The notes beneath the pieces were generated by a model, which was given only the letters and a program-made list of their open reading frames with translations, was not told the origin of the DNA and searched no databases. The position numbers and the translations under genes are program-made. 39,240 bases of DNA, taken from Phycisphaerae bacterium (GTDB lineage Bacteria > Planctomycetota > Phycisphaerae > SM23-33). Shown here one piece after another: positions 1 through 39,240 of this stretch (its first letter is position 1; each line of letters opens with the position of its first letter). The stretch spans positions 1-39,240 of the forward strand of contig DRGC01000043.1 in NCBI GenBank assembly GCA_011050235.1, read 5' to 3'.

Positions 1-2
1 CC

Positions 3-254
3 TCCCAGGTCTCCCAGCCGCTCGGCCCGGCGCTTGAGCCCCACCACTCGACGCTCGAACCGACCGTCGACGACCACGTCGACGAGCACATTGTCGCCGG
101 ACACGAGAAGTCGACCCCGGCGCGTGTCGCCGCAGTGGGTTTCAAGGCCGATCTATCTTCAAGGAGCAAGCTTCGCCAAGCGATCGTCCTCCACGAGATC
201 ATCGGTCCCCCCAAGTCGCTCCGAAACGAACAGGAGCTCTGGGACCAGGCCTGA
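3..254 (+). CDS. C-terminal fragment of an unrecognised protein
   Basis: An open frame enters from the left edge and stops at a TGA at 252-254, giving about 83 residues. The end of the protein is charged and plausible as real coding sequence; it includes the stretch LRQAIVLHEIIGPPKSL, which looks like a conserved helix followed by a Gly-Pro-Pro turn. I do not recognise the family. The frame is followed by a strong hairpin at 285-310 and then by a convergent operon, the layout expected for the end of a real gene. The start and most of the protein lie outside the window. A longer reading frame on the same strand (34-438) runs through the hairpin into the neighbouring gene and looks like a shadow. 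Confidence 0.45.
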   Translation, partial: SQVSQPLGPALEPHHSTLEPTVDDHVDEHIVAGHEKSTPARVAAVGFKADLSSRSKLRQAIVLHEIIGPPKSLRNEQELWDQA

Positions 255-284
255 AAAATGTGGAACGCGACGTGCCGTATATCG

Positions 285-310
285 CGCGGCGGGTTTCCTA
301 ACCCGCCGCG
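285..310. terminator. Hairpin between convergent genes, probable bidirectional terminator
   Basis: A perfect 11-bp inverted repeat (285-295 with 300-310, arms CGCGGCGGGTT and its complement) encloses a 4-base loop. It lies between the stop at 254 and the minus-strand stop at 329. The tail on the plus side is only weakly T-rich. Confidence 0.55.
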
Positions 311-328
311 TTGCTTTGCCAGCCGACG

Positions 329-2029
329 CTAGGCCAACCCGTGGCGCATCGCCGGTAGCTCCATCTCCTCCGGCGACGACGCCTGATCGACGACGGCGAT
401 CCCGTCGGCGACCAGCTTCCGCCAGTGCTTGTCATTGAAGATGCAGCCCGGGTCGCCAGCGTGCAGTTGCCCGAAATACGCGTCCGCCCGGGCCCGACAC
501 CCCCCGCAGTAGTGGCGAAACGCGCACACCTCGCAGTGGTGCAGGCGATAGTCGCGATCGTTGAGAATGTCCCAGAAGATACTGTTGTGGAAGATATCCG
601 CCAGCGAAGCGCCTCGCACGTTGCCCATCACACGGTGCGGCAGATAGACACATGGCGTGACATCGCCGTTGGGCTCGATACACACGTACGTCCGCCCCGC
701 CCCGCAGCCGCCCAGATACTTGGCCACCACGCGCGCCCTGACGCCGCTGCCCGAGCCGGCGTGCGAGCACGTCATGCGGTCTTCGCCGACCGCAGCCCCG
801 GCCAGACACACGCGACCCAACTGCGGCGCGGTGGAGATCACGCCCATCCCGCCGGCCTGCATCTTCTCGTTGAGAATCGCCAGCAGCTGCTCCCGCTGGG
901 CGGGCGTAATATCGCCGGAGACCATCTTCAACCCCCGGCCGACCGGGATGAAATTGAAGTGCGCAAACGACGAGGCGCCGAGATCGTTCTCGGCAAACTC
1001 CATCATGGCCCGAACTTCGTGGACATTTCCCTGGTGGACGCACATGGCGATCCCCAGCCTCAGGCCCTCGGTCGCGACGACGTGTCGGGCCCCCGCCACC
1101 GCACGCCGCCACATGCCCGCGACGCCCCGAAAAGCGTCGTGGCGATCGGGGTCGACCGAATCCAGCGAGATCTCCACGTACCGCATGCCGGCCTCGGCCA
1201 ACTCGGCGGCCAAGCTCGCCGTGATTCTCGTCCCGTTGGTCGCCAACGACAGATGCATCCCGGCGGCGCCGGCCCGACGAACCACGGGCAGCAGGTCCTT
1301 GCTGATGGTGGGCTCGCCTCCGGAGATCGCCATCATCGGCATCGAGTCGGCCACCATCTGATCGACCAGCGAGAGCTTCTCATCCAGCGATAGCTCATCG
1401 GCCAACGCGCTGTGGTTGCTATCCTGATAGCAGTGCTTGCACTGCAGGTTGCAGCGGTTGGTGAAGTTCCACACGGCAAACATCGGCGTGGAGAACTTCT
1501 GCGGCACGGTCAGGCCAAACTCGGCGATCGACCGCGCGACGACATTGAGCCCGCGAATCGTCGGGCGATGCTCAGCCAGCTTGCGGCGAAACGTCGCGAC
1601 CGTGGTCCGGCCCCGCATGCGGTCGATGAACAGGTGAAGGGGCGCGTAGATCAATCGCTGCCAAAATGAGGCCTCGCTGTTGCGATAGCTTTCGAAGATG
1701 CGCTGCAAAGCGGTGGTCCCGTCGCGCTTGGGCCGACTGATGCGGCCCAGTAGCCACCGCATCGGCCACGTGCCCAGCCAGTTCTCCAACGGATGGTGAT
1801 AATCGATCTGGAAGACCTTCGGCGTGGTGGAGTCGGCCAGTCGCTCGCTGGCGCGGGCGTAGGCGCCGCTGCTGAGGTGACCGTCGCTGTGGCGATCGAA
1901 ATCCTTCACCTCGTCGGCCGAGCGGACGAAGTCGTGGCGGTAGTCCTTGCCGAGCGCGGCGGCCGTGCTGTGGCCGGCGGCGGCCGTGTAGGAACTGTCC
2001 TGGGGGCGATTGTCCTTCCGTTCGATCAT
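329..2029 (-). CDS. Radical SAM/SPASM domain protein
   Basis: Cytoplasmic radical SAM enzyme of 566 residues with extra iron-sulfur clusters; substrate unknown. The [4Fe-4S]/SAM motif CNLQCKHC is at residues 193-200 and is followed by a GGEP motif near 237. A Cys-rich SPASM-type C-terminus has C442, C450, C460, C499, C502, C508, C511 and C529. About 180 residues precede the radical SAM core, which is long for the family and resembles nothing I recognise. The start chosen is the ATG at 2029, five bases after the upstream stop; an ATG at 2065 would overlap the upstream gene by 32 bases. It is the last gene of a four-gene operon with an HGD-D-type reductase, a Tes-like radical SAM protein and a lipoprotein. 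SPASM enzymes often modify peptides, but the company here suggests lipid or envelope chemistry. The family call is firm; the role is inference. Confidence 0.9.
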   Translation of the reverse strand: MIERKDNRPQDSSYTAAAGHSTAAALGKDYRHDFVRSADEVKDFDRHSDGHLSSGAYARASERLADSTTPKVFQIDYHHPLENWLGTWPMRWLLGRISRPKRDGTTALQRIFESYRNSEASFWQRLIYAPLHLFIDRMRGRTTVATFRRKLAEHRPTIRGLNVVARSIAEFGLTVPQKFSTPMFAVWNFTNRCNLQCKHCYQDSNHSALADELSLDEKLSLVDQMVADSMPMMAISGGEPTISKDLLPVVRRAGAAGMHLSLATNGTRITASLAAELAEAGMRYVEISLDSVDPDRHDAFRGVAGMWRRAVAGARHVVATEGLRLGIAMCVHQGNVHEVRAMMEFAENDLGASSFAHFNFIPVGRGLKMVSGDITPAQREQLLAILNEKMQAGGMGVISTAPQLGRVCLAGAAVGEDRMTCSHAGSGSGVRARVVAKYLGGCGAGRTYVCIEPNGDVTPCVYLPHRVMGNVRGASLADIFHNSIFWDILNDRDYRLHHCEVCAFRHYCGGCRARADAYFGQLHAGDPGCIFNDKHWRKLVADGIAVVDQASSPEEMELPAMRHGLA

Positions 2030-2033
2030 CGGG

Positions 2034-2510
2034 CTATTTCGTCGCCGCCGTGACCCGCAGGGCAACCGGCGCGCTGCGGGCGGGGTGGCCGTTCAACTCC
2101 GCCGTCATGCGCAGGGGTTCGTTCGGCGGCCAGTTGGGCTCGACGGTCAGTGTCCACTCGAACTCGCGCTGCTCGCCGGGAGCGAGGGTCCACGGGTGCA
2201 GGACCTGCAGGGCGGTCTCGGGATACTCTCGCACCTGGGTCCATCCCGACGGCGTCTGCCGCCACAACCGCACGATCACCAGCGCGCTGGTGGATGCGGT
2301 GATCTCGAGCGGCCGGCGCGTGTTGTTGACGGCCGTCGCGATGACGTGCACGTCCTGGCCGGCGGCCAGAGCCGTCGTGGACAGCGACAGGGTCAGTCGA
2401 ATGTCTTCGGCACGGGCGGCAAGGACCTGGCGCTGGTGGGCCACGTTGCGCTCACAGCCCGTCACGACAGCCAGGGCAATAGCTAGCGTGCATACGGCGT
2501 ATTTCATCAC
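2034..2510 (-). CDS. Small lipoprotein with a BsuPI-like (Ig-fold) domain
   Basis: A 158-residue secreted lipoprotein. Residues 1-18 form a signal peptide ending in the lipobox VVTGC, so Cys19 is the predicted lipidated residue. The rest reads as one beta-sandwich: a hydrophobic strand pattern, then RPLEITASTSALVIVRLWR, then the turn LAPGEQREFEW. This is the layout of the BsuPI/intracellular protease inhibitor domain found in many envelope proteins. The ATG overlaps the stop of the upstream radical SAM gene in an ATGA, so translation is probably coupled. It sits between two radical SAM genes in the operon. It may be a structural or carrier partner, or a substrate, of those enzymes; nothing in the sequence decides between these. 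Confidence 0.82.
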   Translation of the reverse strand: MMKYAVCTLAIALAVVTGCERNVAHQRQVLAARAEDIRLTLSLSTTALAAGQDVHVIATAVNNTRRPLEITASTSALVIVRLWRQTPSGWTQVREYPETALQVLHPWTLAPGEQREFEWTLTVEPNWPPNEPLRMTAELNGHPARSAPVALRVTAATK

Positions 2511-4390
2511 GGCGACATCTCCGAAGTTGGGGGCGGCGGCGCTGTCGGCGCGCCGTTGGCCCAGGCGGCTTCGACCAACTGGCGATACTGAGGGCCGCAG
2601 TTATAGGTGCAAAACGGGAACAACCCGCCCAGCGTCGAATACAGGATCACACAGCGCTTGGCGCGTTCGACGTCGAAATTGTATCGGTCCTGAAAATGCA
2701 TTCCCGCACACAGGAGCGTCTTGTAGTTGTGTTTCTCGCTTTCGCCTCGTCCGACGCGCTTGTCGAGCATGCCGGCCAGCGATCGGACGAAACGGCGGAC
2801 AGTCAGGCCCTCGGGGGCGGCGGCGGGGTTGAAGTGGCGTTTGAAGATCCGCAGCGCCCGCATCTTGTCCAGCCAGTTGGCCCGCCCGCGCCGCTCGATG
2901 CGGGCGGCCAGGCGGTTCATGTCCATGAACATGCCTTCGACGTTGATGATCTGCGGCATGGGGACGGCCTGGCCGGAAGGCGAGATCACAAAGTACGTGC
3001 CGAACGCACAATCCGTATGGCAGCTGGGGCGGATTTTCGCTTGGCCCGTCAGCGCCTCCATCAATTGCGCCAGTGGAACGACGACGCTGAGAGGGTACAT
3101 GTCGCGCAACGGCGAAGCTCCGGACGCCTCGGCGATATCGTGGGCCAGGTCGCCCAGCGTGTAGCGCTGCGACAGTCTCTTGGTCTCGTCGATTCGGCCG
3201 GAAAAGGAGACCGGCTGATAGCTGATGCCGCTGATGACGTCGACGTTGTCGACGGCGAAGCGGAAGATCTCGCCAACCTGCTCGTCGTTAACGCCCTTGA
3301 AAATCGTCGGCACGAGGCAGATCTTCATGCCGGTCTTGCGGCAGTTCTCGATGACGGCGAGCTTCTTCTCCCAGATGCCGGGGAAATTGCGTGTCCGGCT
3401 GTGCGCGTCCTCGCCGATGCCGTCAAACTGCAGATACAGCGTATGCAAACCCGCCTCGACCGCCTGGCGGGCGAAGCTCTCGTCGGCCAGACGCAGGCCG
3501 TTGGTGGCGATCTGGATGTGCGAGAAACCCATCTCGCCGGCGGCGGCAACGATCTTCAGAAAGTCCGGATGGATGGTGGGCTCGCCGCCGGTGAACTGGA
3601 TGGCCGTGCAGGGAGTGGGTTTCAACTCGCGCAGCTCCCGCAGCCGCTCGATGGCCTGCTCGTAGGTCAGCTCGCAGACCTGGCCGGTGACGCCGGCGTT
3701 GGCGAAACAAACCGGACAGCGCATGTTGCAACGATTGGTCAGATCGATCTGCGCCAGACAGGCCAGCGACTGGTGCTGGTTGCACAGCCCGCAGTCCGAC
3801 GGACAGGTCGCCGCACCGGCGACGTGGGGCTCTACCAGGCCCGCGTGCTCCTGGAAGCTCCACCAGGCGGCCTTGGAGTAGACCAGCGCGTCGCTGCTGA
3901 TGCAGTCTCGAACATGGCCGTGCTCGGGGCAGGTCTTCTCGATGAAGACCGCGCCGTCCTCGACGAACATCCGTCCGATGATGACGGCTGAGCATTTCGG
4001 ACAGAGCGTCTGGACCGTTCGCGGCAGGCGCCGCACGCTGGGGCGGATCCGCGAGCCGCCGAAGGTCTCGGTGGGGCTTGCAGGCACGTCGGAGGTCTTC
4101 GGCGTCCAGATGGCGTCGTGGTGGACCTGCCGTTGCGGCCCGCATCGGTCGCAGTGGAACGTCAGGACGACATCGGCGCCTGCGCGCTCAAACGCAGCGG
4201 GGACCACCTCGCGGCAGGCCGGGCAGGTCGCGCAGGTATCCACCGGCAAGTGGGCGAAGTGGTCGCTGAATCGCCGCATGTCGGCCTTGAACGCAAGGAG
4301 GCGTTCCTGGGGGACCTGCCCCGTCGCCTCGCCGCGGGCCGCGGACGATTGCTCTGGCGTGGTCGCTGCTTGTCCGGTGGTCGGGTTCAT
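2507..4390 (-). CDS. Radical SAM protein of the tetraether synthase (Tes/MJ0619) type
   Basis: A 627-residue radical SAM enzyme. It carries the signatures of the archaeal Tes family, which joins lipid chains by C-C coupling. A Cys ribbon (CPKC at 130-133) is followed by FVEDGAVFIEKTCPEHG (142-158). Next come CPSDCGLC (196-203), then IDLTNRCNMRCPVCFANAG (215-233) holding C221/C225/C228, then IQFTGGEPTIHPDF, LYLQFDG and GISYQPVSFSGR. An additional ribbon (C53, C56, C59, C80, C83) precedes the usual N-terminus. A Cys-containing tail (C561, C580, C594, C598) could hold a further cluster. The ATG at 4390 lies 23 bases after the HGD-D gene, and the stop overlaps the lipoprotein start. Known for the family: Tes makes tetraether lipids in archaea, and bacterial homologues exist. 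Inferred here: coupling of acyl or alkyl chains into membrane-spanning lipids. Another C-C coupling substrate is possible. Confidence 0.9.
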   Translation of the reverse strand: MNPTTGQAATTPEQSSAARGEATGQVPQERLLAFKADMRRFSDHFAHLPVDTCATCPACREVVPAAFERAGADVVLTFHCDRCGPQRQVHHDAIWTPKTSDVPASPTETFGGSRIRPSVRRLPRTVQTLCPKCSAVIIGRMFVEDGAVFIEKTCPEHGHVRDCISSDALVYSKAAWWSFQEHAGLVEPHVAGAATCPSDCGLCNQHQSLACLAQIDLTNRCNMRCPVCFANAGVTGQVCELTYEQAIERLRELRELKPTPCTAIQFTGGEPTIHPDFLKIVAAAGEMGFSHIQIATNGLRLADESFARQAVEAGLHTLYLQFDGIGEDAHSRTRNFPGIWEKKLAVIENCRKTGMKICLVPTIFKGVNDEQVGEIFRFAVDNVDVISGISYQPVSFSGRIDETKRLSQRYTLGDLAHDIAEASGASPLRDMYPLSVVVPLAQLMEALTGQAKIRPSCHTDCAFGTYFVISPSGQAVPMPQIINVEGMFMDMNRLAARIERRGRANWLDKMRALRIFKRHFNPAAAPEGLTVRRFVRSLAGMLDKRVGRGESEKHNYKTLLCAGMHFQDRYNFDVERAKRCVILYSTLGGLFPFCTYNCGPQYRQLVEAAWANGAPTAPPPPTSEMSP

Positions 4391-4413
4391 GGCCTGTCGG
4401 AAAATGCTGACGC

Positions 4414-5766
4414 CTATACGGCGCCGGCGAAATAGGCCGGGAAGCGTCGGCCAATGGCCTTGCGTTTCTGATAGTTTTGGGCGAGCTCCATGAAAATATC
4501 CAGGTCGCGCTGCATGTTGGAGCTGCTGTCGTCGAAGTAGAAGTTTCTAATCGGCAAGTCGTCGAGGTCGTGTGCGACGTCGTGATAGACGGCCTCGGAG
4601 ATGATGCCGTTCATGCACGTGAAGGGGCTGATGTCGATGATGCCGTCGGCGCCCTTGTGGTGAAGATAGATGGCCTTGCCAACCGACAGGACCATCTCGC
4701 CCAACGCTCCATCTGCGGGCAGGTAGGGCCAGCCCGGGCGGAGCACGTCGCGGTAGACGTTGTGGGGTTCCTCGTAGCCGACGAAATGCTCGGCGAACGG
4801 CTTGGACAGGGCGTTGATGTCGCGGCGCTGGATGGTGTGCTTGATGGCGGCCGACAGCGCCTCGCGCGTCAATCGCCGCCGCTGTCGTTTGAGTCGGCGC
4901 TTGTGGCTCCAGTTGGTGTAGATGACCCACTCGGTGATATCCGACAGCCAGGCCTCGCCGCCGTGGGCCTCGATCTGACGGACGGCTTCGCTGTTGCTGA
5001 ATGTGTTCAGCCGGCAGAAAATCTCGCCGACGACGCCGATGAGGGGCTTGTCGCGGGTGTAGCGGGCGGGGACGGCTTCAAACAACTCTCGCGCCGCACC
5101 CAGCGCGTGGATCATCTCGGCGAGGCTCTGGCGGTTATCGAGGCTTTGGTCCGACACGGCCGCCTCGACGAGGTCCAGCGAGCGTTCGAAGGCCTGATCG
5201 GCTGCACCCCGCTCGGTCTCGTAGGGTCGCGTTTTGAGCAGCATTTTTCGAAGAAGATCGCCGGCGACGATGCCCCGCCACATGCGGCGCATGATCGTCC
5301 CGCCATAGGCGGTGATATCGGCGTAGCCGTCCTGGCTGGTCGGTGAAATGATCGGCACGCCGGTGTATCCCAGGTCGTCGAGCACGCGGCGGAGGTAAGG
5401 GCTGTACTGCCCGAAGCGGCACGGTCCCTGCGCGATGGGCATGAAAAAGGCCGTCCGGTCCGGATCGAATCCGTCGTCATGAATGATGCGCAGGAAATCG
5501 CCCAAGGTGATCTTGGCCGGGTAGCATTCCTCACCGGAACTGAACAGCCCGCCGAGTTCGAGCGTGCGCTCGTCGGACTGGGGGGTGGCGGCGGCGTCGA
5601 TGCCGACGGACCTGAAGGCGGCGGCGACCATCCGCGCGCCGGCATAGGTCATGCGGGGGATCCACAAGCGTCGGCCGGCCAACTTATCCTTGTTGGGCGC
5701 TGAGATCATGTGTGTGTCGGCTTCACCCAGATCGGCCGGGCCCCTCCCCGGGGCGTTGGCCGACAT
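4414..5766 (-). CDS. 2-hydroxyglutaryl-CoA dehydratase D-component-like reductase (COG3581/HGD-D)
   Basis: A 450-residue iron-sulfur protein of the HGD-D/DUF2229 superfamily. Conserved features read from the sequence are SSGEECYPAK (C81), QGPCRFGQYSPY (C116), GEIFCRLNTFSN (C251) and SPFTCMNG (C384). These four Cys are the likely ligands of a low-potential cluster. In PlsA (plasmalogen synthesis in clostridia) and in bacterial glycerol-ester reductases the same domain is fused to a BcrAD/BadFG ATPase; here it stands alone and no such ATPase is in the window. It is the first gene of the operon with the Tes-like enzyme. The inferred role is reduction of an ester or thioester, perhaps lipid ester to ether. 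The start is uncertain: ATG 5766 is used because codon use stays coding-like up to it. GTG 5781 abuts the tRNA terminator, and ATG 5709 lies just before the conserved core. Confidence 0.87.
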   Translation of the reverse strand: MSANAPGRGPADLGEADTHMISAPNKDKLAGRRLWIPRMTYAGARMVAAAFRSVGIDAAATPQSDERTLELGGLFSSGEECYPAKITLGDFLRIIHDDGFDPDRTAFFMPIAQGPCRFGQYSPYLRRVLDDLGYTGVPIISPTSQDGYADITAYGGTIMRRMWRGIVAGDLLRKMLLKTRPYETERGAADQAFERSLDLVEAAVSDQSLDNRQSLAEMIHALGAARELFEAVPARYTRDKPLIGVVGEIFCRLNTFSNSEAVRQIEAHGGEAWLSDITEWVIYTNWSHKRRLKRQRRRLTREALSAAIKHTIQRRDINALSKPFAEHFVGYEEPHNVYRDVLRPGWPYLPADGALGEMVLSVGKAIYLHHKGADGIIDISPFTCMNGIISEAVYHDVAHDLDDLPIRNFYFDDSSSNMQRDLDIFMELAQNYQKRKAIGRRFPAYFAGAV

Positions 5767-5789
5767 CGTCGTCTGTTGCACGACCTGTC

Positions 5790-5822
5790 CAAAAACACAA
5801 GAACCGCCGACGCCGGCGGCGG
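5790..5822 (-). terminator. Rho-independent terminator of the tRNA-Thr(UGU) gene
   Basis: Read on the minus strand, a CCGCCG/CGGCGG stem (5804-5809 with 5817-5822) is followed by a T-rich tract, TTCTTGTGTTTTT. It lies directly downstream of the tRNA and ahead of the HGD-D gene, so that operon probably has its own promoter, which I could not identify. Confidence 0.6.
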
Positions 5823-5833
5823 ATATGCATCCA

Positions 5834-5905
5834 AGCCAGCGGAGGGAATCGAACCCACAACCACCGCTTTACAAAAGCGGGGCTCTACCGTTGAGCTACG
5901 CTGGC
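5834..5905 (-). tRNA. tRNA-Thr (anticodon TGT)
   Basis: The cloverleaf is complete: a 7-bp acceptor stem GCCAGCG/CGCTGGC, D-arm GCTC/GAGC, anticodon stem CCGCT/AGCGG with loop TTTGTAA (anticodon TGT, codon ACA), and T-arm GTGGG TTCGATT CCCTC. The discriminator base is T and the CCA end is not encoded. It is about 72 nt long. Confidence 0.97.
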
Positions 5906-5934
5906 GGGGGCGTTTCCAATCGGCCCAGCCGATT

Positions 5935-5964
5935 ACTTTAGCCCGTCATCAGCGGGATCGTCAA
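5935..5964 (-). promoter_or_regulatory. Sigma70-type promoter of tRNA-Thr(UGU)
   Basis: On the minus strand the -35 is TTGACG (5959-5964), the spacer is 18 bases, and the -10 is TAAAGT (5935-5940). The predicted start falls about 20 bases before the mature tRNA 5' end. Confidence 0.55.
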
Positions 5965-6004
5965 ATAAATGTCTCCCAAGCCGCCGGAACCGACCAAGAA
6001 GAGA

Positions 6005-6035
6005 GGCGACCCGCGCCACGACAACGCGGGTCGCC
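6005..6035 (-). terminator. Terminator of the exosortase/export operon
   Basis: A perfect 11-bp stem (GGCGACCCGCG at 6005-6015, complement at 6025-6035) has a 9-base loop. On the minus strand it is followed by the pyrimidine-rich tail CTCTCTTCTTGGT. It lies about 50 bases after the stop of the last operon gene. Confidence 0.6.
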
Positions 6036-6083
6036 CACAAGCCATTTCATTCACACATGGCGCCGTTTTGTCACCCAACGGCC

Positions 6084-8279
6084 CTAACTCGGCAGCGACT
6101 GGCGCTCGCGGTATTCGTAGAACGCTTCGTAGTTCTTTCGCAGGTACCCGCCGGCCATCGCTCGCACGCCGTTGAGGATCGCACCCAAAATGTGAGCGTT
6201 GGCCTCGATCATATCGTCTCGGGCTTTCTGGGCGACGCCATGGGTATTCACGCCGGCGCGAAAGACCATGATCACGCCGTCCACCTGGCCAGCCAGCACG
6301 GCCGGATCGGTCACCACCAGGCAGGGCCCGGAATCGAACAGAATGCGATCGTATTGGGTGACGGCCTCTTCGATCAGATCCCGCATCTGAACCGAGGCCA
6401 ATAATTCCGACGGGTTGGGCGGCAGGGGGCCGGCAGGCAGGATGTGCAGATTTTCACCGGCTTCAAAGATCAAGTCGCGCCAGTTGGCCTGCGCCACCAG
6501 CGCGTTGCTCAGTCCGGCGTCGGAGGCGCCCTCGAACAACTGGTGCAGCATGGGCTGGCGGAAATTGGCGTCCACCAGCAGGACCTTGCTGCCGCTGTGG
6601 GACATCACGATACCCAGATTGGCCGTGACGGTGGTCCGACCGTCTTCGGGCAAGGGGCTGGTGATCATCAACGTCCGCTGCCGCTCCAACGGCCCGCTGA
6701 AGATAATGCGCGTGCGAATATGGCGGAACGCCTCACCGACAGGCGAATCGGGGAACGTCTGCATCGCCAGCCGTGGATCGGGAATGTCCTCAGCCAAGTC
6801 GTCGATATGCGGGACCATGCCCAACAGCGGCAGGTCCATGCGCCGGGGAATGTCACTTGGCTTCTTGATCGACGTATCGATGACCTCCAGCAGAACGGTC
6901 AGCCCCAGCCCGACCAGCAGGCCCAGCATGACGCCGCCGGGCACCATGAAGGCATATTTCGGCTGAGATCGCTCGCGGGGCACCCGCGCGTAGGCGACCA
7001 AATCCACGGGGGCCTCTAGATCGCGGCGAAAACGAGCAGCGGCGAGGTTTCGGGTCAGCGTGGCGATTAGATTCTGGGTATCCGCTTCCTCCGACTTCAG
7101 TTGCCGCAATCGAGCCTGCACGAGGTGCAGTTCGCGCACGTCGGTCTCCACCAAGTGGATGCTCTCATTCAACTCGCTGATATGAGTTTCCAGGGCGCCC
7201 AGTTCAGCCTCCCGACTGGCCAGATAGGCTTGTACAACGATGCGCTGTTCTTCCGCCACTTGGTCACTAACGTTTTTCAACTGTGCCTCGGCCTGGTGCA
7301 CCGCGGAATGCCTGGGCCCCCAGGAACGGCGGTAGAAATCCAACTGGCTGACGGCCTGGCTCTGCTGGGTCAGAAGCGCGCGGTAGCCGGGGTCGGCGTT
7401 CAGCACCTCGCGCAGCTCGCTCAGTTCCAGCAGCTTGCCCTCATCCTGCGCCTGGGCCAACTTGTCACGAAGCGTCTTGACCTGCGTGTACTGCATCTGA
7501 TAACGAATGAACTGCATCTTCAGTTGGTCCAGTTCGTGGGTTTTGGTGCTGGACCGCTCGCCGAGATCAGCCACAGCGGCGCCTCGCCTCTGGTTCTCGA
7601 TATCGAGACGAATGTCTCCCAGCGCCTCCCTCCATTCCTTGATCTGTTTACTTAACCGATCGATGTGGGCCAGCAGACGTTGGTCATGGCTGTCCTTGCT
7701 GATACGAACATAGGCCTCCGCGACGGCGTTGGCGACGATGGCGACCTCGTTCTTGTCCCCGATCATCATGGAGACGTAGATCAGTCGCGTCTTGGCTCGC
7801 GGGGAAACTGTGAGGCTTCGTTTTAACCGTTCGACCAGATCGGCCTTGGGTCCGCGCTTGGACCAGCTGGTCTTGCGGAGCTCTTCGTTTTGGGCCGCCT
7901 CGTTGAGCGTGTCCTCTTGAACGATCAGTTCGGCATGGGTGGCCAGCAACTCTGGCATGTCGGTCGAAATGCCGGTATCGGCAGCGACAAAGGCCTGATT
8001 GCCCCGCATCGGCGTCCGGACTGCCAGGACCGCAGTGGCTCTGAACATCGGCGCCCATTTGGCCCATAGAAATGTGCCCACGATCGCAATGCATGTGAAA
8101 AACACGACAAAGATGGCGATCATCCACATTCGCTTGCGCAGGATCTGGATGATGTCGCGCGGCGAGAACTTGCGCCCCTCCTCGCCGCCGGGCGGCGTGA
8201 GCGGTAAGGCAAATGCCGGGGCGCCGGGTGGGCCTTCGGCGGGGGGCATGGGCTGGCCATACGGAGGCTGGGCAGTCAT
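6084..8279 (-). CDS. Wzc-like polysaccharide co-polymerase with degenerate tyrosine-kinase domain
   Basis: A 731-residue inner-membrane protein controlling chain length or export of a polysaccharide. A Pro-rich N-terminus is followed by TM1 (about 51-73), a long periplasmic coiled-coil Wzz region (about 200-415), TM2 (about 445-466) and a cytoplasmic BY-kinase domain. Walker A' VLLVDAN (D570), Walker B ILFDS (D649) and a C-terminal Tyr cluster (Y712, Y717, Y721, Y723) are present. The P-loop reads SPLPEDGRTT (541-550), so the usual Gly is Glu and the catalytic Lys is Arg548 (codon CGG). ATP hydrolysis or kinase activity may therefore be weak or lost. It is the last gene of the operon, 18 bases after the TPR gene. 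The family call is firm; the loss of activity is inferred. Confidence 0.92.
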   Translation of the reverse strand: MTAQPPYGQPMPPAEGPPGAPAFALPLTPPGGEEGRKFSPRDIIQILRKRMWMIAIFVVFFTCIAIVGTFLWAKWAPMFRATAVLAVRTPMRGNQAFVAADTGISTDMPELLATHAELIVQEDTLNEAAQNEELRKTSWSKRGPKADLVERLKRSLTVSPRAKTRLIYVSMMIGDKNEVAIVANAVAEAYVRISKDSHDQRLLAHIDRLSKQIKEWREALGDIRLDIENQRRGAAVADLGERSSTKTHELDQLKMQFIRYQMQYTQVKTLRDKLAQAQDEGKLLELSELREVLNADPGYRALLTQQSQAVSQLDFYRRSWGPRHSAVHQAEAQLKNVSDQVAEEQRIVVQAYLASREAELGALETHISELNESIHLVETDVRELHLVQARLRQLKSEEADTQNLIATLTRNLAAARFRRDLEAPVDLVAYARVPRERSQPKYAFMVPGGVMLGLLVGLGLTVLLEVIDTSIKKPSDIPRRMDLPLLGMVPHIDDLAEDIPDPRLAMQTFPDSPVGEAFRHIRTRIIFSGPLERQRTLMITSPLPEDGRTTVTANLGIVMSHSGSKVLLVDANFRQPMLHQLFEGASDAGLSNALVAQANWRDLIFEAGENLHILPAGPLPPNPSELLASVQMRDLIEEAVTQYDRILFDSGPCLVVTDPAVLAGQVDGVIMVFRAGVNTHGVAQKARDDMIEANAHILGAILNGVRAMAGGYLRKNYEAFYEYRERQSLPS

Positions 8280-8297
8280 GGCATTATTCCTCTCTCG

Positions 8298-11200
8298 TCA
8301 CCGGCGCAATCGCTGGATTGCTTCATCCAACGCCTTGCGCAAGTCCGGAGCCTCGTTCTCTTGCAGCATTATTCGGGCCGTCTCATACTGCTGCAGAGCA
8401 TCGCCCTTGTGCCCTCGCTGCTCCAGCGTCCAGCCCAGGTGGTACCGGTTGGTCGGGGAAGGCTGCAACTGGACCGCACGGGCAAGGTACTTGGCCGCTT
8501 CGCTGTGTTCGTCGAGCTTGCTCAGCGTCCATCCATACGTGTCCAGGATGCTGGCGTTATTGGGCGCCAGTTCGGCCGCCAACTTGGCGAGTTTGACGGC
8601 CTCCTCAGGTTTGTTCATGTTTTCGACGTATATGTAGGCCAGATTGTTCAAGGCATAGGCATTGCGCGGCTCGAGTTTCAAAGCGGCAAGATAGGCCTTC
8701 TCGCTTTCCTCGTAGTTGTTGGTCAGGTAATAGGTCTGGCCGAGCCCCACATGCGCGCTCAATCGGTCAGCGTTTGTCTTGCCCAATTGGAGGGCCTCCT
8801 GGCAGTAGCGCAGAGAGGCCTCGTAGTCGCCTTTTTCGCGGAGGAGCGTGCCGGCCACTTCGCGAATAGCCCAGTCGTCGGGACGAAGGGCAAACCATTC
8901 GACAATCTTCTCACAGGTCAGCGGCAGGCCGTGGACGATGCGATACTGCAGAGCGACAAACCCGAGTGAGCCGGGGACCACCTGCCGGACCGCCTGTTGG
9001 AACAGGTCGTCGGCCTGGTTTTGATCCCCACGTGAGGCCAGGATTCGAGCCCGAATCGCCATCAGCCAAGGGGCGAAGTCCGAGCCCGGACGGTTCTCAT
9101 AGGAGCCTATCACTTCCATGGCTCGTTGGTCTTGGCCGGCCTCGAGCAACAGGCGGAGGTAGCTGCGCAGCAGGTCCGAGTCGTCCTGGGAAAGACTCAG
9201 CGCCCTGCCGGCCGCCTCCGACGCTTTCGAAGAATCGGCGCGGGTGTACCACATCTGCGATTCGATGACAAAGTAATACGGGTCATCGGGGAATTGCTCC
9301 TGAGCCACCTTCAGGAAGTTCGTCAAACGAACCCATTTGCGGGCCTTCAGCCACGCGTTGGCTAAGGCTTTGTAGGCCTGAGCATAGTCGGCATTCTCGC
9401 GGATGATGCTCTGATAGGTGTTTTCGGCGCTGGTGGCGTCACCAAGCTGCATGTGAACCTGGGCCAATTGCATGGCCACTTCTTTCTTGCCGGCAGTCGT
9501 AAGGCGAAGGGCTTTGGCCAGAAGGTCTCGGGCCATGCTGAGCTGGCCCTCGCTCAAGTACACCTCCGCTATTTGCACCATTGCCGGTGCATAGTCCTTG
9601 TTGACTTCCAGGGCCTTCTCCAGCGAGGCGAGGGCCTCGGCATTGTTGCCTTGCCGGAACGCCAACACCCCGTGAAGCATCAAGGCAAGGGGGTCCGCCG
9701 GATCCTCCGCCAAGATAACGCTCAACTCCTTGGCGGCCTGATCGTATTGGCCTGCCTCCAGGCGATACGTAATCAGCCGTTTCATGGCCGCTGGCTCATC
9801 AGGCTTCAGCTTGACGTACGTCGCCATCGCCTCGACGGCTTCGACCATCTGAGGTCTTCGTGCCAGGGCCTCTGCCTTGGCCAGGTAGGGCCGAGGATCG
9901 TCCGGGTCGATTTCACTGGCCATGTTATAAGCGGCAAGAGCTTGATCGATACGGCGGTCAACCAGGAATTGCCCATACATCAGATAGACGTCGATCTTCG
10001 CGGACGGAGTCTTGGCGTTATTCAGCAACTGCGAAACAAGGTCATCCACTCCGCCGGTCTGGTGGGTCCGATTGTAGAATTGGATCAGCAGTGCGGCGGA
10101 GCGAATCTTATCGGGGGACATGTAGAGAATCGACTTGAGGGTGTCCTCCGCCTTCTTGAGTTGCCTGGTCTTTTCATACAGCAACGCCAGGCGGTAACGA
10201 TTGGCCCCGTCCTTGGGATTCGTCTGCAGGATGACCTTACGCTGGTCGATGATCTTGTACGGGTCGGCCTGCTCCTCGATCATTTCGAGGTATTCACCGC
10301 GGACAAACGGATTTCGGGGCGCCAGTCGGTAGGCGTTTTCGACCCATCTCTTCCAAGCATCCCAATCTTGGGAACTCTTCGTGACCCGGATCATTTGAAT
10401 GGCCGCTGGGGAAAAGCCTCGGTCCGCATCGAACACTAGCTGGAACTCTCTGGCCGCCAGCGCCATTTCTCCTTTGCGGTAATAGCAGTCCCCCAGCAGC
10501 ATTCTCGCCGGTCGCAGGTCAGGCCGCTCATCCAGCACATCGTCGAGTTTGCGAACCGCGTCATCCACATTTCCGCGCTGAATATCCAACTGGGCGCTAA
10601 ACAACCGGCCTCCCACCCGGTCCATGTTCTCATGGCGGGCCATGTCGACGCACTGCTCGGCCAAGGACCAGTCTTCCCTGCGCATGGCGGCCAGGAACAG
10701 TCGCTCCACGAGGCGAGGCCTATCCCTTTCGGGCGCCAGCTCGAGCGATTTCTGTAGCCAGTGGACATACTTGTCGACATCGTCGGCAACCAGGTAGACC
10801 GCCGCCTTGGCGGCCGCTCGGCGGTAGGGGTCTTCCATCTCTTCGGCCAATTTCAGCCGCGCTTCGCGCCGGGCTTCCTCGTTGGGAAGACTGAGGATGC
10901 TCAGTTGTACCTTGAGCTCTGGCCTATCGGGGTGAGTCTCGATGGCCTTCTGCAATAGCGCCCGCCCCTCGTCCTTGCGGCCCAGTTGTGTGTACATCGC
11001 CAACAGTTGCCTGACAACAGCCATGTTCTCCGGCACGCGCTCGTAAAGATGCTCCGCCAGTTCCAGTGCATCCCGGCGCTGGCCCTGGAACCACTTGGTC
11101 TCCGCCTGGTTCAGCAGGAACACCACGACCGTGACCGGCGGCTTGCCGCCTGGGGGAAGCCGCTCTATCTGTCCCTTGCGAATCTTGATCAACATCAGCC

Positions 11201-12806
11201 AGTGCTTTGCCTCCGAGTTGTCCGGATCAATCTCCAACAGGCGCCGCAGCAGGCGCTCGGCGCGATCATTTTCCCGGTAGTGGATCTGGATCCGCGCCAT
11301 GCTCAGCAGCACGGGAGCCTTATTGCCCCAGCCTTTCTCGACGAACTCGGCCAGGATCTTCTCCGCCTCCGCCCATTGTCGAAGACGAATGTAAACGTCT
11401 ACAAGAAGGTTGCTGGTCTGGGGTTCAAAGATGTCGTTCTTCTTGAAACTGTTGTGCGCCTGGCGGAACAGACGGCGAGCCTCAGGCAGGTCGTTTTCGA
11501 AAAGAGCAATTCGAGCCAGGAGCTTTGAGCGACGGGGAAGCTCCTGGTGACCGGAGGCCACGAGTTCATCGATCCGCTCGATGCAGGCTCTGACTTCTTC
11601 CACGCGCTGTTGCTTCTGTTCGGCCGTCAACTCCGCCACGATGCGCACTTCATCCATCAGGCGATCACCCAAGTCGTAGTTTAGTTGCAACTGGGCCCGA
11701 GTCAGCTCATAATTCTTTTGGAGATCGGCCGTTGCCTCGTCGCCTTCCTCGCTTTCCAGCAATGAACTAATCACGCCCAGGCCGCGACGAACGGCCTCGG
11801 TGGCGTCGGTCATCCGCTGCAGCCGACGCAAAACGAAGGCTTGGTTCTGATAGACGTGAAAGTCCGTGGGGTCGATTTTTTCGGCCTCTTCGAGCGATTT
11901 GATGGCCTCCTCCATTCGCCCGTCGCTCATGTAGTAGTTCGCCTCGGCCATCATTCCCACAGCATTGTTGGGTTCCGCCTTGATGGCCTTCTTGATCTGC
12001 TCGAGCGCGTCGCTGCGCCGATCCAGGCCGATCAGAAATTTTGAGTAATCCACATAGAATTGGGCAACGGCGGGGTTCAGCCGGATGGCCTCTTTGATCG
12101 TTTCCTCGGCCTGCTCGCTCATGTCTTTCTGGATGCTCTGCCTCGCATGCACCAGTAGGCGAAACTTACCCGTTAGCCAGTAATCGACATTGTCCGGCTC
12201 CAGGGCGATGGCTTCGTTGAAGTCCGCCAAGGCCTCATAAAACAAGGCGCGGTTGCCCGTGGTGGTCATGAGTATGGCTTGCGCGTACCCGCGACGGAAA
12301 TACGCCTGCGCCTGGTCCGAACTGTCCTTGAGCAGGGGCAACAGTTTCTCGGCCTGCTCGATGAAGACCGGCGCGTTCTTGCCGTCACGGACGGTCCGGC
12401 CCCATTCGATATCCGCTATCTTCGCCCGAGCATCCAGAAACTTCGGATCGATGGTCAGCGCCTGGTACAGATGCTGTTGACCGGCGTTGAAGAACTGAGC
12501 CCGGCGTGCATCAGGCAGGTCGGGCGTTCGCAGCGCATGCTCCATCTCGGCAATGGCCAGCTTGTAGTAGTTGCCGGGTACTTCAATCCCACGGGCCTTC
12601 TGGGCCCGGATCGTCCTGCCATAGTACTTGACCGCCGAAGCCCATTGGCCGTCGGCATAGGCCGCCTCGGCCTTGGCCAACAAGGGCACCGGGTCAGGGG
12701 GAAACAGACGTGGCCAAGCGAAATAGCCACCGGCGGCGAGGAACAGAAAAGCCACCACGCCCAGGAGGATCACGATACGCAGGTTCAGTCGTTTGCGTTT
12801 GGCCAT
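8298..12806 (-). CDS. Giant TPR protein of the exosortase/EPS locus (PrsT-like)
   Basis: A 1502-residue protein with a basic N-terminus ([10 protein letters not shown]), one membrane segment (about 11-30) and then almost uninterrupted tetratricopeptide repeats to the end. The clearest repeats are the last ones, for example [20 protein letters not shown] and the units after it up to about residue 1490. Large TPR proteins of this type (PEP-CTERM-associated PrsT family) accompany exosortases and are thought to act as scaffolds for polysaccharide synthesis or secretion. This copy has a membrane anchor where the classical form has a lipobox. It lies between EpsI and the Wzc-like gene in one operon, with a 17-base gap on the EpsI side. 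The repeats probably face the periplasm. The family assignment rests on repeats and context. Confidence 0.88.
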
Positions 12807-12823
12807 GGTAAGGTCTCTATCAT

Positions 12824-13741
12824 CTAGGGGGCTGGCTTAGCCCCGGGGGGATTAGCATCCAGCGCTTTGTCCAGGTCCTGAATATCCGCCTTGCCCGGCA
12901 ACATCTCCAGCACGTGCGGGAGGAGGCTCTGGAGGAATACCTCGGCAGCTTTGTCGGCCTCATCGGAATCGCCCACTTCCCGGTTGCCGAATGGGCCGAA
13001 CTGAATCTTCGCAAAGTACATGTGGCGCACGAACGGTGAGTTCAGCGTGCGCCTGACCGCAATGCGGTCGGTCATGGGCGCGTCGTTGACGCTGAATGTG
13101 TAGTACTCCATGCGTTTGCGATAAATGCCGCCTGTGCGCGCCACCCATGAGGTCACGCGCCGAAACGGCACCTTGACATCCCAGGGCTTCCGAACGCCGG
13201 CGACCGTGAAGGTTGTGGGTTCGGTGATCAGATCCTTAGCCCCGCCGGCTTGTTGGCAGATTTCGGGTACGTGGGGTACACTATCGCGCAGGCCCGTGTA
13301 GTAGTAGACGTCAACCTGCCAATAGAGGTAGGGGCTATCCGGATCGGTCACACTGTGGTCGCGGTAGATTCGGCTGGCGTACCAGTTGCTTCGGCGATCG
13401 GGCAATCGCCGCTCATCGGCCGCCGTGCCGATACCCAGCGCGTCCATCTCGTCATCGCGGAATACGATGTCCGCGCCTTCCTGGCGATCTGCGTACCGAT
13501 ACATGGGGTCGTCTTCTTCGATCGCACGGTAGTGGCCGAGTGTTCGCCTCATGGCGACATTGCGATAGTTTTCGTTCACCCGTACTCGCGCGGGCCAGCG
13601 GACGGGCCTCTTAGGCACCTTGCCGATCGCCCGAATGGTCAGCGCGCAGACGACGAGAATGGCAACCGCCAAAGCGAATGCCACCAGGGCGCCGCGACTC
13701 AGTCCGGTCGGCGCCGCAGAGCTGTCAGCATCAGTGGTCAT
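12824..13741 (-). CDS. EpsI-like exosortase-associated protein (DUF3485)
   Basis: A 305-residue protein with one N-terminal membrane segment (about 17-38) and a periplasmic DUF3485/EpsI domain. The hallmark is a [20 protein letters not shown] segment at 145-164, with His157 and Cys162 followed by a Gly-rich turn, and later YYTFSVND. EpsI proteins are encoded beside, or fused to, exosortases and are needed for the same exopolysaccharide pathways; their biochemical role is unsettled. The start is the ATG at 13741, preceded by GAGG at a good distance and located just after the exosortase stop. A longer frame from 13822 would overlap the exosortase gene and is rejected. The order Wza, exosortase, EpsI, TPR, Wzc is typical of such loci. 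Confidence 0.9.
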
Positions 13742-13749
13742 GGCATACC

Positions 13750-14721
13750 TCAGACGGCTTGCGCCGCTTCGGCTACCTCCTCCTCGATAAACAGGCGATT
13801 CATCAGCCAAGCCACCGCCCAAAGCGACAGCGCTGCCGGGACCAGCATCAACATTCCCGTGAACTCGTGCATGAAATCCTGACCCAGTTCTCTCTTATCG
13901 ACAACAAACATGGCCGCCGTGATTGTCACTCTCAGGACATTGCAGGCAATCGCCACCGGCACGCCCAACCCCACCAGCACCACGCGCTGCCAGACGGGGC
14001 GATCGGTCAAATAGGCCATCGCCACCGACAGCGCCATGAAGGCCAGTAGCAGCCGAATCCCGCTGCAGGCCTCTTCCACACGCAACGGTTCGAGCGCCCC
14101 ACGGATGGTGGTAACCATCAACATGCTCTTTTCGACGACGATCTCCACACCCACCAGCGTCAAAATCGCCGCAGACCCCGTTGCCGCAAGGTTCTGAAGT
14201 GGCAAGGAAATACGGCTGTAAACCGACTCGGGAATCGGCATGGCGAACACAAGGAACAGAATCGGCAACCAAGTGATCTTGAATATCTGCCATCCCCCCA
14301 GGAACAGCAACAAAGATATCGCCAACACCACCATCGTCACCTGTCTGGACCAGTCGTTGTTCAGCCAACTGTGCGCGTATATATGCATGGCCGCCGCCCC
14401 CAGCACCACTAACAGGCCGAACCAACAAACACGACGCCGCACAGAAACGATCTCTCGGAACCTACTGTAGATCAGATACATACTGAACAGAGGAATCAGG
14501 TACCCGTGCGACCAGTTCGCCTTCTGCCAATCATCCCATAAGTACCCGAACTGCCTATAGTTAATGAGCGTCAGCATGCCGGTGAGGATCGCAACCTTCC
14601 CCCAGACAGACCACGGCATCCGACCGCCCTGCTCTTCGATGGCGGACACGGCCACCAAGTCAGAAAGCCGTGCGCGTTGGGTTGTCTTGCCGCCATCATC
14701 CATAGCCGGCTGGAGTGTCAC
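13750..14721 (-). CDS. Exosortase (EpsH/Xrt family transpeptidase)
   Basis: A multi-spanning inner-membrane cysteine transpeptidase of 323 residues that cleaves and re-anchors PEP-CTERM proteins. All three catalytic residues are visible: Cys219 in EEACSGIRLLLAF, Arg264 in CNVLRVT and His285 in DFMHEFTGM. Hydrophobic segments fill most of the sequence from about residue 41, including the conserved NWSHGYLIP region near 69. The longest start is a GTG at 14721, 23 bases after the Wza stop; an ATG at 14703 is also possible and neither has a clear ribosome binding site. A likely substrate tail (PEP motif, membrane helix, Arg-rich end) is encoded at 39038-39240. The subtype (XrtA or other) cannot be set by eye. 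Confidence 0.95.
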   Translation of the reverse strand: MTLQPAMDDGGKTTQRARLSDLVAVSAIEEQGGRMPWSVWGKVAILTGMLTLINYRQFGYLWDDWQKANWSHGYLIPLFSMYLIYSRFREIVSVRRRVCWFGLLVVLGAAAMHIYAHSWLNNDWSRQVTMVVLAISLLLFLGGWQIFKITWLPILFLVFAMPIPESVYSRISLPLQNLAATGSAAILTLVGVEIVVEKSMLMVTTIRGALEPLRVEEACSGIRLLLAFMALSVAMAYLTDRPVWQRVVLVGLGVPVAIACNVLRVTITAAMFVVDKRELGQDFMHEFTGMLMLVPAALSLWAVAWLMNRLFIEEEVAEAAQAV

Positions 14722-14744
14722 CTGGCGCGTCCCGGGGTCATGGC

Positions 14745-16652
14745 TTACCAGCGCGTGAACCGATGGTGCGTCAGGCTCCGCTCTCCTATAGCGGGGTCAG
14801 CAAAATTGCGGTCATAAATGAAGCCAAAACCATAGGTCATACGAAATGCATTCCTGATGACGGCCATGAAAGATGCCGCTGGGTGCGTTCCTACTCCTAT
14901 TACGTCATTGGCCTTCAGGAAGATGTCGGATTCCTGTCCACGGAAGATCTTTTCGATGTTCAGCGGAATCGTCTGCTCCTGATTCTCACCTATCCGACGA
15001 AAAAGGACCGAGTTGCTTGGCCAAGCGATTCCGGTGAAATTACCGGCTGCGGCTATGGCCATTTTGACCGTAATTCTTCGTCCAGTAAGGCTATAGACGC
15101 CGGGCCTGGCCACCTCCCCCATGATGTAGAACTCGCCGATCTCCAAGGCCGGAACATGAATGATGTCATTGGGACGGATAATGATGTTCATCCGCGGGTC
15201 GCCGTCATAAAGCTTGGCCAGATTAATGGCAATGATGCGCGCCATGTCGGATCGTGCCGCCCGGTTCCAATCGAAGGGATCCGATTGCTCATCCAGTGGC
15301 TCGTTCTCCCCCGCCACGCTCGACCGATCGCCCTTCGGCGCCGTCGCAGGCTGGGAGGCCGATTCCCCGGGCTTGGACGGATCGCCGCCAGTCAGCCCAC
15401 CAGCCGGTTGATCGGCATCGGCGGCCGGATGCGTACCCTCCCCTTCGCCCATTTCGGCCAGATTGGGGACGAAAACATCCGACAGGTCTCTCAGGACCCA
15501 CCTGCCGGCGTTAAAGACCCAGCGCCGATTGTACTGCTGATCGGCAGCAGCTGTCGCCGGCGTGACTTGCAGCCCGCGGACATAGTGCAGCAGAGCGGCT
15601 GTCGAGCTCGTGGGCGGAACGACGGAGATCGGCCCGGTCGTCGGCTCGGCCGCCGGAGCTGGTTGGGTGGCCGGTTGGGGCGCCGTCTCGGCTGGGATCA
15701 CCACGGCCGGCAGGTCGGGCAGTGTCTCCGGGGTGGCCGATGTCGAGGTAGCTGGATGAAGATCAGGCGTCTCCGAGGGCCCTTCCATCGGCGGCGGCGA
15801 TTCATCTTCGGGCGTCATCGGCTGGGTCTGCGGGCCTTCGTCGGGTAAGGGCGGCAGGGAGGAGGGCAATTCCTCGCTTGGGCCCGTCGGTCGTTCTTCG
15901 GGCAGCCCGGACGTTGCCTCTGTTTCGGCAGGCTCGTCGTGGTAGCTCTTTCGGATGGCCGGTAGAGGCCGGATGATGTAAATGTACCGAATCGTCGGGT
16001 TGGTGATGCCCCGGGCCAACGACAAGGCCTCCAGCAGGCGCAGGTCGCGGCGCGCTAGATCGTAGGTGCCAACGCTGACCACTGAACCGATCATCGAGAA
16101 CGTCTGTTGCCGGCGTGCGAGAACGCTCACGTTGACGCGAGGATCGCGCAGCAGGTCCGGGCTGTATGCCTCCACAACCTCGTGACGTAGCTGTTGAGAC
16201 GTCAGCCCTTCTGCATGGAGGCGTTCCTCCAATAACGGCAAGTCGATAAAACCGCTGGCCTCAACTTGTCGACGGATGATGGTTTCCTGCCCCGGCTGGA
16301 AGAGATCCAGAATCCCGATATCCAGCACATCGTTGGGGCCTATCACGTAGTCCTCGTCGCTGTACTGGTAGTCGCTTTCGACGGGGAACTCCGAGTTCCG
16401 CAACATCTCTTCGGTGACATCGGCCAGACTTCCGCTCGTGCGGATCGGGTCGATGCGAGATCTCTCCGGAGAAAGGATGGGCTTGTCCGGCCCCAGGAAA
16501 CGCCCCCGATCAGTCTTGAACGCGTCCTTGAGCTTGTCGGAGATCCTCTGGCATCCAGCCGGCATGCCCGCCAGCAATGCCAATAGACCCACTAACAGGC
16601 AAAACGAATGTGAGCGATCAAAGGATTTCATCTGTGCTGTCCGTAGCCTCAT
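14745..16652 (-). CDS. Wza-like polysaccharide export lipoprotein with low-complexity insertion
   Basis: A 635-residue outer-membrane polysaccharide exporter. The signal peptide ends at a lipobox-like GMPAGC (Cys34). The Poly_export domain covers about 100-178 (YVIGPNDVLDIGILDL, then PRVNVSVL). A first SLBB-like segment follows to about 230 (VGTYDLARRDLRLLEALSL), and a second SLBB (about 503-555, FYIMGEVARPGVYSLTG) comes later. Between them lies an insertion of about 220 residues, rich in Pro, Ala, Thr, Glu and Ser, which is far longer than a normal SLBB loop. ATG 16652 is used; an ATG at 16631 gives an equally good signal peptide. It is the first gene of the exosortase block, downstream of a 268-base AT-rich gap that probably contains the promoter. 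Confidence 0.92.
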   Translation of the reverse strand: MRLRTAQMKSFDRSHSFCLLVGLLALLAGMPAGCQRISDKLKDAFKTDRGRFLGPDKPILSPERSRIDPIRTSGSLADVTEEMLRNSEFPVESDYQYSDEDYVIGPNDVLDIGILDLFQPGQETIIRRQVEASGFIDLPLLEERLHAEGLTSQQLRHEVVEAYSPDLLRDPRVNVSVLARRQQTFSMIGSVVSVGTYDLARRDLRLLEALSLARGITNPTIRYIYIIRPLPAIRKSYHDEPAETEATSGLPEERPTGPSEELPSSLPPLPDEGPQTQPMTPEDESPPPMEGPSETPDLHPATSTSATPETLPDLPAVVIPAETAPQPATQPAPAAEPTTGPISVVPPTSSTAALLHYVRGLQVTPATAAADQQYNRRWVFNAGRWVLRDLSDVFVPNLAEMGEGEGTHPAADADQPAGGLTGGDPSKPGESASQPATAPKGDRSSVAGENEPLDEQSDPFDWNRAARSDMARIIAINLAKLYDGDPRMNIIIRPNDIIHVPALEIGEFYIMGEVARPGVYSLTGRRITVKMAIAAAGNFTGIAWPSNSVLFRRIGENQEQTIPLNIEKIFRGQESDIFLKANDVIGVGTHPAASFMAVIRNAFRMTYGFGFIYDRNFADPAIGERSLTHHRFTRW

Positions 16653-16766
16653 TCGTCTCTACCGCCCATCGGAGGGCAACTGAAGCACTCCGATACACGT
16701 ACATGCCGCCAACAGCGCCATCTTGCCGGAGACACATATCGCCGGAAAACCACGAGGTCCTAGATA

Positions 16767-16800
16767 GCGTAATGGCAGCCCTATTACGCATGTCCATGCG
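16767..16800. promoter_or_regulatory. Paired dyad symmetries upstream of the export operon, possible operator
   Basis: In the 268-base gap 16653-16920, GCGTAAT (16767-16773) faces ATTACGC (16783-16789) across 9 bases. It overlaps a second palindrome, CGCATG-TC-CATGCG (16787-16800). There is no T tract, so a regulator site is more likely than a terminator. The gap is much richer in A and T than its surroundings. I found no convincing -35/-10 pair in it and no gene. Confidence 0.35.
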
Positions 16801-16920
16801 GCTTGGTTCTTTATCGGTTTGGCAGCAAAAGAATCTTTAGCGAGTTTCCTTCAATTAGGATATTCCGCACAAGAATCAAATCTATCCAAAAAAACTGCAA
16901 AATCGGAAGGGCGGGAGAGG

Positions 16921-17562
16921 CTATGGGAGCAAGTCAGAGATGAGGCGGACGATCTCGCCCGCGCGTTGAGCGGCCAGCATCGTTGGAACGATCAGCATAG
17001 CGGTCGCCGCGAGGACGCACGCCGCACCGGCCGGGTTCGCATCGGTCTGGACGGCGCTGAGCGTCTCGCTCAAAGCCGTCTCGAACCGCCGGCCAAGCGC
17101 TGGCGGCCCGCCCTTCAGTCGCACCGACGCATTACGCAGAAGCGGGAAGCACCGGACCACCAATCGGCCCCCGTCAGGCAGAAGAAACCGACTCCCACGC
17201 CGGTGGTATTGCACGCCGATTGTCGTCAGCGCCTTGCTGACCGCTTGGTGGGCCGACTCGGCAGATAGATTGTAGATCACCCATGCGGTTGGCTGCCTCG
17301 CTGCCAGGCGCCACACGCCTATTATCGTCGCCGCGGCGATGGTCCAGCCCGTAGCGGTCGCCCCGATCTGCTGGACCGCCGTCGGAACAAACGCCAACCC
17401 CAGGGATCCCACCAATAGCAGCATGTCTTCGCTGGTCCGGAGTAGTTGGGGGCGCGACCGGCTATTCAGCAGGCCCAGGACCAGGAAATACCCCGCCACC
17501 GGCAGGATGATGCCGATGACCGAAAGCGGCAGCAACGTGTTTCCTTGGCTTAAAAGGCCCAT
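16921..17562 (-). CDS. Conserved-looking membrane protein, function unknown
   Basis: A 213-residue protein with probable membrane segments at about 12-32, 46-64, 70-87 and 179-198. Between the third and fourth lies a soluble stretch of about 90 residues. It begins AWVIYNLSAESAHQAVSKAL and ends with a basic, Gly/Pro-containing part (RLKGGPPALGRRF). I do not recognise the family. It follows the small Arg-rich protein by 33 bases on the same strand and precedes the exosortase export operon, so a link to polysaccharide export is possible but is context only. Confidence 0.78.
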   Translation of the reverse strand: MGLLSQGNTLLPLSVIGIILPVAGYFLVLGLLNSRSRPQLLRTSEDMLLLVGSLGLAFVPTAVQQIGATATGWTIAAATIIGVWRLAARQPTAWVIYNLSAESAHQAVSKALTTIGVQYHRRGSRFLLPDGGRLVVRCFPLLRNASVRLKGGPPALGRRFETALSETLSAVQTDANPAGAACVLAATAMLIVPTMLAAQRAGEIVRLISDLLP

Positions 17563-17595
17563 CGCGGGTTCTCTTCTACGTGGCGGCGGGAGCCA

Positions 17596-17916
17596 TTACT
17601 CAATATCGGAAGGCTCAGCCACCTTTCGATAACCAATGGCGATGATCACGTCAAGCACTTCTGACCACGTTGGGAACGGGCGCTTGTTCAACTGCTTATA
17701 CTCGGTCATCGCCTCGAGGAACTCCCACTGCTGCTCGGTCATTTGGCCTTCTTCGGCCGCCCGACGCGTTTCCGTGCGCCGCCGGCCAGGCCCTCGGCGA
17801 CGATCCAATCCAAAACGACGTTGCACGACGTCGCGGCGACTGCTCTTGCGTTGCTCCACCTTAGGCTTTTCACCATCATGGGCCTTGGGGGGCTGGGATC
17901 CTTTGTCTTCTTTCAT
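17596..17916 (-). CDS. Small Arg-rich protein, function unknown
   Basis: A 106-residue soluble protein. The first half is strongly basic, with Arg/Lys clusters ending in RRRGPGRRRTETRR (39-52). The second half reads as a compact helical domain: TEQQWEFLEAMTEYKQLNKR, then PFPTWSEVLDVIIAIGYRKV (80-99). The start is the ATG at 17916, preceded by GGTGGAG at a good distance; a GTG at 17928 lies inside that ribosome binding site. It follows the DUF2007-like acidic protein by only 15 bases. The helical half may bind a partner and the basic half may bind nucleic acid or the acidic neighbour; both are inference. Confidence 0.8.
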   Translation of the reverse strand: MKEDKGSQPPKAHDGEKPKVEQRKSSRRDVVQRRFGLDRRRGPGRRRTETRRAAEEGQMTEQQWEFLEAMTEYKQLNKRPFPTWSEVLDVIIAIGYRKVAEPSDIE

Positions 17917-17931
17917 CGTTGTCTCCACCTG

Positions 17932-18411
17932 CTATGGCGCCGATCGGTGATCGTTCTCATCGACGTCGTCCTGTTCGTCGGTCTGCACATCCAGATTGTT
18001 CCGGTCATCGACAAACTCATCCCCCCCGAGGTCGTGCTCCCCCCAGCCTTCCGGTAGGTCCTTGCCCACTGTAAACTCCTCGTCGTCCTCATCGTCGGGC
18101 GGGTCCTCATCGCCGGCGAGATGCCCGAAATCTTCACGCTGAGCGATGACCGCGCCCGCATCGTCCAGCATCGCCTCGGGCACCAATACCGCAATCCCGT
18201 GTACCGGATTGGCCGCACCCATCTCGGACTCGATAGGGCCGGTCACCTTCACCTGTTCGTCGTCCGGGCCCACGATCACAGGGATGTCGTGGTCGTCCAG
18301 AAGGTCTCGGAACTCTTCCGCCTGCTCTATCGATCTGGCGATCACGACCGCAACGAACTGAGTCTGTGCCTCGGCGTCTGAAGAGGCATTTCTATCGCTA
18401 CGCTTGGCCAC
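17932..18411 (-). CDS. DUF2007-like protein with long acidic tail
   Basis: A 159-residue cytoplasmic protein. Residues 18-95 resemble the DUF2007 fold (putative signal-transducing, ferredoxin-like): FVAVVIARSIEQAEEFRDLL, then HDIPVIVGPDD and a later GIAVLVPEAML. Residues 101-156 are extremely acidic, with runs such as DEDPPDDEDDEE. The GTG start at 18411 is chosen because GCGGAG lies 6 bases upstream. A GTG at 18438 gives nine more residues but has GGAG only two bases away. It is the first gene of the minus-strand block that leads into the exosortase operon and is closely followed by an Arg-rich protein of opposite charge. Confidence 0.82.
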   Translation of the reverse strand: MAKRSDRNASSDAEAQTQFVAVVIARSIEQAEEFRDLLDDHDIPVIVGPDDEQVKVTGPIESEMGAANPVHGIAVLVPEAMLDDAGAVIAQREDFGHLAGDEDPPDDEDDEEFTVGKDLPEGWGEHDLGGDEFVDDRNNLDVQTDEQDDVDENDHRSAP

Positions 18412-18560
18412 TGCAAGCTCCGCTGTCAATAGCACCACTCCATCTTACGCGACCGCCTTAATCTTCAACATGGTCTGGCATGTTTTGCAACCCAAAAAAA
18501 TGTCCCGCAGCGTGTTGGTCTCCGCCGGCCGCCGGCCTCGTCCGCCGCATCCGAAAGAGG

Positions 18561-18588
18561 TTGTCCATCGAGGCTCGTTCGCTACAAT
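18561..18588 (+). promoter_or_regulatory. Sigma70-type promoter of the alpha/beta-hydrolase lipoprotein gene
   Basis: TTGTCC (18561-18566), 16 bases, then TACAAT (18583-18588). The predicted leader is about 90 nt. It also argues against a start upstream of 18600 for this gene. Confidence 0.55.
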
Positions 18589-18685
18589 AGTCCCCCCGGC
18601 GGATCGGACCGATTCTACCTCGCCGCCCGCCAGTGGGCCAGGCCGAGGCGATCCCCGGTCGGCGAAGGTCAGAAAGGCAATGGAG

Positions 18686-19510
18686 ATGGACAGGACCCAC
18701 ATTTTTCTTGCAGTGCTGGTGGTCATAGCGTCGTTGCTATCGGCTGGCTGCAGCAATAATGACATGTTCATGACGGACCAGCGCCTTCAGCGAGGCATGG
18801 TCGTGATCCTGCCCGGCGTCGAAGGGCCGAGCGGCTACAACCGCGATGTCCGGCGCGGGCTGGTCTCCGCCGGCGTACCCTACGCCCTGCCGATTCGGTC
18901 GTGGGGCACGCCCATCCCGCTTCTGGGTATTTTTCTGCGCCAGATTGACATCATCGGCGCTCACATTGCCGCAGCCGGCATTCGAGACGAGATCGTCCGC
19001 TATCAGGATGCCCATCCCGGAGCGCCCGTCTACATCATCGGCCACAGTGGCGGTGGGGCCATCGCCGTGATGGTCGCCGAGAAAATGCCCGACGAGCGAA
19101 AGATCCAGGGGCTCGTTCTCCTGTCAGCCAGTATTTCCAGCGCCCACAACCTGACCGACGCGCTGAGTCACTGCGAGTACGGTATCGTCAACTTCCATAA
19201 CACCGATGACGGGTTGCTGCTGCTTGTGGGAACGACGCTGGCGGGCAACGTGGACCGCCTGTACGGGCCGGCGGCGGGCCTGATCGGCTTCGACTGGCCC
19301 AAGGACAGCCACAACGACCTGCGAAAACAGGCCTACGCAAGATTATACCAGAGAGAATTGACCCCCGACATGACGCTCGGCGGCGACCCGCACACGCGCG
19401 TCACCAAGCCCCGTTTCGTGGCGACCTACATTGCCCCCTGGATCCTGCGAAGCCGCTGGCCCGCCACCAAAGCCGAGATGTACGCCTACATCCCAACAAG
19501 CGAGCCGTAA
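18686..19510 (+). CDS. Alpha/beta-hydrolase lipoprotein
   Basis: A 274-residue secreted lipoprotein with a serine-hydrolase fold. The signal peptide ends in LLSAGC (Cys22). VVILPGVEGPSGYNRDVRRG (39-58) looks like the first strand and oxyanion region, and the nucleophile elbow YIIGHSGGGAIAV places Ser121. The acid and His partners are not certain; D174/D175 are candidates for the acid. The start is the ATG at 18686, eight bases after AAAGG. The frame extends far upstream, but that part runs through the promoter at 18561-18588 and looks non-coding. Substrate unknown; a lipase, esterase or other envelope hydrolase is possible. A tRNA-Thr lies 100 bases downstream. Confidence 0.87.
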   Translation: MDRTHIFLAVLVVIASLLSAGCSNNDMFMTDQRLQRGMVVILPGVEGPSGYNRDVRRGLVSAGVPYALPIRSWGTPIPLLGIFLRQIDIIGAHIAAAGIRDEIVRYQDAHPGAPVYIIGHSGGGAIAVMVAEKMPDERKIQGLVLLSASISSAHNLTDALSHCEYGIVNFHNTDDGLLLLVGTTLAGNVDRLYGPAAGLIGFDWPKDSHNDLRKQAYARLYQRELTPDMTLGGDPHTRVTKPRFVATYIAPWILRSRWPATKAEMYAYIPTSEP

Positions 19511-19573
19511 CGGACGAGGCGAACTTCACGCAAGCCTTGTCGCCGATTTGCCGACATAGACCATGCGGCGCCC

Positions 19574-19607
19574 GGCCCAACCTGCCTGCCAGCAGGCAGG
19601 CTGGGCC
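19574..19607. repeat. Long near-perfect hairpin immediately 5' of a tRNA
   Basis: Two 16-base arms (19574-19589 and 19592-19607) pair with one A/C mismatch around a 2-base centre. The core is CCTGCCTGC with its complement. It ends four bases before the tRNA-Thr(CGU). No T tract follows. It may terminate the lipoprotein transcript, act in tRNA precursor processing, or be one copy of a dispersed palindromic repeat; I saw no second copy in the window. Confidence 0.6.
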
Positions 19608-19611
19608 CGAC

Positions 19612-19683
19612 GCCGACTTAGCTCAACGGTAGAGCACAGCTTTCGTAAAGCTGAGGTTCTGGGTTCGAATCCCAGAGTCGGCC
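19612..19683 (+). tRNA. tRNA-Thr (anticodon CGT)
   Basis: The cloverleaf is complete: acceptor GCCGACT/AGTCGGC, D-arm GCTC/GAGC, anticodon stem CAGCT/AGCTG with loop TTCGTAA (anticodon CGT, codon ACG), and T-arm CTGGG TTCGAAT CCCAG. The discriminator base is C and no CCA is encoded. No clear promoter lies directly upstream. Confidence 0.97.
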
Positions 19684-19768
19684 TTTCCCCTGCCAAAGAC
19701 GCCAAGAAACGCTACATGCACCACGTCCGGCGTTGTGGCCCCGCATCAGCCCACGCGATCCGGCTGGA

Positions 19769-20350
19769 CTATCGTCGCCGGGCGGTCTTCTTGATCCGAC
19801 GCTTGGCCGGAGACCTGCGGGCCCGTTTGGCTTTCGACTTGGCGGCCGCAGAGCTCTCGTGCGTTTTCGGTCGGTGCAGCCCGCGAGGCATCGACAGGAT
19901 GCCCGTCCGCGCCAGCTCAATGATGCCGTAGGGCCTGGTCATCTCGATGAAGGCCTCGATCTTCGACTCAGGCCCGGCCAGCTCGACGATGATGCTGTCG
20001 TGGCTGATATCCACGGCGCGCCCGCGAAACAGGTTCACCAGTTCCAGCACCCGCCCGCGCGTGGACTCGGGCGCAGCGACACGGACCATCATCAGATCCC
20101 GGTTCACGCACGGCACGTCCTTGTAGTCCGTCACGTCCACCACGCACACGAGCTTGGCCAATTGCTTGACGGCCTGTTCCAGTACGCGGTCGTCGCCGAG
20201 CACCGCGATCGTCATGCGCGACAGGCTGGGGTCCTCGGTCCGCCCGACCACCAGCGAGTCGATATTGAATCCCCGGGCGGAGAACATCCCCGAGATATGG
20301 CTGAGCACACCCGGCTGGTTCTGCACCAACGCGCTAATGACGTGTTTCAT
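19769..20350 (-). CDS. ilvN: Acetolactate synthase small (regulatory) subunit
   Basis: A 193-residue regulatory subunit of acetohydroxyacid synthase, the first shared step of Val, Leu and Ile synthesis. The N-terminal ACT domain (about 2-75) begins HVISALVQNQPGVLSHISGM and contains FNIDSLVVGRTED. The second half (about 76-155) is the usual IlvN C-terminal domain with FRGRAVDISHDSIIVELAG. Residues 161-193 form a Lys/Arg/Ala-rich tail that the family normally lacks. The start is the ATG at 20350, 29 bases after the ilvB stop. The reading frame stays open far upstream inside ilvB, but that part is a shadow. It is co-transcribed with ilvB. Confidence 0.96.
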   Translation of the reverse strand: MKHVISALVQNQPGVLSHISGMFSARGFNIDSLVVGRTEDPSLSRMTIAVLGDDRVLEQAVKQLAKLVCVVDVTDYKDVPCVNRDLMMVRVAAPESTRGRVLELVNLFRGRAVDISHDSIIVELAGPESKIEAFIEMTRPYGIIELARTGILSMPRGLHRPKTHESSAAAKSKAKRARRSPAKRRIKKTARRR

Positions 20351-20379
20351 CGTTGATCTCCATAGCCGGTGGGACCGGC

Positions 20380-22137
20380 CTAGGCAAGCTTGCCCAGTTG
20401 CATCTCGTGCAGGCCCTTTCCGGCGGCCACCATCGGATAGACGTTCTCTTCGGCTTCGACGTGGACGTCCACGACCACCGGCCCTTTGTGCGCCAGCGCA
20501 TCGCGCAGGGCGCCGTCCAGGTGGCGCCGGCTGTCCACCGTGATCCCGCGCGCGCCGAATGCCTCGGCCACACCGGCGAACGACGGGCTCGCCGTCGTCA
20601 CCGACGAGTACCGCCGGTCGAAGAACAACTCCTGCCACTGGCGCACCATGCCCAGGTAGCCGTTGTTGAGCACGATAAACTTCACGGGCACGTCGTATCG
20701 CACGGCCGTGAGGACCTCGACCATCGTCATCGCAAAGCTGCCGTCGCCGTCGATGTCGATCACGGTGCGACGCGGATTGCCGATCGCCGCCCCGATCGCC
20801 GCCGGGACGCCAAAGCCCATCGTCCCCAGCCCGCCGGAGGTGACGATCTGCCTGGGCCGACGCCATCGGTAGTACTGGGCCGCCCACATCTGATGCTGCC
20901 CGACGCCGGTGGCCACGATGGCGTCGTGGTCCGTCAGTTCGCCCAGGCGCGCGATGACTTCCTGCGGCTTGATTGAGCCCGACCGCTTGTACGTCAACGG
21001 ATGGCGGGCCCGCCAGTCGCGGATCTTCTTTGGCCAGGCCCGGCGAGTGGTCTTTCGAATCTTCGGCAGCAGGCGATTGACCACGTCCTTGGCATCGCCC
21101 AGGACGCCCACGTCCACCGAAACGTTCTTGCCGATCGACGTGGGATCGATATCCACGTGCACAATCTTCGCATGCGGGGCAAACGTCTCCAACCGGCCCG
21201 TGACCCGGTCGTCGAACCGCGCGCCGATGGAGATCAGACAATCGCACTCCTGCACCGCGTAGTTGGCCGTCGCCGTTCCATGCATCCCCAGCATCCCCAA
21301 CGCCAGCCGGTCCTGCTCGTCGATACTGCCCAAGCCCATCAGCGTCGTCGTTACGGGGATGTCGGCCTTGACGATCAGGCGACCCAGCGCCTTGGATGCG
21401 CGGGCCTGGATCACACCCCCACCGGCCATCAGCACCGGCCGCCTGGCGGCGTTGATCGCGTCGGCGGCCGCCGATATCTCCGCCGGGTTGATCCGAATCG
21501 CCGGATCGTAGCCCGGCAGGTCCATCTCAAGGTCTGGTGGCGCCCCCACCACCGCAGCGGCCGCATCGACGGTGATGTCCACAAGCACCGGCCCCGGCCG
21601 ACCTGTGCGGGCGATGTAAAACGCTTCGCGGATCACGCGGCCCAGATCGGCGACGTCGGCGACCAACGAGTTGTGCTTGGTCACCGGCCGCGTGATGCCG
21701 CGCGTGTCGGCCTCTTGAAAGGCGTCGTTGCCCATCAGCGAGCTGCGGACCTGCCCGGTGATCGCCACCAGCGGCACGCTGTCCATGTTCGCGGTGGCCA
21801 GACCCGTCACCAGGTTCGTCGCCCCGGGCCCGCTGGTCGCCAGCACCACGCCGACGCGGCCCGTCGACCGGGCGTACCCGTCGGCCATGTGGATCGCGCC
21901 CTGCTCGTGACGGCTGAGAACGAAGTGAATGGGTGTCTCATACAGCGCATCGAAAATCGGAAGCACCGTGCCGCCCGGAAAGCCAAACATCACCTCCACG
22001 CCCTGGTCGAGCAGCAACTGGTGCAGCATCTGGGCCCCATTGAGGCCCACCAACCCCATCGCCTCGCGGTTGGACCGGCTCTGAGGCCGTCTTGAACGAG
22101 ATGTTGAGGTTCTTTTGCCAGCCATCGTTTTTCCCAT
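20380..22137 (-). CDS. ilvB: Acetolactate synthase large (catalytic) subunit
   Basis: A 585-residue ThDP- and FAD-dependent enzyme that condenses pyruvate with pyruvate or 2-oxobutyrate. The catalytic Glu78 lies in SRHEQGAIHMADGYAR, followed by TSGPGATNLVTGLA and the family's QVRSSLMGNDAFQE region. The ThDP motif starts with GDGS at 464 and ends at LNN (about 492). The length matches the family apart from a basic N-terminal leader (GKRTSTSRSRRPQSRSNR). The start is uncertain between ATG 22137 and ATG 22125. The frame opens at 22203, but a promoter at 22188-22216 covers that point. It is followed by ilvN. No leader peptide or T-box is visible in the roughly 45-nt leader. Confidence 0.96.
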   Translation of the reverse strand: MGKTMAGKRTSTSRSRRPQSRSNREAMGLVGLNGAQMLHQLLLDQGVEVMFGFPGGTVLPIFDALYETPIHFVLSRHEQGAIHMADGYARSTGRVGVVLATSGPGATNLVTGLATANMDSVPLVAITGQVRSSLMGNDAFQEADTRGITRPVTKHNSLVADVADLGRVIREAFYIARTGRPGPVLVDITVDAAAAVVGAPPDLEMDLPGYDPAIRINPAEISAAADAINAARRPVLMAGGGVIQARASKALGRLIVKADIPVTTTLMGLGSIDEQDRLALGMLGMHGTATANYAVQECDCLISIGARFDDRVTGRLETFAPHAKIVHVDIDPTSIGKNVSVDVGVLGDAKDVVNRLLPKIRKTTRRAWPKKIRDWRARHPLTYKRSGSIKPQEVIARLGELTDHDAIVATGVGQHQMWAAQYYRWRRPRQIVTSGGLGTMGFGVPAAIGAAIGNPRRTVIDIDGDGSFAMTMVEVLTAVRYDVPVKFIVLNNGYLGMVRQWQELFFDRRYSSVTTASPSFAGVAEAFGARGITVDSRRHLDGALRDALAHKGPVVVDVHVEAEENVYPMVAAGKGLHEMQLGKLA

Positions 22138-22187
22138 GATGTGTCGAGCCGGCGCGATACAACCCGGCGCTGAACTGCGAGTCCGTG

Positions 22188-22216
22188 AAGATAGCACAAA
22201 CACTTCGGGCCTTCAA
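22188..22216 (-). promoter_or_regulatory. Sigma70-type promoter of ilvB-ilvN
   Basis: Read on the minus strand: TTGAAG (22211-22216), 17 bases, then TATCTT (22188-22193). It places transcription start about 45 bases before the ATG at 22137. Confidence 0.5.
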
Positions 22217-22272
22217 GGCACGGCCACCCAGGAGATGCGGCAACGGGCGCGGGCCTGGCCCGGCATGCCTTT

Positions 22273-22346
22273 TTGCCAATTGATTACGCAGCGACCCCTG
22301 GCCGGAATCGTTCCAAGAGCATTGTCTACAAACAGTTGATTGGCAA
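22273..22346. repeat. Spaced inverted repeat in the ilvB/regulator divergent region
   Basis: TTGCCAAT (22273-22280) and ATTGGCAA (22339-22346) face each other across 58 bases, each next to a TTGATT. This is the middle of the 321-base divergent gap 22138-22458, which holds no gene. It may be a pair of regulator sites; chance is not excluded. Confidence 0.3.
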
Positions 22347-22379
22347 TTTGTCCAAGAGTCTGAAATTTCAAAGCTAGTG

Positions 22380-22407
22380 TTGACTTTATTGTGGTTTTGC
22401 AGATAAT
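22380..22407 (+). promoter_or_regulatory. Strong sigma70-type promoter of the HTH-receiver regulator
   Basis: TTGACT (22380-22385), 16 bases, then GATAAT (22402-22407). Both hexamers match the consensus at five of six positions. It sits about 50 bases before the chosen start. Confidence 0.65.
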
Positions 22408-22458
22408 AAATGCATCCGATTAGCCCTTCCGCTGGTGGCCGTCGCTTTGGAGAAAACC

Positions 22459-23019
22459 GTGGCGAAGAATCTATCGACATTTGCGATAGCTCGTAAGCTG
22501 CACGTGGACCCCGGGTCCGTGGCCAACTGGATCGACCAGGGCCTGCTGAAGGCTCACCGCACCCCTGGCGGGCATAGGCGAGTGGTGGCTGAGGACCTGA
22601 TCAATTTCCTCCGCAAGCACAAAATGCCGATCCCCGAGGACATGCCCGCTATGGCGACGCGCATCCTGATCGTCGACGACGAGCGGGCCATCGCCGAGTT
22701 GGTCTCGCGGGCCATTCAGGCCGCCCACCCCGACTTCGAGGTCCACACAGCCAACGACGGCTTTCACGCGGGCACGGTCCTGGCCACGCTCAAGCCCAAC
22801 GTGGTGATCCTGGATCTGCGAATGCCCGGCATGGACGGCTTCGAGGTCTGCAAGCTCATCAAGAGCGAACAGGCCACCCAGCACGCCGAAGTGATCGCCA
22901 TGACCGCTTATCCCTCGCCGGAGAACGAGCAGCGAATCCTGGACTGCGGCGCGCGGACATGTCTGTCCAAGCCCCTGGACATGGATCAATTGCTCACCGA
23001 AGTCAGCACAGTGGTGTAG
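22459..23019 (+). CDS. HTH-receiver regulator (MerR/excisionase-type HTH plus REC)
   Basis: A 186-residue regulator. Residues 5-55 are an excisionase/MerR-type helix-turn-helix with wing (FAIARKLHVDPGSVANWIDQ, then HRTPGGHRR at 33-41). Residues 68-186 are a full receiver domain: acidic pair D73/D74 in ILIVDDE, phospho-acceptor D119 in VILDLRMPGMDGFEVC, T149 and K171. The DNA-binding part precedes the receiver, the reverse of classical response regulators. The start is the GTG at 22459 because GGAG lies 7 bases upstream; a GTG at 22435 is a weaker alternative. No sensor kinase is nearby. The target is unknown; the inverted repeat between this gene and ilvB is a candidate site. Confidence 0.9.
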   Translation: MAKNLSTFAIARKLHVDPGSVANWIDQGLLKAHRTPGGHRRVVAEDLINFLRKHKMPIPEDMPAMATRILIVDDERAIAELVSRAIQAAHPDFEVHTANDGFHAGTVLATLKPNVVILDLRMPGMDGFEVCKLIKSEQATQHAEVIAMTAYPSPENEQRILDCGARTCLSKPLDMDQLLTEVSTVV

Positions 23020-23032
23020 TCGGCCGCACCCC

Positions 23033-24034
23033 TCAGCAGGCGGCGTTTTCCAGGCACCACTTGACTGATCGCTCGATGCTCTCGTCGTAGCCAACGGTCG
23101 CCTGCCATCCCAGTTCGCGCCGGGCCTTGTCGGCTGAGAAGAAACACCGCCGTCCGATCAGCCACACCGAGTACCGCGTCACCAGCGGCGGGGTCTTTCG
23201 TCCAAACAGGTGGCCGAACAGTTCCATCAGGAACGCCGCCTTGTAGACGATCTTGTAGGGCACCTTCTTGGTGATGGGCTTGGCGCCGATGCAGGCGGCG
23301 ATCTTGTTGAAGTATTCGCCCTGCGTGATCACCCCGTCGTTGGAGAGGTTGTAGCTTTCGCCCAAGGCCTTGTCGAGCGTCGCGGCCAGGATGCATCCCT
23401 CGGCCTCGTTACCGGCGTAGGTCAGGTTGAGCCGATTCGTCCCGTCGCCGATGAACTTGGTCTTGCCCGCGCGGATCGCCCGGATCAGCCGCGGCACCGA
23501 CGCGCGGTCGCGCTCGCCGAAGAGCCAACTGGGCTTGACGACCGTGACGGGCACGTCGCCGCGCTGGTGAGCGTCCCAGGCGAGTTGTTCGGCCTCGGCC
23601 TTGGCCCGGCTGTAATAGCTCCACTTGTGCAGTTGCACGCCCAGCGGGGCGGTCTCATCGACGATCATCCCTTCGCCGTCGGGGTGGCCGTAGGCCGATA
23701 TGCTCGAGACATGCAGGAACCGTTTGACCCCGGCGCTCTTGGCTTCCGCCAGCATGTTGCGCGTGCCGTGGATGGTCACGTCGACGAACCACTGCCACTT
23801 GCCCCAGTCGCCCACCTGGGCTGCGGCGTGATAAACCGTCGTCACGCCGTCCATCGCTCCGGACAGGCTGGCCGGGTCGGTCACGTCGCCGATGACCTTT
23901 TCCACACCCAGGCTGTCCAGAAAGCGCGTATCGCTGGTGGGACGGACCAGCGCCCGCACCGGCTGGCCGGCGGCGGTCAGCTTCTCGGCGATATGGCTGC
24001 CCAGCAGTCCCGTTGCGCCCGTGATAAGGTTCAT
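23033..24034 (-). CDS. Extended SDR: NAD(P)-dependent 3-beta-HSD/OleD-like reductase
   Basis: A 333-residue Rossmann-fold oxidoreductase. The nucleotide-binding GATGLLG is at 6-12, the SDR serine region SSISAYG is near 110-116, and the catalytic Tyr141 and Lys145 lie in YYSRAK. The C-terminal half (PSWLFGERDRASVPRLIRAI and onward) follows the 3-beta-hydroxysteroid dehydrogenase/OleD-like pattern more than that of sugar-nucleotide epimerases. The start is the ATG at 24034, six bases after AGGAG; the frame opens six codons earlier. It converges with the HTH-receiver gene, leaving 13 bases between stops. Its substrate is unknown; a beta-hydroxy/keto lipid or a sugar is possible. Confidence 0.9.
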   Translation of the reverse strand: MNLITGATGLLGSHIAEKLTAAGQPVRALVRPTSDTRFLDSLGVEKVIGDVTDPASLSGAMDGVTTVYHAAAQVGDWGKWQWFVDVTIHGTRNMLAEAKSAGVKRFLHVSSISAYGHPDGEGMIVDETAPLGVQLHKWSYYSRAKAEAEQLAWDAHQRGDVPVTVVKPSWLFGERDRASVPRLIRAIRAGKTKFIGDGTNRLNLTYAGNEAEGCILAATLDKALGESYNLSNDGVITQGEYFNKIAACIGAKPITKKVPYKIVYKAAFLMELFGHLFGRKTPPLVTRYSVWLIGRRCFFSADKARRELGWQATVGYDESIERSVKWCLENAAC

Positions 24035-24087
24035 GTCGGCTCCTGTGCACATGGCCCGCCGATCCCGGCGGCCGATGAAAGCATCGT

Positions 24088-24116
24088 ACTGTATGGAGCC
24101 GACTACCGGCCGTCAA
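24088..24116 (-). promoter_or_regulatory. Sigma70-type promoter of the SDR gene
   Basis: Minus strand: TTGACG (24111-24116), 17 bases, then TACAGT (24088-24093), about 55 bases before the ATG at 24034. Confidence 0.5.
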
Positions 24117-24347
24117 GGCCGTCCGCCGATGCGGCTGCCCACATTGGCCGACCGTGAAAATGCACCTTCATGGCCCCTCGGTTACCCATCCTTATCACCC
24201 CCCCCGTTGGCCGCTAGGCCTCTCCTGCGCCGGCCCGGCAAGGCCCAGCAGCAGACGCTCGGAGATGCGGCCACGATGGCGGCATAAGGTTATCATATAC
24301 AATGCGTTACATTCCTCCTTGCGGACAAAAAACTTTATCATATTCCC

Positions 24348-24376
24348 TTGACCACGTCTCGTCCGCCGCCTATAAT
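24348..24376 (+). promoter_or_regulatory. Strong sigma70-type promoter of the DUF1571 gene
   Basis: TTGACC (24348-24353), exactly 17 bases, then a perfect TATAAT (24371-24376). It is the best promoter match in the window. It lies in the 578-base divergent gap 24035-24612, which contains no gene I can support. Confidence 0.75.
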
Positions 24377-24382
24377 TCCTGA

Positions 24383-24612
24383 AATTATTTTTCATCCCCG
24401 CCGCTCATTCCTGGTCGGGGCCGGCAAAGACTAACCGTTAGAATTCTCTGCCGTTTGAACAGGACAAAAAGGGACTTCCTCCATAACGGCCTTAAGCCCG
24501 GTTCCATTTATGGTCGATTTACTAGTAGTATGTGACCTATGCAGCAACCGGGTGTCGCACCCATCGTCGCGGGCCGCCGCGAGCGAGGATTGACACTGCT
24601 GGAGACGTTGAC
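24383..24612 (+). other. Long 5' leader (about 230 nt) of the DUF1571 gene
   Basis: The stretch between the promoter and the ATG holds no credible reading frame. It holds a CCCCG/CGGGG pairing near 24396-24420, the palindrome CTAACCGTTAG just after it, and a small hairpin GGGTG-TCG-CACCC near 24549-24561. No known riboswitch consensus is recognisable. Confidence 0.4.
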
Positions 24613-25509
24613 ATGTTGAAACGATTTTTTGGCCCGACGACCCGACGCACTCGCATGCTTGTCGGCTTGCTGCTTGCGAGCCTGTTTTTCGTTCTCTACA
24701 CCACCCAGGCAGGGCACGCCAATCGCCCGGGGGAAGATTTTGCCACGGTCGTCCACGGCCGACCTGTCGGCAAGACGTCCGAATCGGCCTTGGAGAAAAT
24801 CGAGAAACTCGCCAAGACCGATCAGATCGCCCTGCTCGAACTGTGCCTGGCCAACTATCGCAATCACTACACCGACTTCACCTGCACGTTTATCAAGCAG
24901 GAACGCATCAACGGGAAGATGCTGCCCAAGCAGGTCGTCGACGTCGCCGTTCGCCAGCAGCCCCATAGCGTCGCGATGAGCTGGCGCACCGTCGACGAAG
25001 ACGGCAACGCGCTGAAAATGCCCCGCGCCGACCGCGCCCTGTACGTCGAGGGCATGTGGGACAACCAGATGCTCGTCCGCCCCACCAGCGGCCTGCTGCA
25101 GGCGCTGACCGGCGGCGTCGTTCTGAGAAAGCCCACCGACCCGGACGTCCTGGAGGCCACCCTTCGGCCCATCAGTTCGTTCGGCCTCGATCGCTCACTC
25201 GCCAATCTGCTGGATGTCTATCGCCAGGCCAAGGATGCCGGGGATCTGACCGCCCAGTTCGCCGGATACGTCAAGGTCGGCGACCGGGACGCCATCGTCC
25301 TGAAGCGACTCTTGCCGGCCAAGAAGGACTATCTCGCCGCGACGACGATTATCTACATCGACCTGCAGTATCTCGTGCCCATCATGATCGAAGGCTATGA
25401 CTGGAACGACCAAAAGTTCTGCACCTATCTGTTCAAGGATATCCAGTTCAACCTCGACCTGCCCCCCGAGCGGTTCACCCCCAAAGCGATCGACATGAAT
25501 AACCCCTAG
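24613..25509 (+). CDS. DUF1571 family exported protein
   Basis: A 298-residue exported protein. An Arg-rich N-terminus and a membrane/signal segment (about 14-31) are followed by the DUF1571 domain: LCLANYRNHYTDFTCTFIKQ, then a long beta-rich region ending TYLFKDIQFNLDLPPERFTP. Such beta-rich sheets recall LolA/LppX-type lipid or lipoprotein carriers, but that is structural analogy only. DUF1571 proteins are frequent in planctomycetes. The ATG at 24613 has GGAG 8 bases upstream; the frame opens at 24532, but that extension looks non-coding. It has a strong promoter and a rho-independent terminator, so it is probably monocistronic and well expressed. Confidence 0.87.
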   Translation: MLKRFFGPTTRRTRMLVGLLLASLFFVLYTTQAGHANRPGEDFATVVHGRPVGKTSESALEKIEKLAKTDQIALLELCLANYRNHYTDFTCTFIKQERINGKMLPKQVVDVAVRQQPHSVAMSWRTVDEDGNALKMPRADRALYVEGMWDNQMLVRPTSGLLQALTGGVVLRKPTDPDVLEATLRPISSFGLDRSLANLLDVYRQAKDAGDLTAQFAGYVKVGDRDAIVLKRLLPAKKDYLAATTIIYIDLQYLVPIMIEGYDWNDQKFCTYLFKDIQFNLDLPPERFTPKAIDMNNP

Positions 25510-25532
25510 CCGCCTGGCAATCCAAAACAGAC

Positions 25533-25564
25533 AACGCCCTGCTTCTTGCGGGGCGTTTTTTTTT
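25533..25564 (+). terminator. Rho-independent terminator of the DUF1571 gene
   Basis: AACGCCC (25533-25539) pairs with GGGCGTT (25551-25557), and T continues to 25564. It is a textbook terminator 23 bases after the stop. Confidence 0.9.
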
Positions 25565-25629
25565 CGCCGCGGGGCGGCGGCAGCTTTTTGCGTGCCGCCC
25601 GAACGGGCGATGCGTATCCTATCTGCTCC

Positions 25630-27300
25630 TTGACTGTCCTATCCTTCTCAAATCGACCGGGTCGCAGTCGCCGCCGAACTATCGCCGGCCCCCTTGCGGT
25701 CCTTGCGCTGCTGATCGCCTCGGCCGGATGCGGGGTCCCCGGCCCCGACGGGCCGGCTGACAGCTTCGGCCTGGACCTGTCGTTGCCCGACGGCGCACGG
25801 GCGCAGGGCGCGGTGATCTTCGTGGTCGATGGAGTCCATGCAGGGATATTCCAGGAGATGCTCGCCGCGGGCGATCTGCCCGCCATCGGCGAGTACTTCA
25901 TAGACCGCGGCCTGTACGTCCCCGCTGCCGTCGCCAACACCCCGTCGGTGACGCTGGCCAACCTGGCCAGCATCGCCACCGGCCTGATGCCGGGCCACCA
26001 CGGCATCGTCGGCGTCAACTGGTTCGACCGCAATCGTCTCATCTGGCGCAACTACGCCACGATCGCGCAGAAGAACCTTCTCGATAGCGACTACACGGCG
26101 ACGACGATATTTCAGCGATTCCCCGACGCCTCGACATACTCGCTCTTCTACCAACCGCACCGCGGCGCGACGAAATTCTTCGAGAACGCCCTATCCGCCG
26201 TAGCGCCGTTTAGCTTGGACGCATTTGAATGGGTCGACCGCATCACGCTCTATCGCCTCGGCGAGGTCGCCCGGCTCGCCCGACGCCGCAACGCCTGGCC
26301 GGCCGTGACGGTCTGCTATCTGATCGCGCCGGACTTCCGCGCGTACCGACACGGGATCAACTCGCCGCGTTATCGCGATGCTCTCCGCCATACCGACCGC
26401 CAGATCGGCCGGGTCCTCGGCGACTTCCGCCGCGCCGGCCTGCTCGATAAGATCGTCATCGTCCTGACCAGCGACCATGGCATGACCGACGTGCAGAAGC
26501 ACCTGGATGTGTCGGCCTATCTCCGCGACGAGTTCGCCCTCGATGTCGCCCGCGCCCGCCTGTGGGAGCAGACGCCCTTCGAACAGCGCCGGGCTCGCTA
26601 CGAGCGTCACCAGGCGGTGCTCAATATCTGCGGAGACCGCTACGCCGCCCTCAGTCTTCGCGCCCCGCTGGCCGGCCCGGCGAGCGATGCTGTCGCGCCG
26701 TGGCCCGCCCGGCCGACGCTGGCGCAGTTGAGATCGTATCCCACCGCCGACGGGCCCGTCGACCTGCCCGCCCGATTGGTCGCTCATGAAGCCATCGGCG
26801 CCGTCGCTGCATCCGCCGGGGCCGATCGCATACGACTGTGGACCGATGACGGCTGTGTCGAACTGCACCAGCCCGCCGGCCGGGGCGGAACGATCACCTA
26901 TCGGCTCATCCAGGGCGTCAGCCCCTTCGAGGCGCCTGCCGACGGCTCGGCCGATCCGGCCGGTTGGCTGGCCGCCACGCACGGGGGCGACTACGCCGAT
27001 GCGCCTGCCCAACTGCTGGCCTACTTTCGCAGCCGCCTGGCCGGCGACCTGGTGCTGTTTGCGGCGCCGCTGTGGGATTTCAACAGCGTTAACCGCGCCG
27101 GCCACGGCGGCCTGGCCGCCGAAGAACTGCACGTGCCGCTGCTGATAGCCGGACCCGGCGTGCCTCACCAGACGCTCGAAACGCCCGTTCGCACCGTCGA
27201 CCTGACGCCCACGATTCTAGCCCTGCTGGGCCGGCCCGTCCCCGCCGACATGGACGGGCGGCCAATCATCACCCCCGCCCCTGCCGCCTCAGGCCCCTGA
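25630..27300 (+). CDS. Alkaline phosphatase superfamily phosphodiesterase (NPP-like) lipoprotein
   Basis: A metal-dependent phosphodiesterase or pyrophosphatase of about 556 residues, exported as a lipoprotein (LLIASAGC, Cys34). The active-site parts of the nucleotide pyrophosphatase family are present in order. Asp67 lies in FVVDGVH and Thr108/Asn111 in TPSVTLANLASIATGLMPGH. They are followed by APDFRAYRHG, TSDHGM and, near the C-terminus, GHGG. A family-type ending (VDLTPTILALLGRPVPADMDG) completes it. The start is unusual: no ATG or GTG occurs in frame before the lipobox, and the TTG at 25630 is the best candidate. An upstream TTG at 25546 lies inside the terminator. Nucleotides, phospholipid head groups or polymer phosphodiesters are possible substrates. 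Confidence 0.88.
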   Translation: MTVLSFSNRPGRSRRRTIAGPLAVLALLIASAGCGVPGPDGPADSFGLDLSLPDGARAQGAVIFVVDGVHAGIFQEMLAAGDLPAIGEYFIDRGLYVPAAVANTPSVTLANLASIATGLMPGHHGIVGVNWFDRNRLIWRNYATIAQKNLLDSDYTATTIFQRFPDASTYSLFYQPHRGATKFFENALSAVAPFSLDAFEWVDRITLYRLGEVARLARRRNAWPAVTVCYLIAPDFRAYRHGINSPRYRDALRHTDRQIGRVLGDFRRAGLLDKIVIVLTSDHGMTDVQKHLDVSAYLRDEFALDVARARLWEQTPFEQRRARYERHQAVLNICGDRYAALSLRAPLAGPASDAVAPWPARPTLAQLRSYPTADGPVDLPARLVAHEAIGAVAASAGADRIRLWTDDGCVELHQPAGRGGTITYRLIQGVSPFEAPADGSADPAGWLAATHGGDYADAPAQLLAYFRSRLAGDLVLFAAPLWDFNSVNRAGHGGLAAEELHVPLLIAGPGVPHQTLETPVRTVDLTPTILALLGRPVPADMDGRPIITPAPAASGP

Positions 27301-27393
27301 TCGCCCGGGCCGCGAGAATCTCCGCCAGAAAGCTTGAAGGCCCGCAGACCATGGCCCATACTGCCGCATTCGGCCTGTGAGAGAGGATCACCG

Positions 27394-29232
27394 ATGCCCA
27401 AGCAGCAAGTGCGTGTCACGTTTCAACCGTCCGGGCGGACGATCGTCGTCCTTCCTCATACGACCGCTTTGGAGGTCGCCGCCCAGGCCGGCCTGACGAT
27501 CCAGACGCCCTGTGGCGGCAGCGGCACGTGCGGCAAGTGCCGCGTCCAGTTCACCAGCGGGGCCTGCGAGCCGACGGCCTCCGATGGCGAGCAACTGAGC
27601 GACGACGAGATCGCGGCCGGCTGGCGACTGGCCTGCCAGACGAGCATCTGCGAGGACTGTGTCATCCACGTGCCCGAGTCGTCGCTGTTCGCCAGCCAAC
27701 ACCAGATCCTCACCGAGACGACCGGCGAGAAGGGCGAGATCGCCCCCGCCGTTCGCAAGGTCTACGTCGAGCTGTCGCCGCCGACGCTCCAGGACGATGC
27801 GGCCGACCTGTTCCGCCTGGAAGAGAAACTCGGCGCCGTCAAGGCCAGCCTGAGCGTTATCCGCGACGTGTCGCGCGTTCTGCGCGAGGGTGATTTCTGC
27901 GGCACAGCCGTCATCGCCGACCACCATCTGATCGGCTTCGAAAAGGGAGACACGTCCGAGCGATGCTACGGCGCCGCCTTCGATGTCGGCACGACGACCG
28001 TCGTCGGGTCGCTGCTGGACCTGCGCAACGGCGACGAGCGGGCGATTGCCTCGGCGATGAATCCGCAGGTCAACTTCGGCGACGACGTGCTCAGTCGGAT
28101 CGAGTTCACCAGCAAGAGTTCCGCCAATCTCCACCAACTGCGGCAAGCGATCCTCGGCACGATCAGCCAACTGATCGACGAGATGTGCAGCAAGGCCGGC
28201 ATCTCGCGGGAGGATATCTACGAGTTGACCTTCGCCGGCAATACCACGATGGAGCATTTGCTGTGCGGCATCGACGTGGCCCCGCTCGGACAGGTGCCCT
28301 TCACCCCCGCCCACGCCCGTGCGCTGGCGCTGTCGGCGGAGGAGTTGACCATCGACGTCCATTCGCATGCAGCCGCCTACGTGTTCCCCATCATCGGCGG
28401 GTTCGTCGGCGGCGATACCGTCGCCTGCATGCTGACCACCCGCATCGCGCCCGATGACGGCGCGACGATGCTGGTCGACATCGGCACCAACGGCGAGATC
28501 GTGCTCGCCTGCAACGGCGAGATCTACGCCGCCTCCACGGCAGCCGGGCCGGCCTTCGAGGGGGCCCGAATCTCCTGCGGCATGCGGGCGACCAGCGGCG
28601 CAATCGACAAGATCATCGTCAACGACGATCTATCCTGCAGCGTCATCGGCAACGTGCCCGCCGTCGGCCTGTGCGGCAGCAGCATGGTGGACCTGTGTTC
28701 GCACCTGCTGACCGCCGGGATTATCTCGACGACGGGAAGGCTCTTGCCGCCCGACGAACTGCCCGACGACCTGCCCGAACCCCTGCGCCGGCGCATCAGC
28801 GTCGCCGACGACGACCAGACGCAGTTCCTCATCGTCGACGACAACCCCGATCGCCCCGTCACCCTCACGCAGCGCGACGTTCGCGAGCTGCAGTTGGCCT
28901 GCGGCGCCATCCGCGCGGGAATCCGCATCCTTCTCAAACAGGCCGGCATCGAGTCCGGCGACCTGTCGCGCGTCCTGCTGGCCGGCGGGTTCGCCAGCTT
29001 CATTCGCCGCAGCCACGCCCAGCGAATCGGCCTGCTGCCGGGCGAAATCGACCGCGGGCGGATTCGATATGTGGGCAACGCCTCGCTCAACGGCGCCCGC
29101 TGGGCGTTGCTATCGACCAAGGCCCGCCAACGGGCCGAGGACTATGCCCGCCGCACGCGCCACGTCGAACTGTCGCAGGATCCGGACTTCCAGATGCAGT
29201 TCGCCGACGCGATGATCTTCCCCGACAGTTGA
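27394..29232 (+). CDS. RACo-type corrinoid activator: 2Fe-2S ferredoxin plus ASKHA domain (DUF4445)
   Basis: A 612-residue ATP-dependent reductive activator. The N-terminal ferredoxin domain has the plant-type pattern C40, C46, C49 and C81 (TPCGGSGTCGKC). After a linker comes the ASKHA domain, with AAFDVGTTTVVGSLLDL from 194, NPQVNFGDDVLSRI near 223, FAGNTTMEHLLCGI, LVDIGTNGEIVL and LLAGGFASFIRRSHAQRIGL. The family (COG3894: RACo, RamA relatives) reduces inactive Co(II) corrinoids in methyltransferases back to Co(I). The start is the ATG at 27394, eight bases after GAGAGG; the frame opens at 27334. No corrinoid protein or methyltransferase is encoded nearby, so its client is elsewhere. It converges with the NHLRC2-like gene. 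Confidence 0.94.
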   Translation: MPKQQVRVTFQPSGRTIVVLPHTTALEVAAQAGLTIQTPCGGSGTCGKCRVQFTSGACEPTASDGEQLSDDEIAAGWRLACQTSICEDCVIHVPESSLFASQHQILTETTGEKGEIAPAVRKVYVELSPPTLQDDAADLFRLEEKLGAVKASLSVIRDVSRVLREGDFCGTAVIADHHLIGFEKGDTSERCYGAAFDVGTTTVVGSLLDLRNGDERAIASAMNPQVNFGDDVLSRIEFTSKSSANLHQLRQAILGTISQLIDEMCSKAGISREDIYELTFAGNTTMEHLLCGIDVAPLGQVPFTPAHARALALSAEELTIDVHSHAAAYVFPIIGGFVGGDTVACMLTTRIAPDDGATMLVDIGTNGEIVLACNGEIYAASTAAGPAFEGARISCGMRATSGAIDKIIVNDDLSCSVIGNVPAVGLCGSSMVDLCSHLLTAGIISTTGRLLPPDELPDDLPEPLRRRISVADDDQTQFLIVDDNPDRPVTLTQRDVRELQLACGAIRAGIRILLKQAGIESGDLSRVLLAGGFASFIRRSHAQRIGLLPGEIDRGRIRYVGNASLNGARWALLSTKARQRAEDYARRTRHVELSQDPDFQMQFADAMIFPDS

Positions 29233-29244
29233 CACCCCCCGGCC

Positions 29245-31302
29245 CTACAGCCCCGTCGGCAGGTCGGCTTTGGCTGTGATTGCGATCTTGTCATCGCCGG
29301 CGGATTCGTCGACCGTCACCGGCAGGACCAGACGCAGGGCTTTGAAGTAACACAAACTCTCCCGCTCCTCGGTGCAGTAGTAGATGTTCAGATCGACCGT
29401 CAGCGTCGCCTCGCCGGCCGCCGCGCGAACCGAGACCGTGACCGGAAAGCTCAGCCGGCCGCTGCTGCCAGCTGCATCGGTCGCCACGGCCAGGACCGCT
29501 TGCTGCGACGAACTGACAGTCATCGAAGACGGCGCATCGGCGTTGAGCTTCAGCCCTTGGGGCAGGGGTAAATCGATAACGACGGCCACATCGCCGGCCT
29601 TGACCGTGCGCGTGTCGAAGGTGATGGTCTGGCCGTCAAAGGCGCCGTCGCCAGCCGGGTCGGCCAGCAGCGCGTCGGGGTTGGCCACCGCCAGTGTCGA
29701 GACACTCCCGCTGGCCAGGTCGACCACGCGGACGGCGTGGTTGTTCGTATCGGCGACGTACAGCTTGCCGCCCGCCGCCGACAGGCCGGCCGGCTCGTCG
29801 AACGTCACAGCCGACGCATCGTCGCCATCGTCCAGGCCGGCCCCACCGCTGCCGAGGAAGGTCTCGATCCGCCCGGTCTTGAGGTCGATGCGTTTGACCT
29901 TGTTGTTATACGTATCGGCTGTGTACAGCACCCCATCATAGAACGCCACGCCCAGCGGATGCTGCAGCCGGGCCTTCAGGCCCACGCCGTCGCGGTCGCC
30001 GTAATCGAACAGATCGCCGCCAACGATCGTTTCCACCCGGCCGTCCAGGTCCAGATCGGCCGACCGGATCGCGCTAACCTCGCTGTCGGCGAAGTACAGC
30101 TTTCGGCCGTCCGTCGTCAGCCCCGACGGCTGGGCGAGTGCGGCCGACATCAACGGCCCGTCGACGCGCGCTTCCCGCCCGCTGCCGGCGTAGGGGCCGA
30201 TGACGCCCGTATCGAGATCCATCCGCCACAATTGATGCGTCCCGGCCATCGCGATATACAGCGCGCGGTCGATCCGCACGAGATCCCATGGGGAGTTCAG
30301 CGAGGTCTGCTTGCCTTTGCCGCCGCCCGCGCCCCAGCCGCCCTGTCGACCCGTGCCCGCGATCGTGGTGACGCGGCGGGTCCGAAGATCGACCGCCCGC
30401 AGCGCGTGGTTTTCGGTGTCGGCTACATAGAGGATATCCCCGTCGATCGCCATGCCCTGCGGCTTGTTGAATGTGGCCGACTCGAACGGCCCGTCGTCCA
30501 GGCCCGCCAGGCCGCTGCCGACAACGGCCTGGACACTGCGGTCAGCCAGCGAGACAACCACGATCCGGTTGTGATTGCTGTCGGCGATAAACAGTCGCCC
30601 CGCCTCGTCCCCCTGCTGCTCGGTCGCCAGGACCTTGCCCGGAAAAGACAGCAAGCTTCGCCCGACCGAAGCGCCTTCCAGCGCGAACGTCATCGGCGTG
30701 CGGTCCAGTTGGCCGGACTTGTCGAAGCGTTCGACGGCCTCGGCGATGGCGCGGTCGAAGGGCGCGAACACACCTTCACCGGAGTGACGTCCCAGCAGCT
30801 TCCCGTCCGGGCCGATCAACACCAGCGTCGGCCAGGCGCGGGCGCCGTAGCTTCGCCAGATCTTCATGTCCCGGTCGTTGACCACCGGGTGGGCGATTTC
30901 GTAGCGGAGGATCGCCTGGCGAATGTTCTCGGTGACCTTCTCGCCGGTGAACTTGGCCGAGTGCACGCCGATGACGACCAACTCGTTGGGGTATTTCGCC
31001 TCGAGCTTGGCCAGGTCCGGCAGGACGTGCATGCAGTTGATGCAGCAGTAGGTCCAGAAGTCCAGCAGGACGATCTTGCCCTTCAGCTGCGCCAGTTGGA
31101 TGGGCCGATCGGTGTTCAGCCAGGCCATGCCCTGGGGAAACTCAGGGGCTGCGACGGGTTCTTGTGACGGTTTCACAGGTGTCGTTCCTTCTGCAGCAGG
31201 TAGCCGGCCGACCGCCAGACCGCACAGCGTCAGCGCCAGCAGCATCAGCGCTGCGCCCGCGATCCATGCCACATTGGATGATCTCTGTCTCGCGGCCATC
31301 AT
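29245..31302 (-). CDS. NHLRC2-like protein: thioredoxin domain plus NHL beta-propeller
   Basis: A 685-residue exported protein. An N-terminal membrane/signal segment (about 11-33) is followed by a TlpA-like thioredoxin domain (about 55-195) with the motif WTYCCINCMHVLP, giving Cys86, Cys87 and Cys90. An NHL-repeat beta-propeller (about 225-545) has recurring blade cores such as LYVADTENHALRAVDL, LYTADTYNNKVKRIDL and LYVADTNNHAVRVVDL. A beta-rich C-terminal domain holds YYCTEERESLCYFK. This is the domain order of human NHLRC2 and its bacterial relatives. The presence of a signal segment suggests periplasmic redox work. The start may be either of two adjacent ATGs. It is divergent from mutY, with about 145 bases between the starts. 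Confidence 0.93.
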   Translation of the reverse strand: MMAARQRSSNVAWIAGAALMLLALTLCGLAVGRLPAAEGTTPVKPSQEPVAAPEFPQGMAWLNTDRPIQLAQLKGKIVLLDFWTYCCINCMHVLPDLAKLEAKYPNELVVIGVHSAKFTGEKVTENIRQAILRYEIAHPVVNDRDMKIWRSYGARAWPTLVLIGPDGKLLGRHSGEGVFAPFDRAIAEAVERFDKSGQLDRTPMTFALEGASVGRSLLSFPGKVLATEQQGDEAGRLFIADSNHNRIVVVSLADRSVQAVVGSGLAGLDDGPFESATFNKPQGMAIDGDILYVADTENHALRAVDLRTRRVTTIAGTGRQGGWGAGGGKGKQTSLNSPWDLVRIDRALYIAMAGTHQLWRMDLDTGVIGPYAGSGREARVDGPLMSAALAQPSGLTTDGRKLYFADSEVSAIRSADLDLDGRVETIVGGDLFDYGDRDGVGLKARLQHPLGVAFYDGVLYTADTYNNKVKRIDLKTGRIETFLGSGGAGLDDGDDASAVTFDEPAGLSAAGGKLYVADTNNHAVRVVDLASGSVSTLAVANPDALLADPAGDGAFDGQTITFDTRTVKAGDVAVVIDLPLPQGLKLNADAPSSMTVSSSQQAVLAVATDAAGSSGRLSFPVTVSVRAAAGEATLTVDLNIYYCTEERESLCYFKALRLVLPVTVDESAGDDKIAITAKADLPTGL

Positions 31303-31447
31303 GTCGTCTCCGTGCAGCCGATCGGGTGGGCCGCTCGCCTATTCTACTGTTTTCGGGCAGTCGTTGCGCGTTGGGCCAACAGACTTGGCCCGCACGAGTG
31401 GCGAGGGCATAATGGCGATCAACGCCCGAGAGGAAAGAGAGACCCCC

Positions 31448-32590
31448 ATGCCCGCATCCGCACCGCATCCCGCCCGCATCGCAGCCATCCGACGACGGCT
31501 GTTGGATTGGTGGCGGCGCGACGGTCGCGACCTGCCCTGGCGTCGGCGGCGCACGCCCTACCGCGTGTGGGTCGCCGAGATGATGCTGCAGCAGACACAG
31601 GTCGAGACGGTGCGGCCCTACTTCGCGCGGTGGCTGCGGCGGTTCCCGAGCTTCCGGGCCTTGGCGGCCGCCCGGCAGGATGAGGTGCTGAAGTGTTGGG
31701 AGGGGCTCGGCTATTACAGCCGGGCGCGGAACATGCACGCCGCCGCTCGGACGGTTGTCCATGAGTTGGGCGGTCGGCTGCCGCGGACGACGGCGGAGCT
31801 TCGCACGTTGCCCGGCATCGGGCCCTACACGGCCGGGGCGATCGCATCGATCGCGTTCGGCGCCGACGAGCCTGTGCTGGACGGCAATGTCATCCGCGTG
31901 CTGTGCCGTCTGCTGGCCATCCGCCGCAACCCCTCCGACGCCCGTGTGCGGAAATCGCTGTGGCAGCTGGCGGGGCGGCTGGTTCCGCCAGGCGAGGCGG
32001 GCCCTTTCAACGAGGCGCTGATGGACCTCGGCGCGACGATCTGCACGCCCAGGCGACCCGATTGCCGGAACTGCCCGCTACGAACGATCTGCGACGCCCG
32101 CGCCAAAGGCCTGCAGGAACAGTTGCCCGTTAAGACCCGGCGCAAGGCGACGCCACATTACGACGTCGTCGTGGCCGTCATCATTAAGGGCGGGCGCGTG
32201 CTGATCGACCGGCGCAACGACGCGGGGCTGCTGGGCGGGCTGTGGGAGTTCCCCGGCGGCAAGATCGAGCCCGGCGAATCGCCCGTTCAGGCCGTTCGCC
32301 GTGAGGTCCGCGAGGAGATCGGGATCGAGGTCGCTCCCCGCAGCAAGCCCTTCATCACCGTCAGCCACGCCTACAGCCACTTCCGCATCACGCTGCAGGC
32401 GTTCCGCTGCCGCCACGTGCGAGGCCGGGCCCGCGCGATCGGCCCGGCGGCCGTCCGATGGGTCGATGCTGATAAGCTGACGACCTACGCATTCCCCAGG
32501 GCGAACCAAAAAGTCCTCCGCGCCCTGCAGACACTCCTGTCCGACCGCTCGAGTTCGGCCGGTGAGAGCGGAAAACCTGAGATTGCGTGA
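31448..32590 (+). CDS. mutY: A/G-specific adenine DNA glycosylase with Nudix-like domain
   Basis: A 380-residue base-excision repair enzyme that removes adenine opposite 8-oxoguanine. Catalytic Glu44 lies in AEMMLQQTQV, the helix-hairpin-helix is LPGIGPYTAG (121-130), catalytic Asp145 is in VLDGNVIRV, and the iron-sulfur ligands are C199, C206, C209 and C215. The C-terminal domain carries a full Nudix box (G271 to I293, with REVREEIG), usual for the 8-oxoG-recognising domain of MutY though often degenerate there. ATG 31448 is used; an ATG at 31412 has a good GAGG and would add 12 residues. No recognised partner lies beside it. Confidence 0.96.
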   Translation: MPASAPHPARIAAIRRRLLDWWRRDGRDLPWRRRRTPYRVWVAEMMLQQTQVETVRPYFARWLRRFPSFRALAAARQDEVLKCWEGLGYYSRARNMHAAARTVVHELGGRLPRTTAELRTLPGIGPYTAGAIASIAFGADEPVLDGNVIRVLCRLLAIRRNPSDARVRKSLWQLAGRLVPPGEAGPFNEALMDLGATICTPRRPDCRNCPLRTICDARAKGLQEQLPVKTRRKATPHYDVVVAVIIKGGRVLIDRRNDAGLLGGLWEFPGGKIEPGESPVQAVRREVREEIGIEVAPRSKPFITVSHAYSHFRITLQAFRCRHVRGRARAIGPAAVRWVDADKLTTYAFPRANQKVLRALQTLLSDRSSSAGESGKPEIA

Positions 32591-32687
32591 ACCTTGATGG
32601 CTGCGGGCGCGACTGAATGGGTGCTGTCGCGGCGCCGCCGGCAAAATGCGCCTGCGTTGTGGTAACGTGGGCGGTTAGAATGCGGAT

Positions 32688-34103
32688 ATGTCCCGCAAAC
32701 ATGAGGGTGTAGCGTCGATGCCGTACCTTCGTTTGATCATCAATACGGCCGTGGCCCTAATCGTGCTGCTTCTGGCGGCCCTGGGCGCACGTCACATGAT
32801 CCGGACCAAGCCGGGCGTCCCCCAGCGTCCGCCCAGCCGGCTTGTGGCGAAGGTGCTCGCCCCGCCCATTCAGCCGTTGCGAGACTATCGCGTGCAGATC
32901 GTTGGGTTCGGCTCGGCCAGGCCAAAGATCCGTGTGGATGTCACGCCGCAGGTTGCCGGCGAGGTCATCCACAAGCACGAGAGATTTTTCTCCGGCGAGC
33001 GCATCACCGCCGGGCAAGTGCTCTTCAAGATCGATCCGACCGACTACGAACTGACCCGCGACCGGGCGCACAATGAAATCCTCCTGCTGGACGCCAAGCT
33101 TCAGGGCCTGGCGGTCTCCGAAAGGAACCTTCAGGAGTTGCTGAAGATCGAAGATGACCGCCTGGAGTTGGCAAAGACCGACCTCGAGCGCGCCGAGGAG
33201 CTGGTCCGTCGCGGGGCAGGCACGCGGACGGAGATCGACCGCGCACAGGAGACCGTGCTGGGCCGGCGGCTCCAGATTCAACTGCTGAAGCAGAAGCTCG
33301 AGGAGATCCCGCCGCAGCGTCTCGAGCTGAAGGCCCAGCAAAGTGTCTCGCGCGTCCAGAAGCGTCAGGCGGAGACCGACCTGGCCCGGACGATCTACCG
33401 CAGCCCGTTCGACGGGCGAGTGATCGACTGCCCGCTGGAAGTCGGCGAACACGTCCAGGCCGGCCAGGCGTGCGGCGCCATTTATGCGACCGACGTGATG
33501 GAAGTGCCTGTCCCCCTTCCCGCCGGCGACATGGACTGGATCGGCCAGACCACCCAGGCCGCCACGGCGATCACGGCTGAGGTCGTCTGGCAGGCGAGCC
33601 CGGCATCACGGCCGAGGCGATGGGCCGGTCGAGTCAGCCGAGTCGAGGCGGGCCTGGCCGCCCAGACACGCACCGCCACGGTGATCGTCAAGGTCATCAA
33701 TCCGCCCGCCGACGCCGGCGAGGCGATACTGGACATCAACATGTTCTGCCGCGTCACCATCGACGGGCTCACACTGGCGGAAGTGTTCCTGCTGCCCCGC
33801 CGGGCCATCCAGCCGGACGGAAGCGTGTACGTCATCACCGACGTCAAGCCCACCGATGCCGCGACCCAGCCGGCCGGCGAGGCGGCGAAACTCGTTGGCC
33901 GTCTCACGCGTCGGCCCGTCCGCGTCATCCGCTACACCGATGGGGAGGCCATGATCCTGCCCGACGGGGGCCTGGCCGCCGGCGACCGTGTCGTGCTGGA
34001 CTACTTGCCCAAGCCCGTAATCGGCATGGCCGTCCATCCCGTGGATCGCCGCCAAGACACGGACCAAGCAGCCCAGACCCAGCCAACACCGCACGAGGAT
34101 TAA
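32688..34103 (+). CDS. RND efflux periplasmic adaptor (HlyD/MFP family)
   Basis: A 471-residue adaptor linking an inner-membrane RND pump to an outer-membrane channel. One membrane segment (about 13-33) is followed by the first lipoyl half with VDVTPQVAGEV and GQVLFKIDPTDY (83-120), and then a coiled-coil hairpin (about 121-235). The second lipoyl half (SPFDGRVIDCPLEVGEHV) and a beta-barrel/membrane-proximal region come next. It is followed by the pump gene after three bases, so the two form one operon. ATG 32688 is used; ATG 32718 also gives a normal N-terminus. No TolC-type channel gene is in the window. Confidence 0.92.
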   Translation: MSRKHEGVASMPYLRLIINTAVALIVLLLAALGARHMIRTKPGVPQRPPSRLVAKVLAPPIQPLRDYRVQIVGFGSARPKIRVDVTPQVAGEVIHKHERFFSGERITAGQVLFKIDPTDYELTRDRAHNEILLLDAKLQGLAVSERNLQELLKIEDDRLELAKTDLERAEELVRRGAGTRTEIDRAQETVLGRRLQIQLLKQKLEEIPPQRLELKAQQSVSRVQKRQAETDLARTIYRSPFDGRVIDCPLEVGEHVQAGQACGAIYATDVMEVPVPLPAGDMDWIGQTTQAATAITAEVVWQASPASRPRRWAGRVSRVEAGLAAQTRTATVIVKVINPPADAGEAILDINMFCRVTIDGLTLAEVFLLPRRAIQPDGSVYVITDVKPTDAATQPAGEAAKLVGRLTRRPVRVIRYTDGEAMILPDGGLAAGDRVVLDYLPKPVIGMAVHPVDRRQDTDQAAQTQPTPHED

Positions 34104-34106
34104 CTG

Positions 34107-37100
34107 ATGGGCATCATCCGCAGGGCCGTCGCGAACCCGGTGGCCGCCAACATGCTGATGCTGCTGATCCTCGGAGGAGGTTGGTTCACCGCCCAGCACC
34201 TCCCGCGAGAGCTGTTCCCCGAGTTCAGCATCGAGATGGTTTCGATCACCGTCCCCCATCCCCAGGCCAGCAGTCCCGACGATATCGAGCAGAGCATCTG
34301 CCTGAAGATCGAGCACGAGCTCTCCGGCCTGGAAGACATCGACGAGGTCACCTCCGTCAGCCGCGAGGGGATGGCGATCGTGACGGCCGCTCTGCGCCAG
34401 GGCGCCGACATCCGCAAAGCACTGGACGAGATCAAGACCCGTGTGGACAACGTCGAGCTGCCGAAGGAGGCAGAGGACCCCATCGTCAGCGAAGTGACGC
34501 TCAGGCGGCACGTAATCCATGTCGTGGTCGCCTGGGACGTCGACGCCGCCGGCATCTCGGCCGAGGACCAGGAACGAACGCTCAAAGAGATCGCCGAGGA
34601 TGTCCGTGAGGATATCGCCGCGCTGTCGGAGGTCTCGCAGGTCAGCGTTTCGGGCGTGCGGGACTATGAAATCAGCGTCGAAGTCTCCGAAGAAAGTCTC
34701 CGCAAACACCGGCTGACGATGGCCAAGGTCGCCGAGGCGATTCGCCAGGGCAGTTTCGACCTGCCGGCCGGGACGGTCAAGACCGCTGGCGGCGAGCTGA
34801 CCCTGCGCGTGGTAGGCCAGTACTACACGGCCGAGGAGTTTCGCGATATCCCCGTCATCAGCAGGCCCGACGGAACCATTATCCGCCTGGAAGATGTCGC
34901 CACCGTCCGCGAGAGTTTCGAGGACCTGGACCTGGCCGGGCAGTTCAACGGCAAGCCCGCCGTCCTGGTCAGTGTGTTCAAAACGCCCAAGGAAGACACG
35001 ATCGAGATCGTTCAGGCCGTCAAGCGATACGTCAAGGGCAAGCAGATGGAGCTTCCCGACGGCATCCTGATCGACACCTGGGCCGACATGTCCAAGCTGA
35101 TCGAGGACCGTCTGGACCTGCTGGTGCGCAACGGCCTGCAGGGGTTGGTGCTGGTGTTCCTGACGCTGTGGTTGTTCCTGGGGATGCGGCTGTCGGTCTG
35201 GGTGGCATTGGGGATTCCGGTCTCGTTCGCCGGGGCGCTGCTGGTGCTGGATTTGGGCGGCCAGTCGCTGAACATGATGAGCATGTTCGCGCTGATCATG
35301 GCGTTGGGGCTGATCGTGGACGATGCCATCGTGGTCGGCGAGAACGTTTACGCGCGGATCCAGCGCGGCGACGAGCCAAAGGAGGCCGCCATCCTTGGCA
35401 CCAAGTCGGTGATGCTGCCGGTATTCGGGGCGGTGGTGACGACGTGGCTGGCGTTTGTGCCGCTTCTGGCGGTCCCGGGGGTGATGGGCAAGTTCATCCG
35501 TATCCTCCCGTTCGTCGTGATACCGGCCTTGGCGTTTTCACTGATCGAGTGCATGGTGATCCTGCCGCCCCATCTGGCGCACGGGCTCAACCGGCTGCGA
35601 GCCGACGACCGCTCGCACCGACTGAAACGGTTCGGCCAGCGCTTCCGCGACCGGTTCGACGCCGGGCTCGAGCGGTTCCTGCAGAACGTCTTCACGCCTG
35701 TGTTTCGCTTTACGCTCCGCTACCGATACCTGACGATCGCGGTGTTTCTGGCGGTGATGATTCTGATGGGCGGGGCCGTCATGGGCGACCGGGTGCCGAG
35801 GACGGGCTTCCCACGGATCGAAGGCGACACCATGCAGGCGATTCTGACACTGCCGACGGGGACGGGCATCGTCCGAACGGCCGAGGTGGCGCGATCGCTG
35901 ACGGTGGCGGCGGAGAAGCTCAACGAGCAGTTCACCACCCGCACCGGCGAGCCGGTCGTCATGCGCGTCTACTCCCTGCTGGGCCAGCAGAGCGGGTTCG
36001 GCGTCCCCAACAACGGCTCGCACCTGGCCGAGGTCACCGTCGAACTGCTGCCTTCGGAGCGCCGCGGGCAGGCCCTTCGGCCGCGCGATTTGGTCGCCAA
36101 GTGGCGCGAGACTATGCCGCCCGTTCCCGACGCCCTGAGCCTGACGTTCAGCGCGTTTCAAGGCGGGCCGGGGGGCAAAGCGCTGGAAATCCGCGTGCTG
36201 GCCGAGAGCACCGATGCGGCCAAGCCCGCCGCCGAGCGCCTCAAGGAGGCGCTGGCGACATACCCCGGCGTCACCGACATCGAGGACGACGCGCTGCCCG
36301 GGCGAATGGAGATGAACATCCGTCTCAAGGCGGGCGCCAACCCGCTGGGCATCAACCTGCAAACGATGGCCCGGCAACTGCGCGATGCGTTCTACGGGGC
36401 AGAGAGCTACCGCATCCAGCGCGGCCGGGATGAGATCAAGGTGATGGTTCGCTATCCCGAAAAGCTTCGTCGCAGCCTGGGCCACGTCGAGAACATGTGG
36501 GTGCGCACCGCCGCCGGCGACGAGGTGCCGTTCCACGAGGTTGCCGATGTGACGTTCCAGCGAGGCTACACAACGCTCAAACGAATCGACGGGGACAGCG
36601 TGGTCGTGGTCTCGGCCGAGGTGGACGAGGCCTCCGCCAATGCGGAGAAGATCCTCCAGGACATGAACAAGTCGGGCGGCGTGTTCGCCCAACTGAGGGC
36701 CCAATATCCCGATATCAAGCTGGACCTAACCGGGCAGCGGGAGCAGTTTCTCGAATCGCTCAACGCGCTGAAGGTCTGGTACCCGGTAGCGCTGCTGGGG
36801 ATCTACACGGTCCTGGCGGCGATCTTCAGGAGCTACTTCCAGCCCATTATCATCATGCTGGCGATCCCCTTCGGCCTGGTGGGGGCCGTCATCGGCCACT
36901 GGTTGATGGGCTTCGACCTGACGATCCTGAGCATGTTCGGCATGGTGGCGCTGACGGGGATCGTCGTCAACGATTCGCTGGTCCTGATCGACCTGGTCAA
37001 CCGGCGCGTGCGCGCGGGCGAGCCGATTCTGGTCGCCGCCGAAAGCGGTGCTCGCGATCGATTCCGCCCCATTTTGCTGACGACGATCACGACGGTGGTG

Positions 37101-37343
37101 GGTATGGCGCCGCTGCTGTTCGAGCGATCGTTCCAGGCCCAGTTCCTCAAGCCCATGGTGGTGTCGATCGCGTTCGGCCTGTCGTTCGCGACGTTGCTGA
37201 CGCTGCTGGCCGTGCCCAGCCTGTACCTGATGGGCAACGACGTGTCGCGCGTGATCCGCTGGTTGATCAGCGGGCAATGGCCCACAGCCGAACGGGCTTT
37301 CGGCGCGCCGGAGCAATCGCCGATAGATGATCGGCCAGTTTGA
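34107..37343 (+). CDS. RND family efflux permease (AcrB-like)
   Basis: A 1078-residue proton-driven inner-membrane pump. The two pseudo-repeats of the family are visible: TM1 near 12-32, TM2-6 around 340-500, TM7 near 548, and TM8-12 around 885-1045, separated by two large periplasmic regions. The TM4 proton-relay motif GLIVDDAIVVGENV has D405 and D406 intact. Other family landmarks are FPEFSIEMVSITVPHPQAS near the N-terminus and GIVVNDSLVLIDLVNRR in the second half. It is coupled to the adaptor gene. Substrate class (drugs, lipids or envelope precursors) cannot be told from sequence; the sequence looks like the broad hydrophobic-substrate group rather than the heavy-metal group. Confidence 0.94.
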   Translation: MGIIRRAVANPVAANMLMLLILGGGWFTAQHLPRELFPEFSIEMVSITVPHPQASSPDDIEQSICLKIEHELSGLEDIDEVTSVSREGMAIVTAALRQGADIRKALDEIKTRVDNVELPKEAEDPIVSEVTLRRHVIHVVVAWDVDAAGISAEDQERTLKEIAEDVREDIAALSEVSQVSVSGVRDYEISVEVSEESLRKHRLTMAKVAEAIRQGSFDLPAGTVKTAGGELTLRVVGQYYTAEEFRDIPVISRPDGTIIRLEDVATVRESFEDLDLAGQFNGKPAVLVSVFKTPKEDTIEIVQAVKRYVKGKQMELPDGILIDTWADMSKLIEDRLDLLVRNGLQGLVLVFLTLWLFLGMRLSVWVALGIPVSFAGALLVLDLGGQSLNMMSMFALIMALGLIVDDAIVVGENVYARIQRGDEPKEAAILGTKSVMLPVFGAVVTTWLAFVPLLAVPGVMGKFIRILPFVVIPALAFSLIECMVILPPHLAHGLNRLRADDRSHRLKRFGQRFRDRFDAGLERFLQNVFTPVFRFTLRYRYLTIAVFLAVMILMGGAVMGDRVPRTGFPRIEGDTMQAILTLPTGTGIVRTAEVARSLTVAAEKLNEQFTTRTGEPVVMRVYSLLGQQSGFGVPNNGSHLAEVTVELLPSERRGQALRPRDLVAKWRETMPPVPDALSLTFSAFQGGPGGKALEIRVLAESTDAAKPAAERLKEALATYPGVTDIEDDALPGRMEMNIRLKAGANPLGINLQTMARQLRDAFYGAESYRIQRGRDEIKVMVRYPEKLRRSLGHVENMWVRTAAGDEVPFHEVADVTFQRGYTTLKRIDGDSVVVVSAEVDEASANAEKILQDMNKSGGVFAQLRAQYPDIKLDLTGQREQFLESLNALKVWYPVALLGIYTVLAAIFRSYFQPIIIMLAIPFGLVGAVIGHWLMGFDLTILSMFGMVALTGIVVNDSLVLIDLVNRRVRAGEPILVAAESGARDRFRPILLTTITTVVGMAPLLFERSFQAQFLKPMVVSIAFGLSFATLLTLLAVPSLYLMGNDVSRVIRWLISGQWPTAERAFGAPEQSPIDDRPV

Positions 37344-37345
37344 TC

Positions 37346-37374
37346 TTGCCAATACGCGCGTTGGCGGACATAAT
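37346..37374 (+). promoter_or_regulatory. Sigma70-type promoter of the golvesin-domain gene
   Basis: TTGCCA (37346-37351), 17 bases, then CATAAT (37369-37374). Each hexamer matches the consensus at five of six positions. The leader is about 70 nt. Confidence 0.6.
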
Positions 37375-37452
37375 GATGGTCTAAACCTTTCGTTTCGGGG
37401 TCATGGTCGGTGGCGCAGCCGGCCTTGGCGGTTCAGTTTGGGAGTTTGACAA

Positions 37453-38937
37453 ATGACGCGGACCCGTCTTGTGGGAATTGCTCTGCTCGGCATCATCGCG
37501 GTCCTGCCGCATTCGGTGGCGGACGATGATGAGCCGGGCCCCAACGACATCATCGTCGACAATGCCGACAAGAGAGCCAAGCTTACGGGCGCATGGCGAA
37601 TAAAAGCTGCCCGGGCCGCCCACCGCTACGGGGCGGACTTCGCCTTCATCGCAGGCGGGTCCAAGGCGACCGCCAAGTTCAGGCCCGCCATCCCGGCCAC
37701 CGACCAATACCACGTGTACATCCGTTACGTCACGCTGCCAGCCAGCAGTAGGAGCGTATCCGTCGATATCCATCATGCCGATGGAACGGTGACCCGGACG
37801 ATCAATCAGAAGATGTCCAGCGGCAAATGGGTGCCGCTCGGACGATATCGATTTCGTTACGGCCGGGATGGATACGTAACGATCAAGGCCGCCGACGCCC
37901 GGGGCCTGGTCGTCGCCGATGCGGTGAGGTTCGTCCCTCTCCTCGTCTTGGTCGAAAACCGTGGGACCAGACCCGTCGAGACCCCTGCTCCGGCCAAAGC
38001 TCCAGAGACCGCCGACGAGCCGGGCGATACGCCTGGGGCCACCTCCTCGCCGGCCCGGACGCCCGTCCAGTTCAGCGAGTCGGAAATCGTCGCCGCCGCC
38101 CGGTCAACGGGTGACAAATGGGCGGCGAAGGTACGCGGCGACATCTCCGGGAGTCTGCGCCTGATCGAGACCGATCATTTTCTGATCTACACGGCCTTGG
38201 ATACGACGGACGATGGTCTGCTCAGGAGTGAATGCGAGCGGTTCCATGATCGCCTGGCCGAGACGTTCAGCATCCCACAGGGCCGGAAGCTTTGGCAGGG
38301 AAAACTGATCGTTTTCGCCTTCCGCCGGGGGGATGCCTTTGTCGAGTTCGCCAAGACCATTCATGGAGCCTATTCGGCCGAGACGGACATGGATGAGATG
38401 ACCAGCTATATCATGCCGCTGAACTTCGGAGGCGGCGGCGGGACGATCACGACCTATTGCATCACATTGACGTACCAGATAGCCAAGAGCTCCGCTGCGA
38501 TCCCTACGCATGAGAGCTTTCTAGCCAACCTGGCAAGCGATCTTGTCCAGGTGGTCCAGTTGAGCGACCCGACCGGCGGGGCCCCTCCGTCCTGGATGCA
38601 CGAGGGCTTGTCCGACTACCTGGCCTCGACGTTCGTGTCGGGTTGTCCACAAGCTCAGCGTCGAGCCCGTGCGGCGGCCGCGGCCATCCGGCAAGGGCAT
38701 AACGTCATGGCGGTGTTCCAACGGACCGGGCCCTTGCAGGTTGTCCGCAGAGGCATTGACGAACGCGGCGTCGCCCAGAGCCTCGTCCGCTTTTTGTATC
38801 TCCGCGACAAAGATGCGTTTTTCCGGTACTACGGCCTCCTGAAAGAAGGCAAAGCCGACGCCGACGCCCTGCAGGAGACGTTTGAGTTGACCCACAAGGG
38901 CCTGGTGAAGCTCTGGCGGGCCGAACCAGCCGGGTAG
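37453..38937 (+). CDS. Exported golvesin-like domain protein with inactive peptidase-like domain
   Basis: A 494-residue secreted protein. A signal peptide (about 1-23) is followed by a golvesin-type beta domain (about 34-161: GAWRIKAARAAHRYGADFAF, then KWVPLGRYRFRYG and VVADAVRF), which is often carbohydrate- or polymer-binding. A Pro-rich linker (171-205) leads to a gluzincin-like (peptidase MA) domain (about 235-490). In active relatives an HExxH helix precedes the W-x-x-EG-x-x-x-Y motif. Here the second motif is present (WMHEGLSDYL, Glu384), but the first reads LASDLVQVV (360-368), with Ser362, Asp363 and Gln366 in place of His, Glu and His. It is therefore probably non-catalytic. The ATG at 37453 follows GGGAG by 8 bases. 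Confidence 0.8.
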   Translation: MTRTRLVGIALLGIIAVLPHSVADDDEPGPNDIIVDNADKRAKLTGAWRIKAARAAHRYGADFAFIAGGSKATAKFRPAIPATDQYHVYIRYVTLPASSRSVSVDIHHADGTVTRTINQKMSSGKWVPLGRYRFRYGRDGYVTIKAADARGLVVADAVRFVPLLVLVENRGTRPVETPAPAKAPETADEPGDTPGATSSPARTPVQFSESEIVAAARSTGDKWAAKVRGDISGSLRLIETDHFLIYTALDTTDDGLLRSECERFHDRLAETFSIPQGRKLWQGKLIVFAFRRGDAFVEFAKTIHGAYSAETDMDEMTSYIMPLNFGGGGGTITTYCITLTYQIAKSSAAIPTHESFLANLASDLVQVVQLSDPTGGAPPSWMHEGLSDYLASTFVSGCPQAQRRARAAAAAIRQGHNVMAVFQRTGPLQVVRRGIDERGVAQSLVRFLYLRDKDAFFRYYGLLKEGKADADALQETFELTHKGLVKLWRAEPAG

Positions 38938-38979
38938 CGCCTGCCGACAGATCACTCGGTCCGTCCACTGCGCGCATGA

Positions 38980-39010
38980 ACGAGGCAGCGCCTTGCAGGC
39001 GCCGCCTCGT
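38980..39010. terminator. Hairpin between convergent genes, probable bidirectional terminator
   Basis: Two 13-base arms (ACGAGGCAGCGCC and its near-complement, one mismatch) enclose the loop TTGCA. It lies between the stop at 38937 and the convergent minus-strand stop at 39038. Confidence 0.6.
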
Positions 39011-39037
39011 CTGTGACTACGTGGTCTGGACCCTTCG

Positions 39038-39240
39038 TCAGGATCGCCGACGTTTCAGTAAAGCCAACGCCCCCAACACCAGCATCGACAGAGAAGCCGG
39101 CTCGGGAATGGGAACGGTGAAGCTGGTATCGATGACTTCACCACCCCCCGTGCCGTTCATGAAGAACAAGAGCGTCACAGTCTCGCCGAACGGCACGACG
39201 ATGTTCGCCAGATCCAACGTCTCAACAGCATCGACCGCGA
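39038..39240 (-). CDS. C-terminus of a PEP-CTERM protein (probable exosortase substrate)
   Basis: Only the last 66 codons are inside the window; the gene continues past the right edge. The tail has the full PEP-CTERM sorting signal: VPIPEPASLS, a hydrophobic helix (MLVLGALALL) and the basic end KRRRS before the TGA. The upstream part looks like a secreted beta-rich domain (VPFGETVTLLFFMNGTGGG). Proteins of this class are cleaved at the PEP motif by an exosortase, here plausibly the one at 13750-14721. The residue after PEP is Ala, as is common. It was too short at the window edge to stand out by length, but the motif is unmistakable. Confidence 0.9.
   Translation of the reverse strand, partial: AVDAVETLDLANIVVPFGETVTLLFFMNGTGGGEVIDTSFTVPIPEPASLSMLVLGALALLKRRRS

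Follow-up and report, generated by a model that had tools for sequence, protein, structure and literature searches.

Four adjacent genes on the minus strand of a Phycisphaerae contig (positions 329-5781 of a window of 39,240 nucleotides, the whole stretch of DNA analysed here) probably form an operon for bacterial membrane-spanning ether lipids, with a Gms-type cross-linking step. We give this reading a probability of about 0.66. It is built on gene order, homology, metal-site conservation, fold and phylogeny of the tetraether synthase (Tes) homologue, the clade of the Gms-like protein, gene neighbourhoods and co-occurrence, while activities, substrates, order of the steps and products are inferred from these.

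Branched GDGTs and GMGTs serve as proxies for temperature and oxygen. Which organisms mainly produce them, and by what complete pathway in bacteria, is unsettled, and no function has been proven for bacterial Tes homologues. Finding Tes in one operon with an enzyme for ester-to-ether reduction and with a Gms homologue ties three functions together, names testable enzymes and carriers, and offers a marker gene for recognising producers in metagenomic data. The pathway would help explain the origin of the "orphan" tetraether lipids of bacteria that serve as climate proxies. If, as is proposed more tentatively below, one block encodes the complete route to cross-linked lipids, environmental brGDGTs and brGMGTs would come directly from this planctomycete-like class.

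Layout and conservation of the gene block

The block and its upstream border comprise the following predicted features:

4414..5781 (-), HGD-D-like reductase half, Ger/PlsA-type glycerol-ester reductase (COG3581/HGD-D-like), 455 aa from GTG
2507..4390 (-), tetraether synthase (Tes) homologue, 627 aa
2034..2510 (-), small lipoprotein, 158 aa
329..2065 (-), radical SAM/SPASM protein of the Gms (GMGT synthase) family, 578 aa from TTG
5803..5820 (-), terminator-like hairpin between tRNA-Thr and the operon (pattern match only)
5834..5905 (-), tRNA-Thr (TGT) between the operon and exopolysaccharide genes

The reading frames match the positions given in a first-pass annotation of this DNA, which had described four genes on one strand with overlaps or short gaps. 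This holds: reductase and tes are 23 nt apart, tes and the lipoprotein gene overlap by 4 nt, and roughly 4 nt separate the lipoprotein and SPASM genes if the latter begins at the ATG at codon 13 (2029), its likely start, instead of the TTG (2065). For the reductase, an in-frame ATG at codon 6 (5766, the end stated in the annotation) is the likely start, the GTG giving 5781.

The arrangement is not due to chance, because the same order is found again in related genomes, where the flanking genes are unrelated. Among the assessable relatives from the same family or order, the reductase gene adjoins tes in 19 of 19 and a gms-like gene follows in 17 of 19, so that the joint conservation without which the annotation considered its reading refuted is indeed found. 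A survey of 397 genomes of the class gives a similar picture, as 64 of 67 carriers of a Gms-like protein also have Tes, and 66 of 74 Tes carriers have the reductase. Conversely, 42 of 108 reductase carriers lack Tes, and 10 of the 74 Tes carriers lack a Gms-like protein. The surveyed genomes are related, and Fisher p-values thus overstate their independence.

The Tes homologue and the split reductase

The Tes signatures previously noticed in the 627-residue protein are borne out by all comparisons. This protein passes the cut-off of the NCBIfam Tes equivalog NF045702 (478.9 bits, against 450), matches the MjTes structures 7TOL/7TOM at E 1e-108, and is homologous to archaeal Tes over its full length, with 38-40% identity. 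The fold of its predicted model resembles 7TOL with a TM-score of 0.89 (target length). Mapped metal-site residues of MjTes, including Met439, are conserved in 51 of 51 aligned rows; they cover the rubredoxin site, the N-terminal cluster, the radical SAM cluster and the C-terminal cluster. The equivalent of MjTes Tyr459 is invariant in the alignment, and that of His83 is also retained. The assignment of MjTes C338, C455 and C470 as cluster ligands is inferred from conservation. The sites map as follows:

3920..4003 (-), rubredoxin-type site: C130, C133, C154, H157 (MjTes C9, C12, C33, H36)
3707..3730 (-), radical SAM motif CX3CX2C: C221, C225, C228
2609..3010 (-), region of the C-terminal auxiliary [4Fe-4S] site: C461, M564, C580, C594 (MjTes C338, Met439, C455, C470)
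4142..4225 (-), extra N-terminal metal-ribbon-like motif: Cys56, Cys59, Cys80, Cys83, then His90

The extra four-Cys motif is missing from archaeal and short-form Tes. Its Cys56 is conserved in 41 of the 51 aligned rows (the remaining 10 are gapped there), and confidence of the structure model is low across it.

Phylogeny had been set beforehand as a test that could refute the Tes assignment. In the tree, the window protein shares a branch with archaeal Tes, apart from TrsS-like proteins (support 100/100). A TrsS-type role was ruled out by this separate branch, by the lack of C-terminal cluster cysteines in TrsS-like controls (no equivalents of MjTes C455 and C470) and by an NF045646 score of 311 bits, below the cut-off of 490. 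As judged from its sequence, the protein is a true Tes homologue; that it couples lipid tails is inferred. Despite its likeness to archaeal Tes (GDGT-MAS, MJ0619) in full-length homology, fold, metal-site residues, Met439 and Tyr459, it differs by its bacterial host, whose genome has no GGGPS match over the Pfam cut-off, by the extra N-terminal motif, and by its location beside ester-reductase and gms-like genes. Its activity is unproven.

The HGD-D/COG3581 assignment of the upstream gene survives only in part. The window reductase has no HGD-D match in Pfam, only a weak DUF2229 match, and no direct match to HGD-D was found for it in the PDB; similarly, no HGD-D match over cut-off was found in its own genome. 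Its homologues include fused proteins of ~1,500 aa (BadFx2-DUF2229-HGD-D), to whose C-terminal part it is 37-38% identical, and one of these fused relatives matches HGD-D at E 1.6e-5, under the gathering score. It is only by remote homology, via such fused relatives, that the label can be maintained. A three-Cys [4Fe-4S] site may be inferred from three invariant cysteines (Cys86, Cys121 and Cys389).

By homology, the window gene corresponds to no more than the C-terminal half of an ester-to-ether reductase of Ger/PlsA type, from which alkyl or vinyl ether formation is inferred; Ger and PlsA are not separable by sequence (PMC13274423). BadF, DUF2229 and HGD-D are not joined in one protein in the window, which holds the HGD-D-like part only. 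The activator half (BadF and DUF2229) is located on another contig (C18) of the same genome, cut by the contig edge. In relative L072, the activator has two BadF domains and DUF2229, and its gene adjoins there as well as in L076, L094, L098 and L240-L243. All parts of bacterial Ger/PlsA (glycerol ester reductase / plasmalogen synthase) are thus found across the genome or its relatives, but as two separate genes in this lineage, whereas in another family (L083-L085) the activator is fused to the reductase, next to tes.

The Gms-like protein

The second radical SAM/SPASM enzyme of the first-pass annotation does carry both domains, plus an N-terminal domain, and its family can now be named. It is 43% identical to archaeal proteins that share its N-terminal domain and 33% identical to a Methanothermococcus homologue over 461 columns (E 4e-79). 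With this homologue as a stand-in for the published query, the protein (578 aa) meets the published thresholds for Gms homologues (>30% identity, E <1e-50, >420 aa); the stand-in shows the cysteine pattern published for M. okinawensis Gms (PMC11186832). A tree built on the core domain only, with four very long rows left out, places the window protein and archaeal Gms-like proteins in one clade, apart from other archaeal SPASM proteins (100/99, 100% of bootstraps). The latter (AhbC/AhbD/NirJ-like) were recognised only by the absence of the N-terminal domain, which is common only to Gms-like proteins among the SPASM proteins compared. By these comparisons the enzyme is a Gms homologue, and its chain cross-linking activity is inferred. 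It shares with archaeal Gms (M. okinawensis METOK_RS04425 and relatives) an N-terminal helical-type domain followed by radical SAM and SPASM domains, but it is bacterial, has a longer N-terminus, is inferred to be co-transcribed with tes, and has an Ala at the position of C372.

This residue is the second member of the AuxI cysteine pair (C370, C372) that was mutated in the M. okinawensis enzyme, the motif being GGCGAGR in the window and GGCGCGR in the published enzyme. As the published pair is not fully retained, a long branch (1.75 changes per column) separates archaeal from planctomycete-type proteins and the gene is missing from some Tes carriers, it remains possible, though less likely, that only ether and membrane-spanning lipids are made and that the Gms-like enzyme introduces some other change into the same lipids (a ring, a desaturation or a cross-link at another position). 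However, GGCGAGR also occurs in several archaeal members of the clade, and the distribution of the gene is nested within that of Tes, as expected if a membrane-spanning substrate is needed. Gms is expected to hold two auxiliary clusters with four Cys ligands each, C370 and C372 among them; in planctomycete-type rows, another conserved Cys close by might stand in for the C372 equivalent.

Proposed route and related systems

Under the preferred reading, membrane-spanning ether lipids with a Gms-type cross-link would be made in successive steps. First, the HGD-D-like protein and the ATP-dependent BadF/DUF2229 activator from the other contig would together make up a two-gene glycerol-ester reductase of Ger/PlsA type, converting ester linkages in fatty-acid phospholipids to ethers. 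The substrates are likely to be fatty-acid lipids because no GGGPS passed the cut-off in the genome, which makes archaeal-type lipids unlikely. The Tes homologue would then abstract hydrogens at the methyl termini of two lipid tails, one of them held on its C-terminal [4Fe-4S] cluster, and join them into a diabolic-acid-type or brGDGT-type core. Finally, the Gms-like enzyme may link the two spanning chains by one more C-C bond, which would yield a brGMGT-like lipid. The products are probably brGDGT-like lipids with a Gms-type cross-link (brGMGT-like), an inference made without lipid data.

The ether or membrane-spanning lipid interpretation originally put forward is supported, having passed two of its three refutation tests (grouping of the Tes-like protein and joint conservation of the genes), with the product remaining an inference. 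That one conserved block (reductase halves, Tes and Gms-like protein) holds the complete route from ester phospholipid to ether, membrane-spanning, cross-linked lipid of brGMGT type is a more tentative proposal, which we rate somewhat below even odds. Against the preferred reading stand the lack of lipid data, the absence of a bacterial Tes with demonstrated activity of this kind, the activator gene lying outside the window and cut by a contig edge, the replaced AuxI cysteine, the inseparability of Ger and PlsA by sequence, the reductase carriers without Tes, and the relatedness of the surveyed genomes.

Tes might also act within a single lipid molecule, yielding macrocyclic diacyl or dialkyl lipids instead of membrane-spanning dimers, as MjTes makes macrocyclic archaeol as well as GDGT (PMC9433317); we consider this improbable, since the same operon holds a Gms-type enzyme whose archaeal version acts on GDGT (PMC11186832). 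There is even less room for a cassette modifying a non-lipid or envelope component in connection with the exosortase/exopolysaccharide locus next to it. The TPR and tyrosine-kinase genes for exopolysaccharide do occur on the upstream side, in this window as in L066, L068 and L069, but the tRNA-Thr and terminator-like hairpins divide them from the block, neighbours are unrelated in most relatives, and lipid-acting relatives exist for all three enzymes; the envelope alternative offered by the first reading is not needed. A tetrapyrrole (AhbC/AhbD/NirJ-like) enzyme present by coincidence is very improbable: although NirJ2, AhbD and TIGR04053 give the best NCBIfam scores of the SPASM protein, all are far under cut-off and the Methanothermococcus Gms-like protein yields the same profile, while a heme/NirJ role was rejected on the tree, and the N-terminal domain also speaks against it.

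The nearest bacterial parallel is the Mss + Ger pathway for membrane-spanning lipids of Thermotogota and Bacillota, which likewise combines ester-to-ether reduction with radical SAM tail coupling; here, Mss is replaced by a Tes-family enzyme that shares its operon with a Gms-like partner. Homologues of Tes, GrsA and Gms have been reported singly in Black Sea Planctomycetota MAGs (PMC11868695). The accessible part of that report, which covers the same Tes and Gms families, describes no operon, split reductase or three-way linkage, and states that the making of membrane-spanning lipids has not been demonstrated for any bacterial Tes. Individual homologues from Planctomycetota are thus already published, while we found no report of this linked cassette.

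The lipoprotein, also announced by the first reading, has a VTGC lipobox whose Cys is invariant in nine relatives. This 158-aa protein is probably an Ig-like beta-sandwich and would have an accessory, unspecified role at the membrane; it is the least conserved of the four members.

Conserved linkage of the four genes

The HGD-D-like reductase, Tes-like (tetraether lipid synthase), lipoprotein and SPASM genes form a compact operon, and a tRNA gene together with terminator-like hairpins stands between it and an upstream exosortase/exopolysaccharide locus.

329-5781, minus strand: four tightly spaced genes, encoding HGD-D-like, Tes-like radical SAM, lipoprotein and radical SAM/SPASM products
4142-4225, minus strand: ribbon-like motif of four Cys, an N-terminal addition found in long planctomycete-type Tes
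5834-5905, minus strand: tRNA-Thr (TGT)
19612-19683, plus strand: tRNA-Thr (CGT), the second in the window

The upstream locus (6084-16652, minus strand) encodes a Wzz/tyrosine autokinase, a 1502-aa TPR protein, an unknown 332-aa protein, an exosortase and an export protein; TPR and kinase genes likewise lie upstream of the operon at three loci in other genomes (L066, L068, L069).

Of the 20 loci from the same family and order, 19 have a reductase gene called either whole or as a large fragment, and in every one of them it immediately precedes tes, the gap ranging from -4 to 282 nt. Downstream of tes, a same-strand gms-like gene (after Gms, the archaeal GMGT synthase) is present in 17 of the 19 loci that could be assessed for it; the lipoprotein was identified in 10 of the 20. 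Among other families, tes adjoins a gms-like gene at eight loci (L086-L089, L093, L097, L099, L101), activator and reductase genes at two (L094, L098) and a fused reductase at three (L083-L085).

Across the class (397 genomes), 89 Tes matches were sorted by hand, using identity and score, into 74 Tes and 15 belonging to another radical SAM group, the TrsS-like proteins. Gms-like proteins occur in 67 genomes and the reductase in 108; Tes co-occurs with Gms in 64 and with the reductase in 66, and all three are found in 57; the 15 TrsS-like carriers have no Gms-like or reductase match. Fisher tests on co-occurrence give extreme values, though for genomes that are not independent of one another. 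Of the three, the reductase has the broadest distribution, and Gms-like carriers fall almost wholly within Tes carriers, a nesting that is as expected for a stepwise pathway.

Identity of the Tes and Gms homologues

Against the NCBIfam Tes model (cut-off 450), the 627-aa protein reaches 478.9 bits; its score with the TrsS model, 311 bits, stays below the cut-off of 490. It matches the solved archaeal enzyme MjTes (7TOL/7TOM) with an E-value of 1e-108, and its predicted fold superposes on 7TOL with a TM-score of 0.89. When cofactor residues were mapped from Lloyd et al. 2022 (PMC9433317), all 51 aligned sequences were found to keep the rubredoxin site, the N-terminal cluster, the radical SAM motif and Met439, as well as three further invariant C-terminal Cys, the last two of which are missing from TrsS-like proteins of the same class. 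His83 is also conserved and Tyr459 is invariant. Phylogenetically, archaeal Tes joins the planctomycete-type proteins in one group, separate from TrsS-like proteins (support 100/100), and a single clade holds all planctomycete-type Tes, acidobacterial Tes not having been sampled. Within it, the long forms with the four-Cys motif are one clade; this motif is a possible additional electron-transfer or zinc site, and the extra N-terminal region of the window protein is modelled with low confidence.

Short-form Tes is encoded at eleven loci (L102-L112), where neither a gms-like nor a reductase gene is adjacent, and three genomes (G305, G307, G315) have both a long and a short form. One Tes, on a Patescibacteria contig (L195), falls with archaeal Tes, through either transfer or mis-binning.

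Relatives of the SPASM protein were sought in archaeal Tes-bearing genomes chosen with the Tes profile. The best matches, most of them open frames of 461-485 aa, have an N-terminal domain in common with it. In the core-domain tree, planctomycete-type SPASM proteins and the Gms-like archaeal proteins share a clade from which other archaeal SPASM proteins are separated (100/99). Pairwise, the window protein is 33% identical to a Methanothermococcus homologue (E-value 4e-79), whose radical SAM motif lies at residue 123, with Cys at 368, 370 and 436; the corresponding list for M. okinawensis Gms is C123, C127, C370, C372 and C438 (PMC11186832). We infer from species and residue numbering that the archaeal locus L207 encodes Gms itself. 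The window protein has Ala in place of one AuxI Cys, a substitution shared by several archaeal members of the clade, and no NCBIfam model claims either this protein or the Methanothermococcus homologue.

A probable split reductase and a proposed pathway

Glycerol ester reductase (Ger) and plasmalogen synthase (PlsA) combine an activator half, containing DUF2229 besides BadF, with an HGD-D-like reductase half. The 455-aa window reductase has no confident Pfam match. It aligns with the C-terminal region of larger proteins, roughly 1,500 aa long; in one of these, DUF2229 accompanies two BadF domains, and HGD-D is matched below threshold. Ger and PlsA are described as PlsA-like proteins with one or two copies of the activation domain PF01869 (PMC13274423). 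Cys 86, 121 and 389 are invariant in the reductase alignment, and from sequence we infer that they would be compatible with a dehydratase-like [4Fe-4S] site. The sole over-cut-off DUF2229 match in the genome is on another contig, C18, in a gene truncated by the end of that contig. Among 35 family genomes, 33 have the activator and 33 the reductase; since the two genes adjoin in several relatives, the separate halves probably make up a single enzyme. At three loci in other families of the class (L090, L091, L100), a second, divergent pair (reductase about 22% and activator about 34% identity) lies directly upstream of tes.

No GGGPS match over the cut-off was detected in the genome, which makes bacterial fatty-acid lipids the probable substrates. 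Binding of Tes to ester phospholipids from E. coli has been reported (PMC9433317), and bacterial tail coupling was concluded to be independent of ether bonds (PMC13274423); on these grounds we propose that the operon products may carry out ester-to-ether reduction, tail coupling and, possibly, a further cross-link, all three activities being inferred. In two publications (PMC11868695, PMC8941075), Planctomycetota homologues of Tes, GrsA, Gms, Mss and Ger are already reported one by one, and the function of bacterial Tes is stated to be unconfirmed. We found no report in the open-access literature of the linked cassette or of a split reductase beside tes, although prior description of either is not excluded.

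Elsewhere in the window, a gene for a RACo-like corrinoid-protein activator (27334-29232, plus strand) hints at anaerobic C1 metabolism.
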